Origin: Terriglobia bacterium
GTDB taxonomy: Bacteria; Acidobacteriota; Terriglobia; Terriglobales; Acidobacteriaceae
DNA length: 64,000 bases
NCBI GenBank assembly: GCA_020072815.1
Contig: JAIQGE010000007.1
Span: 186,001-250,000, forward strand
Direction of reading: 5' to 3'
Shown: one piece after another, positions 1 through 64,000 of the stretch
Layout of the letters: every line of letters begins with the position of its first letter
Numbering within the stretch: the first letter of the stretch is position 1
Made by a program: the position numbers and the translations under genes
Notes under the pieces: model-generated
Told to the model about the DNA's origin: nothing
Seen by the model: only the letters and a program-made list of their open reading frames with translations
The model's database searches: none

Positions 1-1
1 C

Positions 2-262
2 GCCGGTACCGATTGGAAGATGGAAACCGAGATGCTGACGTACTCGCGCTCCAAAGGACTTTTTGCAGGTATAACCCTGGAAGGCGCGGTCGTCCAACAA
101 GACAACGATTCCACTGAGTCTGTCTATGGACACAACGCGTCATTCAAGTCCGTTTTGCACGGCAAGGTTGCAACACCGGACGTTGCCAAAGAGTTCATGA
201 ATGCAGTGGGACACGCTTCCCACAAAGCCAAAGTGCAGGAAGCTCGCGAAGAGAGTAAGTAA
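2..262 (+). CDS. SYLF/Ysc84-family lipid-binding protein, C-terminal part
   Basis: This is the 3' end of a gene that begins before the window; the open frame runs in from base 2. The segment has the DWKMETEMLTYSR and KGLFAGITLEG stretches typical of SYLF (Ysc84/LadS-type) domains, which bind phospholipids; in bacteria they are usually exported. A complete relative lies at 47310-48128 and matches closely over the same part (DWKMRAEVLTYSRARGLFAG). The tail is short and Lys/Glu-rich, without the Pro-rich extension of the paralogue. The physiological role in bacteria is poorly known. Confidence 0.8.
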   Translation, partial: AGTDWKMETEMLTYSRSKGLFAGITLEGAVVQQDNDSTESVYGHNASFKSVLHGKVATPDVAKEFMNAVGHASHKAKVQEAREESK

Positions 263-440
263 GCAAAGAGTTTGCAGTCGAAAAGATTCGAATCCCGTGC
301 AAGCGCGCAACTGTTCAACCGTGAGCAGTTGCGTTCGCCTTCGGGCTGGAGCTCTTTGAAGTTGCCTGAACAATATCCGCGCTGATTTCCGGATTGAGCG
401 CTTCAACCGGGCTGGCGCCCAGAAGAAAGGTTGGGATGGT

Positions 441-1808
441 ATGCGTAACTGGAAGAGAACGGCAGCACTGTTGGGAGTATGCCTGCTAGTGTTGGTGTTT
501 GTTGCTTTGTCTTGGGGCGCTAAGTCGAAGAAGGGAACCGCGAAGGCATCTGCCAAAGCAGGTTCGCAGCAACAGCAGTCAGCCAATGACCTGCTCATCA
601 GCAACAACATGCTCGAAACGTTCAATCAGGGCAGACAAATCTTTCGCTTCGACACCTTCGGCGACGAGGCCTTTTGGGGCGGCGCTCTGCATCTCCACCA
701 GGCCATTGCCGGCGAAAAGCTGGGAGGCGTAGGCCCTGGCGTGAGCCCAAAAACGGCGCTGGCGGTGGGCTTGAAAGTTGACGTGGATGCTCTGCCTGCC
801 AGCCTCGTGGAACAACTCAAAGCGGGAAAAGTAAATCTCGACGATCCAGCAACCACGCTGGCCTTGCTCAAACTGAACTCTGTGGTTGGGGTGACCGGCT
901 TCTTCAATAAGCAGGACAAGCTGGAGTCGCTCGGGATACAGTGCGCGTTTTGCCATTCCACCGTGGACGATTCTCTTACCGCGGGCATTGGTCATCGCCT
1001 GGACGGCTGGGCCAATCGTGACCTGAATGTTGGCGCCATTGTCTCTTTGTCTCCTGACCTTCAGCCCGTCGCAGATTTGTTGGGTGTGGATGTCCCCACG
1101 GTGAAAAAAGTCCTGGCCAGCTGGGGCCCAGGCAAATACGACGCCGAGCTCGATCAGGACGGCAAAGCGTTCCGTCCCGATGGGAAATCAGCGGCAACAT
1201 TGCTCCCCGCGGCTTTTGGCCAGGCCGGAGTAAACAATGGCACGTATACCGGATGGGGCTCCGTGACCTACTGGAATGCCTATGTTGCCAATACCCAGAT
1301 GCACGGCAAAGGCGCATTTTCCGAACCTTTGCTGACCGGCGGACAGTTCCCGGTGGGCGCCAAAGCTCATTTCAACCAGGTTCGCAACCCTGACGACCGC
1401 ATCACTTCAAAACTTGCGGCCCTGCAGTTTTATCAACTGGCCATCCCCGCGCCCAAAGCGCCCAAGGGTAGCTACAACAATGTGGAAGCTTCCCGAGGCC
1501 AGGCCCTGTTCGCGGGCAAGGCGAAATGCGCCACTTGCCACGTGCCGCCCCTGTACATTGAACCCGGATCGAGCCTGCACACGCCGCAAGAGATCGGCAT
1601 TGACGATTTCCAGTCCTCCCGGTCTCCCACCAAGGAGTACCGGACCACGCCGCTGCGCGGCCTCTGGAGCCACCAAAAAGGCGGGTTCTACCACGATGGC
1701 CGTTTCCCGACACTGGGCGACGTCGTGAACCACTATGACCAGCATTTGAAGCTGGGACTTGCTGAACGGGAGAAGAAGGACCTGGTGGAGTATTTGAAGT
1801 CGTTGTAG
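441..1808 (+). CDS. exported di-haem cytochrome c (peroxidase/MauG-like C-terminal domain)
   Basis: The protein has 455 residues. A hydrophobic signal segment (about residues 8-26, ending near SWGAKS) directs export. Two haem c attachment motifs are visible: CAFCH at Cys168 and CATCH at Cys363. The C-terminal portion reads GGFYHDGRFPTL and then ends in DLVEYLKSL, which is the usual end of the bacterial cytochrome c peroxidase/MauG superfamily. The region between the haems is longer than in classical CcpA, and no clear second-domain peroxidase motif was seen, so peroxidase activity is unproven. An AGAAAGG site precedes the ATG by about 11 bases. It appears to be transcribed alone. Confidence 0.75.
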   Translation: MRNWKRTAALLGVCLLVLVFVALSWGAKSKKGTAKASAKAGSQQQQSANDLLISNNMLETFNQGRQIFRFDTFGDEAFWGGALHLHQAIAGEKLGGVGPGVSPKTALAVGLKVDVDALPASLVEQLKAGKVNLDDPATTLALLKLNSVVGVTGFFNKQDKLESLGIQCAFCHSTVDDSLTAGIGHRLDGWANRDLNVGAIVSLSPDLQPVADLLGVDVPTVKKVLASWGPGKYDAELDQDGKAFRPDGKSAATLLPAAFGQAGVNNGTYTGWGSVTYWNAYVANTQMHGKGAFSEPLLTGGQFPVGAKAHFNQVRNPDDRITSKLAALQFYQLAIPAPKAPKGSYNNVEASRGQALFAGKAKCATCHVPPLYIEPGSSLHTPQEIGIDDFQSSRSPTKEYRTTPLRGLWSHQKGGFYHDGRFPTLGDVVNHYDQHLKLGLAEREKKDLVEYLKSL

Positions 1809-2006
1809 TTCTTCCCCGTTGCAGGACAGCCGTGTAGGTTTCCCGCATTGCGGCGACGCCGGTGCATGTAGCCCGCCAAAACTGGCCGTCGGCCTGTTTG
1901 CTGGTCCTGGAAAATGGCGCTCGGGAATCATCGTAAGACCAAAATGGCCGCGTCTTTCGCCGGCGATGGACGCGCGCAGAAATAACGCTGTAATGGAGGC
2001 AATACC

Positions 2007-2801
2007 GTGAAACGAATTGGAATCATCAGTACAACCGCAGCCCTGTTCCTGGTTCTTGGAATTACTGCTCCGGCTGGAGCCCAAGAGAAAGACAACAAGC
2101 AGGATAAAGATAAGCAGGAGCAGACCGACAAACACGAAAAAGACAGTAAGCCGGAAAAGCAACAACCAGAGGCCAAGCCCGGTAAACAACAGGAGGCAAG
2201 GCCTGAGAAGCCAGAGCCTGCGGCAAAGCCGGACAATCGGCAGGAAGCCAGGCCGGACATGCAGCCTCAGAAGCAAGACCAAGGCAAGCAGGCGGCGCGC
2301 CAGGACGAGCCTAAGCAGCAACCCCAACATCAGCAGGCGCAACCCCAAGAGCAGAGCAAGCAGCCCGCGCGCCAAGAAGAACGGCAGCAGCCTCAGCAGC
2401 AAGCCAGCCGGCCTTCACAGCAAGAGCAACACTCGCACGCCGTGGAACAACGTGGCGCCTGGCAGGAGCATCGCGCGCGCAGCTGGGAGTCGGAGCACCG
2501 CACTTGGCAGCAGCGCGGCGGTTACACCGGCTACCGCATTCCTGAAGCAACTTTCAGCATCTCCTTTGGTGAGGTCCACAGCTTCCGTATCTACAGCTTG
2601 CCTGTGTTGATAGTCGGCGAGTCTCCGCGCTTCCAGTACGGCGGCTTTTGGTTCAGTCTGGTTGACCCGTGGCCGGAAACGTGGTCGGACGATTGGTACG
2701 AAACCGATGATGTGTACATCGACTACTACGGCGATGGGTATTACATGTACAACCGCCGCCATCCCGGCGTTCGCATTGCCATAAACGTCTTCGTCGGCTA
2801 G
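2007..2801 (+). CDS. secreted Gln/Lys-rich protein with Tyr-rich C-terminal domain
   Basis: The protein has 264 residues with a GTG start preceded by TGGAGG at 1994-1999. A signal peptide (residues 1-24, cleavage near PAGAQ) is followed by about 125 residues dominated by Gln, Lys, Glu and Pro that look disordered. The last ~90 residues form a compact, aromatic-rich domain ending in a run with DVYIDYYGDGYYMYN and RRHPGVRIAINV. I have seen this kind of C-terminal ending in acidobacterial hypothetical proteins but know no function for it. The low-complexity part could serve as a spacer in the periplasm or on the surface. Confidence 0.7.
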   Translation: MKRIGIISTTAALFLVLGITAPAGAQEKDNKQDKDKQEQTDKHEKDSKPEKQQPEAKPGKQQEARPEKPEPAAKPDNRQEARPDMQPQKQDQGKQAARQDEPKQQPQHQQAQPQEQSKQPARQEERQQPQQQASRPSQQEQHSHAVEQRGAWQEHRARSWESEHRTWQQRGGYTGYRIPEATFSISFGEVHSFRIYSLPVLIVGESPRFQYGGFWFSLVDPWPETWSDDWYETDDVYIDYYGDGYYMYNRRHPGVRIAINVFVG

Positions 2802-2993
2802 CGGACCACGAACTGCGTATGCTCTGAAATTTCGCTGGACCCTGGGGAAACGGTTTGGGCGAACCGCGACCCCTGGGTTTCGAAACTTCAGAAGCTTTGA
2901 GTGGCAAAGTGAGCACTCCGGACCGAGATCACCCGCATCTAAATGGTCTAAAATAGAACCAAGTCGCGGAAGATCCAGACTGGAATTGAGCTC

Positions 2994-4274
2994 ATGCAAA
3001 ACGCTACGAAATCGTTGATGGCATTGTTAGTGCTCGTTTGTACTCTTAGCGGAGTCAGCAGCGGATATTCCGTGCTGACCCATGAAGAGTTCATTGACTT
3101 GCTCTGGAGTGACCAGATCAAGCCCCTGTTGCTGCAGAGATATCCGGGCGCGTCAGAAGACGACTTGAAAAAGGCCCATGCCTATGCCTACGGCGGATGT
3201 CTCATCCAGGACATGGGATATTACCCGTTCGGGAACAAGCTCTTCAGCGATATGGTCCACTATGTTCGCAGCGGCGATTTTGTCATTGCGCTCCTGGAAG
3301 AAGCCAGCGACATCAATGAATACGCCTTCGCCCTGGGAGCGCTGTCACACTACGCCTCTGACATTACCGGGCATCCCTACGTCAATGCGGCCGTGGCTCA
3401 GAATTTCCCCAAGCTGAAAACCAAGTATGGGCCGTTGGTCACGTACGAGCAAAATCCCAAAGCCCACATTCAAACCGAGTTCGGGTTTGACGTGGTGCAG
3501 GTGTCCAAGCAGCGCTATACGTCAGATGCCTACCACGACTTCATCGGGTTCGAAGTGTCCAAGCCGGTTCTGGAACGCGCGTTTCTCAAGACTTACGGCA
3601 TCAAACTGGGGGATGTTTTCGGCAGCGTGGACCTGTCCATCGGCACCTTTCGCCGCTCCATCAGCGGCGTGATTCCGCAGATGACCCGGGTTGCGCTGCT
3701 CACGAAAAAAGATGAGATGGTCAAAGAAGACCCCACCTTTGCCCGCAAGAAGTTTCTCTACAACCTGAAGCGCAGCGAGTATGAAAAACAATGGGGCAAG
3801 AGCTATCAAAAACCGGGATGCGGAGCGCACTTGCTGTCCTTTTTGTTTATGCTCGTCCCCAAGATCGGGCCATTCAAGGCCATCGGTTTCAAGATGCCCA
3901 GCCCGGAGACCGAGACGCTGTACCTGAAGAGCATCAACAGCACGGTGGACCAGTATCGAATCTATCTTCAGGACGCGAAAGCGGGAAAGCTAACGCTGGT
4001 GAACAAGGACTTCGATACCGGGAAGCTGACCGCGGAAGGCGAATACCGCCTGACCGACGAGGCTTACGGCAAGCTGCTCGACAAGCTGGCGAAAGCCAAG
4101 TTTGCCGACATGCCGCCCGCGCTGCGGGAGAACATCTTGGCCTTCTACCAGAACCCCAATGCCCCCAACTTCAACAAGAAGAAACCGGAAGAGCGGGCCA
4201 AGACACTGAAGAACCTGGAAGAGTTGAAATCGCTGCAGCCGGAGAAACCCCTTCCTAGCCCAACTACACCCTGA
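2994..4274 (+). CDS. exported zinc-dependent phospholipase C-like protein
   Basis: The protein has 426 residues. A signal peptide (residues 1-23, ending SGVSSG) leads into LTHEEFID, then HAYAYGGCLIQDMGYYPFG and SHYASDITGHP. The spaced His and Asp residues follow the pattern of the zinc-dependent phospholipase C (zinc_dep_PLPC) fold, in which they would bind catalytic metal ions. The family cleaves phospholipid head groups, but many bacterial members have unknown substrates. The C-terminal ~200 residues (from about 250) are Lys-rich and not recognised. It stands alone between intergenic stretches. Confidence 0.7.
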   Translation: MQNATKSLMALLVLVCTLSGVSSGYSVLTHEEFIDLLWSDQIKPLLLQRYPGASEDDLKKAHAYAYGGCLIQDMGYYPFGNKLFSDMVHYVRSGDFVIALLEEASDINEYAFALGALSHYASDITGHPYVNAAVAQNFPKLKTKYGPLVTYEQNPKAHIQTEFGFDVVQVSKQRYTSDAYHDFIGFEVSKPVLERAFLKTYGIKLGDVFGSVDLSIGTFRRSISGVIPQMTRVALLTKKDEMVKEDPTFARKKFLYNLKRSEYEKQWGKSYQKPGCGAHLLSFLFMLVPKIGPFKAIGFKMPSPETETLYLKSINSTVDQYRIYLQDAKAGKLTLVNKDFDTGKLTAEGEYRLTDEAYGKLLDKLAKAKFADMPPALRENILAFYQNPNAPNFNKKKPEERAKTLKNLEELKSLQPEKPLPSPTTP

Positions 4275-5137
4275 GCGCTGTGGCTGTTCCGATGCACGCG
4301 CAATTCCGGCGACCTGTCCCCGGCGAAGCCGTGGATTTTGGCAATCTTGGCAATTCTGGCAATCTCCTAGCCCCTCCCCCAGGTTGCCCACAACTAGGAT
4401 TCTAAAGGGCTTACACGATTCATCGCCGGGGTTGGGTTTCCGATCTCGCGCGATGACGTGCGATCACGGCGATGTCGGCGATTCTTCCTGGCCCCTACCC
4501 ATCCCCGTTCATCCCCGAAAAATAAGGATTTTGAGGTGCACCCTTGAAGTGAGACAGAAAGTTTATCCCACACATGTGATTGTGAACGGTGAACCCCTGA
4601 AGTGAGGGGGCTGCCAGCTCTTGCTAATGGCCAACTGCTAATGGCTAGGTGCTGCTTTTTGTCAAAGACCCATCCGACCATCCGCCCTGGGGCGGACTGC
4701 TCTTTCGGAAGGCCAAGAACTGCTGGCCGAAAGTCTTATGCTTTACCATTTATTCGCCATTTAATCAAGCGCGAAATGGCAGCGTGCTTTCCACTCGCAC
4801 ACTACTGGCAGCCAGTTATTAAGAGACTACATGAAGGAAATGGAGGCGGAGATCACGGCGGTCTCTTTGCACTGCCAATTGCGGAGGGTCCAATGAAACT
4901 CGCGGGCACGCTTCTCGCAATCCTCCTGTGGGCCAGTTGCGTGCAGCCTGCGACTGCGCAGAGCACGAATTGCATGTCGGCCAATTCCAAACTCGTGAGC
5001 CAAAATAAAAGTAACAGCTCCTGCGAACAGTGCGTGGGTGCCAATAGTCACAAATACCTATCCGTTCGTTGCCAATTGCTATTTGCTGATTTGCAAAGAC
5101 CCGTTTCACCATCCGCACTGGGGCGAATCCGCGGCCG
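4275..5137 (+). other. intergenic region with short degenerate repeats
   Basis: No convincing complete gene is seen. Around 4338-4370 the unit TTGGCAAT(C/T) is repeated. A segment near 4625-4695 (CTGCTAATGGC followed by CAAAGACCC and CCATCCGCCCTGGGGCG) recurs imperfectly near 5068-5122 (GCCAATTGCTATTTGC, CAAAGACCC, CCATCCGCACTGGGGCG). The two copies flank the truncated secreted reading frame at 4893. Confidence 0.5.
4893..5060 (+). pseudogene. 5' fragment of a small secreted protein gene
   Basis: A GGAGGG site at 4883-4888 precedes an ATG that opens a convincing signal peptide (MKLAGTLLAILLWASC, then QPATAQ). It continues into a short Ser/Asn/Cys-rich stretch with SSCEQC. After about residue 56 the frame runs into the repeat copy at 5068 and then antisense through the neighbouring minus-strand gene, so the natural 3' end appears to be lost. 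A very short genuine gene cannot be excluded, but no in-frame stop occurs before the overlap. Confidence 0.3.
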
Positions 5138-6685
5138 TTATTTGAATAGGTTATCCACGTCCAGGGTAATGCCCACCTGTCCGCGAACGTCGCTCTCCTT
5201 GATGAGCTCAGTCCGGTTCGACCAAGTGACTGAAATCGGGATCTTGAGCGTGCTGTTCAGCGGTAAAGTCAGCCTCCCCTGGACCACGCCGATGTTGCCT
5301 TTGGTTCCCAGCAGCTTGGCGGCGGTGTCAGGCAGCACGATGCCACTTCCGGGGGCCACGTTTCCGGGGCCAATCGTGATCAGCGCGTCCTCTTTCATCC
5401 ACTGGTAATAACCGGCGAACGTGGCTACCGCGTTCCCCAGATTGGGAATCACGCCCAGCCGCCGTTCAACTTGCCCAGACGCCTGAACATCCCGCAGGCG
5501 GGTGGCTGCCGGCGCCGCTGGAAGCGAGTTGTACCATGTCACCGCGGCGTTGAAAGTGATCAGCGTCGGCGCCACCGACGGCTGGTGGGAGTAGATCAGC
5601 CTGACGTTGGATGTGGACGGCTGGTTTTGAGGATGCTGGTTGGTATATTCCAGGCTGAATTGGTGAGTTTGAATGGTTTGCAGCAAGGCGTCCCGCTGCG
5701 CAAAGTAGTTCTCAGAAGCCTTCATGAGCGTGGCAACACGCGTGGGAAAGTCCTGATGAGCGTTCATCATGATGGGAATCAGGGCATCGAGTTGGGTTTC
5801 CAGGGTATGTTTGAACTCGTCCGGTGTTGCAGCTGCCTTGAGGGCTGCGATTGCTGTTCCCTCCCATTGGGTATACGCAGGATCCACAGCTCCGGTCGAA
5901 GCGTCACTGAACAACTGGCTGGCGGCGACTGCCAAGGCCTGAGATGCGGCGTTTGTGCGAAGTTGCGCGATGATGCCCGGAAACCTGCTTACGAACTTCG
6001 GGTCGTGAGGGTCGTTGTGGGTGATATCAAACCGCGCTCCCCAGGACGCCATGCGAAATCCATTGCCGAACAGATTCACACTGACGGGTGTTGTCGAGGT
6101 CGGAATAGATGCGGCGCCGGCTGCAGTGTTGTTATTCGTGTTTTCAAAGGCAGCCACTCCAGAAAATCTTCGCAGCCATCGGGAAGCCGGGGTACAGCCG
6201 GGCTGGTTGATCACTGGACAATAGGGGAACTGTTGCGCGCCAAGCAACAATCTGGAAACCCCAAGCAAATTGGCCCGCAAGGTAGTGGTGTTTCCGGTGG
6301 TGTTCTGGAGGATGTTGCCGTACTCCACGCCTACTCCAATAAGTGCTGGGGCCGCAACATGTGAGACCACATTGGTGATGCCGGAGGCGCCCGACGGGCT
6401 TCCCGCCTGCTTGTTCATTAACAGCTTTTCAGTGTCCGCAAGCAGGTTTTCAGCCAGTTGTTTGCTGATCGCATCATTCTTGATTGCGGCATACTGGACG
6501 AACCTCATGGACAAACGCGCCGGCAAAATGCGTTTTACCTGCATGTCCGTGCGGCTAGCCGCAGCGGCCTGGACGACGTCGTTGTAGTCGCCTTGGTTGC
6601 GGATGTATTGGTCAATTGCCTGCTGGGCAAAGCACGAGGTTGTTGCAGCCAACAAGCTCAGGAACTGAATCGCACGTTTGGTCAT
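5138..6685 (-). CDS. exported protein of unknown function (515 residues)
   Basis: A signal peptide (MTKRAIQFLSLLAATTSCFAQ) is preceded by AGGAGAG just upstream of the ATG. The mature part begins with helical sequence, has a Thr/Asn-rich middle and ends in alternating hydrophobic segments (RRLGVIPNLGNAVATFAGYY, LTLPLNSTLKIPISVTWSN). The end resembles the last strands of an outer-membrane beta-barrel, finishing with DNLFK. I do not recognise a family. The gene is the second of a two-gene unit with the 108-residue protein, only 11 bases after its stop, so the two probably act together. Confidence 0.65.
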   Translation of the reverse strand: MTKRAIQFLSLLAATTSCFAQQAIDQYIRNQGDYNDVVQAAAASRTDMQVKRILPARLSMRFVQYAAIKNDAISKQLAENLLADTEKLLMNKQAGSPSGASGITNVVSHVAAPALIGVGVEYGNILQNTTGNTTTLRANLLGVSRLLLGAQQFPYCPVINQPGCTPASRWLRRFSGVAAFENTNNNTAAGAASIPTSTTPVSVNLFGNGFRMASWGARFDITHNDPHDPKFVSRFPGIIAQLRTNAASQALAVAASQLFSDASTGAVDPAYTQWEGTAIAALKAAATPDEFKHTLETQLDALIPIMMNAHQDFPTRVATLMKASENYFAQRDALLQTIQTHQFSLEYTNQHPQNQPSTSNVRLIYSHQPSVAPTLITFNAAVTWYNSLPAAPAATRLRDVQASGQVERRLGVIPNLGNAVATFAGYYQWMKEDALITIGPGNVAPGSGIVLPDTAAKLLGTKGNIGVVQGRLTLPLNSTLKIPISVTWSNRTELIKESDVRGQVGITLDVDNLFK

Positions 6686-6696
6686 GAATTTCTCTC

Positions 6697-7023
6697 CTAA
6701 ACGCCTTTTACTGTGTATCCCACCGCGGGGTTTTCTGGGTCAAAATGGAAGGTATCGAGCACTTGCGTGTTGCCGCCACAGTCCTCGCATAGTTGGAGCA
6801 GAGCGCCCGCCAAGGACGCTTCCGCCAGCACCACCATCCGAATGAAGCCGGCCTTGATGGTGAACTTGAACGGAGGCGCTGAAATGGGCTTTCCTGCGTA
6901 GGTGAGCACGACAATATCCGCAGCAACACCAGCCGGTGCCTTCAGCGTAAGGGTCGACGTAGCGTCTACGGGTCCAACAAAGTCCGCATCAGGAGTGGGA
7001 CTCAGTTTGAGATTGCAAGCCAT
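6697..7023 (-). CDS. small protein of unknown function, first gene of a two-gene unit
   Basis: The protein has 108 residues and no evident signal peptide. The pattern of alternating hydrophobic residues (LTLKAPAGVAADIVVLTYAG, FKFTIKAGFIRMVVLAEASL) suggests an all-beta fold. A single CEDCG pair could bind metal or form a disulfide. An AGGAGCAA-type ribosome site lies just upstream of the ATG. It sits 11 bases before the 515-residue exported protein on the same strand, so the two are likely co-transcribed. No function can be assigned. Confidence 0.6.
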   Translation of the reverse strand: MACNLKLSPTPDADFVGPVDATSTLTLKAPAGVAADIVVLTYAGKPISAPPFKFTIKAGFIRMVVLAEASLAGALLQLCEDCGGNTQVLDTFHFDPENPAVGYTVKGV

Positions 7024-7213
7024 CGTTAGTTGCTCCTTTCACTTCTTATGAAACAATAACGAGATTTGCCCCGAATTACCTGAGCGAATTTTTAGAATTG
7101 GTAGGTCTGAAGCCAGGAAACAAACGAAGCATTCTCCCCTGCTAACCCTCCTCGCTCTCCGCCGTCTCTTCATAGATCGCCCGCGAGCGTACACTGATCC
7201 TTTTGGAGGCTCC

Positions 7214-9691
7214 ATGAACAACCTGATCCAGGACGTCCGCTACGCCTTGCGGACCATGCGCAAGTCGCCGGGATTTGCCGCCATCGCCATCCTAACTTTG
7301 GCGCTCGGGATCGGGGCCAACACCGCCATTTTCACCGCCGTCAACGCCGTGTTCTTTCATCCCATTCCGGTGGAAAAACCGGAGACCCTGGCTGAGGTCT
7401 TCACCAACGCAAATCTGGGCGTCAACGGTATAACCTATTTTCCCGTGTCCTTCCCCAACGGGCAGGACATTCAGCAACGCGCGCAGTCGTTTTCCGGCGT
7501 CACGCTCAGCACCGGCGCGGGCGTGAGCATGACCATCAACGGCGTGCCTGACCAATATTTCGCTCAACTGGTTTCCGGAAATTATTTTGACGTTCTGGGC
7601 GTGAAGCCCGCCCTGGGCCGGACGTTCCTGCCCGCGGAAGACGCCGAGCTTGGAGCCGGCCCGGTGATCGTGCTGAACCATGGTTTCTGGCAGCGCAAGT
7701 TTGCCGGCGACCGCAGCGTAATCGGCCAGAGCGTGCTGCTGAACGGGCAGGGCTTCACCATCATCGGCGTGGCCCCTGCGGGCTTTCAGGGGACCAATTC
7801 CATCGGCGGGCCGGACATGTGGATCCCCATGTCCATGCATGACCCTATCATCACCGGGCTGACCAAGGTGTTTTTCAATGAACGCCGCTTTCTCGGCTTC
7901 AACGTGGTGGCGCGCCTGAAGCCCGGCGCAACCGTGCAGCAGGCGGGCGCCGAGCTGAAGAACATTGCCTTGGACCTGGAGCGCGATTTTCCCCTGGCCA
8001 ACAAGGGCCGAACGTTCGTCGCAATTCCGCTGCTGGAATCGGCGCTGAATCCCAATTTCAAAGGATTTTTCCAGGCCGCCGGCGCCATCCTGATGGGCGT
8101 GGTGGGCATTGTCCTGCTGATTGCCTGCTTCAACATCGCCAACCTGCTGCTGGCGCGGGCCTCAGGACGCAAGCGCGAGATGTCCATCCGCGCGGCCGTG
8201 GGCGCGTCGCGCAACCGCATCGTGGCGCAGTTGCTCACTGAAGCCCTGGTGCTGGCCGTCGCCGGAGGCGCGCTGGGACTGGGACTGGCGGTGGTCGGAC
8301 GAAACTTGCTATGGAAGTTCCGTCCTTCGCAGTTGCCGGCTGGGGCGCTGGATTTGTCTTTGGACACACACGTTCTGCTCTTTACATTCTTCGTCGCGAT
8401 TGGCACTGGAATCATCTTTGGGCTGGCGCCGGCCTTGCAGGCCTCGCGTCCTGATTTGGTTTCAGAATTGAAAGAGCGCGCGGGCGGAGAGTTGACCGGC
8501 GGCCGCCGCTTCAAGCTGCGCGACGTGCTGGTGGTGGTGCAAGTGGCCATTTGCATGATCGCGCTGGTGGGCGCCGGCCTGTTCCTGTTGAGCTTGCGCC
8601 ATGCCCAGGAACTGGACCCCGGCTTTGATACGCGCAATCTTGCCATGCTCAGTTTTGACGCGGGCTCGCTGAACTATGACGCGGCGCGCGCCAAGGAACT
8701 TCAGCGTCGCGCGCTGGAGACGGTACAAAACGCTCCAGGCGTGAAGTCCGCCACGCTGGCCAACATTGTTCCGCTGTTCAACGGCGGCTTTGGCCGCACT
8801 ACGTTTGTGGAAGGCGAAGACACCAACAACGGGCAGAACGGAAAATTCACCCAGATGGGCACGGTGGCCCAGGACTACCTGCCGACCATGGGCATTCCCA
8901 TGGTCAAAGGGCGCGGGTTTGACAGTTCTGATCGCGAAGACAGCCCGCGCGTGGCCATCATCAATGAAACTGCGGCCAAGCAGTTCTGGCCGAACCAGGA
9001 CCCCGTCGGCAAGCGCTTTAAGTATTTCAAAGACACCGGTTGGACGCAGGTCATCGGCGTGGTGCGCGACTCCAAATACAACTCGCTGGGAGAGCAGCCC
9101 CTGCCGTACATGTATCTGCCGCTAATACAAAACCCCAGCACCGCGGTGACACTGTTCTTCCGCACCAAGGGCGATCCCGGCTCGGTGCTCAGCACGGCGC
9201 GGGCGGAGGTGCAGGCCCTGGACCGCAACTTGCCTCTGACCAACGTCTGGCCGATTGGAGAAGTGATCTCGCAGGCGCTGTGGGCGGCGCGCTTTGAGGC
9301 CAGCTTGCTGGCGGTCTTCGCCGCCGTGGCCATGCTCCTGTGTGCCGTGGGGATCTACGGCGTAGTCGGATACTCCGTCCGGCAGCGCGTCCGCGAATTT
9401 GGCATCCGCCTGGCTCTGGGCGCTCAGCCGCAGCACGTGTTGATGATGGTGATTCGCCAGAGCGCACTGACCACGGCCATTGGTCTGGCAGTGGGACTTA
9501 TTGTGGCTTTTGTGCTGGCTCGGATTTGGATGGCCGAGCTGGGCAACCTGCTTTACGGCGTGAAGGTGACCTCGCCCCTGACGTACGGCGCCACCGCCCT
9601 GGTGCTTGCCGCCGTCGGCCTGGTGGCCAGCTACATCCCCGCACAGCGCGCGGCCAAGGTGGACCCCATGGTCGCACTGCATTACGAGTAG
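7214..9691 (+). CDS. MacB-type ABC transporter permease (acidobacterial orphan permease)
   Basis: The protein has 825 residues and a TTGGAGG site before the ATG. It starts with the hallmark MNNLIQDVRYALRTMRKSPG, then an inner-membrane helix and a large periplasmic MacB_PCD domain. A central block of three helices follows (GVVGIVLLIACFNIANLLLA), then a second periplasmic domain and a final set of helices ending in DPMVALHYE. This doubled layout fits the ADOP (acidobacterial duplicated orphan permease) family. Known MacB permeases work with a separate ATPase and transmit mechanical force to the periplasm. No ATPase gene is adjacent, as usual for these orphans, so substrate and partner are unknown. 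Confidence 0.85.
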   Translation: MNNLIQDVRYALRTMRKSPGFAAIAILTLALGIGANTAIFTAVNAVFFHPIPVEKPETLAEVFTNANLGVNGITYFPVSFPNGQDIQQRAQSFSGVTLSTGAGVSMTINGVPDQYFAQLVSGNYFDVLGVKPALGRTFLPAEDAELGAGPVIVLNHGFWQRKFAGDRSVIGQSVLLNGQGFTIIGVAPAGFQGTNSIGGPDMWIPMSMHDPIITGLTKVFFNERRFLGFNVVARLKPGATVQQAGAELKNIALDLERDFPLANKGRTFVAIPLLESALNPNFKGFFQAAGAILMGVVGIVLLIACFNIANLLLARASGRKREMSIRAAVGASRNRIVAQLLTEALVLAVAGGALGLGLAVVGRNLLWKFRPSQLPAGALDLSLDTHVLLFTFFVAIGTGIIFGLAPALQASRPDLVSELKERAGGELTGGRRFKLRDVLVVVQVAICMIALVGAGLFLLSLRHAQELDPGFDTRNLAMLSFDAGSLNYDAARAKELQRRALETVQNAPGVKSATLANIVPLFNGGFGRTTFVEGEDTNNGQNGKFTQMGTVAQDYLPTMGIPMVKGRGFDSSDREDSPRVAIINETAAKQFWPNQDPVGKRFKYFKDTGWTQVIGVVRDSKYNSLGEQPLPYMYLPLIQNPSTAVTLFFRTKGDPGSVLSTARAEVQALDRNLPLTNVWPIGEVISQALWAARFEASLLAVFAAVAMLLCAVGIYGVVGYSVRQRVREFGIRLALGAQPQHVLMMVIRQSALTTAIGLAVGLIVAFVLARIWMAELGNLLYGVKVTSPLTYGATALVLAAVGLVASYIPAQRAAKVDPMVALHYE

Positions 9692-10113
9692 CGCCCGGAG
9701 AGGTCCCCGCCGAAGCAGCTTCCAGGCGGATACTTTCGTCCGCTAGCTGCTCTCCGCGCGTTCTTTTCTTTTCCTGCGAACGGGGTATAAACCAAAAGTA
9801 ACTTGTTTATCATCAACAAGTTTGCGAAAATCTTGTCCAAAGAAGCAAGGAGCCACAGCCGCTTCAGTCGGCTGCCCAAGATTGTTCGGAGAAGAATTTA
9901 TTCGGAGAAGAATTTGGGTTCCTGCGGCGTTCCGTCGTGACCGCGCCGCTCCGCCACTTGAGATTGGTTGTTCCGTCAATTGCGAACCAGATGTCTCAAA
10001 AGTGAGAGTGTGCCTCGGTCTGGCCGGCCGAGCGGGTTGAGCACCCAAAAACCAGGAAAGTGAACGCAGGGGGGTCGTCACTGCTGCCTGATTGCCCGCT
10101 GCGGCATAATTGA
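9692..10113 (+). other. intergenic region upstream of the peptide-importer operon
   Basis: No gene is apparent. A 16-base unit, TTCGGAGAAGAATTTA-like, is repeated in tandem at about 9886-9915. The region should contain the promoter for the operon starting at 10114, but no clear -35/-10 pair could be chosen. Confidence 0.4.
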
Positions 10114-11877
10114 ATGACACCAAGCCTCCAAATCGACGGAAGGAGCTCGGACGCAACCATCTTGACCTCCCTGGACGCAGTCTCCCTGAACACGGGGCCA
10201 TTCCTGCAGGTGCGCGGCCTGTGCGTGGACTACACCGCCGCCAGCGGCAGCATGGTGCACGCGCTGCGCGGCGTGGACGTGGCCATCGCCGAGCAGGAAT
10301 GCGTGGGCGTGCTGGGCGAATCGGGTTCGGGAAAAAGTTCGCTGGCGCAAGCGTTGTTGCGCCTGCTTCCCGCCAACGCCCGCGTCACCGCCGGAGACGT
10401 TCAGTTTCGCGGACGGTCATTGGCGGCGCTATCGCGCGGCGAATTGCGGCGCGTGCGCGGCGCGGAGATCGCGCTGATTTCGCAGGAGCCCGCCCTGGCT
10501 TTGAATCCGGTGTTGCCCCTGGGCCGCCAGATTCAAGACGTCCTGCAGGCGCACTTCAAGCTGGACGAAACCCAGTGCCGCGAGAAAGCCCTGGCCATGC
10601 TGCGCGACGTGGGATTTGACGACCCGGAGCGCGTGCTACGCGCCTATCCCCACCAGCTCAGCGGCGGTGAGCGCCAGCGCGCGGCCATCACCCAGGCGCT
10701 CATCTGCCAGCCGGCCTTGCTCATTGCCGATGAACCTTTGAGTTCGCTGGACGCTGTGACTCAATCTGAAGTCTTGCGGCTGTTGCAGCGCCTGCGTCGC
10801 GAACTGAAGCTGGCCATGCTGTTCATCACCCACGATGCCGGCGTGCTTTCCACACTGGCGGACCGAGTGATCGTCCTGCGCGATGGCCAGGCGGCAGCTT
10901 CCGGCAGCATCGCCGAACTTCGCCGCAACTCCGATCCTTACGTCCGCAGCCTGATGCATCCTGAAGAAACGCTGCATCCTGAAGAAACGCTGCAGCCGGA
11001 AGAAACGCTGCGCGCCGAAAGAACGTTGGCCTTTCCGAGGCCGGCTTCGCGTCTCGCGCCGGGATCAACCAACAACGACGCCGCCACGCCCCTACTGGAA
11101 GTCCTCAGCTTGAGCAAGCAATTCGTTCAGCGCAGCTTTCTCTCCAGCAAAAAGTTTGCGGTGCGTGCGCTCGACAACGTGGACCTGCTGTTGCAAGAAG
11201 GATCGTCAACCGCGGTGATTGGACGGTCGGGTTCCGGCAAATCAACTCTGGCGCGTTGCATCGCCGGCTTTGAGCGCGCCGGCCAAGGTGAAATCCTGTT
11301 TCAAGGCTCAGCGTCGCGGGCATCAACCCCGGAGTTGCGCCGCCAGGTGCAGATGATTTTTCAGGACGCAGGCACCGCGCTGAACCCCGGATTCACTGCG
11401 GCCGAGTTGATTTACGAACCGCTGGTGGTCGCCGGCCGCGGCACAGAACTCGAGCGCCGCCAGCGCGCGGTGCAGTTGTTGGAAGAAGTTGGGCTTGATC
11501 CCGACTGGTACGGCCGGCTGGCGGGCGAATTCAGCGGAGGCCAGCGGCAGCGCTTGGCTCTGGCCCGCGCCCTGGCCGCCGATCCCAAGCTGCTCATCCT
11601 CGACGAATCTTTTTCCGGCCTGGACGTGCCGTTGCAGGCGCAAATGATCAAGTTGCTGCTGGACCTGCAATCGCGTCACGGACTGGCGTATCTGTTTATC
11701 ACCCATGACCTGAATTTCATTTCGCTGTTTGCCCGCGAAGTTGTGGTGATGGATGAAGGCAAAATCGTGGAGCGCACAACGCCGCGACGCATGCGCGAAA
11801 GCGCTGAGCCGGCCACACAATTGCTGGTCCGCGCGGCGGAACGCCTGCATGAGCCCGGCGTGGAGAACCTGGCATGA
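10114..11877 (+). CDS. oligopeptide/dipeptide ABC importer, fused two-domain ATPase (DppD-DppF-like)
   Basis: The protein has 587 residues and two complete ATPase domains in tandem. Domain 1 has Walker A GESGSGKSS at 68-76 and signature LSGGERQR at 182-189. Domain 2 has GRSGSGKST at 370-378 and FSGGQRQR at 473-480. Both have Walker B Asp-Glu motifs (LLIADEPLSS; LLILDESFSG). In most peptide importers these are two genes; here they are one polypeptide. It energises the two permeases encoded next. The ATG has no good ribosome site, and a TTG at 10162 behind GGAAGGAGCT is an alternative start. The gene overlaps the next one by four bases. Confidence 0.9.
   Translation: MTPSLQIDGRSSDATILTSLDAVSLNTGPFLQVRGLCVDYTAASGSMVHALRGVDVAIAEQECVGVLGESGSGKSSLAQALLRLLPANARVTAGDVQFRGRSLAALSRGELRRVRGAEIALISQEPALALNPVLPLGRQIQDVLQAHFKLDETQCREKALAMLRDVGFDDPERVLRAYPHQLSGGERQRAAITQALICQPALLIADEPLSSLDAVTQSEVLRLLQRLRRELKLAMLFITHDAGVLSTLADRVIVLRDGQAAASGSIAELRRNSDPYVRSLMHPEETLHPEETLQPEETLRAERTLAFPRPASRLAPGSTNNDAATPLLEVLSLSKQFVQRSFLSSKKFAVRALDNVDLLLQEGSSTAVIGRSGSGKSTLARCIAGFERAGQGEILFQGSASRASTPELRRQVQMIFQDAGTALNPGFTAAELIYEPLVVAGRGTELERRQRAVQLLEEVGLDPDWYGRLAGEFSGGQRQRLALARALAADPKLLILDESFSGLDVPLQAQMIKLLLDLQSRHGLAYLFITHDLNFISLFAREVVVMDEGKIVERTTPRRMRESAEPATQLLVRAAERLHEPGVENLA
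10957..11028 (+). repeat. in-frame 18-bp tandem repeat in the ATPase linker
   Basis: Four consecutive 18-base units encode HPEETL, HPEETL, QPEETL and RAERTL (residues 282-305) between the two ATPase domains. The first two units are almost identical at the DNA level, which suggests recent slippage expansion. The array should lengthen a flexible acidic linker. Confidence 0.85.
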
Positions 11878-12842
11878 TTCGCTATCTCGCTCTCCGGCTC
11901 GGCCACGGCGTGGTGATTCTGTTCGGCGTGTCCTTGTTGCTGTTTCTCCTGCAGCAAGCGGCTCCGGGCGAGTTCTTCACGGACGCCAAACTGAATCCGC
12001 AGATCTCGGAAGAAACGGTCAAGGCCTTGCGCGCCCAATACGGCATGGACCAACCGCTGCCCAAGCGTTACGCCCGATGGTTGATGTCTGTCGTCAAGGG
12101 TGAGTTGGGATATTCTTTCGCTTACAACGTGTCGGCATCGTCGCTGCTGTGGCCCCGCGCGTTGAACACGCTGCTGCTGACCGTCCCTGCGCTGATCATT
12201 TCTTGGCTGATCGCCGTGCCTCTGGGAGTTCTGTCCGCGGCGTGGCGAGGCGGCTGGCTTGACCGCTTTTTGTCGGCTGGTACCTCGGTCTTGCTGGCCC
12301 TGCCCGATCTTTTGCTGGCTTTGCTGGCGCTGGTGATTGCCATGCGGACCAACAAGTTTCCCGTGGGCGGCATGCATTCCCTCACCGCGCAAGAAATGGG
12401 ATTATGGTCGCGATTCACTGACCTGGGCTGGCACATGGCGCTGCCGGTTGCGGTGATCGTGATCGGTTCGCTCGCGCCCATTCTCCGCCAGGTGCGCGCC
12501 AGCATGAGTGAAGTGCTGGATTCGCCGTTCATGCGCGCGGCGCAAGGACACGGCCTGCGCAAGTTCACTCTGCTGTTCCGCCACGCGCTGCCCGCCGCGG
12601 CAAATCCGCTGATCTCGCTCTTTGGACTCTCCGTTGCCGTGCTGCTCAGCGTCGGACTGCTGGTGGAAGTCGTGATGAGCTGGCCCGGAATCGGGCCGCT
12701 GCTGCTGGAAGCCATTATGGGCCGCGACCTGTTTATCGTGATCGGCGCGGTCATGCTGTCCACGTTGCTGTTGGTGCTCGGCAACCTTTTTGCGGACATC
12801 CTGCTCTATGCCGTGGACCCGCGCATACGGGTGCAAGCATGA
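11874..12842 (+). CDS. peptide ABC importer permease (DppB/OppB family)
   Basis: The protein has 322 residues. An N-terminal helix (VVILFGVSLLLFLLQQAAPGEFF) and five further membrane segments match the DppB/OppB fold. The cytoplasmic coupling loop (RAAQGHGLRKFTLLFRHALP) corresponds to the EAA motif that docks with the ATPase. The start ATG overlaps the ATPase stop in the ATGA arrangement, and the 3' end overlaps the next permease in the same way. This indicates translational coupling and equal production of the inner-membrane subunits. Confidence 0.9.
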   Translation: MIRYLALRLGHGVVILFGVSLLLFLLQQAAPGEFFTDAKLNPQISEETVKALRAQYGMDQPLPKRYARWLMSVVKGELGYSFAYNVSASSLLWPRALNTLLLTVPALIISWLIAVPLGVLSAAWRGGWLDRFLSAGTSVLLALPDLLLALLALVIAMRTNKFPVGGMHSLTAQEMGLWSRFTDLGWHMALPVAVIVIGSLAPILRQVRASMSEVLDSPFMRAAQGHGLRKFTLLFRHALPAAANPLISLFGLSVAVLLSVGLLVEVVMSWPGIGPLLLEAIMGRDLFIVIGAVMLSTLLLVLGNLFADILLYAVDPRIRVQA

Positions 12843-13867
12843 AGCGCTCAACCAAACTCGCGTGGGCCACCTGGTTCCTGGCGGTCTTACTCCTGGTGGT
12901 CATCTTTGCCGGCTTCTTTGCGCCATACAGCTATGACACGCAGGACCGTGACCATCCTTACGCCCGGCCATCGCGCGTGCATTTTGTGGATGGCCAAGGT
13001 AAATGGCACATCCGCCCATTCGTCTTCGCGACAAAAAATCGCGAAGGCAGCCTGACGGAGTACCAGGAAGACCTATCGCGGATTTATCCCGTAAGGCTCT
13101 TTGTCGCTGGAGATTCGTACAAAGTACTTGGGATCTTCCGCGGTCACACGCATCTGTTCGGCGTCGCCGCCCCCGCGTGCATCTTCCTGCTGGGAGCAGA
13201 CGGTTTTGGCCGCGACCAGTTTTCGCGCATGCTGTACGGCGGTCAGGTATCGCTGTTTGCCGGCATTCTGGCCGCGGTTTTTTCCGCAGCCGCGGGGCTG
13301 TTCCTGGGGATGGTCGCTGGAATGTTCGGCCGTCCGCTGGATGACATCATCATGCGCGTGGGCGAAATCTTCATCGCGCTGCCCTGGCTGTACCTGCTCA
13401 TCTCTGTGCGCGCGTTTCTTCCTTTGCAGATGAGCGCGGTGGCGGCGTTCACTTTGGTGGTGATGGTGATCGGCCTGGTCGGCTGGGGACGTCCCGCGCG
13501 CCTGGTGCGCGGCATTGTGCTGAGCGCGCGCGAACGCAATTTCGTTCTGGCGGCGCGCGGATTTGGCGCCGGCAAGTTCTACCTGATGCGCCGCCACATC
13601 CTGCCCGCGGCCATGGGCGTTGTGCTCACGCAGATGGCGCTGCTGGTGCCTTTGTTTATGATGGCGGAAGTTACTCTTTCGTATCTGGGGCTTGGTGTGG
13701 GCGAACCGTTTCCCAGTTGGGGCAACATGCTGGCCAACGCACAGCAGTTTCACGTAATTTCATCTTATTGGTGGATGTTATTGCCGGGTCTGGCTCCGGC
13801 GCCGGTCTTTTTGGCATGCCAGGCCCTGGCCGATGTGTTTCAGGAAAAACTGAAAACGGCAGTCTAG
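12839..13867 (+). CDS. peptide ABC importer permease (DppC/OppC family)
   Basis: The protein has 342 residues. After the first membrane helix (LAVLLLVVIFAGFFAPYSYD) comes a periplasmic segment of about 90 residues that is longer than in the smallest DppC proteins. The ABC permease core follows, with the coupling loop AARGFGAGKFYLMRRHILP. It pairs with the DppB-like protein to form the channel for peptides. It overlaps the preceding gene by four bases and is followed after 25 bases by the solute-binding protein. Confidence 0.9.
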   Translation: MKRSTKLAWATWFLAVLLLVVIFAGFFAPYSYDTQDRDHPYARPSRVHFVDGQGKWHIRPFVFATKNREGSLTEYQEDLSRIYPVRLFVAGDSYKVLGIFRGHTHLFGVAAPACIFLLGADGFGRDQFSRMLYGGQVSLFAGILAAVFSAAAGLFLGMVAGMFGRPLDDIIMRVGEIFIALPWLYLLISVRAFLPLQMSAVAAFTLVVMVIGLVGWGRPARLVRGIVLSARERNFVLAARGFGAGKFYLMRRHILPAAMGVVLTQMALLVPLFMMAEVTLSYLGLGVGEPFPSWGNMLANAQQFHVISSYWWMLLPGLAPAPVFLACQALADVFQEKLKTAV

Positions 13868-13892
13868 ATTTTTTTGTGACGGAGTAAATGGG

Positions 13893-15650
13893 ATGCCTGA
13901 GACGATCAAGCGGACCGCACTATGTGCACTAGCCGGACTGGCTTTGGCGGCAGCTTTCTGCTCGCCTGCGGTTGGTCAAGACGACATGCTTCGCCCGCCT
14001 GCGGAAACCGGACGGCAGGGCGGACGTTTGGTTGTCGCCCAGTCATCTGAACCCAAAACCCTCAATCCAGTTACCGCTCTGGACCAGCCGTCGCGCGACG
14101 TGATTCGCCGTCTGACGGCCGATCTGGTCCACATTGAGCGCGACTCGCAGAAGACCGTCCCGGCGCTAGCCAAATCCTGGACCGCCACGCGCGACGGCAA
14201 GAGCCTTACCGTGCAGCTTCGACGCGGCCTGCGATTTTCTGACGGCGCTCCTTTTGATGCCGACGACGTTGTCTTCTCCTACAAGCTCTATCTCGACGAG
14301 AAAATACATTCGCCGCAGCGCGACCTGCTGATCGTCGCCGGCCAGCCCATGCGGGTGGAGAAGCTCGGGCCGTATTCGGTCCGCTTCTCCTTTGCCGCTC
14401 CCTACGCCGTGGCCGAACGAGTGTTTGACAGCCTGGCCATCCTGCCGCGTCACCTCTTGGAAAAGGACTATCAGGAAGGTGGAATCGCCAAAGCCTGGAC
14501 CCTGGCCACATCGCCCGACAAAATTGCCGGACTCGGTCCTTTCCGGCTCAAACAGGTGGTCCCTGGCGAGCGAATCGTCCTGGAACGTAATCCCTATTAT
14601 TGGAGAAAGGACGCGAAAGGCCAGAAGCTGCCGTATCTGGACGAACTGGTCTTCCTCACCGTGCCCAGCCGCGACGCACAAGTGGCGCGCTTCCAGGCGG
14701 GTGAGACCCAGGCCATCAGCCCGCTCAGCGCGGAAAATTTTGCCGCCCTCGAACCGGAGCAGCAGGCCCGTCACTACAAGCTGTTCGACGTTGGTCCCGG
14801 CATGGAATACAACTTTCTTCTGTTCAATTTGAATGCCGGTCTGGAAAGCAAGCTTCCGGTGGTCGCCCGCCGGCAAAAGTGGTTTCTTGATCCGCGTTTC
14901 CGCCAGGCGGTGTCCGCAGCCGTGGACCGCGCGGCGCTGTTGCGGCTGGTGTATCGCAACCGTGGGGCGGCGCTGGCCACCAACGTCACCGGCGGCAACA
15001 AGCTTTGGATCAATTCAGCGCTGAAACCTACAGAACACTCTGAAGCCGCGGCGCGCAAGCTCCTGCAGGCCGCTGGCTTCTCCTGGAATCGAGACGGCGG
15101 GTTGCTCGATTCCTCGGGGCAGGCGGTGGAGTTCAGCATTTTGGTTAGCTCCAGCAACGTCCAGCGCAGCCAGATGGCGACGTTAATTCAGGACGACTTG
15201 AAAAAACTGGGGATGAACGTACACGTAGTGGGACTGGAGTTCCGCTCCATGGTGGACCGCGTTTTGCAGTCGCACGACTACGAAACCGCGGTGATGGGGC
15301 TGGGCAGCGGCGACGCCGATCCCAACTCCGACATGAGCTTTTTGCTTTCCAGCGGACAAAGCCATCTCTGGAGTCTCGATGAAAAGCAGCCGGCCACGCC
15401 CTGGGAAGCTGAGATTGACAAACTGATGCAGCAGCAGCTGGTCACCGTGAATTATCGCCAACGCAAGAAACTGTATGACCGGGTGCAGGAGGTCATGGCC
15501 GCGGAGATGCCGGTGGTCTTCCTGGCCAGCCCGAGTATCCTGGTGGGAGCGTACCAGGACTTGGGTAATGTGCGCCCAGCTATAATTGATAACTATATTC
15601 TCTGGAACGCAGACGAACTTTTTTGGCACACCCCCACTGGAAAACATTGA
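13893..15650 (+). CDS. peptide ABC importer solute-binding protein (SBP family 5)
   Basis: The protein has 585 residues with GGAG at 13881 before the ATG. A signal segment (LAGLALAAAFCSPAVGQ) directs it to the periplasm; the Cys there does not sit in a good lipobox. The mature part shows the family 5 pattern: PKTLNPVTALDQPS, LRRGLRFSDGAPFDADDVVFSY, ERNPYYWR, DPRFRQAVSAAVDRAALL. It would capture peptides and deliver them to the permeases encoded upstream. The sigma-factor gene starts only six bases after its stop, so transport and regulation genes are probably on one transcript. Confidence 0.9.
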   Translation: MPETIKRTALCALAGLALAAAFCSPAVGQDDMLRPPAETGRQGGRLVVAQSSEPKTLNPVTALDQPSRDVIRRLTADLVHIERDSQKTVPALAKSWTATRDGKSLTVQLRRGLRFSDGAPFDADDVVFSYKLYLDEKIHSPQRDLLIVAGQPMRVEKLGPYSVRFSFAAPYAVAERVFDSLAILPRHLLEKDYQEGGIAKAWTLATSPDKIAGLGPFRLKQVVPGERIVLERNPYYWRKDAKGQKLPYLDELVFLTVPSRDAQVARFQAGETQAISPLSAENFAALEPEQQARHYKLFDVGPGMEYNFLLFNLNAGLESKLPVVARRQKWFLDPRFRQAVSAAVDRAALLRLVYRNRGAALATNVTGGNKLWINSALKPTEHSEAAARKLLQAAGFSWNRDGGLLDSSGQAVEFSILVSSSNVQRSQMATLIQDDLKKLGMNVHVVGLEFRSMVDRVLQSHDYETAVMGLGSGDADPNSDMSFLLSSGQSHLWSLDEKQPATPWEAEIDKLMQQQLVTVNYRQRKKLYDRVQEVMAAEMPVVFLASPSILVGAYQDLGNVRPAIIDNYILWNADELFWHTPTGKH

Positions 15651-15656
15651 AGCTGA

Positions 15657-16253
15657 ATGGACGACAACGCCAAAGAGATATCCATACCCACGCCTAAGGA
15701 CGCAGCGGCGGAAGATGAGCGGCTGGTACAGGAGTGCTTGAACGGCGATGAGCGGGCGTGGAACCGTCTCATTGAGAAATACAAACGGCTGATCTACTCC
15801 GTTCCCGTCAAGTACCGGATGAGCCCTGACGACGCCTCCGACGTCTTTCAGAACGTGTGTGTGGACCTGTTCACCAATCTTTCCAAACTGCGGAAGGTTG
15901 AGTCCCTGCGTTCCTGGCTGATCACCGTGGCCACCCACAAGTGTTTTCATTTCAAGAAACAGCAGCGCGGCCAGGACGTGGAGCTGGACGCCATGGAGCA
16001 GGAGATGGCGGAAGAAATCGCCCCGGCGCCGGAAGTGCTGCAGGAAATCCAGGAAGAACAGGCGGTGCGCGACGCCATCGTCAAGCTCTCGCCGCGGTGC
16101 GCTCAACTGGTCCAGCTCCTCTTCTTTGAGCAGCCGCCGGTGCCTTACAACGAAGTGGCGCAGAAACTGGGACTGGCCACCGGGTCCATCGGCTTTATCC
16201 GCGGCCGCTGCTTGAATCGCCTGCAAAAGATCCTGGCGGAGCTGGGGTTCTGA
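15657..16253 (+). CDS. RNA polymerase sigma-70 family factor (ECF-like)
   Basis: The protein has 198 residues. Region 2 reads ERAWNRLIEKYKRLIYSVP and DDASDVFQNVCVDLFTNL, then LRSWLITVATHKCFHFKKQQ. Region 4 is a helix-turn-helix (PYNEVAQKLGLATGSIGFIRGR). A linker rich in Glu separates them, and region 3 is absent, as in ECF factors. It would direct core polymerase to a specific promoter set. The gene lies six bases after the peptide-binding protein and two bases before the TPR-CHAT protease, an arrangement implying that the three are made together. No classical membrane anti-sigma gene is adjacent. Confidence 0.85.
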   Translation: MDDNAKEISIPTPKDAAAEDERLVQECLNGDERAWNRLIEKYKRLIYSVPVKYRMSPDDASDVFQNVCVDLFTNLSKLRKVESLRSWLITVATHKCFHFKKQQRGQDVELDAMEQEMAEEIAPAPEVLQEIQEEQAVRDAIVKLSPRCAQLVQLLFFEQPPVPYNEVAQKLGLATGSIGFIRGRCLNRLQKILAELGF

Positions 16254-16255
16254 TC

Positions 16256-19126
16256 GTGGACCGCATTGGCAGTCCGGCGGAGCTGGAACCATGGATCGTC
16301 GAAGCCTCAGAGCTTTCTGATCCCGCGCAGCGTCGCGCTCTGCTGGCGCAGCGCCCGGACTTTCTCAGCCGCGAAACTTTCGACCAACTGTATCGCGGGG
16401 TCATCGCCAACCTTCGCGCCAACCTGGAGCGGTCAGAGCGCCTGGCGGAAGCCTGCCGCTGGATCGCCGTGGAACTCAACGATCCTTACATTTCCGCCAA
16501 GTGCGCCCGCGCCACGGGCCACGTGGTCTCGCTCAAGGGCAACTATCGCGAGGCCATCAAGGAGTATGAGACCTCCATTGCCGGGTTTGACGCGCTGGGG
16601 TCTGATTTTGACGCGTCGCTGACCATCAATGGAGCGCTGCAAAGCCTGATTTACGATGGTCAATATGAACGGGCTCTGGCCCTGGGCGCCAAGGCCCGCG
16701 CGGTGTTCGCGGCGCACGGCGACCAATTGCGACTGGCACGACTGGACAGCAACGTTGCCAACATCTATTACCGCCAGGACCGCTTCCGCGAAGCCCAGGA
16801 GCTTTATGAGAGCGCGTACCGCGACTTCCTCACCTGCGGCGAGCCCATGGACATCGCCATCGTCCTCAGGAACCTTGCGGTTTGCTACATTAGCCTGAAC
16901 GAGTTCGCGCTCGCCCAGGAAACCTACCAACTGGCGCGGCGGCATTGTGAACAGCATGGCTTTTCGCTGCTGGTGGCGGAAGCCGATTACAACATTGCTT
17001 ATCTCCACTATCTCAAGGGCGAATACCTGCGCGCTATCGAGATGTATGACCAGACGCGCAACTTCTGTCTCACCCTGGGCGACAAATATCATCAGGCGCT
17101 CTGCGATCTGGACCAATCCGAAATCTACCTGGAGCTGAACCTGACCGAAGGCGGCACCGAGCTGGCACAACAGGCGTTTCTGGCGTTCCGCCAACTGGGC
17201 ATGCGTTATGAGGCGGCCAAAGCGGCCACGTTTTCCGCCATCGCCGTCAGCCAGCAGGGGCATTATCGCCAGTCGCTGCGCGTCTTTGATCAGGCGCGCG
17301 CGCTGTTTATCGAAGAGCTGAACCGGCTCTGGCCGGCGCTGATTGATCTCTACAAGGCGCTGGTGCTTTACGAGGCCGGACAAGACGACGAAGCTGAAGA
17401 CCTGGCGCTTTCGGCGCTGGAGTACTTCGGTCCGTCCTTGCTGCCGGCCAAAGCCGCGCTGTGCGAATTGCTGCTGGCGGCCATTGAAGTCCGCGGCTCA
17501 GACGCCGACGAAGCCCGCCGTTATTGCAGCTCTGCGCTGTCCCGCTTGCTGCATATTGATTCCCCGGCCACTTACCAGGCGTACTTCATGCTGGGCCAGG
17601 CGGAAGAAACCAGCGGCAACACTGAGCTGGCCCGCCAGGCGTATGAGAAGGCCTATCACAAGCTGGAAGACCTGCGCAGCCACCTGGGCAAAGAAGAGCT
17701 GAAGATCGCGTTTCTCAAGAACAAACTCACGGTTTACGAAGGATTGGTCGTAACTTCTCTGGCCGTGCACTCGCTGGCCTGCACCGAGCACGACACGTTC
17801 GAATACATAGAGCAGGCCAAATCGCGCAGTCTGGCGGACTTGATCGCTTTCCGCGCTTCCACGCTCACCGGCCGCACGCTGGAACAGTCGCCGGCCATGG
17901 CCCAGTACCGCGACCTTCGCCAAAAACTGAATTGGACCTATCACCAAATCGAGTTGCAGGAACTCAGTCCGGAAGGGGACACGCACCAAGCGCGCATCGC
18001 GCAGCTGCGTCTTCAGGGCCGCGAATACGAAGACGCCCTGGTCAAGGCCTTTTCTCACCTGCAAAGCACTGACGTTGAGTTCGCCAATCTGCAGAATGCC
18101 AAGACTATTTCCGCCGCCGAGCTGCAGCGCGTCCTGCCCCCCAATACCCAGATGTTGGAGTTCTACCTGGCGCGCAACCAGTTTTACGTATGCCTGGCTT
18201 CGCGCGACCGCCTGAAGATTCTGCCGGTGGCCGATGCCGGCGCCGTGCGCACCAAGCTCCGCCTGTTGCAGTTGCAACTGGCGAAATTCCGCCTGGGCGA
18301 TGACTACATCAAACCCCGCGAAAAGTCGCTCTTACAGGCCACGCAAGCCCATCTGGAGGAACTGTACGATCTGCTCATCCGGCCCATCCGCAGCCAGCTC
18401 CAGGCGGCGAATCTGGTGATAGTTCCCCACAGCTTTCTGCACTACTTGCCGTTCCATGCATTGTCGGACGGTCGCCGCTGTCTGATTGATGATTTTTCCA
18501 TTTCGTATGCTCCCAGCGGCAGCATCTTTGCTATTTGCCAGGAAAAGGCTTTGCCGGAAGGACCGGGAGAGACCCTGGTGCTGGCCGTTCCCGACGCGCG
18601 CGCTCCCTATATAGAAGAGGAAGGCCGGTTCGTTGCCGCCAGCATGGACAACGCGCGGCTGTTCCTGGGCGAAGAAGCCACCGAGGAGCGTTTGCGCACC
18701 TACGGTTCGCAGAGCCGCTACATTCATATCGCTACGCACGGCTATTTTCGCCAGGACAATCCCATGTTCTCCTCCATCCGGCTGGGCAACTCGCTGCTGA
18801 GCTTGTTTGACCTTTACCAGTTGCAGTTCAATGCGGAACTGGTCACCCTGAGCGGCTGCGGGACCGGGATGAACGTGGTCATTGGCGGTGATGAACTGAT
18901 CGGCTTGGTGCGCGGGCTGTTGTACGCCGGCGCCCAGACCCTGATGGTGAGTTTGTGGGAAGTTCACGATCAAAGCACGGCTGAATTCATGAGGGATTTC
19001 TATGCCGCGTATCGCGAACTGCCCAACAAGGCACAAGCCTTGCAGCGTGCGGTTGCTAATCTAAGGCAAAAGCGGCCTCACCCTTACTATTGGGCGGCGT
19101 TTTGCTTGGTTGGTAAGTTTTCTTAA
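16256..19126 (+). CDS. TPR-CHAT domain protein, predicted caspase-like cysteine protease
   Basis: The protein has 956 residues with a GTG start two bases after the sigma-factor stop. Residues ~1-500 are helical TPR repeats that form a protein-binding scaffold. A coiled linker follows to about 620. The C-terminal CHAT domain carries the caspase-type dyad: His828 in IATHGYF and Cys868 in LSGCGTG, then GLLYAGAQTLMVSLW and PYYWAAFCLVG. Both catalytic residues are present, so it is probably active. CHAT proteins are known in separase, gingipain-like and CRISPR-associated proteases, where TPRs choose or gate the substrate. Here the substrate is unknown; candidates are the sigma factor upstream or the CxxC protein downstream. 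There is no signal peptide, so it should be cytoplasmic. Confidence 0.85.
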   Translation: MDRIGSPAELEPWIVEASELSDPAQRRALLAQRPDFLSRETFDQLYRGVIANLRANLERSERLAEACRWIAVELNDPYISAKCARATGHVVSLKGNYREAIKEYETSIAGFDALGSDFDASLTINGALQSLIYDGQYERALALGAKARAVFAAHGDQLRLARLDSNVANIYYRQDRFREAQELYESAYRDFLTCGEPMDIAIVLRNLAVCYISLNEFALAQETYQLARRHCEQHGFSLLVAEADYNIAYLHYLKGEYLRAIEMYDQTRNFCLTLGDKYHQALCDLDQSEIYLELNLTEGGTELAQQAFLAFRQLGMRYEAAKAATFSAIAVSQQGHYRQSLRVFDQARALFIEELNRLWPALIDLYKALVLYEAGQDDEAEDLALSALEYFGPSLLPAKAALCELLLAAIEVRGSDADEARRYCSSALSRLLHIDSPATYQAYFMLGQAEETSGNTELARQAYEKAYHKLEDLRSHLGKEELKIAFLKNKLTVYEGLVVTSLAVHSLACTEHDTFEYIEQAKSRSLADLIAFRASTLTGRTLEQSPAMAQYRDLRQKLNWTYHQIELQELSPEGDTHQARIAQLRLQGREYEDALVKAFSHLQSTDVEFANLQNAKTISAAELQRVLPPNTQMLEFYLARNQFYVCLASRDRLKILPVADAGAVRTKLRLLQLQLAKFRLGDDYIKPREKSLLQATQAHLEELYDLLIRPIRSQLQAANLVIVPHSFLHYLPFHALSDGRRCLIDDFSISYAPSGSIFAICQEKALPEGPGETLVLAVPDARAPYIEEEGRFVAASMDNARLFLGEEATEERLRTYGSQSRYIHIATHGYFRQDNPMFSSIRLGNSLLSLFDLYQLQFNAELVTLSGCGTGMNVVIGGDELIGLVRGLLYAGAQTLMVSLWEVHDQSTAEFMRDFYAAYRELPNKAQALQRAVANLRQKRPHPYYWAAFCLVGKFS

Positions 19127-19170
19127 GGAAATAAGTAAAGCTTTGTAAAGTCTGAGATATCTATATTTTT

Positions 19171-19257
19171 AGCCCTGCTTCTGACTCTTGTATTACAGAA
19201 GCAGGCTCATCCGTCGACTGCTAAAAAGGGGAACACAGACCCGGAAGCTGTGTTCCC
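19171..19257 (+). terminator. two hairpins between the CHAT gene and the CxxC-protein gene
   Basis: The first hairpin pairs AGCC.TGCTTCTG (19171-19183) with CAGAAGCAGGCT (19195-19206). The second has a perfect ten-base stem, GGGAACACAG (19229-19238) with CTGTGTTCCC (19248-19257), followed by TTTGGATTT. They may end the long operon or act as a leader or processing structure for the gene at 19288. The T tract is weak. Confidence 0.55.
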
Positions 19258-19287
19258 TTTGGATTTAATAGAGACGAAAAAGAAGAT

Positions 19288-19923
19288 ATGCCTCAAGCCG
19301 CGCGCCATTTCGATATCACTGAGTGGGCTGATTACGCCAGGAACCTGGCTCCGCCCGAGCAACAAGGGCAGATGTTGGCCCATCTTGCCGCTGGATGTTC
19401 CAAATGCGGAAAGATTGAGCAGCTATTTCTGAAATTTGCAAAAGTCTGCGCCCGTGAAGGCGCATACCAGATCCCGGAGAGCACAGAGCGGCAGGTGAAA
19501 GCTCTGATCAGCATAGGAAGGGAGCCGCGTCGCTCCCCGCTGCAGCGCATGTTCGCCTCTCTGGTGTATGACAGTTTGAATGATCCCCAGCCGGTAGGAG
19601 TCCGCGGAACGCACCAGATCAGCCGCCAAGTGCTGTTCCATGCCGGCGAGTACTCGGTTGATCTGCGCTTTGAGCATGAAAAAGGCTCGGCCAGCATGGT
19701 TCTGGTAGGACAGATCTCCAACCAGAACGCCCCCGAGGATCCCATGGCCCACCTGCCGGTGATCCTGTTGGCAGGCCAGCGCGAATTGGCCCGCTCCATG
19801 AGCAACTCATTCGGTGAATTTCAGATGGAGTACGTCCCCGATACTGATCTCCGTCTGCTGGTGCCGCTGGAATCTCACGGGCAAGAATTAGAAGTCTTGC
19901 TGGGGCAGGCGCCGCAGGCTTAA
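19288..19923 (+). CDS. small cytoplasmic protein with CxxC knuckle, possibly regulatory
   Basis: The protein has 211 residues with AAGAAG just before the ATG. The N-terminal ~70 residues (TEWADYARNLAPPEQQGQM, then HLAAGCSKCGKIEQL) have the look of a zf-HC2-like anti-sigma zinc finger: an acidic helix followed by a His and a CxxC pair. The rest is a predicted beta domain (RQVLFHAGEYSVDLRFEHEK, MVLVGQISNQ). No membrane segment or signal peptide is present. Its place between an ECF-sigma/CHAT pair and two secreted subtilases suggests a soluble anti-sigma or adaptor, which is an inference from position and the Cys/His cluster. It ends 44 bases before the first subtilase. Confidence 0.65.
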   Translation: MPQAARHFDITEWADYARNLAPPEQQGQMLAHLAAGCSKCGKIEQLFLKFAKVCAREGAYQIPESTERQVKALISIGREPRRSPLQRMFASLVYDSLNDPQPVGVRGTHQISRQVLFHAGEYSVDLRFEHEKGSASMVLVGQISNQNAPEDPMAHLPVILLAGQRELARSMSNSFGEFQMEYVPDTDLRLLVPLESHGQELEVLLGQAPQA

Positions 19924-19967
19924 GTTTTTTGGAGCCAAAAGACAATCTGTAAGTGGAAGTTCTAGAC

Positions 19968-21410
19968 ATGAGGACACTGCGTCTTTTCGTCATTTTCGGC
20001 GCGTTGCTGGCGCTCGCGTTACCCGCGACGGCACAGACCAGCTACGTCCTCACCATCCCCGCCACCGTTGACGTCCAGAGTTTCGCAGCCAGCCACGGCC
20101 TGACCGTGGTCCGGGAAATCCATGATGGGACGAACTGTGTCTATGTTGTGACTTCCGCCTCCTCGGATGTGACGGGCGTTGAAACCGAAGTGGAAACAGA
20201 TGTTCGGGTCACCAGCTTTGAGGCCAACGCGCCCATCTCCCTGCCCGAGACCCTGAACGGCCTGACCGGTCCAGTCCTGACCCAGTCTACCGCTGGGATT
20301 CTTGAAACTCTGCCCGGTCGCACCCTGGTCACGTTTTTCGGCAGCACGGTACCCAGCAACTACATTACACAGACCGCCACCACGATTATTCGGCTCCCGG
20401 ACGCGCGCGCGGCGTATCCAGTCACCGGCGCTGGGATCATCGCCATCATTGATACCGGCGTAGACCCGCAGCATCCCGCTCTGGCCGGCGTCCTGGTGCC
20501 GGGGTTCGATTTCGTCCACAACACCAGCGGCATTCCTTCTGAGTTCAGTGACGCCGCCCTGATCAACCAGTCCACGGCCGGGATCCTGGAACAGTCCACC
20601 GCCGGCATTCTGGAGCAGTCCACCGCCGGCATTCTGGAAGCACAGAACGTAGTTCCCTTGAATTCGTACACGGCCGCCATTCTGGACCAGTCCACGGCCG
20701 GGATTCTGGAAGGTTTGGTTCCGCAGGATTTCGGGCATGGCACCATGACCGCGGGTGTTGCGCACCTGATTGCGCCTACGGCGAAGATCATGCCGCTCAA
20801 AGCCTTCACGATTGACGGCATGGCCACCGCCAGCGACATCATCCGCGCTATCTATTTTGCGGCTGACAACGGCGCCAACGTCATCAGCATGAGCTTCAGC
20901 ATGCCGGCCAATTCGCCCAGCCTGCAGGCTGCAATTCAGTACGCGCTGGGCAAGAACATCGTAGTGGTTGCCTCATCCGGCAATGACGGCCTGAAGACCC
21001 TGGTTTATCCGGCAAGCATTGGCGGAGTACACGGCGTAGGCTCTACCACCAACGCTGATGGCCGCAGCGCGTTTTCCAATTATGGCTCCGGAGTTGTGCT
21101 CCTGGCTGCGCCCGGTGAAGGCGTGATTACCACCTATCCCGGCGGCAACTACGCTGCGGGATGGGGGACTTCTTTTAGCGCTCCCATGGTGGCTGGAGCG
21201 GCTTCGCTGGTCCTCCAGGCGCGTCCGGCCAGCAAGCCGGGTGACGTGCTCAACGCTCTTTCCAAGGCCAAGCAGATCAGCGATATGGGCTACGGCCGTA
21301 TTGATCTCTATCAGGCCCTCAACAGCGTCATAGGCGGCTCGTCATCAATCTCTGGGACATCCGGAAGCAACACCAGCGGCAGTACCAGCGGTGGCTCCTC
21401 CAAGCCGTAA
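19968..21410 (+). CDS. secreted subtilisin-like serine protease with QSTAGILE array (copy A)
   Basis: The protein has 480 residues from the ATG at 19968 (GGAAG upstream; a GTG 15 bases earlier is less likely because it would precede the signal peptide MRTLRLFVIFGALLALALP). After a ~80-residue prodomain, the S8 triad is Asp162 (IIDTGVD), His257 (GHGTMTAG) and Ser402 (GTSFSAP). The octapeptide QSTAGILE occurs at 106-113, just after the prodomain, and again at 201-208, 209-216, 217-224 and 241-248, in the segment between Asp and His. The end is a Ser/Gly/Thr-rich tail. It is probably exported and active. A close relative follows at 21847. Confidence 0.9.
   Translation: MRTLRLFVIFGALLALALPATAQTSYVLTIPATVDVQSFAASHGLTVVREIHDGTNCVYVVTSASSDVTGVETEVETDVRVTSFEANAPISLPETLNGLTGPVLTQSTAGILETLPGRTLVTFFGSTVPSNYITQTATTIIRLPDARAAYPVTGAGIIAIIDTGVDPQHPALAGVLVPGFDFVHNTSGIPSEFSDAALINQSTAGILEQSTAGILEQSTAGILEAQNVVPLNSYTAAILDQSTAGILEGLVPQDFGHGTMTAGVAHLIAPTAKIMPLKAFTIDGMATASDIIRAIYFAADNGANVISMSFSMPANSPSLQAAIQYALGKNIVVVASSGNDGLKTLVYPASIGGVHGVGSTTNADGRSAFSNYGSGVVLLAAPGEGVITTYPGGNYAAGWGTSFSAPMVAGAASLVLQARPASKPGDVLNALSKAKQISDMGYGRIDLYQALNSVIGGSSSISGTSGSNTSGSTSGGSSKP
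20568..20711 (+). repeat. 24-bp coding minisatellite encoding QSTAGILE units (subtilase A)
   Basis: Six octads in strict register: QSTAGILE three times, AQNVVPLN, SYTAAILD, then QSTAGILE. The second and third DNA units differ by a single base, indicating recent duplication. The single extra copy after the prodomain is at 20283-20306. The array is in the segment between catalytic Asp and His. Confidence 0.9.
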
Positions 21411-21846
21411 TTCCGCCCCTTCACGTTGACCTTCTCCGCGCTTTTGTGACCACTTTTGCTCACCTGCACAAATTTATTAGCGTCTTTAATCCACTGGTAA
21501 CCTTAGGACACTTGAACCGGCGAAAAAAGGCCAATCTTGGATCAGTCCACCTTCCCCAAAGTCTTCCGGCAAGCCCAGCGTCTGCTGACGATATGTCAAC
21601 AAACCATGCATAAGACCTTTAAAAACATAAGCAATCAGTGGTTATTCGTAAAATACTTTAACCGCTGATTTCTAGTTGCAGTTTCGTCTCCAAAGCGTCC
21701 CTGAGTTTGCCCAACATTAAAGCCGAAACAAGGGCTGGACACTGTGGCTATACTGTCCTCGCATCAAGGCCAGCCTTCTGAGAAGGCAGGGTTTTACCTT
21801 TCGGCGTCGCGACGGAACGACCGCCGGAAAAGAAGATTGACGGAAA
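21411..21846 (+). other. intergenic region between the two subtilase genes
   Basis: This 436-base stretch is more AT-rich than the genes, especially at 21590-21670. No gene or strong terminator is seen. It probably carries a separate promoter for the second subtilase. Confidence 0.4.
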
Positions 21847-23244
21847 ATGTTGAAACACAGATTATTGCTAACTATTTTGCAGGCTGTTTGCTTGCTGGGG
21901 AGTGCCTCCCTGCTGGCCCAGGACAAGTTTGTCCTGGTGACCTCGCCATCCAAAGTGAGCGATGTGTGCGGCAAACATGGCTTGACACAAGTTTCCCAGG
22001 TCTCCAGCAGCTCCTCCGCCGGGGTTTACCTGGTTTCCACCTTTTCCGTTGATCCCACGATAGCTACCGATTCCTCCGTCACCAGTTTCGAGCCCAACCG
22101 GGCCCTGGGCGTACCTGAGCTCTCCGGCGCTACCATCGCAAGCCTGACCCAATCCACCGCCGGAATCCTTGAGACCCTGCCGGGACGGACAGTGGTCAGC
22201 TACTTCGGCGCCAGCGTACCGAGTAACTATGTGCAACAGACAGCGGCCGCGATCGTCCGCCTGTCAGACGCGCAGGGCTCCAAGCTTAGCGGCACAGGAA
22301 TTGTGGTTGCGATTATTGATACCGGCGTGGACCCCAGCCATCCTTTGCTGAGTCCGGTGCTCGTCCCTGGATTTGATTTCACGCGTAACCTGAGCGGCTC
22401 AGCGTCTGAGCTGCTTGATCTGGACCCAACGGTGGCCGCGTCCTTGACCCAGTCCACCGCGGGCATCCTGGAAGGCCAGAACCTGGTCCAGTTAAATGCG
22501 TCCACGGTGGCCATCCTGACCCAGTCCACCGCCGGCATCCTGGAAGGCATCGTTCCCAAGGCCTTCGGCCACGGCACCATGACGGCGGGTTTGGTCCACC
22601 TGGTCGCGCCTGGCGCAAAGATCATGCCGCTGAAGGCGTTCAGCGCAGACGGCAACTCTGACCTGTTTAACATTATCCGCGCCATCTACTACGCTGCCGA
22701 CCACGGGGCCAACGTCATCAGCATGAGCTTTGAGATCACCCAGAGCTCGCCTGCGCTGCAGAACGCCATCCAGTACGCCTTGAGCAAGAATGTGGCGATT
22801 GTGGCTGCCTCCGGCAACGATGGCCAGCAGATTCTGGTATATCCCGCCGCTTACGGCAATGTGATCGGCGTAGGTTCCACCAGCAACCAGGACGCCAAGA
22901 GCGTCTTTACCAACTTCGCCACCAACGCTATTTACGTAGCGGCTCCGGGAGAAGGCGTAATCACCTCGTATCCTGGCGGCAATTACGCTGCGGGATGGGG
23001 GACTTCGTTCAGCGCCCCTCTGGTGGCCGGCGAAGCGGCGATGCTGCTGCAGGCGAAGCCGACAATGCATCCTGGTGACGTCGCCAACGCGGTATCTCAT
23101 GCCCAGGCAGTGCAGCAGATGGGCCACGGACGAATTGATCTCTGCCAGGCGTTGATCGGCTTGAACCTGGGACCGTGTCCCGCGAGCTCAACCACAACTT
23201 CCAGCACAAGTGGCAGCACGTCGGGCGGGTCTACCGCGCCGTGA
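21847..23244 (+). CDS. secreted subtilisin-like serine protease with QSTAGILE array (copy B)
   Basis: The protein has 465 residues. A signal peptide (MLKHRLLLTILQAVCLLG, cleavage after SLLAQ) leads to a prodomain and the S8 triad: Asp158 (IIDTGVD), His242 (GHGTMTAG) and Ser387 (GTSFSAP). QSTAGILE is at 102-109, 202-209 and 226-233, with GQNLVQLN and ASTVAILT between the last two. This is the same octad plan as in copy A but with two fewer units. The proteins match along most of their length, so they are tandem duplicates with divergent prodomains. The tail is Ser/Thr/Gly-rich. A strong terminator follows. Confidence 0.9.
   Translation: MLKHRLLLTILQAVCLLGSASLLAQDKFVLVTSPSKVSDVCGKHGLTQVSQVSSSSSAGVYLVSTFSVDPTIATDSSVTSFEPNRALGVPELSGATIASLTQSTAGILETLPGRTVVSYFGASVPSNYVQQTAAAIVRLSDAQGSKLSGTGIVVAIIDTGVDPSHPLLSPVLVPGFDFTRNLSGSASELLDLDPTVAASLTQSTAGILEGQNLVQLNASTVAILTQSTAGILEGIVPKAFGHGTMTAGLVHLVAPGAKIMPLKAFSADGNSDLFNIIRAIYYAADHGANVISMSFEITQSSPALQNAIQYALSKNVAIVAASGNDGQQILVYPAAYGNVIGVGSTSNQDAKSVFTNFATNAIYVAAPGEGVITSYPGGNYAAGWGTSFSAPLVAGEAAMLLQAKPTMHPGDVANAVSHAQAVQQMGHGRIDLCQALIGLNLGPCPASSTTTSSTSGSTSGGSTAP
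22450..22545 (+). repeat. 24-bp coding repeat encoding QSTAGILE octads (subtilase B)
   Basis: Four octads in register: QSTAGILE, GQNLVQLN, ASTVAILT, QSTAGILE. This matches the last four octads of copy A unit by unit. A further copy lies at 22150-22173. Confidence 0.9.
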
Positions 23245-23268
23245 GCCGCTCGCGGATTCGACAAAATC

Positions 23269-23295
23269 AGCCCCGCCGCATGGCGGGGCTTTTTC
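23269..23295 (+). terminator. rho-independent terminator after subtilase B
   Basis: Perfect nine-base stem AGCCCCGCC (23269-23277) with GGCGGGGCT (23282-23290), loop GCAT, followed by TTTTT. It ends the protease cluster. Confidence 0.9.
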
Positions 23296-23711
23296 ACGCA
23301 CTTTCCCGGCGTTGGAGCAGCGTTGTCCGGGGGATTACGCGAATCTCAGAATGTGGCGCCCACTTGCGCTTAGCGGCGGAAGAAGCTGTCAGCTTTTCCA
23401 GCCGCGGCTTACTTACGGACATACAGCAGCATCGTGCTAACGGACAAGAGTGAGAGCGCTTTCGCGCAGTGGCGAATGGCTCCCGGCCCCGCTGCGAAAG
23501 CCAATAGGTATTGCGCCATCGCATCATTTACAATTTTTTACAACTCAATCGCCCAAAACATAAGAAGATTCATGTTGCCAAAGGCTGCCGCCCGGTGAGT
23601 TTGCGCCCGGACTTGTTTCCCGAAGCTTTTTGGATCAAAGGCGGCCTGTCACACGCGCGGCGCCACCCGTAGCGATGGAAGAGTTCTAAAGCTTCTGCCC
23701 GCTCCTTAAAC
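23296..23711 (+). other. intergenic region upstream of the glycosyltransferase pair
   Basis: No coding signal is convincing on either strand. The run around 23528-23545 (TTTACAATTTTTTACAACTC) is AT-rich and could be part of a promoter for the downstream pair. Confidence 0.4.
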
Positions 23712-25679
23712 GTGCCGGGCACACAACTGAAACGCATCTGCAACAAGAAGGGGTCACGCATTAGCGCTGTTACTGAAATCCTGGAGCCCCCGCAGCTCGC
23801 TGGTCGCCCTGGGGCGGAAGCGAATCCTGCCCTGGCTTGGCGCTACCAATTGGCGCTGGTAGCCATAGCCGCTATCGTGTTCGTCGGCTGCATGGTCTCA
23901 CCGCCTGGCTTGATGGACGACGTGGACGCGGCCCATGCGCAGCTGGCGCGCAACATGGTCCACTCCGGCGACTGGGTGGTCCCCCGTCTCGACGGCATCG
24001 CCTACATGGAAAAAGCCTCGCTGCCGTACTGGCTGATCGCCGTCTCGTATCTTGCGTTCGGAGCTCATGATTGGGCGGCGCGTCTCCCCTTTGCGCTGGC
24101 CGCAGTGTTGCTGTGCTGGGTTACTGCTCGCTACGGCCGCTGGGCCTTTGGCGAGCGCGCGGGATTCTACGCCGGGTTGGTCCTGGCCACCTGCGTTGGC
24201 CTGTTTCTCTTCACTCGCATTTTGATTCCTGACGCCATGCTGGCCCTGTGCATTTGTCTGGGCCTTTGGGCCTTTCAGCGCGCACTGAATGAAGATGGCG
24301 ACGAGTCTCACCCCCGCCGCTGGGCCGCTGTGATGGCTGCCAGCCTGGGCGTGGGTGTGCTGCTCAAGGGGCTGATCGCTGTGGTCATTCCCGCCGGCGC
24401 TGCGCTGCTTTACCTGGGATTGACGCGTCAGATTTTCTCGCGGCAAAGCTGGCGGCGGCTGCACTTGCTGAGTGGAGCGCTGATTTTCCTGGCCATCGCC
24501 GCGCCCTGGCATGTTCTGGCCACACTGCGTATGCCTCCGTACTTTGCTTCCACCATGCACAGCGCGCCCGGCGAGTATCACGGCTTCTTCTGGTTCTATT
24601 TCATGAATGAGCACGTCTTGCGCTTCCTGGGCCAGCGCTATCCGCGGGACTACAACACCGTGCCTCGCGTCGCTTTCTGGCTGCTGAACCTGGTGTGGCT
24701 GTTCCCCTGGACCGTTTATCTGCCGGCGGCGCTGAAGCTGGACTACCGGTCCGCAGCCCGCGACAGCCGCACCCGTCTGCTGGCCTTGTGTGCGATAGCG
24801 TTTTTGTTGGTCTTTTTCACCTTTTCCACCACGCAGGAATATTATTCCGTGCCCATCTATCCCGCGCTCGCTCTGCTGCTGGGCTGCGCCATCGCCCGCG
24901 ACGCCAACGGAGTCCAGGACCAGGAAGGCATCTGGCTCAAGCACGGTCGAAGGGTCCTGGGGGCGCTGGCGGCGGCCGCGGTCGTGGCCGTAGGGGGTTT
25001 GCTGTATGCGGTGCGGAATGTTTCGGCCATCGGTGATATATCACGGGCCTTGCGGCAGGACCCCAGTGCTTATACACTTTCGCTCGGCCACTTAGGGGAC
25101 CTCACCATCCCCGCTTTTGCCTACTTGCGTGCGCCGCTCGGCTTGGCTGCAGGAGCGTTTCTGGTGGGCGCCGCAGGATCATGGCTGTCTTCCGGACGGC
25201 GCGCGATCTTCGCCCAAGTGGCTATGATGGTAGTGCTGTTCCACGCCAGCCGCATGGCCCTGACGGTGTTTGATCCGTATCTGGGGTCGCGCCCGCTGGC
25301 CGAAGCGCTGCTCCATGCGCCTGAGGGACGGTTGATCGTGGACGGCGCGTACTATCCGTACTCATCGGTGATGTTTTACGCGGATCGCCCGGCATTGCTG
25401 TTGAACGGCCGCAAGAACAATCTGGAATACGGGTCTTACGCGCCCGGCGCGCCGCAGGTTTTTATCGGCGATAGTGAATTTGTGAAACTGTGGTCGGCGG
25501 GTCCGCGCTGCTATCTGGTCACTGACGCCGGGCAACTGGCGCGGGTGGAGCGGCTGCTGGGGACCGAAAAAGTGCGTGAGGTCGCCGGCAGCGGCGGCAA
25601 ATTGCTTTTGACTAATGACTTGTCCGGCGCGACTGCGGGCAGCTCCTTGGAGAAGGAGAACGTGCACGCGATATGGTAA
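23712..25679 (+). CDS. ArnT-like GT39 membrane glycosyltransferase
   Basis: The protein has up to 655 residues. After a short N-terminal tail it has about ten to twelve membrane helices. The first periplasmic loop has MDDVDAAHAQLARNM and DWVVPRLDG, then EKASLPYWL. That is the acidic motif and layout of ArnT/PMT-family enzymes, which move a sugar from a polyprenyl-phosphate donor to lipid A or protein on the periplasmic side. The start is unsure: GTG at 23712 has no ribosome site, while AAGAAGGGG at 23745-23753 points to a possible ATT at 23760. The 3' end overlaps the next gene by seven bases, so the two glycosyltransferases are probably coupled. Confidence 0.8.
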   Translation: MPGTQLKRICNKKGSRISAVTEILEPPQLAGRPGAEANPALAWRYQLALVAIAAIVFVGCMVSPPGLMDDVDAAHAQLARNMVHSGDWVVPRLDGIAYMEKASLPYWLIAVSYLAFGAHDWAARLPFALAAVLLCWVTARYGRWAFGERAGFYAGLVLATCVGLFLFTRILIPDAMLALCICLGLWAFQRALNEDGDESHPRRWAAVMAASLGVGVLLKGLIAVVIPAGAALLYLGLTRQIFSRQSWRRLHLLSGALIFLAIAAPWHVLATLRMPPYFASTMHSAPGEYHGFFWFYFMNEHVLRFLGQRYPRDYNTVPRVAFWLLNLVWLFPWTVYLPAALKLDYRSAARDSRTRLLALCAIAFLLVFFTFSTTQEYYSVPIYPALALLLGCAIARDANGVQDQEGIWLKHGRRVLGALAAAAVVAVGGLLYAVRNVSAIGDISRALRQDPSAYTLSLGHLGDLTIPAFAYLRAPLGLAAGAFLVGAAGSWLSSGRRAIFAQVAMMVVLFHASRMALTVFDPYLGSRPLAEALLHAPEGRLIVDGAYYPYSSVMFYADRPALLLNGRKNNLEYGSYAPGAPQVFIGDSEFVKLWSAGPRCYLVTDAGQLARVERLLGTEKVREVAGSGGKLLLTNDLSGATAGSSLEKENVHAIW

Positions 25680-26824
25680 TCATTGAAGCCATCTTGTCCG
25701 TCCTGCTGGCCGGTTCGCTGGTGTATTGCGTGCTGGTCATGATCGCTGCGCAGCGCTACAAAGCCGTGGGTCTGCCCGCGCCCCAGCCCGGCCCCGCGCC
25801 CGCCATCAGCATTCTCAAGCCGCTGTGCGGGCAGGACGAAGGCCTGGAAGAGAACGTCCGCAGCTTCTTTGTCCAGGACTACCCGGATTTTGAAATCATC
25901 TTCGGCGTTCATCGCGCGGACGACCCCGCGGCCACGCTCACTGAACGCATCATGAACGAATTTTCCGGACGCGTGAACGCGCGGCTGGTGGTGACTGGAG
26001 AGTCTTCTATCCCTAACGCCAAGGCCTACAGCCTGGACCGCCTGGTGCGCGAAGCCAAACACGACTTGCTGGTGATGAGTGACAGTGACGTGCGCGTCAA
26101 ACCTGATCTGCTCCAGCATCTGGCCCGCGAGTTCCAAGGCCAAAGCGAAGGTTCACGCATCGGGTTGATCACCTGTCCCTACGCTGCGGTGGCGGGGAAG
26201 AGCGTGTGGTCGCGCCTGGAAGCCATCGGCATGAACACAGAGTTGCTGGGCGGCGTGCTGGTGGCCCGCATGCTGGAAGGAATGCGCTTCGCCCTGGGCT
26301 GCACCCTGGCGGTGCGCCGCAGCGTGCTGGAAGCCATGGGCGGCTTCGGCTACTTGCAGGAATATCTGGCGGAAGATTTCGTCATCGGCCAGCGCGCCGC
26401 GCAAATGGGACACCAGGTGCTTCTTTCCTCCTCCGTCATTGAGCACCGCATCGGCAGCCAGAACATGCTGCCCAATCTCACCCATCGCCTGCGTTGGGCG
26501 CGCAGCACGCGGCGTTCGCGTCCCATGGGCTATTGGGGACAGATCTTCACGTATCCGTTGCCGCTGGCGCTGCTCTTGTGGGCCGCCTGGCCCAAGGCGT
26601 GGCCCCTGGTCCTGCTTACCTTGGTGTTGCGCGCCGGAGCCGCTGTGGCCACCGCCGCCGTGGTCCTGCGTGATCCTCTATTCCGCCGACAGTGGTGGCT
26701 GCTGCCGCTTCAGGACGTTCTCGGACTCCTGGTGTGGATGGGCGGCTTCCTGGGCGACACCATCGTGTGGCGCGACCGCAAATGCACCGTCCTGCGCGAC
26801 GGCCGCCTGCACGTGAATACCTAG
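25673..26824 (+). CDS. HpnI/ceramide-glucosyltransferase-like GT2 enzyme
   Basis: The protein has 383 residues with AGAAGGAG before the ATG. An N-terminal membrane anchor is followed by ISILKPLCGQDEGLEENV, MSDSDVRVKPDLL (the DxD-type nucleotide-sugar site), GCTLAVRRSVLEAMGGF, AEDFVIGQRAAQMGH and HRLRWARSTR (a Q/HxxRW-type acceptor motif). Two to three membrane helices follow. This series fits the GT21/HpnI branch, which attaches a hexose or N-acetylglucosamine to ceramide or bacteriohopanetetrol. With the GT39 enzyme it suggests outer-lipid glycosylation. No squalene-hopene cyclase or other hopanoid gene is in the window, so the lipid acceptor is unproven. Confidence 0.8.
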   Translation: MVIIEAILSVLLAGSLVYCVLVMIAAQRYKAVGLPAPQPGPAPAISILKPLCGQDEGLEENVRSFFVQDYPDFEIIFGVHRADDPAATLTERIMNEFSGRVNARLVVTGESSIPNAKAYSLDRLVREAKHDLLVMSDSDVRVKPDLLQHLAREFQGQSEGSRIGLITCPYAAVAGKSVWSRLEAIGMNTELLGGVLVARMLEGMRFALGCTLAVRRSVLEAMGGFGYLQEYLAEDFVIGQRAAQMGHQVLLSSSVIEHRIGSQNMLPNLTHRLRWARSTRRSRPMGYWGQIFTYPLPLALLLWAAWPKAWPLVLLTLVLRAGAAVATAAVVLRDPLFRRQWWLLPLQDVLGLLVWMGGFLGDTIVWRDRKCTVLRDGRLHVNT

Positions 26825-27284
26825 TCAAGTGCGTCGTTAATTGCAGGAGTGCGCCTTCGCACGGCCAGAGAATTTTCAAAGCAAATCTGCCCGTTTTCCC
26901 CACGGGTTGGCTTGCCCCTGCTTCAAGGGCGAGAGACAAAAACAGCTCCGGCCAACAAAACTGCTCGGCGAATTGCTTAGTGGCGAGCCTTCGCATTGAT
27001 GCGCCCAAGTGCAAGAAGAACTGATAAGAGTTTTCACAGATTGGCAAATTCCGAAAATGAAGGCCGCGAAGCGGCGTAAGTCCTTTAGGGCACGTTGCAA
27101 CTTTCAGTCGCTCGAGATTAGAAACAGCTTTTTTTAGGGAATCCCGAAATATTAGTAACTTTAAATATCAACATTAGAACTTCATTATTACTTTAGTTAT
27201 AGTCGTGATATTGTGTGATAGAGCTCACATTATTCAGTATTTTGCCGTGATACTTTCCTCTGAGTTCACGGAGGAAAGCAAGTC
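26825..27284 (+). other. intergenic promoter region of the PilZ operon
   Basis: No gene is seen in 460 bases. The part from 27110 to 27250 is distinctly AT-rich and includes the CRP-type palindrome at 27214. It should hold the promoter of the four-gene operon that starts at 27285. Confidence 0.5.
27214..27229. promoter_or_regulatory. CRP/FNR-superfamily-type operator, perfect TGTGA-N6-TCACA
   Basis: The sequence TGTGA-TAGAGC-TCACA is a perfect inverted repeat matching the classical CRP consensus. It lies 56 bases before the start codon at 27285 in AT-rich DNA. The matching regulator is not in the window. Identical half-sites recur at 33446 and 38868. Confidence 0.6.
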
Positions 27285-27584
27285 ATGTTACTAAGCGAAG
27301 GCGAATTCATCGGGGCATCAGTTCCGCAACACTTGTTCCTGATTCGCGAAACCTGCAAACAATGCCAGCACCCCGCGCACTTCACGATCCTCATTGTCCT
27401 GAGCGCGAGCAGCGCACAGGCCAGGAAAGTTCCGCTCTGCAAGAGCCATTGGGAGCAGGCGATAAAGGAAGTTCCTACAAATCCAGTTCCTACAAATCCT
27501 ATGAAGAGACCCGAATATCCGCTGGAGTTGGCGAAGCTCATTCCCTTTCCGGAACCTGATAGTGAGAGGGCGGGATGTCAATGA
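27285..27584 (+). CDS. CxxC-x24-CxxH mini-protein (putative zinc-binding), paralogue 1
   Basis: The protein has 99 residues with a strong GGAGGAAA ribosome site. Cys24 and Cys27 (CKQC) plus Cys52 and His55 (CKSHW) form a likely four-ligand zinc site. The C-terminal third has a duplicated VPTNP unit. The protein at 28323 has Cys at exactly positions 24 and 27 and then CxxH, so the two are paralogues around the PilZ gene. I know no named family. It is the first gene of the operon and overlaps the PilZ gene by ten bases. Confidence 0.65.
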   Translation: MLLSEGEFIGASVPQHLFLIRETCKQCQHPAHFTILIVLSASSAQARKVPLCKSHWEQAIKEVPTNPVPTNPMKRPEYPLELAKLIPFPEPDSERAGCQ

Positions 27585-28339
27585 GAGTTTCTGCGGCACC
27601 ACTTACAGCACTGCTTTCTTCCGAGGATCGAGCAATCCAGTCCCTTTGCGGAAGGCTTCTTGAATCGAACGGATTCAATGTGACCCTGGCGGCGAATGCG
27701 GAAATGGCTGCCCGGCTATGCGGCAACGCGACGTTTGACCTGGCCATCTATGACCAGGATTGCTCCGGCGTGCTGGAACTGGCCGGCTCGCGCATGCCGA
27801 TGAGACCGCCCCGCATAGTCATTGGCCTGATTGGATCTGGAAAGATGAATGAGGTCACGGGCAAGCGCATCCAGTTCATGGTGCAAAAGCCCTTTACCAG
27901 CAATATCTTGGCGAGAACCATCAGGGCTGCTTGTGGTCCCATTACATGGGAAAGGCGATTGAATTTTCGGCACCACGTTTCTATCGCCACTCTGTCCTGC
28001 AAATGGACCGATCAAGGTGAAACCCAGCCTCTGCAGGCTGCAACGATCGTCAACATAAGCGGGACCGGCCTTTGTCTGCAGACGGGAGAAATGCTGCCGC
28101 AGGGTGCGGCGCTTGAAATCCGTTTCCCGGTGCCCGGCGGCGAGATCATACAAGTTTCCGGCAACGTCATCTGGTCTCACCTTTCGGGCCGTGCCGGGAT
28201 TTGTTTTACCAACATTGGTCCAGAACAGCACTTCCAAGCCTGGCTGAACTCACTGTTGTGTGAACACGCATCGCGTTGGAGCGATGAAAAAAGAGGAGAG
28301 CACGCGTCGATTGGAGTGGCCCATGCAACTAGGCAGTAA
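27575..28339 (+). CDS. pseudo-receiver plus PilZ domain protein, predicted c-di-GMP sensor
   Basis: The protein has 254 residues and a GAGAGGGCGGG site. The N-terminal ~120 residues (LTALLSSEDRAIQSLCGRLL, FDLAIYDQDCSG, MVQKPFTSNIL) have a receiver fold but a degraded phosphorylation site. The C-terminal PilZ part has RRLNFRHHVS (c-di-GMP-binding Arg motif in altered form) and NISGTGLCLQT (the [DN]xSxxG motif). Such proteins pass c-di-GMP levels to motility, polysaccharide or transcription machinery. It overlaps both flanking genes for the CxxC...CxxH mini-proteins, which suggests joint function. Confidence 0.75.
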   Translation: MSMRVSAAPLTALLSSEDRAIQSLCGRLLESNGFNVTLAANAEMAARLCGNATFDLAIYDQDCSGVLELAGSRMPMRPPRIVIGLIGSGKMNEVTGKRIQFMVQKPFTSNILARTIRAACGPITWERRLNFRHHVSIATLSCKWTDQGETQPLQAATIVNISGTGLCLQTGEMLPQGAALEIRFPVPGGEIIQVSGNVIWSHLSGRAGICFTNIGPEQHFQAWLNSLLCEHASRWSDEKRGEHASIGVAHATRQ

Positions 28340-28679
28340 CGAATTGATAGTTTTTTCAATTAGTCCGGCGCTTGAACCCACTTTGCCACATTGTAGTGAA
28401 TGCGACAAGAGCGCCTGGAGAATCGTGGGCACGGTGGACCGCGGCATCAAGCAGGAAACTGCGCTTTGCGTTCGCCACTACATTGACGCCTGCTTGTCAT
28501 TTCCAGCTCTTCAGTATCTGGAAAGGGAATTCCGATTTTACCCGTATGGTGTCCCTCTCTCCGCTGCGTTCCTGCCCCAGTTCAAATCGGATAGGGCGAT
28601 ATTCACTGCACGCAGCCTGCCAGCGGGTTGGACAGGGAACGAGGATCATCCCGCTGGCAATGACACGGATCATTCATGA
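28323..28679 (+). CDS. CxxC-x21-CxxH mini-protein (putative zinc-binding), paralogue 2
   Basis: The protein has 118 residues when started at the ATG at 28323, which has GGAG six bases upstream. Starts at 28260 and 28284 are possible but have poorly spaced sites. With this start, Cys24 and Cys27 (CSEC) fall exactly where they do in the protein encoded at 27285, followed by Cys49 and His52 (CVRHY). The similarity supports both the start choice and a shared ancestor. The C-terminal part differs. The gene overlaps the PilZ gene by 17 bases and the next gene by four (ATGA). Confidence 0.65.
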   Translation: MQLGSNELIVFSISPALEPTLPHCSECDKSAWRIVGTVDRGIKQETALCVRHYIDACLSFPALQYLEREFRFYPYGVPLSAAFLPQFKSDRAIFTARSLPAGWTGNEDHPAGNDTDHS

Positions 28680-28990
28680 CGAGAGTTGCATCGAACATCG
28701 CAGCGACACTCGTGCTTCTTTGTGCCGCAACGTGCGCTCTTGCGCAGAACGCTGGCAATGGCGGGACCACCGGACAGAGCCGGCTCCATATCACGGTTCA
28801 AGTAGTACCAATGGTAATTACTCCAGCACCGGCTTCCAGGCCTCGGGAAGGAAATGCTGTGGTGTATCACCTCCCAATCAAACGGGAGCACATGAGTGTG
28901 ACTGAGGAGCTACATTTCGTCTGGTTGGTGGGAGAGTCGGGCAGGCCGGAGCGGTGTTGGCTCAAGACAATTACCGTGGTGCCTGAATAG
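28676..28990 (+). CDS. small exported protein of unknown function, last gene of the PilZ operon
   Basis: The protein has 104 residues, and its ATG overlaps the preceding stop. A signal peptide (IAATLVLLCAATCALAQ) is followed by a small domain rich in beta pattern (LHITVQVVPMVIT, EELHFVWLVGESGRPERCWL). A single Cys remains after cleavage. No family was recognised. Its presence in a c-di-GMP-type operon suggests an envelope role. A bidirectional terminator follows within 35 bases. Confidence 0.6.
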   Translation: MTRVASNIAATLVLLCAATCALAQNAGNGGTTGQSRLHITVQVVPMVITPAPASRPREGNAVVYHLPIKREHMSVTEELHFVWLVGESGRPERCWLKTITVVPE

Positions 28991-29022
28991 GATAGAAAGC
29001 TGTAGATCTCATTTGAGAATTC

Positions 29023-29056
29023 AAAACCCCAGCGCCGCTCTAACGCTGGGGTTTTT
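29023..29056. terminator. bidirectional rho-independent terminator
   Basis: AAAACCCCAGCG (29023-29034) pairs with CGCTGGGGTTTT (29044-29055), flanked by A-rich and T-rich tails. It lies between convergent genes, so it can serve both the PilZ operon and the minus-strand gene at 29085. Confidence 0.9.
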
Positions 29057-29084
29057 GCACTCTGAAGCTGTCGTGTTGGTTGGC

Positions 29085-29495
29085 TTACTTGGAACAACTG
29101 CTGGCCAGCATGTTGATCTTCTTCACGGTGATCACAACCGGTGCGTCGGAAGAGCCTGCTCCGCCCCCGGAGTTTTGATTCGAAGACTGCGAGCCGATGA
29201 CCTGTATCTCATGTCCCACGTGCGGGCCCAGCTTGGCGCTGTCGCCTTCGAGCTGGTAGGTTTTGCCCGCCTTATCGGTCAGCGTGAAACTGTCGTTGGA
29301 TCCGGCCAGGCAACCCTGGATGGTGGCATCATCCTTGGACGGCGCCGACTGTTCCGGGCTGGAGGTCTGCGGGTTCGCCGACGAAGTTTGCGTTGCGTTC
29401 CGTCCCGCGGGCTGCGGAGCGGACGGAGTTTGCTGCGCTGCTACCCACACCACGGACAACAGCAGGACGGCGGTGATCAGATAAGTCTTTTTCAT
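29085..29495 (-). CDS. exported DUF5818-like protein
   Basis: The protein has 136 residues with AGGAGAA upstream of the ATG. A signal peptide (MKKTYLITAVLLLSVVWVAA) leads to a Ser/Gln/Pro-rich spacer. A small domain then begins ATIQGCLAGSNDSFTLTDKA and continues YQLEGDSAKLGPHVGHEIQV. This Cys-containing, OB-like beta domain is one I associate with DUF5818, common in Acidobacteria and of unknown function. A Gly/Ser insertion precedes the last strand, and the protein ends in SSCSK, so a disulfide between the two Cys is possible. Confidence 0.7.
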   Translation of the reverse strand: MKKTYLITAVLLLSVVWVAAQQTPSAPQPAGRNATQTSSANPQTSSPEQSAPSKDDATIQGCLAGSNDSFTLTDKAGKTYQLEGDSAKLGPHVGHEIQVIGSQSSNQNSGGGAGSSDAPVVITVKKINMLASSCSK

Positions 29496-29777
29496 TTTGC
29501 ATTCTCCTGTGACCGCCCGGCCTTCCTGCGGCCGTGCGAGTCGTCAGAAGCAGCGCTTTGGGTTAGATCAAGATGCCGTAGCGGAGGTTTGCTCGTTAAA
29601 GGAAGAGCGGTGCACCAGATGTTCTGGCAAACATGGCTCAATGGAACTAAGTGAGAAAGAATAGCCGCCAGAAAGACGAGCAGGGCAGCGCGACTGAATG
29701 AAGTCCTGCGTAGCGGAGCGCGCTAAGAGAAGCGCAAGATACAGGACATCCCGGCAATGGCGACGATGACGCGCGAT

Positions 29778-30362
29778 CTACAGCGCCTGCGCCAGCTTCT
29801 GATGATATTCTTCGCCGTAGGCATGACTGAAGGCTTCGGCCTGCGTCTTGGCGTTTTCGTAGAAGGCGATCATGCTTCCGCTGCCCATGCGCAGCAGGGA
29901 ATCAAAGCTGGGCGGCGCGAGAAAGGGAAGCAGCGCCATCTTCACCAGCCACCAGCGCAGCCGCAGGCGGACCACAAACGCGGACATGCGGCATTGCAGG
30001 CAGGCGTCGCGGAGCGAAAACAACGTCTCCTGGGCTTGGGTATCCAGCGCTTCCCAGTTCACGCGGCGCTCGTATCTGGTCCAGCCCTGAAAGATCAAGG
30101 CATTCACCGTGAGGATATTGCAGTAATGGATTGCCAGATGGATGCGCTTCCACTGCACGTGCTTGAACTCATCCGCGGGCAAGGCGTCGCGGAAGCGCTG
30201 TTCGGCTTCGGGATGAAAGGCCCCGTATAGCGCGTCCATCTCAATCTTTTGCAGGAACAGGGGGACGTCGTTGGCGGAAGGCTCGGAAAGCCGCATCGCT
30301 TTGCGGAAAATGACGACAGCCGCAGCCAGCAACAGCGCGAGAACGAGTAGGGCAACGATCAT
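29778..30362 (-). CDS. membrane-anchored protein of unknown function
   Basis: The protein has 194 residues. A single N-terminal membrane helix (MIVALLVLALLLAAAVVIF) is followed by a mostly helical soluble domain with ALYGAFHPEAEQRFRDALP, WKRIHLAIHYCNILTVNAL and a Trp-containing basic segment (RLRLRWWLVKMALLPFL). No family was recognised. It follows the multi-pass protein gene on the same strand after a 71-base spacer made of short repeats, so the two may be one transcript. Confidence 0.6.
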   Translation of the reverse strand: MIVALLVLALLLAAAVVIFRKAMRLSEPSANDVPLFLQKIEMDALYGAFHPEAEQRFRDALPADEFKHVQWKRIHLAIHYCNILTVNALIFQGWTRYERRVNWEALDTQAQETLFSLRDACLQCRMSAFVVRLRLRWWLVKMALLPFLAPPSFDSLLRMGSGSMIAFYENAKTQAEAFSHAYGEEYHQKLAQAL

Positions 30363-30390
30363 CTGTCTTTTATCCTTCCTCCGCTTGTCT

Positions 30391-30436
30391 TTACCCCGTT
30401 AGCTTTACCCCGTTATCTTTTATCCTTACCCCGTTA
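30391..30436. repeat. three copies of TTACCCCGTTA spanning a stop codon
   Basis: TTACCCCGTTA occurs at 30391-30401, 30405-30415 and 30426-30436, with TCTTTTATCC spacers. On the minus strand the right-hand copy contains the TAA stop of the 30434-31192 gene, so the array looks like local duplication of the gene's 3' end. Confidence 0.75.
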
Positions 30437-31192
30437 TCTTTTCCCCGCAATCCACTTCAGGGCTTTCATGTACTGCCGCACCGTCGCCACGCCGCCCTCC
30501 GGGTCCGTAAAGTTCGCCCACCGGTTCTTAGGTTCGGCTGGAAGATAGCAACTCGCGATCCAGACAACGACGGCCACTATGTATGCCACTGCTGGGCCGT
30601 ACTTTGCCAATAGATCAAACTTTGTTCCAAAAATAGAACGCGCCCAGAAGGCCACCACCGATCCCAGCGCGGAAACCGCGAACCCGGTTACAACGCCGTA
30701 GGGGTAGGTCAGCCAGCTTTCGCCCAGCAGCAGCCAGGCAGAAACCAGAAACATCAAGAACAGTCCGCCCACCACGCAGTTTACGACCGTCCCAAAGGAG
30801 TAGATCACCACGCCCAGTGGCGACGTCTGCACCGGGGGATGCAGCAGGGCGTTTCCGATAAAGACAACGCTCAGCATAAGCACTGTCGCCGGGAAGACCA
30901 TCCTGAACCACCACCAATCGCGAAAGTCCTGGATGAAAACGTCGTGGAAAGCTTCGTGCAGGGCCAGGAGGGCCAAGACAGAGTGGAGAGCCTCGGTGAT
31001 CCAATAGACTCTGAACAGCAGCTGAAAACTGCCGCTCACAGATATGCCGGCCGTCGTGGCCAGGACCGAAAACGCAATATAGGCCCAGAAGAAGGGGTAT
31101 TTCCTGCAAAGCCTGCGCCGTACAAGGAGAACGGCAAGGCCAACGAGCAAGATATCTCCCGTAAGACTCACGAATAAGTCAAATCGCCCCAT
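30434..31192 (-). CDS. multi-pass membrane protein of unknown function
   Basis: The protein has 252 residues from the ATG at 31192, with about seven hydrophobic segments (for example LTGDILLVGLAVLLVRRR, SFGTVVNCVVGGLFLMFLVS, AVAYIVAVVVWIASCYL) and a short cytoplasmic tail. The layout resembles seven-helix sensor or membrane-scaffold proteins, but no motif identifies a family. A GTG at 31222 would add ten residues but lies inside a 12-base-pair hairpin, so the ATG is preferred. Neither start has a clear ribosome site. Confidence 0.6.
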   Translation of the reverse strand: MGRFDLFVSLTGDILLVGLAVLLVRRRLCRKYPFFWAYIAFSVLATTAGISVSGSFQLLFRVYWITEALHSVLALLALHEAFHDVFIQDFRDWWWFRMVFPATVLMLSVVFIGNALLHPPVQTSPLGVVIYSFGTVVNCVVGGLFLMFLVSAWLLLGESWLTYPYGVVTGFAVSALGSVVAFWARSIFGTKFDLLAKYGPAVAYIVAVVVWIASCYLPAEPKNRWANFTDPEGGVATVRQYMKALKWIAGKR

Positions 31193-31193
31193 A

Positions 31194-31229
31194 CTTGTGA
31201 GTGGCCAGCTTAAACCAGCCACTCACAAG
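31194..31229. terminator. 12-bp perfect hairpin between two minus-strand genes
   Basis: CTTGTGAGTGGC (31194-31205) pairs with GCCACTCACAAG (31218-31229). It sits just after the stop of the Pro-rich protein gene and ends two bases before the next ATG on the minus strand. There is no T tract. It may reduce readthrough, or hide the start of the membrane protein gene. Confidence 0.6.
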
Positions 31230-31236
31230 CAACAAC

Positions 31237-31464
31237 TTACTTTGCAGGGCCAAGGGCTGGGGGCGGTAGAGGCACCGGAATCGGGCTGCCCGTTAAAACC
31301 GGAGCTGGGGCCGGCGGGATTGGCATTGGAAGGGGGCTGCCCACCAAGATCGGATCCGAGGGTGGCTTAATAGGTGCCGGAACCGGGCTGCCTGCCAAAG
31401 CAGGAATCGAGCCCCAGGCCACCAGTAACAGCGTAACTGCGAGAATACGAACGACTTGTTTCAT
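31237..31464 (-). CDS. small exported Pro-rich protein with GSPxPxP repeats
   Basis: The protein has 75 residues from the ATG at 31464, which has AAGGAG six bases upstream; an upstream in-frame ATG lacks a site. A signal peptide (MKQVVRILAVTLLLVAWGS, then IPALA) leaves about 50 residues built from three GSP(V/L/I)P(A/M/V)P units spaced about 20 residues apart and separated by Pro-rich stretches. It has no catalytic features and looks like an extended polyproline linker or surface peptide. Confidence 0.6.
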   Translation of the reverse strand: MKQVVRILAVTLLLVAWGSIPALAGSPVPAPIKPPSDPILVGSPLPMPIPPAPAPVLTGSPIPVPLPPPALGPAK

Positions 31465-31750
31465 GTTTTGCTCCTTTTGTGTGATGTGGGGAATGACCAC
31501 GAGTTTGAGGAGAGGATAAGCCCTTTCTCATGTTGGAAGTGGACGATGTGGCAGGACCACGGTTTCTGAAAACACCAGCCGACAGGTGATTCTGTTTGAT
31601 AAAATCAAGAGTTTTTCCCTGGGAATCTTACGGAGAGCTGGTCTGTCCCATGAGACCTGCGAAGGCACGAAGGCCTGTTCTTGACTTGGCTACCTCCGGG
31701 TAGCATGATTCGGGTATCTCTAAGACGGTTTTTCCGGTTTTCAGAAAGCG

Positions 31751-32134
31751 ATGACGCCACGTATCTCCAAAGGCGGCAAAGGAAGCGGCAAGAGTCGCAA
31801 GCTGGAGCCTCGTCGCCGGGGCCCAAGCGACATTGCGCCCACCATTCCCAAGAGCTACACCCTGCCGTTTCCGGTGATCCTGGAGATTCGCCGCGTGGCC
31901 AAGGAATACGGTTCTCAGGGCCGGGCCTTGCAGGTGGCCTCGGAAATCCTGGTGCGCATGAAGAAGCGGCCGCCGGTGGCGCCGCCCGATCCCGATCTGC
32001 TCATGCGCATGACCTACAAGCTGACGCCGCGCACCGCCCGCCTCATTGATCAACTGGCCCGCACCCAATACGAAGACGCCGGGCAAGCCATCTCGGCGTG
32101 CATGAAGACGCTCAAGCTCAAGAAAATTGATTGA
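31751..32134 (+). CDS. basic protein of unknown function (possible DNA-binding fold)
   Basis: The protein has 127 residues with AGAAAG before the ATG. A Lys/Arg/Gly-rich N-terminus (SKGGKGSGKSRKLEPRRRGP) leads to two similar helical segments: LPFPVILEIRRVAKEYGSQG, and MTYKLTPRTARLIDQLARTQ followed by YEDAGQAISACMKTLK. Each starts with a strand and helix, like a ribbon-helix-helix or a duplicated small fold. DNA binding is only a guess. It ends before a terminator that separates it from the convergent radical SAM gene. Confidence 0.5.
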   Translation: MTPRISKGGKGSGKSRKLEPRRRGPSDIAPTIPKSYTLPFPVILEIRRVAKEYGSQGRALQVASEILVRMKKRPPVAPPDPDLLMRMTYKLTPRTARLIDQLARTQYEDAGQAISACMKTLKLKKID

Positions 32135-32180
32135 CGCCTGTTGAGCGCGGCCCCGGACGCACTCCCTTAGAAAAACGAGC

Positions 32181-32215
32181 AGGGCAGAAGTGGCTCATTC
32201 CTTCTGCCCTTATTG
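32181..32215. terminator. terminator between convergent genes
   Basis: AGGGCAGAAG (32181-32190) pairs perfectly with CTTCTGCCCT (32201-32210), followed by TATTGCTTT. It can serve the gene ending at 32134. Confidence 0.8.
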
Positions 32216-32257
32216 CTTTAACCAAGCAGGCTTACTCCAAACTTGGGTTGTCTGAAA

Positions 32258-33379
32258 CTACGTTGCTTGAATCGGCATCATCGCCAGCTTGTGCGCTCTT
32301 GCCCGGGCGACGGCCTGCGGGATGTAGCTGCAGCAGGGATCTTCCGCGAAGAGGTCTCCCGTCACGGCGTAGGCCCGCGCGCGCGACCCGCCGCAGATTT
32401 CCTTGAATTCGCACTCGTGGCATTTGCCGTGCAAGTTGGCGGTGTTGCGCAGAGACACCAGCAGCTCTGACTTCTGGTAGATCTCCGTGAGACTTTGCGT
32501 GCGCACGCTGCCGGCGCTGATGGGCAGGAACCCGCTGGGATAAACCTCGCCGACGTGCGAGACAAAAACAAACCCTTTGCCGTCGTTGATAGGCAGCAGT
32601 CCGGGAATGCCTTGTACCGCGTCGGCGGTCAGCTCCTGGACGGCGCTGGACTTCTTGGCGCTGCGCTGCTGCAGAACGAAGCGGCGGTAGTGTTGCGCTT
32701 CCGTGGTTTTCACGCGGAAGGGCATCTCCTGGGAAAACTTGTAAAGCTTGGCGAAGGTAGCTTCAAATTCTTCCGCCGTCGGAAGATCGTTGGTCTGGCC
32801 GCGGCCGGTGGGCACCAGGAAGAACAGGCTCCACAAAACCAATTTGAAATTCTTCACCAGCTCCGCCATGTTGTCCAGGTCGTGCAGGTTGCGGTTGTGC
32901 AAGCTGGTGTTGATCTGTATGGGCAGACCCACTTCATTGGCCCACTGGATGGCTTGCAGGGTGCGGGCGTAAGAGCCGGCGACGCCACGGAACGTGTCAT
33001 GCAGTTCGGGGACGGAGCCGTCCAGGCTCACCGCCAGCCGGACCAGCCCGGCCTTCTTCAACTCAGCGATGGCATGCTTGGTCAACAACGGAGTGGCGCT
33101 GGGCGTCATGGCGGGATGCAGGTTGAGGTCTGCGGCATAACGGACCAGATCGAAGATGTCCGCGCGCTTCAGCGGATCGCCGCCGGTAAAGATAAAGATG
33201 GGCGGCCGCAGGTCGGCAACGTCGCGAATCAGCTTCTCGGCTTCCGTCGTGGTCAATTCCAGGGGATGCCGTTTCGGCTGCGCGCATGCCCGGCAATGGC
33301 AACAAGAGAGATCACAGGCCTGGGTGGCTTCCCAGATCACGATAAGAGGGCATTTATTCAGATCAAAATTAGCATTCAT
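32258..33379 (-). CDS. radical SAM/SPASM protein (TIGR04053-like)
   Basis: The protein has 373 residues. The [4Fe-4S] cluster motif CDLSCCHC (Cys22, 26, 29) is followed by FIFTGGDPLKRADIFDLV, ATPLLTKHAI and RLAVSLDGS. A C-terminal SPASM-type Cys cluster (CHECEFKEICGG, then EDPCC) would hold further iron-sulfur centres. The wording closely follows the TIGR04053 subgroup, which is related to the haem-modifying enzymes NirJ/AhbD and to peptide-maturing enzymes. It is transcribed divergently from the cytochrome genes across a region with CRP-type sites, so a link to haem or redox metabolism is plausible but unproven. Confidence 0.8.
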   Translation of the reverse strand: MNANFDLNKCPLIVIWEATQACDLSCCHCRACAQPKRHPLELTTTEAEKLIRDVADLRPPIFIFTGGDPLKRADIFDLVRYAADLNLHPAMTPSATPLLTKHAIAELKKAGLVRLAVSLDGSVPELHDTFRGVAGSYARTLQAIQWANEVGLPIQINTSLHNRNLHDLDNMAELVKNFKLVLWSLFFLVPTGRGQTNDLPTAEEFEATFAKLYKFSQEMPFRVKTTEAQHYRRFVLQQRSAKKSSAVQELTADAVQGIPGLLPINDGKGFVFVSHVGEVYPSGFLPISAGSVRTQSLTEIYQKSELLVSLRNTANLHGKCHECEFKEICGGSRARAYAVTGDLFAEDPCCSYIPQAVARARAHKLAMMPIQAT

Positions 33380-33445
33380 GGTCCGCTCGTCCTCAAAAAG
33401 CTAGTGTCACAGCAAACAATCTTAAGGCCTGGGCCACACGGCGCA

Positions 33446-33461
33446 TGTGACCATCATCACA
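33446..33461. promoter_or_regulatory. CRP/FNR-type operator, perfect TGTGA-N6-TCACA
   Basis: TGTGA-CCATCA-TCACA, 67 bases upstream of the radical SAM start codon and about 310 bases upstream of the cytochrome c start codon. Confidence 0.6.
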
Positions 33462-33534
33462 GCTGTTGCGCGTCCTCGACCTAAGACACGTCCTGCGGGC
33501 GAAATCAGCAGCCTAACTGGTTTTCGTGCCGGCC

Positions 33535-33550
33535 CGTGACCCGCGTCACA
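33535..33550. promoter_or_regulatory. CRP/FNR-type operator, one mismatch (CGTGA-N6-TCACA)
   Basis: CGTGA-CCCGCG-TCACA lies about 220 bases before the cytochrome c start. It has one mismatch to the consensus in the left half-site. Its nearness to the perfect site at 33446 (89 bases between the two starts) supports a paired operator. Confidence 0.5.
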
Positions 33551-33772
33551 GCTAGCATTTGCAGTTTCACCCATGATGGTTGGTTGCAAGTTAGGAAGAC
33601 TTGGAGGAAGCCGAAAGGCTGCCTCCCGCGGCTTGGACCGGACTGAAAGGCGCTTCTTCCGGGATTTCATCGCCCTCAACTGCGAACAAGACCGTTTCGG
33701 TTGGGGTCCGGTCGGGCCGCGTCAAGAACTGCAACGAAGATCCAATCTGTGAAAGAACGAGGCTGATAAACG

Positions 33773-34102
33773 ATGAACGCAATCTTCCGGAAAATTCTGG
33801 CTTTCGGCGCCGCATGCGCCGTGGCTGCGATGCTGACTACTACCGCCTTCGCGCAGGCCGGCGACCTGTACAAGACCAAATGTGCTTCCTGCCACGGAGC
33901 CGACGGCAAGGCTACTGCCATCGGACAGAAGATGGGGGCCAAGGACTTTAGCGATCCAGACGTCGCCAAGAATAGTGACGCCACTTGGACCGAGATCACC
34001 AAGAACGGCAAGAACAAAATGCCGAAATACGACGGTAAGCTGACCGACGATCAGATCAAAGACCTGGTCAAGTTTGCCCGTGGCTTGACCAAAGGCAAGT
34101 AG
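33773..34102 (+). CDS. exported class I cytochrome c (mono-haem)
   Basis: The protein has 109 residues. A signal peptide (ILAFGAACAVAAMLTTTAFAQ) is followed by the haem motif CASCH at Cys37 and the distal Met ligand in KMPKY. The C-terminal helix (LTDDQIKDLVKFARGL) completes the small cytochrome c fold. It would carry single electrons in the periplasm. It is the first gene of the cytochrome cluster, 26 bases before the nine-haem protein, and is the likely soluble partner of the membrane complex. Confidence 0.9.
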   Translation: MNAIFRKILAFGAACAVAAMLTTTAFAQAGDLYKTKCASCHGADGKATAIGQKMGAKDFSDPDVAKNSDATWTEITKNGKNKMPKYDGKLTDDQIKDLVKFARGLTKGK

Positions 34103-34128
34103 TCCCGAAGAAAGCAGACCGGAGAAAA

Positions 34129-35853
34129 ATGAACGGGATTAGAGCTTGGTTGTTGTTCGTCTTGGCAGCCTGCGCGGCCCAAAGTCATGGCGCCGGCGTG
34201 GCGCCAGCGGCGGGGCGGGGAGTCGCAACCCTGATAGCCCTCAGTGCCCCCGCTCCCGCCGGACTCTTCCCCAGCGCCGATCCCGCTCCCAGTCCCGCTC
34301 CCAACAGCGACCTCTGTATTTCCTGCCATAGTGATGTCGCCGACAAAATCAAAAAGCAGGTGCACGGCTCCGTCGCGTGCCAGAGCTGCCACCTGAAACA
34401 TGAGGAGTATCCGCATCCGGAAGGCGTGCCCAAACCGGCGTGCGCTACTTGCCACTCGAATATGGCCAAGGACTACGCGCGTAGCGCGCATGCCCAGGCG
34501 ATCAAGGCCGGCAACGCGGCCGCGCCGGACTGCTCGGTCTGCCACGGCAAGGCGCACGAACTGGAAAGCACCAAGACGCCGCAGTTTCGCAACAGCGTTC
34601 CCCAACTCTGCGGGGCGTGCCACGCCGATATCGCTGAAGAATATGGCGACAGCGTCCACGGCCGTGCCGTGCACAAAGGCATTGTGCAAGCGCCGGTGTG
34701 CACGGACTGCCACGGCGAGCACTCGATCCTGCCGCCCAAGGATGCGGCATCGTCGGTCAACGCCAACCACGTTCGCGACACTTGCGGGGGATGCCACAAC
34801 AGCGTAGCGCTGTCCCGGCGCTTTGGCCTGCCCAGCGACCGCATCATCAGTTTTGACGCTTCTTACCACGGCCTGGCGTCCAAGTCCGGCGCGCAGATTG
34901 TGGCCAATTGCGCCAGTTGCCACGGCGTGCACAACATCCGCGCGTCGTCGGACCCCAAGTCCACGATTTATCCCGCCAACCTGGCCAAGACCTGCGGCAA
35001 ATGCCATGAGGGTGCAGGAAATCGCTTTGCGCTGGGGACCATCCATACGGTGAACGGACATGAAGAGCGCGCGGCCTTGCGCTGGGTGCGTTGGTTTTAC
35101 CTGCTGGTGATTCCGCTGACCATCGGGTTCATGTTCCTACACAACTTCGGCGACTGGCTGCGCAAACTCCGGCGTCTGCGCTTTAACGGCAACGCGGCGG
35201 AAGCCGGCGCTGTTATCCCGCAAGACGCGCCGCTGCGCACCTTGCCCTTCGAGCGCATTGAACACGCCACGCTGGCGATTTCTTTCATCGTATTGGCTTG
35301 GACCGGTTTTGCCCTGAAGTTTCCCGACCAGTGGTGGGCGCGTCCCGCGCTGCTTTGGGAGAACTCGCATTCGGCCCGCGGCATTGTTCATCGCTCTGCG
35401 TCGGTGGTGTTCATGTCCGCGGCGCTGGCGCACTTGTTGTCTCTGATCTTCAGCAAGCCCCTGCGCGATCACTGGCGTTCGCTCTGGCCCAAAGCCAGCG
35501 ACCTGCGCGAAGCCGCGGCGAACTTTACCTACAACGTTGGTCTAAGCAGCCGCGTCCCCGCGCGCGCGCCGCATAGTTACGTGGAGAAAGCGGAGTACTG
35601 GGCGCTGGTATGGGGCTCGGCGATCATGGTGGTCACCGGCGTCATGCTTTGGGCCAATGACCTCATGCTTCGCTGGCTGCCCAAAGTGGTCCTGGATGCC
35701 GCCACGTCCATCCATTTTTACGAAGCGGTGCTGGCGTCGCTGGCCATTGTGGTGTGGCATTTCTATTTTGTCATCTTTGATCCCGACGTCTATCCCATGG
35801 ACTCTGCTTGGCTGACCGGCAAGTCTCCGCGCAAGGAGCCTGCGGGTGATTAG
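34129..35853 (+). CDS. nine-haem cytochrome c fused to a b-type membrane domain (CbcL-like)
   Basis: The protein has 574 residues. The N-terminal exported half has nine CxxCH motifs (CISCH, CQSCH, CATCH, CSVCH, CGACH, CTDCH, CGGCH, CASCH, CGKCH). From about residue 310 a membrane domain begins (WVRWFYLLVIPLTIGFMFLH), with further helices and His residues (EHATLA, IVHRSA, LAHLL, IHFYEAVLASLAIVVWHFYF) that fit a HydC/FdnI di-haem cytochrome b. Nine c-haems plus a b domain is the composition known for Geobacter CbcL, a menaquinol-oxidising protein of extracellular electron transfer. Transfer of that function is inference. The next gene overlaps its end by eight bases. Confidence 0.8.
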   Translation: MNGIRAWLLFVLAACAAQSHGAGVAPAAGRGVATLIALSAPAPAGLFPSADPAPSPAPNSDLCISCHSDVADKIKKQVHGSVACQSCHLKHEEYPHPEGVPKPACATCHSNMAKDYARSAHAQAIKAGNAAAPDCSVCHGKAHELESTKTPQFRNSVPQLCGACHADIAEEYGDSVHGRAVHKGIVQAPVCTDCHGEHSILPPKDAASSVNANHVRDTCGGCHNSVALSRRFGLPSDRIISFDASYHGLASKSGAQIVANCASCHGVHNIRASSDPKSTIYPANLAKTCGKCHEGAGNRFALGTIHTVNGHEERAALRWVRWFYLLVIPLTIGFMFLHNFGDWLRKLRRLRFNGNAAEAGAVIPQDAPLRTLPFERIEHATLAISFIVLAWTGFALKFPDQWWARPALLWENSHSARGIVHRSASVVFMSAALAHLLSLIFSKPLRDHWRSLWPKASDLREAAANFTYNVGLSSRVPARAPHSYVEKAEYWALVWGSAIMVVTGVMLWANDLMLRWLPKVVLDAATSIHFYEAVLASLAIVVWHFYFVIFDPDVYPMDSAWLTGKSPRKEPAGD

Positions 35854-37912
35854 GCCGAACATCGCCGAGGAGCAACCGGTCAATCCGCGCTTGCGGCCGG
35901 GAACCTTGGTGTACGCGGCGTTGTTCATCGCCAGCCTGGCATTCTTGCTGGTGGCGACGGCGCGCGCCGCCGGCGACGACGACACCTGCCTGGCGTGCCA
36001 CAGCGACAAGACCATGACCACCCAGCACGGCAAGCAGACTGTGTCCATTTACGTGGATGGCAAGCGCTTTGCCGCGTCGGTCCATGCCGCGTTGTCCTGC
36101 ACCGGCTGCCACGCTGATCTGGAAGGCAAGGACATTCCTCATCCCCCGCCGGCAAAAGTGAATTGCGGCGCCTGCCACGCGGATGAGAAGGCCAAACATG
36201 ACAAATCTCTGCACGGCAAGGCGCTGGCCCGCGGCGATCCGCTGGCGCCACGTTGCATGAGCTGCCATGGCAACCACGATATTGTTCCGGTAAAAGACCC
36301 GCGCTCGCCGGTGGCCCCGCTGAAGATCCCGTTTACCTGCGGCAAGTGCCACCAGGAAGGCACGCCGGTCTCAAAGACGCGCAACATTCCCGAGCACGAC
36401 ATTCTGGAAAACTATTCTGAGAGCATCCACGGGCAAGGGCTGTTGAAGCGCGGCCTTACCGTGGCGCCCAACTGCGCGTCGTGCCACACGGCGCACAGCA
36501 TTTTGCCGCACACGGACCCGGAGTCGTCCATTTCGCGCAAGAACATCGCCGCCACCTGCACCAAGTGCCACGGGCAGATTGAAGCGGTGCACCGCAAAAC
36601 GATTCGCGGCGAGTTATGGGAGAAGCAAGCCAACGTACTACCGGCTTGCATCGATTGCCACGCGCCGCACAAGATCCGCCGGGTGTTTTACGCGCAAGGC
36701 GCGGCGGATGCCGATTGCCTGCGCTGCCACAGCGACGAACGCCTCAAGGCCGGCGACGGCCGTTTGCTGTTCGTCAAAGAGAGCGAGCACGCCAGTTCGC
36801 GCCACGCCAAGGTGGCCTGCAGCCAATGCCACTCAGACGTGAACGCATCGCGCGAGCGGCCGTGCGAGACCATAAAGAAGAAAGTGGATTGCACCGCCTG
36901 CCACGCCGAGGTCGGCCAGCAGTATCAGCGCAGCGTGCACGGACAGAAGTTCGCCAAGGCGGACCGCAACGCGCCCACCTGCGTCGTCTGCCACGGAACG
37001 CACCATGTTCTCGGCAAGCGCGACACCGAATCCGCCACGTTTCCCACCAACGTCCCGAAGCTTTGCGCGAGCTGCCATCGCGAAGGGCAGAAGGCGGCCG
37101 TGGCCTACAAAGGCCAGCAGCACGAGATCATCGGACACTACACGGAGAGCATTCACGGCAAAGGCCTGCTCAAGAGTGGCCTCACCGTCACCGCCACCTG
37201 CACCAGTTGCCACACGGCGCATCGCGAACTGCCGGCGTCGGATCCGGAATCCACCGTGAATCCCAAGAACGTGCCCACCACCTGCGGCGTGTGCCATCAC
37301 GGGATTCAGGAACAGTTTGTGGACAGCGTCCATTCAGCATCGGTGACGCACACCGGTAAGCAGCTTCCGGTCTGCAGCGACTGCCATACCGCGCACACCA
37401 TCCAGCGCGCCGACCAGGACCAGTTCAGGCTGGAGATCATGAACCGGTGCGGGCGCTGCCATGAAGCCATTGCCGCCACGTATTTTGATACCTACCACGG
37501 CAAAGTCTCGCGCCTGGGCTACACCAACACGGCCAAATGCTTTGACTGCCACGGATCGCACGATATCCGCCGGGTAAGTGATCCGCAGTCGCACCTGAGC
37601 CGGGCCAACGTTCTGGCGACTTGCCAGAAGTGCCACACCGGCGCCACGCGGCGATTTGCCGGCTATCTGACTCACGCCACGCACCACGATCCTAAGAAGT
37701 ATCCGTTCCTGTTCTGGACGTTCTGGGGCATGACGGCGTTGCTGGTCGGCACGTTCGCCATCAGCGGCCTTCATACATTGATGTGGTTGCCACGCGCCTT
37801 CCAGATGCGCCGCGAACTGGTGGCTGAACAGGCTGCCCTGGAATTGAAAAACGGGTCCAACGGCGATGCAACCAAGCCCTCCGGCGATTCTGCTTCCGGC
37901 GAGGACCACTGA
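35846..37912 (+). CDS. 19-haem exported cytochrome c with C-terminal membrane anchor
   Basis: The protein has 688 residues with a GTG start and GGAG upstream. A signal helix (LVYAALFIASLAFLLVATAR) precedes 19 CxxCH motifs, running from CLACH to CQKCH. They are spread evenly in blocks such as CASCHTAHSILPHTDPESS and CTSCHTAHRELPASDPEST, evidence of internal duplication. A single membrane helix (FWGMTALLVGTFAISGLHTL) ends the protein, so it should face the periplasm. Its many haems make it an electron wire or store between the quinone-linked proteins and an acceptor. Its ends overlap both flanking genes. Confidence 0.85.
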   Translation: MIRPNIAEEQPVNPRLRPGTLVYAALFIASLAFLLVATARAAGDDDTCLACHSDKTMTTQHGKQTVSIYVDGKRFAASVHAALSCTGCHADLEGKDIPHPPPAKVNCGACHADEKAKHDKSLHGKALARGDPLAPRCMSCHGNHDIVPVKDPRSPVAPLKIPFTCGKCHQEGTPVSKTRNIPEHDILENYSESIHGQGLLKRGLTVAPNCASCHTAHSILPHTDPESSISRKNIAATCTKCHGQIEAVHRKTIRGELWEKQANVLPACIDCHAPHKIRRVFYAQGAADADCLRCHSDERLKAGDGRLLFVKESEHASSRHAKVACSQCHSDVNASRERPCETIKKKVDCTACHAEVGQQYQRSVHGQKFAKADRNAPTCVVCHGTHHVLGKRDTESATFPTNVPKLCASCHREGQKAAVAYKGQQHEIIGHYTESIHGKGLLKSGLTVTATCTSCHTAHRELPASDPESTVNPKNVPTTCGVCHHGIQEQFVDSVHSASVTHTGKQLPVCSDCHTAHTIQRADQDQFRLEIMNRCGRCHEAIAATYFDTYHGKVSRLGYTNTAKCFDCHGSHDIRRVSDPQSHLSRANVLATCQKCHTGATRRFAGYLTHATHHDPKKYPFLFWTFWGMTALLVGTFAISGLHTLMWLPRAFQMRRELVAEQAALELKNGSNGDATKPSGDSASGEDH

Positions 37913-38817
37913 TGCCTGTACCCACGAAAGAACCCGAACTCCAGCTCCCGCCGGTGCAGGAACATGTGCCGGTTACGTCGCCCAGGCCGCAGAAGCTGGA
38001 GTTTGTCCGCTTCCGGCCGCTGCATCGCGCGCTACATGCCTCTATGGTGGTCAGCTTTATCACTCTGGCGCTGACCGGAATGTCTTTGAAGTTCTCTTAC
38101 ACCGGTTGGGCCTCCAAACTCTCGCATCTGCTGGGAGGCTTTCAGACCGCCGGGGTCATTCACCGCGTGGCCGCTTTCGTGATGTTCACTGCGTTCGTCG
38201 TGCACATCTCTGACCTCATCCGCCTGAAGCGGGAGGAATATGGCTCGTGGCGGAAGCTATTGTTTGGGCCGGACACCATGCTGTTTAACCGCCAGGATTT
38301 CCGCGAGTTCATCGCCACCATGAAATGGTTTGTCGGCGCCGGGAAGCGTCCGCGCTACGGCCGCTGGACCTACTGGGAGAAATTCGACTACTTCGCGGTG
38401 TTCTGGGGCATCTTTGTCATCGGGGCCACGGGCTTGACGTTGTGGTTCCCCATCTTCTTCACACGCTTCCTGCCGGGCTGGGTCATCAACGTGGCCACCA
38501 TCATCCACAGCGACGAAGCGCTGCTGGCCACGGGATTTATTTTCACCATCCACTTCTTCAACACGCACCTGCGGCCGGAAAAATTTCCCATGGACACCAC
38601 GGTCTTTACCGGCCACATGCCGCTGGCGGAGTTGAAGCGCGACAAGCCGCGCGAATACGAACAACTGGTGGCCAGCGGCCAACTGCAGCGGCACTTGGCG
38701 GAGCCGCACCCGCCCATCGTGGTGAAAGTGATTCGCGTGTTTGCCTGGATCGCGCTGTGGACGGGCTTCGGCATCGTGGTCTGGATCATTTACGCCATGA
38801 TTTTCGCCTACCGCTAA
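37912..38817 (+). CDS. b-type membrane cytochrome (HydC/FdnI-like)
   Basis: The protein has 301 residues, and its ATG overlaps the preceding stop by one base (TGATG). It has about five hydrophobic segments with His pairs (PLHRALHASMVVSFITLALT, GVIHRVAAFVMFTAFVVHIS, IHSDEALLATGFIFTIHFFN) fitting a di-haem cytochrome b. Its C-terminal PMDTTVFTGHMP matches PMDSAWLTGKSP at the end of the nine-haem fusion, so the two b domains are related. It probably links the quinone pool to the 19-haem protein. Confidence 0.8.
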   Translation: MPVPTKEPELQLPPVQEHVPVTSPRPQKLEFVRFRPLHRALHASMVVSFITLALTGMSLKFSYTGWASKLSHLLGGFQTAGVIHRVAAFVMFTAFVVHISDLIRLKREEYGSWRKLLFGPDTMLFNRQDFREFIATMKWFVGAGKRPRYGRWTYWEKFDYFAVFWGIFVIGATGLTLWFPIFFTRFLPGWVINVATIIHSDEALLATGFIFTIHFFNTHLRPEKFPMDTTVFTGHMPLAELKRDKPREYEQLVASGQLQRHLAEPHPPIVVKVIRVFAWIALWTGFGIVVWIIYAMIFAYR

Positions 38818-38867
38818 GCTTTGCAAACTAAGAGTGCTTTCATTGCAGCGCCGACTTCCAGCGTTTT

Positions 38868-38883
38868 TGTGATTTTGGTCACA
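38868..38883. promoter_or_regulatory. CRP/FNR-type operator, perfect TGTGA-N6-TCACA
   Basis: TGTGA-TTTTGG-TCACA lies 68 bases before the start codon of the NapC-like gene and 50 bases after the preceding stop. It suggests that this gene has its own regulated promoter, shared in logic with the rest of the cluster. Confidence 0.6.
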
Positions 38884-38951
38884 GCGGTCTAGACTGGTTC
38901 GTTTCATAATGAACGTTTTGCCGCAGCCGCAAAAACAGGAGACTCGGCCTT

Positions 38952-40418
38952 ATGAACAAACTGCGCGACTGGGTTAAATCGGTCGTTTATCTTTCGAACA
39001 ATTATGTAAGTCTTATCGGCGTAATTCTGGTTACCGCCTCCACGGTGCTGTGGATAGGTTTTCTGCCCATCACCATGCGCGGGGGGACCATGCACCCGTA
39101 CTTCGGGATCGCCGTGTTTCTGTTGCTGCCCGCCGTGTTCATCTTCGGTTTGCTGCTGATCCCTATCGGCATCTGGTGGAACCGCAGAAGCCGTCTGGCC
39201 AAGGGCCTGATGCCGCCGGAGTTTCCGCCGCTGGACGCCAAGAACCCGGAACTGCGGAAGCTGGTGGGCTTCATTGCCGTCACCACCGTGTTGAATGTGA
39301 TTCTGGCCAGCCAGTTCGCTTACAGCGCCGTCAATTACATGGACAGCGTTACCTTTTGCGGCCAGACCTGCCACACCGTGATGCAGCCGGAGTTTACGGC
39401 GCACCAGCGTTCGCCCCACTCGCGGGTGGAGTGCGTGAGCTGCCACATTGGGCCGGGCGCGTCGTGGTTTGTGCGCAGCAAACTCTCCGGCGCCGGCCAG
39501 GTCTTTGCCGTGGTGTTCAACACCTACCCGCGGCCGATACCAGCGCCTGTCCGCAACTTGCGTCCCGCGCGCGAAACGTGTGAGACCTGCCACTGGCCGC
39601 AGAAGTTTGACGAAGACCGCCTGCGCGACCTCCCCACCTACGCTGACGACGAACAGAACACGCTCACCCACACCGTGCTCATGCTGCATCTGGGTGGAGG
39701 GGCGAATCGCATCGGGATCCACGGACGGCATCTGGGCGAAGGCGTGACTGTCCGCTATTACGCTACGGACGACAAGCGCGAGACCATTCCCTGGGTGGAA
39801 TACACCGCCGGCGGGACCACCAGCGTGTACGCGGCCGCAGGCGCCAAGCTGGACTCCACCAAGATCCGGGTGATGGACTGCATTGACTGCCACAACCGGC
39901 CTACCCACATCTACGAATTGCCGGAACGCGCCATGGACAACGCGCTGACCGATAAACGAGTTTCCGCGGCGCTGCCGTTCGCCAAGAAGCAGGGCGTCGC
40001 GCTGCTGAAGCAGGCCTACGCCGGCCGCGATGAGGCGTCAGCGCAAATCTCCAAGGCTTTTGAGGACTACTACAAGACCAACTATCCGCAGATCTACGCC
40101 CAGCGTGGCGACGAAGTGAAACGTTCCGGCGCCGCGGTGGCCGCCATCTATCTGGGCAACGTCTTCCCCGACATGAAAGTTTCCTGGGGCACGTACGCCA
40201 ACAACCTGGGCCATACCGACTCCACAGGCTGCTTCCGCTGCCATGATGAGTCGCACTCGACCACCGACGGTAAGACGATTACGCAGGATTGCAGCGCGTG
40301 CCACAACCTGCTGGTCTCCGGCGAGAAGACGCCGAAGATCCTGGTGGATTTAGGTTTGGAGAAGGAAGCGCCGGCGGAGAAGAAAGACGAGAAGAAGGAA
40401 GGGAAGAAGAAGAAGTAG
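38952..40418 (+). CDS. NapC/NirT/NrfH-type multihaem cytochrome c
   Basis: The protein has 488 residues. Two membrane helices lie at about residues 20-75, and a third at ~98-120 anchors the haem domain. The first haem motif is CGQTCH, a CX3CH form (Cys136, His141). It is followed by CVSCH, CETCH, CIDCH, CFRCH and CSACH. The block around ECVSCHIGPGASWFVRSKLSG is typical of NapC/NrfH-type quinol dehydrogenases. The C-terminus is Lys/Glu-rich. It likely passes electrons from menaquinol to periplasmic partners such as those encoded upstream. No reductase gene (NapA, NrfA) is in the window. Confidence 0.85.
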   Translation: MNKLRDWVKSVVYLSNNYVSLIGVILVTASTVLWIGFLPITMRGGTMHPYFGIAVFLLLPAVFIFGLLLIPIGIWWNRRSRLAKGLMPPEFPPLDAKNPELRKLVGFIAVTTVLNVILASQFAYSAVNYMDSVTFCGQTCHTVMQPEFTAHQRSPHSRVECVSCHIGPGASWFVRSKLSGAGQVFAVVFNTYPRPIPAPVRNLRPARETCETCHWPQKFDEDRLRDLPTYADDEQNTLTHTVLMLHLGGGANRIGIHGRHLGEGVTVRYYATDDKRETIPWVEYTAGGTTSVYAAAGAKLDSTKIRVMDCIDCHNRPTHIYELPERAMDNALTDKRVSAALPFAKKQGVALLKQAYAGRDEASAQISKAFEDYYKTNYPQIYAQRGDEVKRSGAAVAAIYLGNVFPDMKVSWGTYANNLGHTDSTGCFRCHDESHSTTDGKTITQDCSACHNLLVSGEKTPKILVDLGLEKEAPAEKKDEKKEGKKKK

Positions 40419-41060
40419 TGCCTATCTTCAGGGGAGGAAGGCGCTCTCGTTCCCACGCTTCGCCAAAAGCGGCGAAAGCGTGGACCACCCGACAGATTCC
40501 AGCCCTCCCGTGCTGACACTGTCCTTTTTCGCGCTGGCGTTAGCGAATAAAATACGGTATGATGATCTGATTTGCAAATCGCGAACCGAGAGTCCGGGTC
40601 TTTGACAACTGAATTAAGAAGCAGTCAGCAGTTAGCGCTCAGCATTCAGCACGGGAACGGGTGTTTTCCAGAATAGAGCTAACTATTTGCTGGGCTGCGG
40701 GTTAGGGGTGAATTTTACTACTCAATAAACAGTTGGGTGACCGTTGGGTCGAATGCGATAAGTTGTTTGTTTGCAACGTAGGCCTTAGGGGAGGGGTGGG
40801 GGGTGGGATTACCGATCCGACAATAGCAGAATGGTTACTCCCTCCGTCAATTCATCCTTGGAGACGGTGGTCGGCGGAGCAGATCCCTCACCCGCTATGG
40901 CTCGCCTGCGGTTCGCCGCAGGGGATTCGGGATGACACATGGTTTTTCAATTGTGGTTTTCGTGATGCAGAGAGTGAGACGTAGCGGTCGCTACGTCTCT
41001 ACGTTGAGATTGTCGTGGGTGCGGGGAAGGAGACGTAGCGGCTACGTTGCTACGCAGAGG
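40419..41060. other. intergenic region between convergent genes, with hairpins
   Basis: No gene is seen in 642 bases. It holds short TCAGCAGTTAGC-type repeats near 40622-40655 and two copies of a GAGACGTAGCG element near 40976-41055. It separates the cytochrome cluster from the convergent gene at 41061. Confidence 0.5.
40976..40999. repeat. 11-bp perfect inverted repeat GAGACGTAGCG
   Basis: GAGACGTAGCG (40976-40986) and CGCTACGTCTC (40989-40999) form a near-continuous palindrome. A second, degenerate copy (GAGACGTAGCGGCTACGTTG) starts near 41031. Confidence 0.8.
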
Positions 41061-41966
41061 TCATCGGGTTGTTGCCGCGGTCATCGACGGTAGAGGATCT
41101 TTCTTCAGCATCTCGTAAGCCACCGGCAGGGTCACATCGTCAGGGACGCGGCGGAAATCGCTCTGGAGTTGGTGCTGCTTCACGCTGATGTTCTTGAAGA
41201 TCACGGCGTAGCCGGTCATGTTCACGTCCAGCGACACAATTTCCCAATGCCCCGGCGCCACTTGCTTCTGGACAACTTTGAACGTTCCGCCTTTTTTCAG
41301 ACGGCCCAGCAAGCCCCAGCCAAAGGTCACGTCTTCCGTCAGCGTGCCGTCAATGCGCGCCAGGCGGGCGCCGGCGCGGTCAATCCACAGCGTGCCGGTC
41401 ATGGAGTGGAAGACCTGCAGGTCGCGGGTGGGCGGGTCATAGCGCGGGTTGGGAGTGAAGCGGAGCCGCACCAGGCCGTCCTCGGCGCCGTCATATTTGA
41501 AATCGAAGGCGTCGGGGATGGCTTTCATCATCCGCTTGGCCTTGTCGTCATCGTCTTTCAGGCGCTTGTTATGTTTGGCGCGGTCTTCGGGGTCATTCAT
41601 CAGGCGCTGCAGGCGGGCTTCGTCGTCGGCGATCTGCGCAGGGGTAAGCGGCTGCCCGTTGATGAGCAAAGTGCGGGCGAGCTGGCCATCCTTGGTCTCA
41701 ATGACGTCGCGGTCGTATACGATGCGGTCGGATTCGCGATGAAAACGGTAGCGCCAGAGACTATGGTCGGCGGCGCGGACGTCAAGATCATGCTGGATCA
41801 CCTGGCGAACGTACTGGTCCGGATCCTGGGGAAGTCCGGGCGAAGGCGCCGACTGCGACTGGGCGTGGTTCGCGGCGGACTGCGGCGTCTGTGGCCAGGC
41901 CGTCCCGGCCAGGGCGGCAGCCACGCATAGCCACACCGCTACCCGAATTAGATTTCTGCTGGCCAT
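41061..41966 (-). CDS. exported protein of unknown function, possibly LolA-like fold
   Basis: The protein has 301 residues. A signal peptide (IRVAVWLCVAAALAGTAWPQ) precedes a Gln/Ser/Pro spacer and a long domain with many Asp/Arg residues. Alternating strands follow (GLVRLRFTPNPRYDPP, VFHSMTGTLWIDRAGARLAR, TFKVVQKQVAPGHWEIVSLD, MTGYAVIFKNISVKQHQ). The alternation resembles the outer-membrane lipoprotein-sorting (LolA/LolB) half-barrel fold, but the sequence gives no firm assignment. It is transcribed alone and converges on the cytochrome cluster. Confidence 0.6.
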   Translation of the reverse strand: MASRNLIRVAVWLCVAAALAGTAWPQTPQSAANHAQSQSAPSPGLPQDPDQYVRQVIQHDLDVRAADHSLWRYRFHRESDRIVYDRDVIETKDGQLARTLLINGQPLTPAQIADDEARLQRLMNDPEDRAKHNKRLKDDDDKAKRMMKAIPDAFDFKYDGAEDGLVRLRFTPNPRYDPPTRDLQVFHSMTGTLWIDRAGARLARIDGTLTEDVTFGWGLLGRLKKGGTFKVVQKQVAPGHWEIVSLDVNMTGYAVIFKNISVKQHQLQSDFRRVPDDVTLPVAYEMLKKDPLPSMTAATTR

Positions 41967-42720
41967 AAATGCTTGCTTTTCGCTACTGCATTAGACGCCG
42001 CTCCGGGGCCGCCAGTTGCATTTTAAGCCACTTCCGGAGCTGGAGGCAGTCCAGAGTCACGGAAGCCGAGTACCGGACGGCGGCCCGCAACGGCTCACCA
42101 AGGCTATCGGCAGAGCTATTACTCAAATGTACATATGTGGCTTGGTTCCGGGGAGTTACCAGGGGTAGGCATCGGCCGAAATACAGGAAGAGAGCAATTG
42201 ACGAAGTCGCCCCGGAGGATTACTGTACGGTAACCCGTTTACTCATGTGACATAGAAGCAAGGCTCCAGCCAGGCACAACCGGGGCAAGGAGCCACCCTG
42301 CGGAGCAACCCTTGAGTAACTAACAGTCCAGCGATCAAGAACGCTAAACTAGCGGGAAATACTGAATTGTCCATGGTTGACGGGGAGTGGTTGCGCTGGA
42401 TTCTCCCGTTTGTTCGGGTCGAATCGAGCCATGATGTTGGGAAAAAAGATGTTGGGAAAAAATCTGAATGCCGTACGGCCAGCTTGCGTACCGGACGGCG
42501 CTGCTGCAGGAGCTTAAACAAGCTCAGCTTGGGAGACGGGTACTGGAGCGGCTTGGAGCGCAAGCGACAACAGCATTGAGAAGTGATTCAGCCGTACGGC
42601 CGGCTTGCGTGCTGGACGGCGCTGCTACAGGAGCTGAAACAAGCTCAGGGTAGGAGACGGGTGCTGGAGCGGTTTGGAGCGCAAGCGACATCAAATAACG
42701 AACCAAGGATGGGAAGTCCT
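41967..42720. other. long non-coding stretch upstream of bactofilin
   Basis: No credible gene is seen. A tandem 15-base repeat (GATGTTGGGAAAAA) is near 42432-42461. The 121-bp tandem element at 42470-42690 fills the rest up to the bactofilin start. Confidence 0.55.
42470..42690 (+). repeat. two copies of a ~100-nt element, period 121, upstream of bactofilin
   Basis: Copy 1 (42470-42570) and copy 2 (42591-42690) share most bases. Both start GCCGTACGGC, contain GCTTGCG paired with a later CGCAAGC, and enclose a GAGCT...AGCTC hairpin. Both can be read as ALLQELKQAQ-type peptide, but the two copies are in different frames. A conserved RNA structure or a decayed coding duplication are both possible. 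Confidence 0.75.
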
Positions 42721-43293
42721 ATGTGGAAAGCTAGACCCGAAGAGAACAACCCCCTCAACACGAATCCGCAGCAGCCCTTGCATTCGGCCGCAGCGTCTCC
42801 TGTCGCCGCCACCGCGACAACGTCCAACATGAACACCCCTAAAGACACCCAGAAAGCCGCCGCCTCTTATTCAGACCGTGCGGACGTGGGTCACATCGGA
42901 AAATCCGTGGTCATCCGCGGCGAACTGACCGGCAATGAAGACCTCTATCTGGATGGGGAAATCGAAGGCAACATCGATCTCCGCGACCACAAGCTGGTGA
43001 TCGGGCCTAACGGCAAGATCAAGGCCACCATCACGGCCCGGGACATCGTCCTGCACGGGCGGGTGGAAGGCAACATCTCGGCAACCGAGCGCGTGGAGCT
43101 CAAAAAGTCCTGCTCGCTGGTGGGCGACGTCAGCACCCAGCGCATTGTGATTGAAGATGGCGCCTACTTTAAGGGTGCAATTGACATCAAGGAAAACAAG
43201 GAAAACCGCTCGGATTCCCGCAAACCCGTGGTTTCCAGTTCCTCTGGTGTGAGCGTAGGTGCTGCCCCCGCGTACAGCGCCAGCTCGTCCTAA
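42721..43293 (+). CDS. bactofilin family cytoskeletal protein
   Basis: The protein has 190 residues from the ATG at 42721, which follows GGGAAG; an ATG at 42709 and a longer frame into the repeat are possible. After a disordered N-terminal ~60 residues, the bactofilin core has IGKSVVIRGELTGNEDLYLD, GEIEGNIDLRDHKLVIGPNG, ITARDIVLHGRVEGNISATE and STQRIVIEDGAYFKGAIDI. These are the short repeated strands of a right-handed beta-helix that polymerises into filaments. It should act in cell shape or as a scaffold. A Ser-rich tail follows. A terminator hairpin overlaps its stop. Confidence 0.9.
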   Translation: MWKARPEENNPLNTNPQQPLHSAAASPVAATATTSNMNTPKDTQKAAASYSDRADVGHIGKSVVIRGELTGNEDLYLDGEIEGNIDLRDHKLVIGPNGKIKATITARDIVLHGRVEGNISATERVELKKSCSLVGDVSTQRIVIEDGAYFKGAIDIKENKENRSDSRKPVVSSSSGVSVGAAPAYSASSS

Positions 43294-43328
43294 AGGACAC
43301 TTCGAAGCGTTCCTTTAGGGTTAGTTTT
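43289..43328 (+). terminator. terminator overlapping the bactofilin stop codon
   Basis: CCTAAAGGA (43289-43297) pairs with TCCTTTAGG (43311-43319), followed by GTTAGTTTTC. The stem includes the TAA stop codon. Confidence 0.75.
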
Positions 43329-43359
43329 CAGGACAAAAATAGGGTAAGATTGGGGGTGC

Positions 43360-44034
43360 ATGAGCTCCCCCAATCTTAGCTTAATGCGCTGGTTCCGAAC
43401 TCCAGAGCCATCGGCCACCAGACCTGCCGCTCCTGCCAGGAATGGTTCGTGGACTAGCCGCCGGTCTATCGGCCTGGGCGAATTTCTGCGTACTCTGAGC
43501 CCGGATGCCAAGCAGAAGCTCTGCGTCCTGGATTTGGGGCCTACTTCTCCCGCCAACATTGCCTTTCTTACCGACCGTGAAATGCGGGTCTATAACGAAG
43601 ATCTCATGCGCGAAGTGCGCCAGCCGGAATATCTGGTCCGCGCTGACGACGGCAGCGAGCAGCTGGATTTGGACAAGTTTTTCGCGGAGAACGTCTGCTA
43701 TCCCGATAACCACTTTGACGCCATCTTATGCTGGGACGCTCCCGACTACCTGCCGGAGAGCCTGGTCAAGCCGCTCGTAGGCCGAATCCACCGCATGTTG
43801 AAGCCTGGGGGCGTTCTGCTGGCTTTCTTTCACACGCGCGATACCGGGCCGGAGTCGCCCTACTACCGCTATGACATCGCCCAGGCGGACACGCTGCAAC
43901 TGCAGTCGCGCAGCAACTCGCGCCTGCAGCGGGTCTTCAACAACCGCCACATTGAAAACCTGTTCAAGGATTTTGCTTCCAAGACCTTCTACCTGGGTCG
44001 CGATAACCTGCGCGAAGTTGTTGTCGTCCGCTAG
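43360..44034 (+). CDS. SAM-dependent methyltransferase-like protein
   Basis: The protein has 224 residues. The Rossmann fold is visible as VLDLGPTSPANIAFL (motif I, with GPTSP in place of GxGxG), HFDAILCWDAPDYLPESLV (motif IV) and HRMLKPGGVLLAFFHTRD (motif post-IV). It fits the class I methyltransferase superfamily, but the altered glycine loop leaves activity uncertain. It is encoded 66 bases after bactofilin, beyond a terminator, so it probably has its own promoter. The substrate is unknown. Confidence 0.75.
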   Translation: MSSPNLSLMRWFRTPEPSATRPAAPARNGSWTSRRSIGLGEFLRTLSPDAKQKLCVLDLGPTSPANIAFLTDREMRVYNEDLMREVRQPEYLVRADDGSEQLDLDKFFAENVCYPDNHFDAILCWDAPDYLPESLVKPLVGRIHRMLKPGGVLLAFFHTRDTGPESPYYRYDIAQADTLQLQSRSNSRLQRVFNNRHIENLFKDFASKTFYLGRDNLREVVVVR

Positions 44035-44353
44035 GGCCTTAAAACGCGGTAGATTTTACTCAGTTTCATTTTCCTGCACTTGCCTCCAGCATGCCGAGAA
44101 GTGGTACGTCCATGCCCAACATGGCGGATTCCGCGCTGCTGCGGCGACGCTCCTCCCGGGGGATTAAGTGCGTGAAACCGGGCATTTTCAGTTTTGTCCT
44201 TGCAAAATCAATCACTTAGTTTTCCTCTGCAAAAAATCATAGGCATTGGCGTTCTTTGGGAAGACTGATTGCACTCGTGTATTGGTGCGTGCCACTGAAA
44301 GGATCGCAAGGAAAAAGACCCCCAGGGGACAGAAAACGAGGTAGGTCAAATCA
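44035..44353 (+). other. intergenic region before the second sigma-like gene
   Basis: No gene or strong hairpin is seen in 319 bases. The part from 44190 to 44250 is AT-rich and may hold the promoter of the gene at 44354. Confidence 0.4.
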
Positions 44354-44869
44354 ATGGCAAGCAGTTTCCAGGGAACGTTGGACAATACCAGAGTCGTAGC
44401 GCCGCCAGCGGAGAGACACGCCGCTGCTTACAGTGACACCTACAAGAAATACTGCCACCGGATCTATTCGCTGGCTTTCTGGATGACGGACAACGAGCTG
44501 GTTGCCGAGCAACTGACAGCCAATACTTTTCTGCGCGCCTGCGCCGGGACGTTGCGGCCTGGAACCGAACAGATTGACCAGGCATTCTTGGCGGAAGTCC
44601 GTGAGTTGATGCCGATTGGCACGCTCACGCTGAACTGCGCGGCCACTCCCGGGAACGGCGCCTTGTGCGCCAACATGAAACGCGTTCATCTGGAGCGCTC
44701 CGTAACGCAACTGCCGGCCACCGAACGCCTGATTTTCCTGCTGCATGACGCGGAAGGATACGAGCACCAGAAGATCGCGCGCCTGCTGGGCGTCAGCGAA
44801 AAGGAATCAAGATTTGGGCTGCACCAGGCCCGCGTGCAGCTACGCGAACTGGTGATCCGAATGTTATAA
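44354..44869 (+). CDS. sigma-70 region 2/4-like protein (ECF-type)
   Basis: The protein has 171 residues with GAGGTAGG upstream. The N-terminal part has a degenerate region 2 (YSDTYKKYCHRIYSLAFWMT, ELVAEQLTANTFLRAC). The C-terminal part is a clear region 4 (LPATERLIFLLHDAEGYEHQ, KIARLLGVSEKESRFGLHQA). Region 2 lacks the strong aromatic DNA-melting segment, so it may be a weak or accessory sigma factor. It stands alone, with no anti-sigma gene beside it. Confidence 0.75.
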   Translation: MASSFQGTLDNTRVVAPPAERHAAAYSDTYKKYCHRIYSLAFWMTDNELVAEQLTANTFLRACAGTLRPGTEQIDQAFLAEVRELMPIGTLTLNCAATPGNGALCANMKRVHLERSVTQLPATERLIFLLHDAEGYEHQKIARLLGVSEKESRFGLHQARVQLRELVIRML

Positions 44870-45413
44870 GCGTTTGCTGGTCTCCTTTCTCTCCATTGGC
44901 CTCTCGAACGAGGGGCCAAATTTTTTCGCGATGTACGCGGTTCAAGAAGAGGAAAGAACGGAGCGGCCAGCGATGAAGGTTTTCGCTTGTGGGCTACTGC
45001 GCGCGCAGTCGCATCGTGTGTTGTTTAAGATTCTTGTAAAAAGCGATGCACCAAGCGCACGCGAATGTTTAGATGTGTTTATTTATGTTAATTTCGCGGA
45101 TGGGTTGCAACTTTTCTGGAGATTTTACGTCTATCGTAATAACAACATAATACGCAGTACCCCCACGTGGGCGTCGCCCCTATACCGGCGCCCACATTCT
45201 TTTTCTGGCGGCGAATTCTAGCCCCGAAACTCACAGAAAGCAATTTTCGTCTTCGGCCCAGATCGCTAGCCATTCTGACGGGTGGCGCATTCTGGCGCGT
45301 GGTGGAACCTGCGCTTTATAATCGTCTACGAAAGAAAGTCGTGTTTGCCCTGGCGAGCGCGGCGCAAGAAACTATCAACCGCAAGAAACGAGAACCCTTT
45401 GGAGGCATAAGCC
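44870..45413 (+). other. intergenic region with a terminator-like hairpin
   Basis: No convincing gene is seen. A reading frame at 44874-45221 has no ribosome site and no family look. GTGGGCG (45167-45173) pairs with CGCCCAC (45189-45195) and is followed by ATTCTTTTT. Confidence 0.45.
45167..45204 (+). terminator. terminator-like hairpin in non-coding DNA
   Basis: A seven-base perfect GC stem with a 15-base loop and a following T tract. It is ~300 bases after the sigma-like gene, so it may end a long 3' untranslated region or an unannotated small RNA. Confidence 0.5.
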
Positions 45414-45686
45414 ATGGATTGGAAGAAGGCGCTGATGTACGGTTCCTTTGCCGCAGGTGCGGTCCTGTTTCTCAGCGGACGCAAACCCGCGGGCCTGGCT
45501 GCGGCGGGCATCGGGCTGGCGACCCTGGCTTCTCAGCATCCGGAAAAGCTGGAAGAGCTTTGGCGGCGCATGCCTGAATACCTGGATAAAGGCTCGGAGT
45601 TCGTGGACATGGCCGCCGATTTCCTGGAGCGCATGGGCGAACAGGCTGAACAGGCAGGCCGGCAAATTGCGCACGGAAAATTCTAG
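45414..45686 (+). CDS. small membrane-associated helical protein
   Basis: The protein has 90 residues with a strong TTTGGAGG site. A hydrophobic segment (ALMYGSFAAGAVLFLSG, then GLAAAGIGLATLA) is followed by a charged amphipathic helix (EKLEELWRRMPEYLDKGSEF, DMAADFLERMGEQAEQAGRQ). It may sit in the inner membrane with a cytoplasmic helix. No family was recognised. A strong terminator follows at 45758. Confidence 0.65.
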   Translation: MDWKKALMYGSFAAGAVLFLSGRKPAGLAAAGIGLATLASQHPEKLEELWRRMPEYLDKGSEFVDMAADFLERMGEQAEQAGRQIAHGKF

Positions 45687-45757
45687 GAGCGATTCACCGG
45701 CTACGGCTGCTCCAGAAATCGCATCTCCTGTTCGATGACGCCAATCCCGCAAAAGAA

Positions 45758-45800
45758 AGATGCCCCGCGCGGCCGTTTAACCGAAGCGGGGCATCTTGCA
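45758..45800 (+). terminator. rho-independent terminator
   Basis: AGATGCCCCGC (45758-45768) pairs perfectly with GCGGGGCATCT (45786-45796). Confidence 0.8.
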
Positions 45801-46197
45801 CATCCAATTTGGTTCCTGGCTTCTCTCAAACTGTTTCCCCCGAAACGCCGTAAAGAAGCGCTGGAACTTTAATGATTGGGTTTTACCGTAAAACAAATAT
45901 CCCGCAGGTCAACTGCGGCGAGAATTCATCGAACAGCTTAAGCGACACGGCAAATCAACCCTAGAGATCACCCAGGGACTCTTAACTGCCGCACGAACCA
46001 AACTGATCATCGTCATCTGTGCTGGGTAGCCAGCGAGGTAACCCCTGAATCGAGCGCAGAATCTTGCACTCCGGCTAGCGTACATGTACCCTGCTAAGGG
46101 ATGGGCAGGGGCCAAGGTTCATGGGACTTCTGGATGAAAATCGGAAATGTTTAATACAATTTCGCTTCAGGGTCCCAGGTTACACGGAGGAGTGTTG
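45801..46197 (+). other. intergenic region before the response regulator
   Basis: No gene is seen. A ten-base palindrome, GTACATGTAC, lies at 46080-46089, about 110 bases before the regulator's start, and could be an operator. The GGAGGAG ribosome site is at 46186-46192. Confidence 0.4.
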
Positions 46198-46854
46198 ATG
46201 AAAGCAGCCGCGTCCAAGAAAACGATCCGCATCGCCGTGGTGGAGAGCGATCCATTGCGGTTCATAGGGCTGAAGTCGCTCTTTGACACCGAGCAAGACC
46301 TGGAATTGATTGCGTGCACCCTGGCGGAGCTGGGCCCGCGGCGCGATGTTGACCTGGTGCTGCTGGGGACCAGGGCGGGACAGAACCTTTTTGACGTGAT
46401 GGCCGGACTGAAAGCGGCGCGTCCGGACTTGCGCATCATTGTGACCGGCAGCGGCGCCGATGATGAAACCATTCTCAAGGCCCTGGCCGCCGGCGCCAAA
46501 GGCTACGTGGACGAAGCCGCGTCGCCCGCCGAGTTCATCCAGGCCATGCGCATCGTGAATCAAGGCTCTGTTTGGGCCCCCCGGCGCGTGCTTTCCATTT
46601 TCATTGAGCGCGTCACGTCTTCACCGGGCCGAATTTTCCCCGCCGGCCGCGTGACGTTTACGGACCGCGAAAAAGAAGTTCTGGAGCTGCTGGTGGCAGG
46701 GCGTTCCAACAAGGAAATCGGCTCCGTGCTGGGCATTGAGGAACGCACGGTGAAGGCCCACGTGGCCAAGCTGATGCGCAAAGTGGGAGTGCAGAACCGC
46801 ATTGCGCTCTCCGTACATGCCATCACCCATTCGCTGGTGACCTCAGCCAAGTAA
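46198..46854 (+). CDS. NarL/LuxR-type response regulator with degenerate receiver
   Basis: The protein has 218 residues from the ATG at 46198, which has GGAGGAG well placed; an upstream in-frame ATG (46147) is less likely. The receiver domain starts RIAVVESDPLRFIGLKSLFD, but where the phospho-acceptor Asp is expected the sequence reads DLVLLGTRAG, with Gly. The conserved Lys region reads KGYVDEAAS. The C-terminal LuxR helix-turn-helix is intact (LTxREKEVLELLVAGRSNKE pattern; ERTVKAHVAKLMRKVGVQNR). It probably works without phosphorylation, perhaps by ligand or level. No kinase gene is adjacent. Confidence 0.85.
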   Translation: MKAAASKKTIRIAVVESDPLRFIGLKSLFDTEQDLELIACTLAELGPRRDVDLVLLGTRAGQNLFDVMAGLKAARPDLRIIVTGSGADDETILKALAAGAKGYVDEAASPAEFIQAMRIVNQGSVWAPRRVLSIFIERVTSSPGRIFPAGRVTFTDREKEVLELLVAGRSNKEIGSVLGIEERTVKAHVAKLMRKVGVQNRIALSVHAITHSLVTSAK

Positions 46855-46896
46855 ATCGCTACAACGTAGATTCGCGAAAAAATTATCCAAGGACAG

Positions 46897-46925
46897 GCCC
46901 GGCGAAATGCCGGGCTTTTCTCTTT
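46897..46925 (+). terminator. rho-independent terminator of the response regulator
   Basis: GCCCGGC (46897-46903), loop GAAAT, GCCGGGC (46909-46915), then TTTTCTCTTT. Confidence 0.9.
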
Positions 46926-47199
46926 GCGCCGGCTGGCAATTCCGGTCGCCTAGCCGACGCTTACTGCGGCACCATGCCGCGCTCCAGAAGCCCGCTGGAG
47001 CGTCCAGAACGCAAAAGAGGGGTACAGGGCGGACTATGGGCCTCCTGGTCCAGCCTGGGGCAGGAAACGGTACCTGCTGTTGTGACAGTGCTTCAAAGTA
47101 CATGTCCGTATTGGCCTGTCCATGCGGAACGCTGGTTACTTGCCCCAACTTCGGGGGCAGAGGATACTTTGCTCACCTACCACAGAACCTGGGAGACGG
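46926..47199 (+). ncRNA. candidate structured non-coding region between two terminators
   Basis: No gene is seen. Several GC hairpins follow one another: GCGGC...GCCGC near 46965, CGCTCCAG...CTGGAGCG near 46980-47002, GCAGG...CCTGC near 47060 and GCCCC...GGGGGC near 47142. It lies between the regulator's terminator and a second terminator-like hairpin at 47200, so a small RNA or a leader of the SYLF gene is possible. No known RNA family was recognised. Confidence 0.3.
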
Positions 47200-47248
47200 G
47201 GGTTGGACACGGTCACGAGGGTCGCCGTATCCAACCCTTTAATTTTTT
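47200..47248 (+). terminator. terminator-like hairpin 60 bases before the SYLF gene
   Basis: GGGTTGGACACGG (47200-47212) pairs with CCGTATCCAACCC (47225-47237) with one mismatch, followed by TTTAATTTTTT. It may end a small RNA or attenuate the SYLF gene. Confidence 0.7.
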
Positions 47249-47309
47249 CCCGCATCTCCATACTTATCCGACTTCAGTGCTCTAAAATCAATTGTCAGTT
47301 GAGGAGACT

Positions 47310-48128
47310 ATGAAGCGACTTGTTTCTCTGGTTCTGTTCGCCGTGGTAATCAGTAGTTTTGCGCTGGCTGAAACAGCCGCCGGAAGGGTGGAGTCCGCTG
47401 CCACCGTGCTGAGCGAAATCATGTCCACGCCAGACAAGGGAATTCCGGAAGAAATTCTGGGTTCGGCGAAGTGCGTGGCGGTGGTGCCCTCGCTGATCAA
47501 GGGCGGTTTTGTGTTTGGCGGAGCGCATGGCCGGGGTATGGCCACCTGCCGCACCGCTGACGGATGGAGCGCGCCCGCTCCCTTTGCCATGACCGGAGGC
47601 AGCTTTGGCCTCCAGATTGGCGTGCAAGGCGTGGACCTGGTCATGATGGTGATGAATGACCGCGGCATGCAGGCCCTGCTTTCCAGCAAATTCAAAGTCG
47701 GCGCTGACGCTTCCGCCGCCGCAGGGCCGGTGGGCCGCCACGCTGAAGGCTCCACCGACTGGAAGATGCGCGCTGAAGTCCTTACGTACTCGCGCGCCCG
47801 CGGGCTGTTCGCCGGGATCACCATCAACGGTTCTTCGATTACCCAGGATGAAGATGCCACCCGCGAGCTCTACGGCCGCATGGTCCCCTTCAAGACCATC
47901 CTGACTGGAGCGGTGGCCACGCCGGCCAACGGCGAGCCATTTGTGGCGGCAGTCCGCAAGGCCGCGGGCGTACAGACCACTTCTGCGCCGGCGCCCAAGA
48001 GCAACGTCCCGGTCAATCCTCCGCCGGCGGCGACGACTCCCGCGAGTGATCCGGCGCCTTCGCCAACCCCGAGCCCGGGCCTCATGAGCAAGAACCAGGC
48101 GCCGGCGAGTATTGCGTTTGCGCCGTGA
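47310..48128 (+). CDS. exported SYLF/Ysc84-family lipid-binding protein
   Basis: The protein has 272 residues from the ATG at 47310, with GAGGAG upstream. A signal peptide (MKRLVSLVLFAVVISSFALA) leads to the SYLF domain: TVLSEIMSTPDKGIPEEILG, AKCVAVVPSLIKGGFVFGGA, DLVMMVMNDRGMQALLSSKF, DWKMRAEVLTYSRARGLFAG. A Pro/Ala/Ser-rich tail of ~60 residues ends it. SYLF proteins bind phosphoinositides in eukaryotes, but the bacterial role is unsettled. The partial protein at 2-262 is a paralogue without this tail. Confidence 0.85.
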   Translation: MKRLVSLVLFAVVISSFALAETAAGRVESAATVLSEIMSTPDKGIPEEILGSAKCVAVVPSLIKGGFVFGGAHGRGMATCRTADGWSAPAPFAMTGGSFGLQIGVQGVDLVMMVMNDRGMQALLSSKFKVGADASAAAGPVGRHAEGSTDWKMRAEVLTYSRARGLFAGITINGSSITQDEDATRELYGRMVPFKTILTGAVATPANGEPFVAAVRKAAGVQTTSAPAPKSNVPVNPPPAATTPASDPAPSPTPSPGLMSKNQAPASIAFAP

Positions 48129-48177
48129 GCCGGAGCGCGTCGCTGACCAGGTTCTGGCCGGATCAAATTTCAAAAGA

Positions 48178-48210
48178 CGGGAGCAGTGAAGCTCCCGTTT
48201 TTGTTTTTCC
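48178..48210 (+). terminator. rho-independent terminator of the SYLF gene
   Basis: ACGGGAGC (48178-48185) pairs with GCTCCCGT (48192-48199), followed by TTTTGTTTTTC. Confidence 0.9.
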
Positions 48211-48285
48211 GCGCGAAAGCGCCAGACGTGGTTGAAAATTGAAATATTGTTGCTGCGATGGTACCGTCCAAAGTTCCCGAACTCT

Positions 48286-49206
48286 ATGGCAAGAGAACGC
48301 AGTGCGATGCGGCACCGGCTTGAGTACGCTCCGGTGTGGTTGCTGGCGGCGGTCATGCGCTGGCTGCCGCGGCCGCTGGCGCACGGCATCGGCATCAGCA
48401 TCGCCATGCTGGTGTACGCCGTGCATGCCCGGCTGCGGCGGGTCGGGCGGCGAAACCTGGACCTGGCATTTCCCGGAAAAAGCCGGAAGGAAAAAAAGAA
48501 AATTCTGCGCGGAGTGTTTGCCGGACTGGGCCGCCAACTCGCGGAGTTCTGCCTGTTTCCGCGTTACACCGCGGAGAATTTGCCGCGCATCGCGGTCTAT
48601 GAAGGCTTCCACAATTTTGCTGAAGCCCAGGCCCTGGGCAAAGGCGTAATTTTTCTTACCGCGCACTTCAGCGGATGGGAAGTCAGCTCGTTCGCGCATT
48701 CGCTCTACGGCCATCCCATGAACATCGTCGCCCGGCCGCTGGACAATCCTTATCTGGATGCCCGGGTGGAGCGGTACCGCACCATGCACGGCAACACCGT
48801 CATCTCCAAGCAGGATTTTGCCCGCGCCTTGCTGAAGCTGCTCAAACGCGGGGAAGTGGTGGGCATCCTGATGGACACCAACATGACCCCGCCCCAAGGC
48901 GCTTTTGTGGACTTCTTTGGCATTCCCGCCTGCACCGCCACGGGCATCGCGCGCGTTGCCTTGCATACCGGGGCAGCCGTGGTGCCGGGTTTCTGCATTT
49001 GGGACAAGCCAAGTGGCCGCTACAAAATATGCATGGAGCCGGCGGTAAAACTGGTCCGCACCGGCGACGACGAAGCCGACGCGGTGACCAACACCGCGTT
49101 GTTCAACAAAGTGATTGAAACCTACGCCACGCGCTATCCCGATCAATGGTTGTGGGTGCATCGGCGATGGAAGACCAGGCCGGAAGGACAGCCAGGGTTG
49201 TATTGA
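48286..49206 (+). CDS. lpxL: lipid A acyltransferase (LpxL/HtrB family)
   Basis: The protein has 306 residues from the ATG at 48286; a TTG at 48232 or an ATG at 48307 are alternatives, none with a strong ribosome site. A membrane anchor (YAPVWLLAAVMRWLPRPLAH) is followed by GRRNLDLAFPGKSRKEKKKI and the catalytic HX4E motif HFSGWE (His127, Glu132). RPLDNPYLDARVERYRTMHG and MDTNMTPPQGAFVDFFG follow. The family adds a secondary fatty acid to lipid A at the cytoplasmic face of the inner membrane, implying a lipopolysaccharide-bearing outer membrane. The exact acyl chain and position cannot be told. Confidence 0.85.
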   Translation: MARERSAMRHRLEYAPVWLLAAVMRWLPRPLAHGIGISIAMLVYAVHARLRRVGRRNLDLAFPGKSRKEKKKILRGVFAGLGRQLAEFCLFPRYTAENLPRIAVYEGFHNFAEAQALGKGVIFLTAHFSGWEVSSFAHSLYGHPMNIVARPLDNPYLDARVERYRTMHGNTVISKQDFARALLKLLKRGEVVGILMDTNMTPPQGAFVDFFGIPACTATGIARVALHTGAAVVPGFCIWDKPSGRYKICMEPAVKLVRTGDDEADAVTNTALFNKVIETYATRYPDQWLWVHRRWKTRPEGQPGLY

Positions 49207-49374
49207 ATTCTGCGCGATTAGCAAATCCTTCAATTGCAGAAGTCTGGCGAATCCCAGCCCGAAGGGCGAAAGAGCCTAGCCCAGGCGCGTAAGCCCTGGG
49301 TAGCAGAGGAAATGAAGTATGTCTTCCGCTCTTGCCGAAGGCAAGCGCGTAGCGTCAGCGAAGCGCCAAAGAAT

Positions 49375-50493
49375 CTAACGCTCCATGGAAACGGCAAACG
49401 CATCCAACGAGAGGGAACGCAGCACATTGCGCCGCATGCCGCTGTGGACCTGGTCCAGTTGATGGGTCGCCTGCGCGATCCAGGAAAAATCTACGGCCGC
49501 AGCCAGCGACTTCAACTCGGCCTGAATATCCATGTTGCGGACCAACTCCGGCGCGCCGGACGTCAGTGACAGCATGTCCTTGAGCAGACCAAAGGTCGCC
49601 GCCAGCAAGCGGTCGGTTTTGTCTTTGCCTTCACCGCCGGCGCGATAGCTTTCCGTGGTGCGGAAAAGATCCGAGTGGTCAGCGGCGCGCACCGCTGCGG
49701 TCACCACGGCCAGAGCGTCTTTGCGCGCGGCCATGTACTCTTCCATATCCAGCGAACGGGCGCGACCCAAGGCCCCACCGCTCAACCGCGCGGCCAACTG
49801 CCGCTGGCGCAGGTTCCACTCCGGACGATGCTTCGCCAGGTATTGCTCGACTTCCTCCACCGGCAGCGCGCTCAACGTGAAAATCACGCAACGCGAGCGA
49901 ATGGTCGGCAGCAGTTCGCCCGGATTGCGAGCCAGCAGGAAAATGGTGGCGTAGTCCGGCGGTTCTTCCAGAACTTTGAGCAACGCGTTGGCGGCTTCTT
50001 TCATGAACGCGGCGTCGCTGAAAATGAAGACGCGGCGGCGGGCTTCCGCCGGCTTATAGTGAATGGTGTTGATGACCTGCCGCACCTGGTCCACCTTGAT
50101 CATCATTTGCGGCGGGTCCGGCGGGATGACCAGCACTTCCGGATGGGTTTGAATGAGGATGCGGGTCTCGCGTTTGTCGGTGTCGCGCATGGCTTCGCGG
50201 GCTTCCACGGCCTCGGCGAAGCGGGCGTCAAGGTCGGCGGCCTGGCCGATGCGACGGCAGTTTTCGCAGACTCCGCAGAAATCGGGGAGGCCATCGGTTT
50301 CAAAACTACTTTCCGGCCGATCACCCGATGATCCGGTGCAATTCATGGCCTGGGCCAGCATCAGGGCCAATGTGTATTTGCCAGAGCCCTGCGGCCCGGC
50401 GAGAATCACGGAATGGGGGAAGCGTTCGCGCGCCAGCATTTCGCGCAACTGGCGGACCACGTTCTCATTGCCGTGAAAGTCGCTAAAACCCAT
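49375..50493 (-). CDS. holB: DNA polymerase III, delta prime subunit (clamp loader)
   Basis: The protein has 372 residues from the ATG opening MGFSDFHGNENVVRQL; an upstream in-frame start at 50523 is possible, and neither has a good ribosome site. A P-loop, GPQGSGKYT, is at 33-41. A Cys cluster (CGVCENC) would bind zinc, as in other clamp loader subunits. Then come RQVINTIHYKPAEARRRVFI, ALLKVLEEPPDYATIFLLAR and TIRSRCVIF (the sensor region). It should form the clamp loader with the tau/gamma and delta proteins. The usual neighbour tmk is not adjacent; it lies 5.7 kb away on the same strand. Confidence 0.85.
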   Translation of the reverse strand: MGFSDFHGNENVVRQLREMLARERFPHSVILAGPQGSGKYTLALMLAQAMNCTGSSGDRPESSFETDGLPDFCGVCENCRRIGQAADLDARFAEAVEAREAMRDTDKRETRILIQTHPEVLVIPPDPPQMMIKVDQVRQVINTIHYKPAEARRRVFIFSDAAFMKEAANALLKVLEEPPDYATIFLLARNPGELLPTIRSRCVIFTLSALPVEEVEQYLAKHRPEWNLRQRQLAARLSGGALGRARSLDMEEYMAARKDALAVVTAAVRAADHSDLFRTTESYRAGGEGKDKTDRLLAATFGLLKDMLSLTSGAPELVRNMDIQAELKSLAAAVDFSWIAQATHQLDQVHSGMRRNVLRSLSLDAFAVSMER

Positions 50494-50734
50494 GGCGATG
50501 ATTGTATCCACAGAACGCCGCATGCGACACTGCCCGGGACCGTGGAGCTTGGCGCCATCCGCCGCGCCATGGCAAATCTCTCATGCCGCACCCGTATCCT
50601 GGCGTGTTACCATTGGAGTGTTGTTGGAATGATTGTCCTCGACTCGGATAGACTCGTCGCCGCTTCTGCCGCCTGCCTATTTCTGCTGAGAACAGCCTCT
50701 TCAAAAGACTTCCACACTGCAAAGGAAATGGAAC

Positions 50735-51061
50735 ATGAAAATTTTCGTTGGCAACTTCTCTTTCAGCACCACTGAGTCAGACCTGCGGTCGCTTTTTGAG
50801 CCCTACGGGAACATTGAAAGCGCTTCCGTGGTCACGGACCGGCAGACCGGCCGCTCGCGCGGCTTTGGTTTTGTGGAGATGAATGACAAGGGAGAAGCGG
50901 AAAAGGCCATTGCGGCCCTGAACGGCAAGGAAGTGGGCGGGCGCACGCTGAACGTGAACGAAGCCCGGCCCAAGACCGACAGCCCGCGTGGCGGCGGACG
51001 TGGCGGCAGCCGTGACGACTACCAAGGGCACGCGCGCCAGCCTCGCGAACCTCGCTGGTGA
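50735..51061 (+). CDS. RRM-domain RNA-binding protein
   Basis: The protein has 108 residues with AAAGGAAATGGA upstream. A single RNA-recognition motif fills residues 1-80: RNP2 at 3-8 (IFVGNF) and RNP1 at 42-49 (RGFGFVEM), both with aromatic RNA-stacking residues. A Gly/Arg-rich tail (RGGGRGGSRDDYQGHARQPR) follows. This is the small bacterial RRM type found in cyanobacteria and acidobacteria, often linked to RNA chaperone roles or cold response. It appears to be a single-gene unit upstream of the omega-like gene. Confidence 0.9.
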   Translation: MKIFVGNFSFSTTESDLRSLFEPYGNIESASVVTDRQTGRSRGFGFVEMNDKGEAEKAIAALNGKEVGGRTLNVNEARPKTDSPRGGGRGGSRDDYQGHARQPREPRW

Positions 51062-51291
51062 ACCTGCCTGCGCCGTCTCACGACGACGCAGCACTGTAGT
51101 GATGACACTGCGGGGAAACAAAACATTGCGGTTCGGTTGCTCTGGCCGCGGTGGACGAGAGAATATCAGTAACGTTGTTTGCGTTCCCACACGCAGGCTA
51201 AAGATAGAAACAAGAGACCTTCTTCGAAGCCAACGCCAGATGAGCACTGTCGCCTTCGCGGACCAAGTCCCAACCGCACACGAGGTGTATC

Positions 51292-51510
51292 ATGCGCTCC
51301 GGTCTAATCTTCGCCGTGTCGTCCCGAATACCCAATCGTTATTTGCTGTGCCGAACGATATCTGCTTCGGCGAGGAAGATGCATCGCGACGGCGCCTCCA
51401 CCGCGCAGAGCATCAATCGTTGCCTCCAGGCCCTGCATGACGCACCCGCACAATCGCACGATGGCGCGCCGCTGCCCGCCGGCGATGGCGGCGTTCCCAC
51501 GCTTGAGTAG
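51292..51510 (+). CDS. RNA polymerase omega subunit-like small protein
   Basis: The protein has 72 residues with GAGGTG five to six bases before the ATG. It begins MRSGLIFAVSSRIPNRYLLC and continues with ISASARKMHRDGASTAQSIN. The NRYLLC...S.A.RK.HR pattern is how I remember acidobacterial omega subunits, which stabilise the polymerase beta-prime subunit. Here the part after the first helix differs from the usual form, so it may be a divergent paralogue. A terminator follows within 35 bases. The assignment rests on memory of the family and short similarity. Confidence 0.5.
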   Translation: MRSGLIFAVSSRIPNRYLLCRTISASARKMHRDGASTAQSINRCLQALHDAPAQSHDGAPLPAGDGGVPTLE

Positions 51511-51541
51511 AGAAATTGCTGCAAGAGGTCTGAACAAAGAG

Positions 51542-51571
51542 AAATGCGGCCCTGAGGCCGCATTTTGTTTT
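51542..51571. terminator. bidirectional terminator
   Basis: AAATGCGGCC (51542-51551), loop CTGA, GGCCGCATTT (51556-51565), then TGTTTTG. It separates the omega-like gene from the convergent gene at 51597. Confidence 0.9.
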
Positions 51572-51596
51572 GCGGGCTGAAGCAGCCCATCACTTA

Positions 51597-51797
51597 TTAA
51601 AAGTCGTTGAAGTCAAAGCCTTCTGGCTGGCCGTCCGGGTCAAACTTCACCGTGAGTTCCCCGGTGCGTTCCGCCGGAGGAAGGGCTTCCTGCTCCAGTT
51701 TGCGTTGTGCCTTCTTCTGGGCTTTTTCGATCCGCTTTTCCTGCCGGGACCGTTCCTTTTGCCGCTTAGCATGAGTGGTACGTGAGGCTCCAGCCAT
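51597..51797 (-). CDS. small charged protein of unknown function
   Basis: The protein has 66 residues from the ATG at 51797, which has GAGAGGAG upstream; a longer frame to 51887 lacks a site. It is very basic in the middle (THAKRQKERSRQEKRIEKAQ, then KKAQRKLEQE), likely one long helix. It ends in a short acidic piece (ELTVKFDPDGQPEGFDFNDF). It could bind nucleic acid or a ribosomal partner. No family was recognised. Confidence 0.6.
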   Translation of the reverse strand: MAGASRTTHAKRQKERSRQEKRIEKAQKKAQRKLEQEALPPAERTGELTVKFDPDGQPEGFDFNDF

Positions 51798-52180
51798 GAA
51801 TACTCCTCTCAGTGAGTGGGACCAGCGGCCTTCATGGAGCCGCCTGCTCCTGGTTACGATTGCAGCGCCGTTCGCTTTGGGCGCCACCCTCTAGCCTTGC
51901 GGTCGGGACGCAGTAGCGAGTATTCGGTTCTGAAAAAATTGGTGTTGAGAACAGAAGTTCTCTGTTCTTTAAGAATAACACGTCACGGTAAAAATTACCG
52001 ACTGGCAACCGCGAAAGATGGTCAAAAAAGCCGGGCTCCGCGCCCGCTTGCTCCGCTTGCGCGCCGCATGATGCCATTGCCCTGGGGCCCAGGTGTTAAT
52101 GCACCAAGGGTGTAATGCGCGGCCCTCCCCGAGCGTCAGGTAGGTAAGGACACCGCACCGATTTGGACGGAGTCATCGGA
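51798..52180. other. intergenic region, divergent promoters
   Basis: No gene is seen. It separates the minus-strand gene at 51597 from the plus-strand hydrolase and should contain both promoters. No clear operator or hairpin was found. Confidence 0.4.
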
Positions 52181-53131
52181 ATGAAACGTACGCACAAAAT
52201 CCCGCTTGTCCTGCTGGGCGCATATCTGCTGTTGGCTGCTATGGGAGGAGTTTTTGTCGCTGAAGGCAGCCTGCATCTGCAACGAAGGCCTTTGGCTCAC
52301 CGGCAAGAGGCCTTGGATCTGGCGCGGGACAGGTATCAGGCTGAGCTGCAGGACGTGAGCATCCAGGCCGCGGACGCAATTACTTTGAAGGCCTGGTACA
52401 TCCATCCCAAAAGGTTCAACGGCAACGCCGTGATTCTATTGCACGGCGTCACCGACAATCGCGAAGGCGTAGCCGGCTACGGCAAACTTTTTCTGGACCA
52501 CGGGTTCGCCGTCCTGCTGCCCGACGCGCGCGGCCACGGCGAGAGCGGCGGCGCCATGGCCACCTACGGCATCGAGGAAGCCGATGACCTTCATCGCTGG
52601 GTCTCGTGGATCTACCAGCATGATCCGCCGCAATGCGTTTACGGCTTTGGCGAATCCTATGGCGCTGCGCTGATGCTGCAGTCGCTGGCGGCGGAGCCCA
52701 GATATTGCGCTGTCGCCGTGGAAAGCGCGTTCTCCACCGCGCGCGAGATGAGCTATGAGCGGGTCTCCGGGCCGTTCCACATGAAGCCCTGGTTCGGAAA
52801 GACGATAGGCCGCCCGGCGATTGAATCCGCCGTGATCTATGCCAAAGCGCGTTACGGCGTGAACCTGCTGGGCCCCAGCCCGCTGGACGCGGTGAGGCAC
52901 TCGCTGGTTCCCGTGCTGCTGATCCATGGCGAGAAGGACCAGACCATCAGCCCGCATCACTCGCAACTCATCGCCCAGGCCGCGCCTGACCACGTGCAGC
53001 TCTGGCTGGTGCCCCACGCCGGGCACACCGGGGCATGGGCGGCCGCCCATCAGGAGTTTGAAGAACGCTTGCTGAGCTGGTTTACCGACCATCCGCGGCA
53101 AGCGGCGGGTTCACAGCACGCCGCGCCCTGA
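52181..53131 (+). CDS. alpha/beta hydrolase, membrane-anchored or exported
   Basis: The protein has 316 residues from the ATG at 52181, which has GGAG ten bases upstream. An N-terminal hydrophobic segment (IPLVLLGAYLLLAAMGGVFV) anchors or exports it. The fold shows AVILLHGVTDNREGVAGYGK (oxyanion region), the nucleophile elbow GESYG with Ser159, LLIHGEKDQTISP (acid) and VPHAGHTGAW (catalytic His). It belongs to the Ser-Asp-His hydrolases. The substrate (lipid, peptide or ester) is unknown. It is not clearly part of an operon. Confidence 0.8.
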   Translation: MKRTHKIPLVLLGAYLLLAAMGGVFVAEGSLHLQRRPLAHRQEALDLARDRYQAELQDVSIQAADAITLKAWYIHPKRFNGNAVILLHGVTDNREGVAGYGKLFLDHGFAVLLPDARGHGESGGAMATYGIEEADDLHRWVSWIYQHDPPQCVYGFGESYGAALMLQSLAAEPRYCAVAVESAFSTAREMSYERVSGPFHMKPWFGKTIGRPAIESAVIYAKARYGVNLLGPSPLDAVRHSLVPVLLIHGEKDQTISPHHSQLIAQAAPDHVQLWLVPHAGHTGAWAAAHQEFEERLLSWFTDHPRQAAGSQHAAP

Positions 53132-53377
53132 TGACGCCCGACGATTTCCGGTTGCCTCGGCAGGGGTGTGTTCGCAATTCCGGAATTCAGAACACAATCT
53201 CCTATCGCGCCAGCAAGTCCCTCCGCAGAGCTAATCTGAAATTCCTTAAGTGCAAGTTGCAAGACTCGGGGCGCTAGGCGCCCCTGCTGCTTCCAGTAGT
53301 CCATCTACACCTGGCCGAGTACGCCTTGCTTTACCAGAAGCAGGGAGATTCCAACTCTAAAAGAATGAGGTGTCGTA

Positions 53378-55198
53378 ATGGATCAAACTTTCCCCCGAAG
53401 CAAGTTTTTCACTTTTTGTCTTGTGCTGGCGATGGCGATAGTTTTTCAGGCCGCCGCCGGAGCGCAAACTCTGATACCCGGTGGGCAGCCGCCGGATTGG
53501 CCGCAGTGGGGCTTGAATCCCCAGCACACGCTGTTTGATGGAGGCGTAATCGGACAGCCCCTCAACACCAACATTGTCAACCTGATTTACGATTTCAACA
53601 CGGACGCTGAGAAAGCTGACCCCAATGCTCAGGGCACCCTGCTGGTGCATTATCAGGTCCCGCTGGTGGACGGCAATGACGTGTTCATCGAGTCCAAGGA
53701 CGGAACCTACAGCAACAGCACTTACAGCACACAGCAGTGGCACCAGAACAAATACAGCTGGCACGCGGGCGCTCTAGTGAAACAATGGACGTTCAATACC
53801 GACTGGTTTGCTCCGGGCTCCTCCAGCCTTTTCTGGGAGCCGGTGTACCACGCGGCGCTGGCCAACGGATTTCTCTATGATCCGGGGAAGGGCGGCACCA
53901 TCTTCAAGATCAACAAATCCACGGGCGCGGTGGTGAAGCGCATCAATCCATTCGGCACCACCATTGATGCCAACACCTTTACGGCATCGCCGCTGAGCGC
54001 GGACTCCAGCGGGAACATTTATTACAACGTCATCCAGGTCACGCAAAATAACCCGACAGGCTTTCTGACCGACGATGTGGTCAACTCCTGGCTGGTGAAG
54101 GTGACCCCGACTGACGTAGTGACAAAGGTCAGCTACAGCACCCTGCTGGCGCAAGCACAGATCAAAGGCGATGCGGTCCCCCGCGCCAATGACCGCTGTA
54201 ACGTGTCCTTTAGCCCCACGCAGTTGCCGTGGCCACCTCAAGGCAATTCCAACCCGCAGACCACGCCCTGCGGCAGCCAGCGCGCGGCCATGAACATTGC
54301 TCCGGCCATCGCGCCCAACGGCACCATTTACACCATCAGCAAGGCGCACCTGGTGACCCGCTACAACTACCTGGTGGCGGTGAATCCCAACATGACCGGG
54401 AAGTGGGCGGCCTCATTCCGCAACCGGCTCAATGATGGCTGCGGCGTGAGCTTCCCCATCGGCAATCCGGGCGGCGCCGGGGCCAACGGCGGATGCGCGG
54501 CCGGAGCCACCTTCGGCGTTGATCCCGCAACCAACGAACCGCCCCCCGGACGCGTGCTGGATGACTCTTCATCGACTCCCACCATCGCGCCCGACGGCAG
54601 CATCTTCTATGGGGCGTACACGCTCTACAACTTCGCCCAGGGACACATGTTCCATTTCAGCGCGAACGGTGATTTTCTGAATGCTTTCAACTTCGGGTGG
54701 GACAACACGCCGGCCATCTATCCCCACGGCGGGACCTACTCGGTGGTTTTCAAGAACAATCACTACGGCGGGGTGGGATTCGGAGATTATTGCAGCGATC
54801 CCAACTGGTGCCCGGACCGCTCGAACCCCAACGCGTCATTCCTGGGGCCCGAACAGTACTTTGTTTCCCAGTTTGATCCCAACCTGAACATTCAGTGGAG
54901 TTTCCAGAACACCAACACCCAGAGCTGCACTCGCAACCCGGATGGAAGCCTGACTTGCGTTTCCGACCATCCTAACGGTTTTGAGTGGTGCGTGAACGCC
55001 GCGGTGGTGGACGCCAACGGCGTGGTCTATGCCAACAGCGAGGATGGAAATCTCTACGCCATCGGCCAGGGAGGGACCCTGAATCAAAGTATCTTCCAGC
55101 AACTTGCCATTGGCGCGGCGTACACTCCCGCATCCATGGACAACAACGGAAGAATCTACTCGCAGAATGACGGCCACCTGTTCGTCGTCGGAAGGTAG
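53378..55198 (+). CDS. exported beta-propeller-like protein (PQQ-repeat-like)
   Basis: The protein has 606 residues. A signal segment (FFTFCLVLAMAIVFQAAAGA) is followed by a Trp/Asp/Asn-rich body with repeats of the type GTIFKINKSTGAVVKR, GNIYYNVIQVTQ, GTIYTISKAHLVTRYNYLVA, GSIFYGAYTLYNF and GVVYANSEDGNLYAIG. These match blades of PQQ-type beta-propellers, with the G(T/N/S)(I/V)Y pattern at the start of each blade. No catalytic or PQQ-binding residues could be fixed. Several Cys pairs suggest disulfides. It is followed by a strong terminator. Confidence 0.7.
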   Translation: MDQTFPRSKFFTFCLVLAMAIVFQAAAGAQTLIPGGQPPDWPQWGLNPQHTLFDGGVIGQPLNTNIVNLIYDFNTDAEKADPNAQGTLLVHYQVPLVDGNDVFIESKDGTYSNSTYSTQQWHQNKYSWHAGALVKQWTFNTDWFAPGSSSLFWEPVYHAALANGFLYDPGKGGTIFKINKSTGAVVKRINPFGTTIDANTFTASPLSADSSGNIYYNVIQVTQNNPTGFLTDDVVNSWLVKVTPTDVVTKVSYSTLLAQAQIKGDAVPRANDRCNVSFSPTQLPWPPQGNSNPQTTPCGSQRAAMNIAPAIAPNGTIYTISKAHLVTRYNYLVAVNPNMTGKWAASFRNRLNDGCGVSFPIGNPGGAGANGGCAAGATFGVDPATNEPPPGRVLDDSSSTPTIAPDGSIFYGAYTLYNFAQGHMFHFSANGDFLNAFNFGWDNTPAIYPHGGTYSVVFKNNHYGGVGFGDYCSDPNWCPDRSNPNASFLGPEQYFVSQFDPNLNIQWSFQNTNTQSCTRNPDGSLTCVSDHPNGFEWCVNAAVVDANGVVYANSEDGNLYAIGQGGTLNQSIFQQLAIGAAYTPASMDNNGRIYSQNDGHLFVVGR

Positions 55199-55244
55199 CC
55201 GTCTTTATCGAGGCAGCACTAAGCTGCCCGTTCATCCTGCCTTT

Positions 55245-55274
55245 GGAGGCCCGCGAGCCGGGCCTCCATTTTTT
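55245..55274. terminator. rho-independent terminator between convergent genes
   Basis: GGAGGCCCG (55245-55253) pairs with CGGGCCTCC (55259-55267), followed by ATTTTTTT. Confidence 0.9.
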
Positions 55275-55292
55275 TAGGAGAGCCGATGCTGG

Positions 55293-56153
55293 CTAGTTGT
55301 CTGGAGGCGAGGACTGGCCCACGGTGAAGTCGTCAGGGATGGTGGTCTCATTGGCGGCGCGAGTCACGATTTCCGCCCAGCCTCCCAGGTCACCGTGAAA
55401 TTCCGCATATTTCAAACGCCCGTAGTTGGCGATGAAGGTCTCGCTTCCGTTCTTGGCCGCCTTCGCCAGATGGATGGCCCGGGCGATGTACCAGAAGCCC
55501 GCGGGATCGGGCGGCTGCATTTCAACTTGAACCAGGCCGAGTAAGTATGTATCTTCCAGGCTCATGGGATTCACCAGGAGAGCTTGCTGATAGTACATGC
55601 GGGCCGTGCCCAGGTCTCTTCCCACCATGGCGTAATACGCCACGGCGCTGGTGAAAGTGGCGGCCATTTGCCCGCGCAGCCTGGTGTATTCCGCGTCGGG
55701 CATGTCCTCCGGCTTCATCCAGGCGTTGAGGGCCAGGGTCCCCTGCATCGCCAGTTCGCGGGCGTCGTCCGGCCCCTGGTCACCCATGGCGCGCGCTTGC
55801 GCCACATACACGTATAGGGCGCGCACGTTTTGCGGCTCGAGTTCAAGGATGCGTTGGGCCAATTCAACGGCTTTGGCGGCGTTGCCGGCTTGCTGGTACG
55901 CAGCCATGGCCCCTTCCCAGGCCTCCGCTTTCATCCCGCTGTTGGGATAACGCTTGACAAAGTTCTCCAGGGCGTCCGCACGGCGGGCCGGGTCAGCTAG
56001 CTTGCGCGCGTTGGCGTAATCAGCGTCCTCAGCCGGATTGCGCCTGGGCTGGGCATTCTGCTGGGGTTCTGCGGGGGCCGGGTCCTGCGCGAGCACGCGC
56101 GGGGCAGCCAGTGCGGGCAGCAAAGCGGCCATCAGGACGACGCACAACTTCAT
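55293..56153 (-). CDS. exported TPR-repeat protein
   Basis: The protein has 286 residues. A signal peptide (MKLCVVLMAALLPALAAPRV, then LAQ) precedes a Pro/Gln-rich linker. TPR-type helix pairs follow: NARKLADPARRADALENFVK, AEAWEGAMAAYQQAGNAAKA, LAQRILELEPQNVRALYVYV, YAMVGRDLGTARMYYQQALL. It should form a periplasmic protein-binding scaffold. It lies 30 bases after thymidylate kinase on the same strand, which could mean co-transcription, though their roles are unrelated. Confidence 0.75.
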   Translation of the reverse strand: MKLCVVLMAALLPALAAPRVLAQDPAPAEPQQNAQPRRNPAEDADYANARKLADPARRADALENFVKRYPNSGMKAEAWEGAMAAYQQAGNAAKAVELAQRILELEPQNVRALYVYVAQARAMGDQGPDDARELAMQGTLALNAWMKPEDMPDAEYTRLRGQMAATFTSAVAYYAMVGRDLGTARMYYQQALLVNPMSLEDTYLLGLVQVEMQPPDPAGFWYIARAIHLAKAAKNGSETFIANYGRLKYAEFHGDLGGWAEIVTRAANETTIPDDFTVGQSSPPDN

Positions 56154-56183
56154 CGTTCCCTCCTGCTCTTTTCGAACTGAGCG

Positions 56184-56849
56184 TCAAAGATCAAATCGTT
56201 CCTGCACGATGTCCACCATCTTCTTGTGGACTTTGGCCACAGGCTCGGTGGCGTCCACCTGCACCACGCGGCCGGGCTCGCGCGCGGCGATGGCCAGGTA
56301 AGTTTCTTGCACGCGCTTGTAAAAAGCCCGGTCTTCTTTTTCAAAGCGGTTTTCGTCGTGTTGAGCTTCATCCCGCGTGGAATTCTGCTGGTTCCTGCGC
56401 CGGGCGCGGTTCAGGCTGCGCGCCATGTCAGAGACCATCAAGATGGTCAGGTCCGGCTTGAGGTTGTGGCAAAGCGTACGATGCAACTGCAGGACGGCTT
56501 CGCTGCCCAATTCGCGTCCACCGCCCTGGTAGGCTTCACTGGAATCCGTGAAGCGGTCGCAAAGCACCCACTGTCCGCGAGTGAGCGCGGGAACAATGAA
56601 TTCGTCAATATGCTGGGCGCGGTCGGCGAACATGAGGGCCAGCTCAGCCAGAGGCGAGAGACCTTGCGTCCGCGAACTCAGCAGCACCTGGCGCAGCTTT
56701 TCTCCCAGCGGCGTTCCGCCGGGTTCGCGCGTGGTGAGCACGTCCACGCCCTGTTCGCGCAGCCAGCGGGCAAGATTTTCCAACTGCGTGGATTTGCCTA
56801 CGCCGTCCAGCCCTTCAAATGTGATGAATTTGCCTCTTGCTTTTGCCAC
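56184..56849 (-). CDS. tmk: thymidylate kinase
   Basis: The protein has 221 residues, close to the usual ~210. The P-loop GLDGVGKST is at 13-21. It is followed by TREPGGTPLGEKLRQVLLSS (substrate-binding DR/EPGGT motif), DRFTDSSEAYQGGGRELG and LTILMVSDMARSLNRARRR. It phosphorylates dTMP to dTDP in the DNA precursor pathway. The LID region is rich in Arg, so it is probably the type with catalytic Arg in the lid. It is the first gene of a two-gene minus-strand unit and divergent from tryptophanase. Confidence 0.9.
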   Translation of the reverse strand: MAKARGKFITFEGLDGVGKSTQLENLARWLREQGVDVLTTREPGGTPLGEKLRQVLLSSRTQGLSPLAELALMFADRAQHIDEFIVPALTRGQWVLCDRFTDSSEAYQGGGRELGSEAVLQLHRTLCHNLKPDLTILMVSDMARSLNRARRRNQQNSTRDEAQHDENRFEKEDRAFYKRVQETYLAIAAREPGRVVQVDATEPVAKVHKKMVDIVQERFDL

Positions 56850-56912
56850 TCTACAAATTTAACCACAAAGTAAGAGACACGCGGGTGCGCTTTCCTGCAA
56901 AATGAGATTTAC

Positions 56913-58268
56913 ATGCCCATTACCACCATCATTGAGCCTTTCCGGATCAAAAGCGTGGAACCCATCCGCTGGACCACCCGCCAGCAGCGCGAGCGGCTGC
57001 TGCGGGCCGCCGGACACAACCTTTTTCTGCTGGCCGCCGAAGACGTGCTGATTGACCTGCTGACCGATTCCGGCACCGGCGCCATGTCCACCGAGCAGTG
57101 GGCGGGCATCATGCGCGGCGACGAAAGCTACGCCGGCAGCCCCAGCTTCACCCGCTTTCGCGATTCGGTGCAGGACATCTTCGGCTACAAGCACGTGATC
57201 CCCACCCATCAGGGACGCGCCGCCGAGCGCATCCTCTTCAGCGTGATGTGCAAGAAGGGCGACGTGGTCCCCAACAACACGCACTTTGACACTACGCGGG
57301 CCAACGTGGAGTTCGTTGGCGCTGAAGCGCTGGACCTGCCATGCGCGGAATCGAAGAACCCGGCGGACCAGCAGCCTTTCAAAGGCAACATGGACGTGGC
57401 GGCCCTGGAGCAGACCATCGGGCGCGTGGGGCGCGACCGCATACCGCTGGTGATGCTCACAGTGACCAACAATTCCGGCGGCGGGCAGCCGGTCTCCATG
57501 GCCAACGCGCGCGCGGTGAGCGAACTTTGCCACAAGCACGGCATCCCACTGTATTTTGACGCGTGCCGCTTCGCCGAGAATGCATACTTCATCAAGCTGC
57601 GCGAACCTGGCTACGCCGGCAAGTCGCCCAAGCAGATCGCGCAAGAAATGTTCAAGCTGGGCGACGGCTGCACCATGTCCGCCAAGAAAGACGGCATGGC
57701 CAACATCGGCGGCTTTCTGTGCACCAATGACGACATGTTAGCGCAGCAAGAAAAGAACCTCCTCATCCTAACCGAAGGTTATCCCACCTACGGCGGTCTG
57801 GCCGGCCGCGACCTGGAGGCGGTGGGCATCGGTATTCAGGAGGCACTGAGCGAAGATTATTTGCGCTATCGCATCGCTTCCACGGCGTATCTTGGCCGGC
57901 ACGTTTCCGAGCAAGGAGTCCCCATTGTTCAGCCGCCGGGCGGCCATGCGGTGTATATTGACGCTCGCGCGTTTCTGCCGCACATTCCGCAAGCCCAGTT
58001 TCCCGGCGTTGCGTTGGCCAACGAGCTATATCTGGAAGGCGGCATACGCTCGGTGGAGATCGGCACGCTCATGTTTGATCACGCGGCGCGCATGGACTTG
58101 GTGCGCCTGGCCATCCCGCGGCGGGTTTACACCCAGAGCCACATAGATTATGTGGTGGAAGTGATTCTGGAAGTCTGGCAGCGGCGGCAGCAGATCCGGG
58201 GCCTGCGTCTGCTCTCCGGCGCGCCGTTTCTGCGGCACTTTACCGCCAGGCTGGAGCCCATGGGTTAG
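56913..58268 (+). CDS. tnaA: tryptophanase (PLP-dependent)
   Basis: The protein has 451 residues. It shows IEPFRIKSVEPI, DLLTDSGTGAMSTEQWAG, MRGDESYAGSPSF, PTHQGRAAERI, FDTTRANVEF, NNSGGGQPVSMANARAVSEL, the PLP-lysine region SAKKDGMANIGG (Lys259) and TEGYPTYGGLAGRD. The Asp126 in FDTT matches tryptophanase Asp137 rather than the Thr of tyrosine phenol-lyase, which favours tryptophanase (tryptophan to indole, pyruvate and ammonia). The FRIKSVEP start and the Cys in DACRFAENAYFIK leave some doubt. No tnaC leader or tryptophan permease was seen nearby. Confidence 0.85.
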   Translation: MPITTIIEPFRIKSVEPIRWTTRQQRERLLRAAGHNLFLLAAEDVLIDLLTDSGTGAMSTEQWAGIMRGDESYAGSPSFTRFRDSVQDIFGYKHVIPTHQGRAAERILFSVMCKKGDVVPNNTHFDTTRANVEFVGAEALDLPCAESKNPADQQPFKGNMDVAALEQTIGRVGRDRIPLVMLTVTNNSGGGQPVSMANARAVSELCHKHGIPLYFDACRFAENAYFIKLREPGYAGKSPKQIAQEMFKLGDGCTMSAKKDGMANIGGFLCTNDDMLAQQEKNLLILTEGYPTYGGLAGRDLEAVGIGIQEALSEDYLRYRIASTAYLGRHVSEQGVPIVQPPGGHAVYIDARAFLPHIPQAQFPGVALANELYLEGGIRSVEIGTLMFDHAARMDLVRLAIPRRVYTQSHIDYVVEVILEVWQRRQQIRGLRLLSGAPFLRHFTARLEPMG

Positions 58269-58292
58269 CTGCCCACAAGAAGGAGATTTGTC

Positions 58293-58538
58293 ATGCGACT
58301 CGGCGACGACATTGACGACCATTGTTCGCGATGCAAACGCACCACCGACCACGCCGTGGTGTCCGTGATGGGCGAGGAAGTGCTGGTGACGCGCTGCCGC
58401 ACCTGCAACTACGAACACAAATACAAGCACAACAAAACCCGCACTAAAGAAATGACCGCCAAAGACGCTTTCGATATCCTGCTGGCCAACGTAACCGGAC
58501 AAGAAACGCCGAAGACGGGGAAGAAGAAAAAAAGCTAA
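58293..58538 (+). CDS. small zinc-ribbon protein of unknown function
   Basis: The protein has 81 residues with a strong AAGGAG site, 24 bases after tryptophanase. Two CxxC pairs (Cys11/Cys14 in CSRC and Cys35/Cys38 in CRTC) form a zinc ribbon. A basic tail (YEHKYKHNKTRTKEM) and a C-terminal GKKKKS end follow. Nucleic-acid binding is plausible. It is likely co-transcribed with tryptophanase by position only. Confidence 0.65.
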   Translation: MRLGDDIDDHCSRCKRTTDHAVVSVMGEEVLVTRCRTCNYEHKYKHNKTRTKEMTAKDAFDILLANVTGQETPKTGKKKKS

Positions 58539-58560
58539 CCACAAAGGACACGAAGAAATT

Positions 58561-58653
58561 GGTAATTGAGTAATTTGGTAATCGGGTAATTGAATCCGGC
58601 GCGGAAGGCTTTCAAATTACCAGATTACCAAATTACCCAATTACTCAATCTGG
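58561..58653. repeat. long imperfect inverted repeat of GGTAATT units
   Basis: The left arm (58561-58594) is made of GGTAATTGA, GTAATTTG, GTAATCG and GTAATTGAA units. The right arm (58612-58653) is its near-complete reverse complement. The loop is about 17 bases, so a very long hairpin or cruciform is possible. It may serve as a terminator between 58538 and 58720. Confidence 0.8.
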
Positions 58654-58719
58654 CTGCCCTTGCTTTCCCCAACCGCGTTCATTAGGCTAATCCCGCTCGC
58701 CCCGGAGAAGCTCACACTC

Positions 58720-60642
58720 ATGACTATGTTGAAACGCACTGCCCTTGTTCTTAGCTTTTTTGTGCTTGTTACCGGTTTCACCCAAAACAGCTTTGCCCAG
58801 AAGAAAAAGCCAGCGCCTGCCGCTCCCGCTGCGCCCGCGCAACCCATTCGACTGTCGCTGGACGCCACGCACGCCGGCGAAAAAGTCCTCCACGTGCAAA
58901 TGCAGATCCCGGTTTCCCCGGGCCTGGTGACCGTGGTTTATCCCAAATGGATTCCGGGTGAGCATGGTCCCACCGGCCCTATCACTGACGTGACGGGCTT
59001 GCAGTTCTTTGCCGGATCGCAGCGCCTCAACTGGCAGCGCGATCTCTCAGAGATGTTTACCTTCCACCTGACCGTCCCGCCGGGCACAACCACGCTGGAC
59101 GCGCGTCTTGATTTGGTGATGCCCGCGCCACCGGAAGGCTTTTCTTCGGGAGCATCAGCCACCACGCAATTGGCCATGCTGAGTTGGAACCAGGTGGTGC
59201 TGTATCCCCAAGGCGCCAACAGTGACGACGTGCAGGTCACGGTTTCACTCAAGCTGCCTGCCGGATGGCACTACGGGACAGCGTTGCCGGTGGCCAGCGA
59301 GAGCGGGCAGGACGTGGCGTTCAAAACCGTATCGCTGACCACGCTGGTGGATTCGCCGGTGCTGGCCGGCGCGCACTTCCGCCGCATCGCGCTGGGATCG
59401 CCAGAATCCATCCCGCATTTTGTTGACATGGTTTCTGACGGCGACGCTGCGTTGCAGATGCCGCAGGTCACCATTGACGGCTACAAACGCCTGGTGGCGG
59501 AGACGGGAGCGCTGTTCGGCGCGCGGCATTACAACGAGTATCACTTCCTGCTGACGCTGAGCGACCACACAGCCCACTTCGGGCTGGAACATCACCAGTC
59601 GAGCGACGACCGTGTTGCCGAGCGCACTCTGATTGACGACGGCATGCGCTGGCTCGCCGGTGCGCTGCTACCGCACGAGATGACGCATTCCTGGAACGGC
59701 AAATATCGCCGTCCCGCGGGCCTGGCCACGCCGAACTACCAAGACCCGATGAAAGGCGACCTGCTATGGGTGTATGAAGGACTCACGCAGTATTGGGGCG
59801 ACATTCTGGCCGCGCGCAGCGGCCTGTGGACCAAGCAACAATTCCTGGACCAGTCCGCCGAGCAAGCGGCCATGCTGGACCATACGCTGGGGCGTAGGTG
59901 GCGTCCTCTGCAAGATACTGCCGATGCCGCACAGCTGCTCTACGGAGCGGCCCCGGAGTTTGAGAGCTGGCGGCGCAGTGTGGATTACTACCCAGAGGGC
60001 TTTCTCATCTGGCTGGAGGCGGACACGGTGATTCGCCAGCAGACCAACGGCCAGAAGTCGCTCAACGATTTCAGCCGGCTGTTTCACGGCGGGCAAAACA
60101 CCGCGCCCAAAGTCGTCACCTATAACTTTGATGACGTGGTCAACGCTCTCAACCAGGTCGCACCGTACGACTGGAAGAAATTCCTGCGCGACCGCCTGGA
60201 TTCCTACGGTCCGGGCGCGCCGCTGGGCGGCATCAGCAACGGCGGCTGGAAGCTGGTATACACCGAAGAGCCGAGCGAGTTCACCAAGGACATGGAAAAG
60301 ACGCGCAACGTGGTGGACGCGCGCTTCTCCATCGGGCTGGCGCTGGACGACAAAGGCGGCATTCACGACGTGCTGGCAGGAAGTCCCGCAGCCGCGGCGG
60401 GCATTGCTCCGGGCACCAAGCTGGTCGCGGTCAACAGCCGCAAGTTTGATCCGGACATCCTGCGCGACGCGCTCAAGATGGGAAAGGCCAGCGGCACTGG
60501 CATTGAATTGCTGGTCTCTAACGGCGATTTCTACAAGACCTACACGCTTCCGTACCACGATGGCGAGAAATACGTCCACATGGTGCGCGATGAATCGAAG
60601 CCGGATGTGCTGAGCGAGATCATCAAGCCGGTGGCAAAGTAA
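58720..60642 (+). CDS. M61 family glycyl aminopeptidase with PDZ domain, exported
   Basis: The protein has 640 residues from the ATG at 58720, with GGAGAAG upstream. A signal peptide (MLKRTALVLSFFVLVTGFTQ) is followed by an N-terminal beta domain. The metalloprotease core has the zinc motif HEMTHSWNGKYRRP with His319 and His323, then YEGLTQYWGDILAARSGLW, which supplies the third ligand Glu. The C-terminal ~130 residues are a PDZ domain (IGLALDDKGGIHDVLAGSPA, then GIAPGTKLVAVNSRKF). M61 enzymes release N-terminal glycine or alanine from peptides. It would act in the periplasm and could supply peptides to importers. Confidence 0.9.
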   Translation: MTMLKRTALVLSFFVLVTGFTQNSFAQKKKPAPAAPAAPAQPIRLSLDATHAGEKVLHVQMQIPVSPGLVTVVYPKWIPGEHGPTGPITDVTGLQFFAGSQRLNWQRDLSEMFTFHLTVPPGTTTLDARLDLVMPAPPEGFSSGASATTQLAMLSWNQVVLYPQGANSDDVQVTVSLKLPAGWHYGTALPVASESGQDVAFKTVSLTTLVDSPVLAGAHFRRIALGSPESIPHFVDMVSDGDAALQMPQVTIDGYKRLVAETGALFGARHYNEYHFLLTLSDHTAHFGLEHHQSSDDRVAERTLIDDGMRWLAGALLPHEMTHSWNGKYRRPAGLATPNYQDPMKGDLLWVYEGLTQYWGDILAARSGLWTKQQFLDQSAEQAAMLDHTLGRRWRPLQDTADAAQLLYGAAPEFESWRRSVDYYPEGFLIWLEADTVIRQQTNGQKSLNDFSRLFHGGQNTAPKVVTYNFDDVVNALNQVAPYDWKKFLRDRLDSYGPGAPLGGISNGGWKLVYTEEPSEFTKDMEKTRNVVDARFSIGLALDDKGGIHDVLAGSPAAAAGIAPGTKLVAVNSRKFDPDILRDALKMGKASGTGIELLVSNGDFYKTYTLPYHDGEKYVHMVRDESKPDVLSEIIKPVAK

Positions 60643-60726
60643 GCAATTAGCAGTTAGCAACGAGCACTTAGCCAAAACCTTTGAGCCCGTCAGCGATGGT
60701 GGGCTTGGTTTTTGACCTTCTGTGTC

Positions 60727-60807
60727 GCCCCTCCGGGGCTCATTGTTTCTTCCAAAGCCTACCCAGCGCTTCCGCGCTGGGCTAACTCATTTCGCGCCTA
60801 TTGGCGC
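60727..60807. repeat. three GC hairpins in a row in intergenic DNA
   Basis: GCCCC/GGGGC at 60727-60739, CCCAGCGC/GCGCTGGG at 60762-60781 with loop TTCC, and GCGCC/GGCGC at 60794-60807. They lie between the convergent M61 and PIG-L genes. They resemble dispersed REP-like elements and may aid termination. Confidence 0.75.
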
Positions 60808-60933
60808 TGTGGCTTTGAAGAACTCGGAGTTCGTGGATCCAACACAAACCCTGTTGCTTGTCGTTCTCCGTGCCTCCGTGTCTCCGTGGTGGGTTTTCGT
60901 CTTTCCGATCACCCGATCGCCAGATCACCCGAT

Positions 60934-61677
60934 TTATTCCACCACCCCAGCAAACAAGTCGCGCTCCGTCTCCACTTTCCTCGGCGTGGACGACGCGGCC
61001 AAGTGGAAAAGTTCCAGCCGTCCGCGTTTTTCCACCGTCTCCTCAAAGAAAGGGAAGAGCGGCGACTGCGAGGTGTGGCACTTGAACGCCAGGACTTTGG
61101 TTTCGCGTTCGTGCTGGCTGAGCTCAATCACCGCCGTGGATGGCGCTTGCGAAATCGGCGGGCGTCCGGGCATGGTGAACAGCGTGGTGCCGTAATAAAG
61201 CTTCTGAGTCTGGTGCGGCGTGAGGCCGTGCTGCAACTGGTCGGCGAAGCGGTTGCTGCGTCCCGCCCAGTGGCAGGCCATGGTCGCGAAGATGGAGACC
61301 ATGGAGTGGTCCGGGTGCGCGGTGATGGCGCCTTCTGTGCCAAAGGTCATGATCACGTGCGGCTTGATCTCACGCACGCGGCGCGTCAGGTCGGCGACCA
61401 CGGTCTGAAAGTTCTGCTGGTCGAGCTTGCCGTCCGGATAGTCGAGCACCGCGTCCTGGCTGACTTTGAGCATCCGGCAGGCGACGGCAAACTCGCGACG
61501 GCGGATGGCCGCCAGTTCTTCGTCCGTTTTCGCCTCGCCGCGGTGTGTGGCGGCTGTGCCGGCGGTGAGGCAGACAACGTGGGTCTCCACGCCGAGTTCA
61601 GCGTAGTGAAGCAGCGTGCCGCCGAAGCCGCCGGCTTCATCGTCAGGGTGTGCGGTGAAACAGAGCAAGCGCAGCAT
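60934..61677 (-). CDS. PIG-L family deacetylase
   Basis: The protein has 247 residues. The zinc-binding AHPDDE motif is at 9-14, and the second motif, AHPDHSMVSI, follows near residue 127. The layout matches the PIG-L/LmbE family, which includes BshB of bacillithiol synthesis and GlcNAc-inositol deacetylases. The substrate here cannot be told, as no BshA or BshC gene is in the window. It is transcribed convergently to the M61 peptidase. It follows the 150-residue exported protein by 38 bases, so both may be one unit. Confidence 0.85.
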   Translation of the reverse strand: MLRLLCFTAHPDDEAGGFGGTLLHYAELGVETHVVCLTAGTAATHRGEAKTDEELAAIRRREFAVACRMLKVSQDAVLDYPDGKLDQQNFQTVVADLTRRVREIKPHVIMTFGTEGAITAHPDHSMVSIFATMACHWAGRSNRFADQLQHGLTPHQTQKLYYGTTLFTMPGRPPISQAPSTAVIELSQHERETKVLAFKCHTSQSPLFPFFEETVEKRGRLELFHLAASSTPRKVETERDLFAGVVE

Positions 61678-61715
61678 TTGTATCGAAACGCCTTTCAGTA
61701 GCGGAATCTAAGTTA

Positions 61716-62168
61716 CTAGAAGTAGCTGGAGTAAAACGAAACCGTCCATTGATTCTGCTTGCGCGACACGTCAACCCGCCCCTGGCCCGTAAGCCGAAGT
61801 TTGGGGGGCGCGCCGGGCTTTGTAAGCCTGTAATACAGTTCTACTCGGCCATTGCGATCGTGCCGGTTCTCGAGGCGCCACTCGGAAATGCGGTGTTCGT
61901 CCAACGCATGCCGGCAAAGCTGGTCGTCAACCGTGCATTTTCCGTCCTTAAGTTCATCGAGAAACTGCGCAGCGGACCGCTCCGGTGATCGGTCACGGAA
62001 CGGGTTGAACACGGTCCATCCCGTAACTTCTTCGAAGTATTCACCACAAGCGCAGTGGGTCTGGGCAAAAACCTGGAACAGAACAGGTCTGCTGCGCGCG
62101 GCAAAAGCCCCGCCGAAGAGAAGACTTGAGGCGAGAACCACACCTAACGCAAGTTTATTGAGAGCCAT
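61716..62168 (-). CDS. small exported protein of unknown function
   Basis: The protein has 150 residues from the ATG at 62168; an upstream in-frame start at 62216 would place extra residues before the signal peptide. The signal peptide is ALNKLALGVVLASSLLFGGA. The mature part has a CAC pair followed by two more Cys (THCACGEYFEEV, KDGKCTVDDQLCRHALDEHR), so disulfides are likely. It ends in beta strands with VELYYRLTKPGAP and SFYSSYF. No family was recognised. Confidence 0.55.
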   Translation of the reverse strand: MALNKLALGVVLASSLLFGGAFAARSRPVLFQVFAQTHCACGEYFEEVTGWTVFNPFRDRSPERSAAQFLDELKDGKCTVDDQLCRHALDEHRISEWRLENRHDRNGRVELYYRLTKPGAPPKLRLTGQGRVDVSRKQNQWTVSFYSSYF

Positions 62169-62255
62169 TGGATTTCGCCATATTTTGCTGGATAGCTTCG
62201 GATTCAGCAAACACACTTGAAAGATGAAAAGAACGAGCCCGAAGATTCGCGGGAT

Positions 62256-63182
62256 TTACTTTGCAACCGCGGTTTGCGTCGCGGACGCCGTGCCTTCCTG
62301 CGCAGGCGACGCTGCGGGCAGCAACTCGCGCAGCTTGGGCAGCACGGCGCGCATGGCGTCTTCACCGGCTTTGACCAGTTCGTGCGCGCGGAGAAAGTCG
62401 TCATAACCAAATTCGCCGATGTCCGGCTCCACCACCACGTCAGAGAGCGCTCGCCAGGATGCGCCCATTTTCTCCTGGGCGATGGAGAAGCATTGCCCGA
62501 TCACGTCAAAAACGTGGCGCGGACCGCGGGCCTTCACCCAGTTGGCCGCCAAATGGACGGCCACCACACGCTCAGCGCCCATGGTGCGCAGAGGCTGGGC
62601 CGGGACCGAGTAAGCCAGTAGCCCGTCCACCAGCAGCCGCTCGCCGATTCTTACCGGCTGGAACATGCCGGGGTAAGCGCAGCTGGCGCGCACCGGATCA
62701 ATCAAATCGCCGCTGGTAAACACCGCCGGCTCGCCGGTGATGATGTCAGTGGCGGTCACCGACAGCGGAATGCGCAGCTCTTCAAACGTCTTGCAGCGCA
62801 GCGCGCGGTGCAGGAAGGCGGACATTTTGTCATTGCTGAATAGGCCGAAGCGGGAAAACGTCCAGCGGGAAAAATCTTTGAAGCGGACTTGCGCCGCGAT
62901 CTCCACCAGCTCCGCGGCCGGGACGCCGCTGGCAAAGCCGGCGCCGATCAACGCGCCCACGCTGGTTCCGGCAAGAAAATCAATAGGAATTTGCTCTTCT
63001 TCAAAGACCTTGAGAATGCCGATGTGGGCCAGACCGCGCGCGAACCCTCCGCCAAGAGCCAGGCCGATCTTTGGTCTTGGCCGGGGAGCCGGCTCAGCCG
63101 GAGCGTCAGGTCGCGAGCTGCGCTTCATTTCGCGCTTAAACGCCTGAACGCTGCGAACAATCTTGTCCAGCGGATTCTTCAA
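62256..63182 (-). CDS. patatin-like phospholipase
   Basis: The protein has 308 residues. The oxyanion segment GLALGGGFARGLAHIGIL is at 40-57. The nucleophile elbow GTSVG has Ser74, and the catalytic Asp lies in DGLLAYSVPAQPL, giving the Ser-Asp dyad of patatin/RssA-type lipases. An N-terminal basic helix could contact membranes, and the protein has no signal peptide. It would cut acyl chains from phospholipids in the cytoplasm or at the inner membrane. It is divergent from the Nudix gene. Confidence 0.85.
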   Translation of the reverse strand: MKNPLDKIVRSVQAFKREMKRSSRPDAPAEPAPRPRPKIGLALGGGFARGLAHIGILKVFEEEQIPIDFLAGTSVGALIGAGFASGVPAAELVEIAAQVRFKDFSRWTFSRFGLFSNDKMSAFLHRALRCKTFEELRIPLSVTATDIITGEPAVFTSGDLIDPVRASCAYPGMFQPVRIGERLLVDGLLAYSVPAQPLRTMGAERVVAVHLAANWVKARGPRHVFDVIGQCFSIAQEKMGASWRALSDVVVEPDIGEFGYDDFLRAHELVKAGEDAMRAVLPKLRELLPAASPAQEGTASATQTAVAK

Positions 63183-63350
63183 GTCACTAACTCCCCGTCT
63201 TGCCGAAGCGAAATCAGTTATGGGGCGGGATACGCTGCTCCAAGTTTACGACGCAATCAGCGAAATCAGACAGTCGCGTGACACTTTAGTTTCCCCAACA
63301 TTTGCGGCCATCCGAGACAACCTTGTCGCGGCCTTGGTAAATTGTTGTCA

Positions 63351-63372
63351 GCCCGCCAGTTTGTTGGCGGGC
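63351..63372 (+). other. 8-bp GC hairpin in the Nudix 5' region
   Basis: GCCCGCCA (63351-63358) pairs with TGGCGGGC (63365-63372) about 60 bases before the annotated Nudix start. It could act as a terminator-like or translation-control structure; there is no T tract. Confidence 0.5.
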
Positions 63373-63430
63373 GGCGGGCCGGCCAGCGAAAGGAAGCGCC
63401 ATTACCACCGACAAGAATGACGACAAGAAG

Positions 63431-63913
63431 ATGGTCCGCGAGTTCTCCGCCGGCGCGTTGGTCCTGCGCCACATGCAGGACCGCTGGTGGACGGCGGTGA
63501 TTGAACCGGGACGCGAAGGCGAACCGGAAGACCGCAAAGACCTGGTGGCCCTGCCCAAGGGCAACGTGGACGCCGGCGAGGAGCCGCTCCAGGCTGCCGT
63601 GCGCGAGGTGCATGAGGAGACCGGGCTGCGCGCGCGTCCGGTGACCAAGCTGGCGGACGTCAAGTACGTGTACTCGCGCAAATGGTCAGACCACGCCAAG
63701 GTCTTCAAGATTGTCAGCTTCTACCTGATGAAATACCAGTCAGGCCAGATTGACGATATCAAGCCCGCCATGCGGCATGAAGTCCGGCGCGCCTATTGGC
63801 TGCCGCTCGAGGACGCTGCTGCGCGCCTGAGCTACAGCGGCGAAAAAGACGTGGCGAAAAAAGCGCTGGAGTATGTGAAAGAGAACCCGGAAGGATTTCA
63901 GGTTTCCGAATAA
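63431..63913 (+). CDS. Nudix hydrolase
   Basis: The protein has 160 residues, and the complete Nudix box (GX5EX7REUXEEXGU) spans 44-66, written as GNVDAGEEPLQAAVREVHEE and TGL. The three catalytic Glu residues are present. The N-terminal strand (REFSAGALVLRHM) and KWSDHAKVFKIVSFYLMKY fit the mRNA/diadenosine-type Nudix fold. The substrate is unknown. An ATT codon at 63401 behind AGGAAG is a possible rarer start that would add ten residues (ITTDKNDDKK). The gene ends 87 bases before the window's end. Confidence 0.85.
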   Translation: MVREFSAGALVLRHMQDRWWTAVIEPGREGEPEDRKDLVALPKGNVDAGEEPLQAAVREVHEETGLRARPVTKLADVKYVYSRKWSDHAKVFKIVSFYLMKYQSGQIDDIKPAMRHEVRRAYWLPLEDAAARLSYSGEKDVAKKALEYVKENPEGFQVSE

Positions 63914-64000
63914 ACCTGGCTGCCAACGGCCACCGGGTCAAGTCAGGAAGTGTTTCACTGTGCGGGGTTGCGGCATAAAGCAGCGGCACAGAGCTGGAAT

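Follow-up and report, generated by a model that had tools for sequence, protein, structure and literature searches.

The TPR-CHAT protease Csx29 cleaves Csx30, an inhibitor of the ECF sigma factor CASP-sigma, and in the published model this cleavage frees the sigma factor (PMC10028731). In other bacteria, TPR receptors read imported pheromones, whose precursors may contain repeated copies of the pheromone (PMC11343458). Here, we compare these systems with a gene cluster from a Terriglobia bacterium, located in a 64,000-nucleotide stretch of contig JAIQGE010000007.1 (the window).

The cluster comprises nine forward-strand ORFs at positions 10114–23244 of the window; all features below lie on this strand. 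A peptide importer is encoded first, by a fused ABC ATPase with two halves (10114–11877; Pfam ABC_tran, 4e-58, both halves), an OppB/DppB-type permease 1 (11874–12842; BPD_transp_1, 1.3e-32), an OppC/DppC-type permease 2 (12839–13867; BPD_transp_1 and OppC_N), and a peptide-binding protein, or SBP (13893–15650; SBP_bac_5, 1.4e-79). These genes are followed by an ECF-type sigma factor (15657–16253; Sigma70_r2, 6.9e-11; TIGR02937, 2.3e-23), a TPR-CHAT caspase-like protease (16256–19126; TPRs plus CHAT, 7.6e-63), a CxxC protein (19288–19923), and the exported subtilases 1 (19953–21410; Peptidase_S8, 3.1e-36) and 2 (21847–23244; Peptidase_S8, 1.8e-38). The ATPase and permease 1 genes overlap by 4 bases, as do the two permease genes. 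Gaps of 25 and 6 bases lie upstream of the SBP and sigma factor genes, the sigma factor gene ends 2 bases upstream of TPR-CHAT, as it does in relatives, and the TPR-CHAT to CxxC and CxxC to subtilase 1 gaps are 161 and 29 bases. ORF calls and Pfam matches confirm the genes, gaps, and overlaps of an original prediction made from the sequence of the window. Subtilase 1 has a hydrophobic N-terminus that ends ALPATAQ, and its translation may actually begin with the ATG at 19968 instead of at 19953. Besides cluster members, genes read by Pfam around CHAT encode glycosyltransferases and PilZ, and an Rfam search of 9600–24000 returned no match.

Of 82 loci from relatives, 30 combine the importer (four genes), ECF sigma factor, TPR-CHAT protease, CxxC protein, and subtilase. 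We also looked at modules lacking a linked importer, which the original prediction had named as evidence against it; 11 further loci of the 82 retain the sigma factor, CxxC protein, CHAT protease, and subtilase with the importer unlinked. The importer, which had been counted as a member of the system, is therefore a frequent but not an obligatory neighbor. The parts stay together despite permuted or divergent layouts (L049, L111, L114, L116, L082, and L094), and the ATPase, fused in the window, is encoded by two separate genes in many relatives. An independently collected set of 80 CHAT loci has a CxxC gene nearby in 69 cases, an S8 gene in 67, an SBP gene in 70, and a sigma factor gene in 60. 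Because the arrangement recurs over many genera and through the phylum Acidobacteriota, it is not due to chance. Linkage that spans the phylum and persists through several gene orders marks the cluster as a real, single functional system, as had been proposed. A seeming CHAT–CxxC fusion in L082 was rejected, as the joined frame crosses a stretch of N, and a long frame in L100 proved not to be a CHAT fusion.

The CxxC protein had been described as having an anti-sigma look. It has no Pfam (E 1e-3) or NCBIfam match, including to the Pfam zinc-finger anti-sigma model, and a fold search against the PDB gave no match at E 1e-3. The motif H-x(2–4)-C-x2-C is present in the CxxC proteins of 75 of 83 relatives, and the window protein carries the form H-x4-C-x2-C and contains no membrane segment. 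Its AlphaFold model (pLDDT 88) shows helices at residues 10–77 and strands thereafter. Motif, alignment, and model lead us to predict that the protein is a soluble anti-sigma factor of the zinc type whose C-terminal part forms a beta domain; the zinc motif and lack of a membrane segment support the earlier impression in the form of a cytoplasmic candidate partner of the sigma factor, a pairing suggested by the adjacency of the genes and the predicted fold.

Conservation, fixed spacing, and a matrix scan delineate a promoter-like element (19160–19193) before the CxxC and subtilase genes, with the consensus CCTATATTTTT-N14-CCCTTATT. The spacing is fixed at 25 nt in 26 relatives. Scanning 1.6 Mb with the matrix produced 45 matches, 38 of them before CxxC (reversed control, 0), and the CxxC–subtilase genes are preceded by the element in 38 loci. 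Position and conservation are the grounds on which we infer that this element is a promoter used by the sigma factor of the cluster. Further matches in the window's own genome, one of them before dnaK, number about what chance would give and were set aside. Neither the element nor the octapeptide repeats of both subtilases figured in the original prediction.

The octapeptide QSTAGILE occurs five times in subtilase 1 and three times in subtilase 2 and is absent from the rest of the genome. Copy 1 (20283–20306) lies at the junction of the prodomain and catalytic domain, copies 2–4 (20568–20639) are in tandem within an insertion between the catalytic Asp and His, and copy 5 (20688–20711) is immediately upstream of the catalytic-His motif. 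Subtilase 2 contains copies 6 (22150–22173), 7 (22450–22473), and 8 (22522–22545), and its model (pLDDT 86) has low-confidence blocks near the repeats. Relatives display their own word at the corresponding places, for example QSTTSILD, QSVTPILE, QETTPILD, or QRSLAFID; within the window's own genus, genomes use QSTAGILE, QSTTSILD, QSVTPILE, QSTSTVLE, and QSTAGILD. In distant clades (QISHAFLD, QRSLAFID, and PRTIVFID), the copies are tandem and confined to the prodomain junction. Paralogous subtilases within one genome use one word (window, L047, and L101–L104). The repeats are not universal, since none were detected in the module subtilase of L086, L087, L089, L091, L093, L096, L136, L137, or L075. 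DNA that fits the QSTAGILE pattern in G194, G173, and G217 lies outside any module subtilase, in G173 antisense within an SBP gene, and was discarded.

Across 74 subtilases, we counted 245 copies of 34 words, with copy numbers ranging from 2 to 18. All copies within a protein are identical in 66 of the 74, and the first copy equals the last in 70 (4 expected). Codons of adjacent copies nevertheless show 719 synonymous versus 18 nonsynonymous differences, whereas random changes would be 26% synonymous; these many synonymous differences argue against explaining identical copies by gene conversion or by a recent duplication. An unfiltered count, made without motif-based selection to control for ascertainment bias of the motif filter, yielded 158 octamers matching at 8/8 positions and 26 matching at 5–7/8, with 773 synonymous versus 51 nonsynonymous differences. 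Identity in this count is bimodal, and decayed copies such as ASTVAILT occur.

Subtilases and an Opp/Dpp-type importer are a classic nutritional pair, and both are present here. In such an operon, the subtilases would digest protein, the importer would take up the peptides, the sigma factor and CHAT protease would regulate, and the repeats would be incidental. We disfavor this explanation as scarcely credible, because incidental repeats would not survive 719 synonymous changes identical and then change jointly between species. The best reading of the repeat sequences is that the subtilases are candidate multi-copy precursors of a species-specific peptide signal. The suggestion that the subtilases make peptides has to be modified: besides any that they generate from other proteins, they contain the candidate peptide in identical, species-specific copies of their own.

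The repeats could also be maturation sites, at which the subtilase cuts its own linkers during activation; all copies would then have to fit one active site, and the sigma factor and CHAT protease would sense something else. Subtilases are known to autoprocess, and the copies occupy the prodomain junction and a flexible insertion of the catalytic domain, where local confidence of the model is low. This explanation is clearly unlikely, however, as it accounts neither for arrays of 16–18 copies nor for covariation of the word with the TPR array of a separate cytoplasmic protein. In partial Mantel correlations, which phylogeny can inflate and for which segments of neighboring proteins served as the null, divergence of TPR residues 41–400 (16376–17455) tracks word differences with r = 0.57, exceeding all null segments (0/306). 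In a second set of loci, the correlation was r = 0.42 (5/178 null segments), a result of modest significance. The CHAT domain does not covary with the word (r = 0.04; second set, −0.19), and no covariation was found in the sigma factor, CxxC protein, or permeases in either set. The catalytic region of the subtilase likewise showed none in the second set (r = 0.12, 72/275 null), a further point against maturation sites. A signal at SBP residues 441–500 (4/355 null after scanning) was not replicated in the second set (30/234) and is not claimed. These correlations point to the TPR array as the candidate reader of the octapeptide and to residues 41–400 as its candidate receptor surface.

The CHAT protease domain (Pfam, residues 698–954; 18347–19117) contains His828 and Cys868, the latter being the CHAT cysteine already named in the original prediction; neither residue varies in any of 71 relatives. 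The Csx29 model matches the window CHAT at E 1.5e-15 with 57 bits against a cutoff of 300, which is below equivalog level, and the nearest PDB sequence is the TPR-CHAT 7zoq. The earlier idea that a peptide gates CHAT gains support from the TPR covariation with a subtilase-borne peptide and from the Craspase precedent. CHAT proteases function in Craspase immunity, and among solved structures TPR-CHAT proteins come nearest, so that a peptide or other trigger might cause CHAT to cut cell proteins in death or defense, with the sigma factor merely mounting a stress response. This is very unlikely: PADLOC gives nothing beyond weak matches to generic models for subtilase, IetS, and TPR, a search of 50,697 phage records returned no match for the CxxC protein, synteny with the importer is stable and chromosomal, and the promoter-like element precedes the anti-sigma and precursor genes. 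The defense or cell-death alternative raised at the outset accordingly finds no support.

We consider it somewhat probable that the cluster, which is conserved in soil acidobacteria, is a peptide signaling circuit combining a subtilase-borne octapeptide, its import, a TPR-CHAT reader, and removal of an anti-sigma factor. The sequences show the linkage, repeats that evolve in step, a TPR array that covaries with the word in both sets of loci, catalytic residues that are intact, and a conserved element. In this circuit, the subtilases would double as octapeptide precursors, with words placed in flexible linkers that join the prodomain to the protease or separate the catalytic Asp from the His. 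We assume that subtilase cleavage, by self or mutual proteolysis, releases the octapeptide, which the Opp/Dpp-type importer would bring into the cytoplasm. Binding by the N-terminal TPR array would activate the CHAT protease, which would cut the CxxC zinc-type anti-sigma factor and free the ECF sigma factor. With specificity for the element, the sigma factor would then transcribe the CxxC–subtilase genes, and the signal would both boost its own precursor and reset its own inhibitor.

The peptide may act from cell to cell. The model offers no explanation for its passage through the outer membrane, so its action may be limited to the periplasm of the cell that makes it. That cell could release the peptide and re-import it to gauge secretion, or the activity of the subtilase, in its envelope, and word diversity would be drift coevolving with the receptor. 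Subtilase and importer meet in the Gram-negative periplasm, there is usually one circuit per genome, and the matched evolution fits self-sensing equally well. We judge it rather unlikely, as a wealth of different words among close relatives is characteristic of pheromones subject to diversifying selection, and as many as 18 copies suggest that an exported signal is being dosed.

Acidobacteria rank with the most abundant bacteria of soil, and we found no account of peptide signaling in them in the open-access papers searched. Tentatively, and with slightly less than even confidence, we propose a previously undescribed pheromone class across Acidobacteriota: repeated octapeptides within a secreted subtilase would be the pheromone, and the TPR array of a CHAT protease would be its receptor, the protease cleaving an anti-sigma factor and so releasing the ECF sigma factor. 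If true, Acidobacteriota would have a peptide language whose words are predictable from sequence and synthesizable, with dozens of words (pherotypes) readable straight from genomes. A role would be explained for a TPR-CHAT protease outside CRISPR, suggesting a chromosomal circuit with logic related to Craspase.

As in Craspase/DiCASP of type III-E CRISPR, the TPR-CHAT protease of the cluster retains its His and Cys, and its gene neighbors those of an ECF sigma factor and a candidate inhibitor. Among Pfam-read neighbors of CHAT and in the Rfam search of 9600–24000, Cas7-11 (gRAMP), a crRNA or CRISPR array, and Csx30/Csx31 were not found. The cluster further differs in the zinc motif of its anti-sigma candidate, its long N-terminal TPR array, and its presumed trigger, an octapeptide inside a subtilase. 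The proposed short peptide released by extracellular proteases, its import by the Opp/Dpp-type importer of the same operon, and its cytoplasmic TPR reader resemble the RRNPP(A) systems of Bacillota (Rap-Phr, PlcR-PapR, NprR-NprX, and ComR-XIP). In contrast to these, the cluster belongs to a Gram-negative phylum, its TPR is fused to a CHAT protease in place of an HTH or Rap effector, and output would pass through an anti-sigma/ECF pair. No small propeptide gene lies beside the receptor; the candidate peptide is within subtilases of 465–485 aa, the precursor itself being a protease. Removal of an anti-sigma factor by proteolysis, as proposed here, also frees the ECF sigma factor in ZAS/RpoE-type pairs (RseA-DegS and RsiW), and the H-x(2–4)-C-x2-C of the CxxC proteins resembles the N-terminal H-x3-C-x2-C of ZAS anti-sigma factors. 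Here, however, a soluble candidate anti-sigma factor would be cut by a cytoplasmic CHAT enzyme rather than by membrane proteases. Yeast alpha-factor-type precursors carry a species-specific peptide in identical copies arranged in tandem; the subtilases share this multi-copy word but embed its copies in a predicted active protease.

The nine genes of the cluster are arranged as described earlier: two junctions overlap by four bases, and others leave gaps of 25, 6, and 2 bases. The original prediction that they form one system is borne out: the same partners recur across relatives' loci and in a separate collection, in varying gene orders, and the genes almost certainly constitute a single system. 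Homologues of the CxxC protein occur in 26 of 80 genera sampled within the order and in 32 of 210 across the phylum. We annotated 90 stretches from relatives with profiles built on the window genes. Among the 82 loci having the CxxC protein, 30 contain all eight gene types and 11 contain sigma, CxxC, CHAT, and subtilase genes with no importer gene nearby, both counts being lower bounds owing to contig ends. Gene order varies while the partners remain linked: the CxxC and subtilase genes lie ahead of the importer at L049, the two halves of the module are divergent at L111 and L114, the importer is divergent at L082 and L094, and other families show the order sigma–CxxC–CHAT–subtilase (L086, L098, L137). 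An independent collection of 84,980 species yielded 80 CHAT loci with the same partners, every one from a record whose title names an Acidobacteriota group (Terriglobia, Bryobacterales, Solibacter, Acidiferrales, Thermoanaerobaculia). Locus composition and this collection therefore identify sigma–CxxC–CHAT–subtilase as the core; the importer, predicted to be part of the system, is a frequent partner but has no gene nearby at those 11 loci.

The window's genome (5.3 Mb) encodes four further strong CHAT proteins at unlinked loci (C12:90944, C1:599704, C1:608144, and C9:38954), which lack the importer–subtilase set. Directly 3′ of the subtilase gene, 26 loci carry an HD-domain gene (HD_5, HD-GYP-like; e.g., L052:13321-14001), hinting at a possible cyclic-di-GMP output. 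The window has no HD-domain gene at that place and has a PilZ gene at 27575-28339. Two sigma genes stand in tandem at L086 and L087, and L067 and L068 are orphan CxxC–subtilase pairs with CHAT and sigma absent.

The CxxC protein has no match in Pfam or NCBIfam. In 75 of 83 relatives the protein has an N-terminal histidine and the motif H-x(2-4)-C-x2-C, a pattern resembling that of zinc-type anti-sigma factors. A search for a membrane segment found none. The confidently predicted structure has a helical N-terminal part and a C-terminal beta domain, and a fold search with this model returned no close PDB fold.

Upstream of CxxC genes, CCTATATTTTT hexamers are strongly enriched, TATATT appearing in 43 of 83 cases versus 1.7 expected. 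Aligned, the sites read CCTATATTTTT-N14-CCCTTATT, and their spacing is constant. A matrix search of 1.6 Mb gave 45 sites, 38 of them directly upstream of CxxC, and no site when the sequence was reversed. The element lies at 19160-19193 in the window. It resembles an ECF promoter devoted to the anti-sigma/subtilase unit, and we infer that the linked sigma factor recognizes it. Strong, stable hairpins (z −3.1) follow it in the CHAT–CxxC gap (19127-19290); possibly a terminator or attenuator, they are conserved in part within the window's genus (GAAGCAGGCTCATCCGTCGACTGCTAA in L047, L101, L102, and L104). At L106:13277, L109:1311, and L112:17550 the element additionally lies in front of a divergent gene beside the importer; this gene, of ~430 aa, has a weak glycosyltransferase-28 match and is a candidate second target.

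The octapeptide QSTAGILE occurs five times in subtilase 1 and three times in subtilase 2, with varied codons. Its degenerate DNA pattern has eight matches in the whole genome, all within the cluster of the two subtilases. The same sites in relatives hold other words: QSTTSILD (L047), QSVTPILE (L048), QSTSTVLE (L102), QSTGVILD (L051, L053, L055), QSTVGVVD (L052), QRTVAVLD (L058), QSTASVLN 17 times (L072), and QSTGAILD 15 times (L050). Distant families have QTSQAFID, QISHAFLD, QRSLAFID, QRSQAFID, QRSVAFVD, QKGAAFVD, PRTIVFID, and PRTFVFID, and the second collection adds QETTPILD, QHTAAMLD, and QSLQPILE. The usual pattern is Q-S-T-x-x-[IVF]-[LVI]-[DEN], the middle positions varying most, and genomes with two subtilases side by side have the same word in both.

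Copies occupy two sites. One is where the prodomain meets the catalytic domain; the other is a stretch inserted between the catalytic Asp and His. Distant clades have no such insertion, and their tandem copies sit at the prodomain junction. AlphaFold modeling of subtilase 2 (mean pLDDT 86) gives 53–67 for the copy-bearing blocks and mostly >90 for the rest of the catalytic domain; these blocks look like accessible linkers. The L050 subtilase (10075-11976) has one QSTGVILD besides its 15 QSTGAILD, in arrays split by a basic spacer, RKQFGSARGIHRNQ, recalling processed multicopy pheromone precursors. Decayed copies in the window, SYTAAILD (20664-20687) and ASTVAILT (22498-22521), each directly precede the last intact copy, and their decayed state is conserved in the genus. 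QSTVGVVD is found at both loci of genome G103 (L054, L067) and QSTAGVID at both L068 and L070 of G145. L118 (G695, of the window's own genus) has QSTVAVLD and split ABC genes typical of another clade; its whole module may have been horizontally replaced. The modules at L086, L087, L091, L096, L136, and L137 have a subtilase without the repeat.

Among 74 motif-selected subtilases that have two or more copies (245 copies in total, representing 34 words), every copy is identical in 66, and the first equals the last in 70, versus a mean of 4 when copies are shuffled among proteins. Codon differences between adjacent copies comprise 719 synonymous and 18 nonsynonymous changes, whereas random changes would be 26% synonymous. 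Because this set was picked by motif, we counted again over all octamers: 158 agree with the last copy at 8 of 8 positions and 26 at 5 to 7, with 773 synonymous and 51 nonsynonymous differences. By both counts, the copies are old, kept identical inside a genome, and changed as a group from species to species, as expected if all must fit one partner. It is very probable that the octapeptides are selected to match one another as well as a partner.

At loci with a complete component set, we correlated divergence between words with divergence of each protein after removing the shared background. Two regions stand out, the subtilase (partial r 0.48) and the TPR portion of the CHAT protein (partial r 0.42); the CHAT domain, sigma, CxxC protein, SBP, and permeases do not. 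A sliding window places the signal at TPR-CHAT residues about 41–400. Against other 8-residue segments from neighboring proteins, TPR 41–400 gave r 0.57 in the first set, reached by 0 of 306 segments, and the CHAT domain r 0.04 (102 of 306). A second set comprised 29 additional loci whose CHAT proteins share <95% identity with those of the first. With windows chosen beforehand, its values were 0.42 for TPR 41–400 (5 of 178), 0.32 for TPR 81–180 (2 of 178), and −0.19 for the CHAT domain, a modest replication of the same profile; the SBP signal of the first set failed to replicate. The TPR array is thus the probable partner of the octapeptide.

The proposed system would comprise a subtilase with peptide words, an importer, TPR-CHAT, an anti-sigma factor, an ECF sigma factor, and feedback. 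That an imported subtilase-borne peptide is read by the TPR array, whereupon CHAT cuts the CxxC anti-sigma factor and frees the sigma factor, is a reading that we favor slightly; a role in cell-to-cell signaling is more tentative. In Craspase, the TPR-CHAT protease Csx29 cleaves Csx30, an inhibitor of an ECF sigma factor (PMC10028731), and orthologues cut at sites that are not conserved (PMC11106740). RRNPPA TPR receptors read imported peptides that extracellular proteases have freed, in some cases from repeated propeptides (PMC11343458). By membership tests, the window system belongs to neither family. Its parts are familiar, and its whole architecture matches no known system found in the open-access papers searched. 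It joins the Craspase logic of TPR-CHAT, anti-sigma, and ECF sigma factor with the RRNPPA logic of peptide, importer, and TPR.

Follow-up and report, generated by a model that had tools for sequence, protein, structure and literature searches.

The window analysed here, a stretch of 64,000 nucleotides from a Terriglobia bacterium, carries a series of plus-strand genes for an oligopeptide importer, a regulatory module and two secreted-type proteases. The importer comprises a fused double ATPase resembling OppDF (10114–11877, two ABC_tran stretches), an OppB-like permease (11874–12842, BPD_transp_1), an OppC-like permease (12839–13867, BPD_transp_1 and OppC_N) and an OppA-like peptide-binding protein (13893–15650, SBP_bac_5, 1.4e-79). 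It is followed by an ECF-type sigma factor (15657–16253, Sigma70_r2, 6.9e-11), a caspase-like TPR-CHAT protease (16256–19126; CHAT PF12770, 7.6e-63; TPR_12, 2.5e-20), a small CxxC protein, here called ZF (19288–19923), and two paralogous S8 subtilases, protease A (19968–21410; PF00082, 3e-36) and protease B (21847–23244; PF00082, 1.8e-38). Across families of Acidobacteriota, most loci keep the gene order OppDF-OppB-OppC-OppA-sigma-TPR-CHAT-ZF-S8.

ZF (211 aa) contains the motif HLAAGCSKC and has no match in Pfam, and hence none to a curated anti-sigma zinc-finger profile; it is a candidate cytoplasmic anti-sigma factor or CHAT substrate. Upstream of the ZF-S8 genes lies a bipartite promoter-like element, TATATTTTT-N13-ACTCTT (19162–19189, plus strand). 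Of 63 loci, about two thirds have an element of the form CCTATATTTTT-N12-14-CYCTTAT 5' of ZF-S8. The exact pattern occurs once in the window's own genome, at this locus, and the reversed control gave 1 and 1 matches. Orphan ZF-S8 loci are without the element. It may serve as the promoter that the ECF sigma factor recognises.

Proteases A and B are 480 and 465 aa long. Both have the catalytic motifs DTG, GHGT and GTSFS and belong to Peptidase S8 (PF00082). Protease A has a signal-peptide-like N-terminus and a prodomain, with fold matches to pro-subtilisins. The two resemble thermitase-like and mycosin-like subtilases in their Asp/His/Ser motifs, prodomain and fold, but differ from them in carrying identical copies of an eight-residue motif, QSTAGILE, both at the prodomain junction and in the loop between Asp and His. 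The first-pass annotation knew of no such insertion from subtilases, and the profile searches are consistent with this: Pfam returned the general PF00082 alone, and no NCBIfam S8 model reached its cut-off for octad subtilases (mycosin TIGR03921, 142.6 bits against 278.75; QhpE NF049966, 78.8 against 165; PatA TIGR03895, 74.8 against 421).

The octad occurs five times in protease A and three times in protease B. Copy A1 (20283–20306) lies 3' of the prodomain, copies A2–A4 form a tandem array of 24-bp units (20568–20639; TRF score 116) with single units at 20568–20591, 20592–20615 and 20616–20639, and A5 (20688–20711) precedes the catalytic His. In protease B, the pattern search placed the copies at 22150–22173 (B1), 22450–22473 (B2) and 22522–22545 (B3); all copies are on the plus strand. 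A degenerate octad pattern matched exactly these eight sites in the 5.29-Mb genome, and its reversed control matched none. The copies, their coordinates and their order in A and B are thus as described in the first-pass annotation. Within the window, the spacers between octads are multiples of eight and the array also holds degenerate octads. When every ORF in 20 long loci and in the window was scanned, no neighbouring protein proved to have a convincing octad copy, and the idea that the octad is a cleavage site or anti-sigma tag shared with the neighbours was dropped on this result.

Among relatives from Acidobacteriota, 75 family proteins have a repeated octad, in 30 variants (including QSTTSILD, QSTSTVLE, QSVTPILE, QSTVAFLD, QSTGVILD, QRTVAVLD, QSTVGVVD, QHSIAMVD and QYAMAVVN); a few members (L174, L180) are without octads. 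The octad varies from lineage to lineage while staying nearly constant within a protein, with an identity of 0.98 within proteins versus 0.60 between genomes. All octad-like copies are identical in 67 of the 75 proteins, against a mean of 1.2 and a maximum of 7 when copies were shuffled among proteins, which excludes chance. Copies with one or two mismatches are absent from 69 of the 75, and imperfect copies occur in eight.

Uniformity extends beyond the single protein. Tandem proteases at one locus have a common octad without exception (7 genomes), and yet A and B form two separate clades whose split is older than the diversification of the genus (6 of 7 genomes). The octads of A and B have changed together despite the old split. 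Likewise, three orphan ZF-S8 genes (in G206, G103 and G145) that have no CHAT gene close by share their octad with a CHAT-bearing locus at another place in their own genome, an argument for a partner in trans.

Identity of this kind could be kept by plain DNA homogenisation, through slippage or gene conversion. A3 and A4 are one base apart and may represent a recent duplication, and synonymous codons agree slightly more often than expected from codon usage, both within genes (0.44–0.48 versus 0.38–0.40) and between genes of one genome (0.44 versus 0.36). However, these values are near random, copies switch between codon families of serine (TCN/AGY) and arginine (CGN/AGR), and none of 114 comparisons between genes of one genome gave an identical 24-mer. 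Identity is therefore held mostly at the protein level, and we consider homogenisation a very improbable explanation. Recent DNA copying cannot be the main cause of octad identity, even if occasional copying occurs, and the first-pass proposal that the array evolves by unit duplication does not hold as a general mode for the family. The simplest cause would be a partner shared by all copies.

The first-pass annotation had also suggested that the octad is a solenoid rung. A stacked beta element could favour identical rungs, and the window, with its spacers of multiples of eight and its degenerate octads, is compatible with one. Yet the AlphaFold model of protease A (pTM 0.74), which is confident over most of the core, shows no beta rungs in the octad segments. 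All octads fall within residues 94–117 (A1) and 199–251 (A2–A4 among them), where pLDDT is below 50 and averages about 25–45; as the model was built from a 15-sequence alignment, the low values may partly reflect sparse data. The strict eight-residue register also fails in relatives, where octads are often 17, 18 or 23 residues apart, and a structural role does not explain why A, B and unlinked orphan genes have the same octad. A structural repeat is therefore hardly credible. The octad segments are probably disordered, and low pLDDT, variable spacing and copy numbers of up to 15 in one relative point to flexible cargo rather than a solenoid.

The TPR-CHAT protein is the candidate receptor of the octad. 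It combines TPR repeats, predicted with a pLDDT of about 90 (AF2), with a C-terminal CHAT domain (PF12770) in which the predicted catalytic residues H828 (IHIATHGY) and C868 (LSGCGTG) are invariant across the alignment; no HTH match was found. The CHAT domain is homologous to 7zoq and 8d9f and has a fold match to Csx29 (8eey_B). Sequence and fold matches of the TPRs include the peptide-binding TPR proteins kinesin light chain and LGN.

Divergence of the octad is tracked by divergence of TPR residues 41–220, with a partial r of 0.42 across 28 loci when all other proteins and regions were controlled (permutation p 0.0005, a value made optimistic by picking the 41–220 boundary after a scan of the same data). 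In a smaller set that included the Opp proteins, the same region ranked first (r 0.31) and OppA second (r 0.28). In contrast, other TPR-CHAT regions and OppC did not track the octad in this partial-correlation test, the S8 core did not do so significantly (partial r 0.13), and ZF did so weakly (r 0.13–0.19; p 0.045 at r 0.13). These Mantel permutations remove phylogeny incompletely. Within the TPR region, the signal resides in helices A of TPRs 2–5 (residues 77–213; 16484–16894, plus strand; means 0.075–0.105) and not in helices B (permutation p 0.003). The concave face of TPR proteins, which binds ligands, is formed by helices A.

At the level of single residues, the last residue of the octad covaries with TPR-CHAT residue 122, which lies in helix A of a TPR. 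In the window, octad residue 8 is Glu and residue 122 is Leu (codon 16619–16621, plus strand). The first 49 loci gave no exception, with 43 combining Asp-8 with Arg-122 and six combining Glu-8 with Ile or Leu. For seven loci outside the alignment, predictions of residue 122 were recorded before the sequences were read, and all seven held: Asp-8 went with Arg in G187, G228, G206:C93, G108:C231 and G467, and Glu-8 with Ile in G748 and with Val in G518, the latter being aliphatic although Ile or Leu had been predicted. In G206:C93, G467 and G518 the CHAT and S8 genes lie on different contigs, and the pairing is assumed. Over all 56 loci, Asp-8 goes with Arg-122 in 48 of 48 and Glu-8 with an aliphatic residue (Ile, Leu or Val) in 8 of 8.

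On a tree built without the TPR region concerned, residue 8 and residue 122 each changed five times, in agreement at 56 of 56 loci. Of the 3,890 column-position pairs in which each member changed three times or more, this is the only perfect one; it was picked after scanning the same data. Four to five independent changes are too few for a paired sign test to attain 0.05, and the pair ranks 12th (p 9e-4) in a multi-state co-change scan.

A last residue that covaries with a probable groove residue of the adjacent candidate receptor suggests a previously undescribed peptide-signalling system. We consider it probable, from these sequence comparisons, that TPR-CHAT binds the octad as a linear peptide ligand, which proteolysis would probably release and Opp bring back into the cell. 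The S8 protein would be exported through its signal peptide, with several identical octads in disordered segments. Proteolysis, by the enzyme itself or by another, would then cut at two similar borders, one ahead of Q1 and one behind residue 8, and so free the octapeptide. In the flank that precedes an octad without being one itself, residue -2 is aliphatic in 146 of 150 cases and residue -1 is mostly Asn, Thr, Ser or Asp, like the octad's own end; with both borders ending in [L/V/I]-[D/E/N/T/S], one specificity could cut both. The peptide would be taken back in by the operon's oligopeptide importer and bound by the concave face of TPRs 2–5 of the cytoplasmic TPR-CHAT protein, where residue 122 would help to read residue 8. 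Binding would switch the CHAT protease, whose action on the CxxC protein would free the ECF sigma factor for expression of ZF-S8 and the production of more peptide. The net effect would be an autoinducing peptide signal, either a pheromone or a means for the cell to gauge the proteolysis that it has itself secreted. We infer the steps of excision, import, binding and the CHAT-anti-sigma-sigma relay; the first steps are modelled on RRNPPA systems and the last on Csx29-Csx30-CASP-sigma.

Alternatively, the octads might be docking motifs through which an un-exported or retained S8 protein binds TPR-CHAT as substrate or partner, without release or import. The helix-A covariation and the 8–122 pair fit octad binding in any context equally well, and the TPR-CHAT protease Csx29 is known to cleave a loop of a protein substrate (PMC10028731). 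The signal-peptide-like N-terminus and the prodomain, however, speak for export of the S8 proteins, and docking would leave the conserved Opp operon, the OppA signal and the many tandem copies (as many as in the 15-octad relative) without account. We regard it as unlikely. Another explanation might be that the octads are maturation sites that match the subtilase's own specificity and drift between lineages, as in the autoprocessing site proposed in the first-pass annotation. The first octad at the prodomain junction and the aliphatic-then-polar pattern common to the octad borders are consistent with self-processing, which the similar borders make a possible route of release. On its own, though, it gives no account of octads that track helices A of the TPRs and not the S8 core, and many family members have octads solely in the Asp-His segment (a copy ahead of the catalytic Asp is found in 29 of 75 proteins). 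Self-processing as the whole explanation is therefore improbable, less so than a structural repeat but more so than docking. A ligand read by TPR-CHAT agrees better with a further first-pass suggestion, that of a recognition tag: its direction was right, with the difference that, on the evidence, the tag would be read by another protein, TPR-CHAT.

Several known systems share parts of this arrangement. Eukaryotic multicopy peptide precursors, such as yeast alpha-factor and FMRFamide, hold many identical copies that are kept alike through the receptor and not by DNA copying. They differ from the octad system, in which a protease would itself be the precursor, in a Gram-negative bacterial host. 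Signalling by imported peptides that TPR receptors read is known from Bacillota, where the RRNPPA family (Rap, NprR, PlcR, AimR, PrgX, Rgg) combines a secreted short linear peptide, Opp import, a cytoplasmic TPR receptor and lineage-specific pairs; the octad system would resemble it in all these respects, with import and binding as inferred steps. RRNPPA precursors can contain several identical peptide copies, up to six (PMC9765709), their peptides mature by extracellular proteases (PMC11343458), and import by Opp is documented (PMC9765709, PMC11343458). In contrast, the RRNPPA precursor is a small propeptide and the octad precursor a complete subtilase (480 and 465 aa), and the RRNPPA receptor is an HTH-TPR protein or Rap and the candidate receptor here a TPR-CHAT protease. 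The octad system also differs in its predicted output through an ECF sigma factor and in its phylum, Acidobacteriota. It would work like RRNPPA signalling, but we do not file it as a member because these two defining features, precursor and receptor, differ. The CASP/Craspase system (TPR-CHAT protease Csx29, sigma inhibitor Csx30, CASP-sigma) is similar in placing a TPR-CHAT protein beside a sigma factor and a small protein that inhibits it or, here, may do so. Its trigger is RNA, through Cas7-11, whereas the candidate trigger here is a peptide, and the CxxC protein is comparable to Csx30 in its candidate role. The neighbouring genes covered by the scan of the octad locus were those for Opp, sigma, CHAT, ZF and S8.

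An open-access literature search found nothing similar for Acidobacteriota. A tentative reading, to which we give slightly less than even chances, is that the locus belongs to a new class of peptide communication among bacteria of this phylum. An active secreted protease would be the pheromone precursor whose own proteolysis frees the octapeptide, a caspase-like TPR-CHAT protein would read the peptide after Opp import and cause sigma release, and lineage dialects would be kept by coevolution of precursor and receptor. If so, soil bacteria that are abundant but poorly understood have peptide dialects specific to their species, and CHAT proteases outside CRISPR acquire a defined type of trigger.

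Searches for other origins of the family gave little. A plasmid-borne origin was rejected, as a plasmid search at E 1e-30 gave no match. PADLOC returned generic subtilase and IetS matches only, and Rfam returned none, and a known defence system and a known RNA element were rejected on these results. A viral origin was likewise rejected: IMG/VR yielded one family member with octads, L210 (QSAVAVLD, two copies), which is located beside a terminase-like gene in what is probably a prophage border.

If the model is true, synthetic peptides and a single point mutation would put the rule that pairs residue 8 with residue 122 directly to the test. For experiments, the most useful pair is that of the window (Glu-8, Leu-122) and G187, a close relative (Asp-8, Arg-122).

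Across the 75 octad-bearing Acidobacteriota proteins, the first residue of the octad, Gln, is invariant apart from one relative (L162, genome G742), in which it is replaced by Glu in both copies of ESTAAVLD. The subtilase of another relative (L081 / L149, genome G035) contains 15 octads of the form QSTGAILD. Most of these lie at the prodomain junction, and the repeated spacers end in RKQFGSARGxHRN.

Two members of the subtilase family, L174 (G625) and L180 (G626), have no recognisable octads. The operon neighbours are nevertheless retained around both genes, and residue 122 of the TPR-CHAT protease on contig G626:C53 is still Ile.

A bipartite promoter-like element, CCTATATTTTT-N12-14-CYCTTAT (window 19162-19189), lies upstream of ZF-S8 and is conserved phylum-wide. 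The second box of the window copy is held within the palindrome CTGCTTCTG...CAGAAGCAG. The element is absent from the 437 bp between subtilases A and B (window 21410-21847), and from the orphan ZF-S8 loci L135, L138 and L143.

An octad subtilase with two copies of QSAVAVLD adjoins a phage terminase-like gene on an IMG/VR contig (L210; 3-1235 and 1354-3069). This viral contig probably represents a prophage border; that the subtilase is a phage-borne copy is less likely. Three other octad subtilases (L115, L116 and L087) carry long C-terminal extensions with calcium-binding-like or Ig-like repeats.
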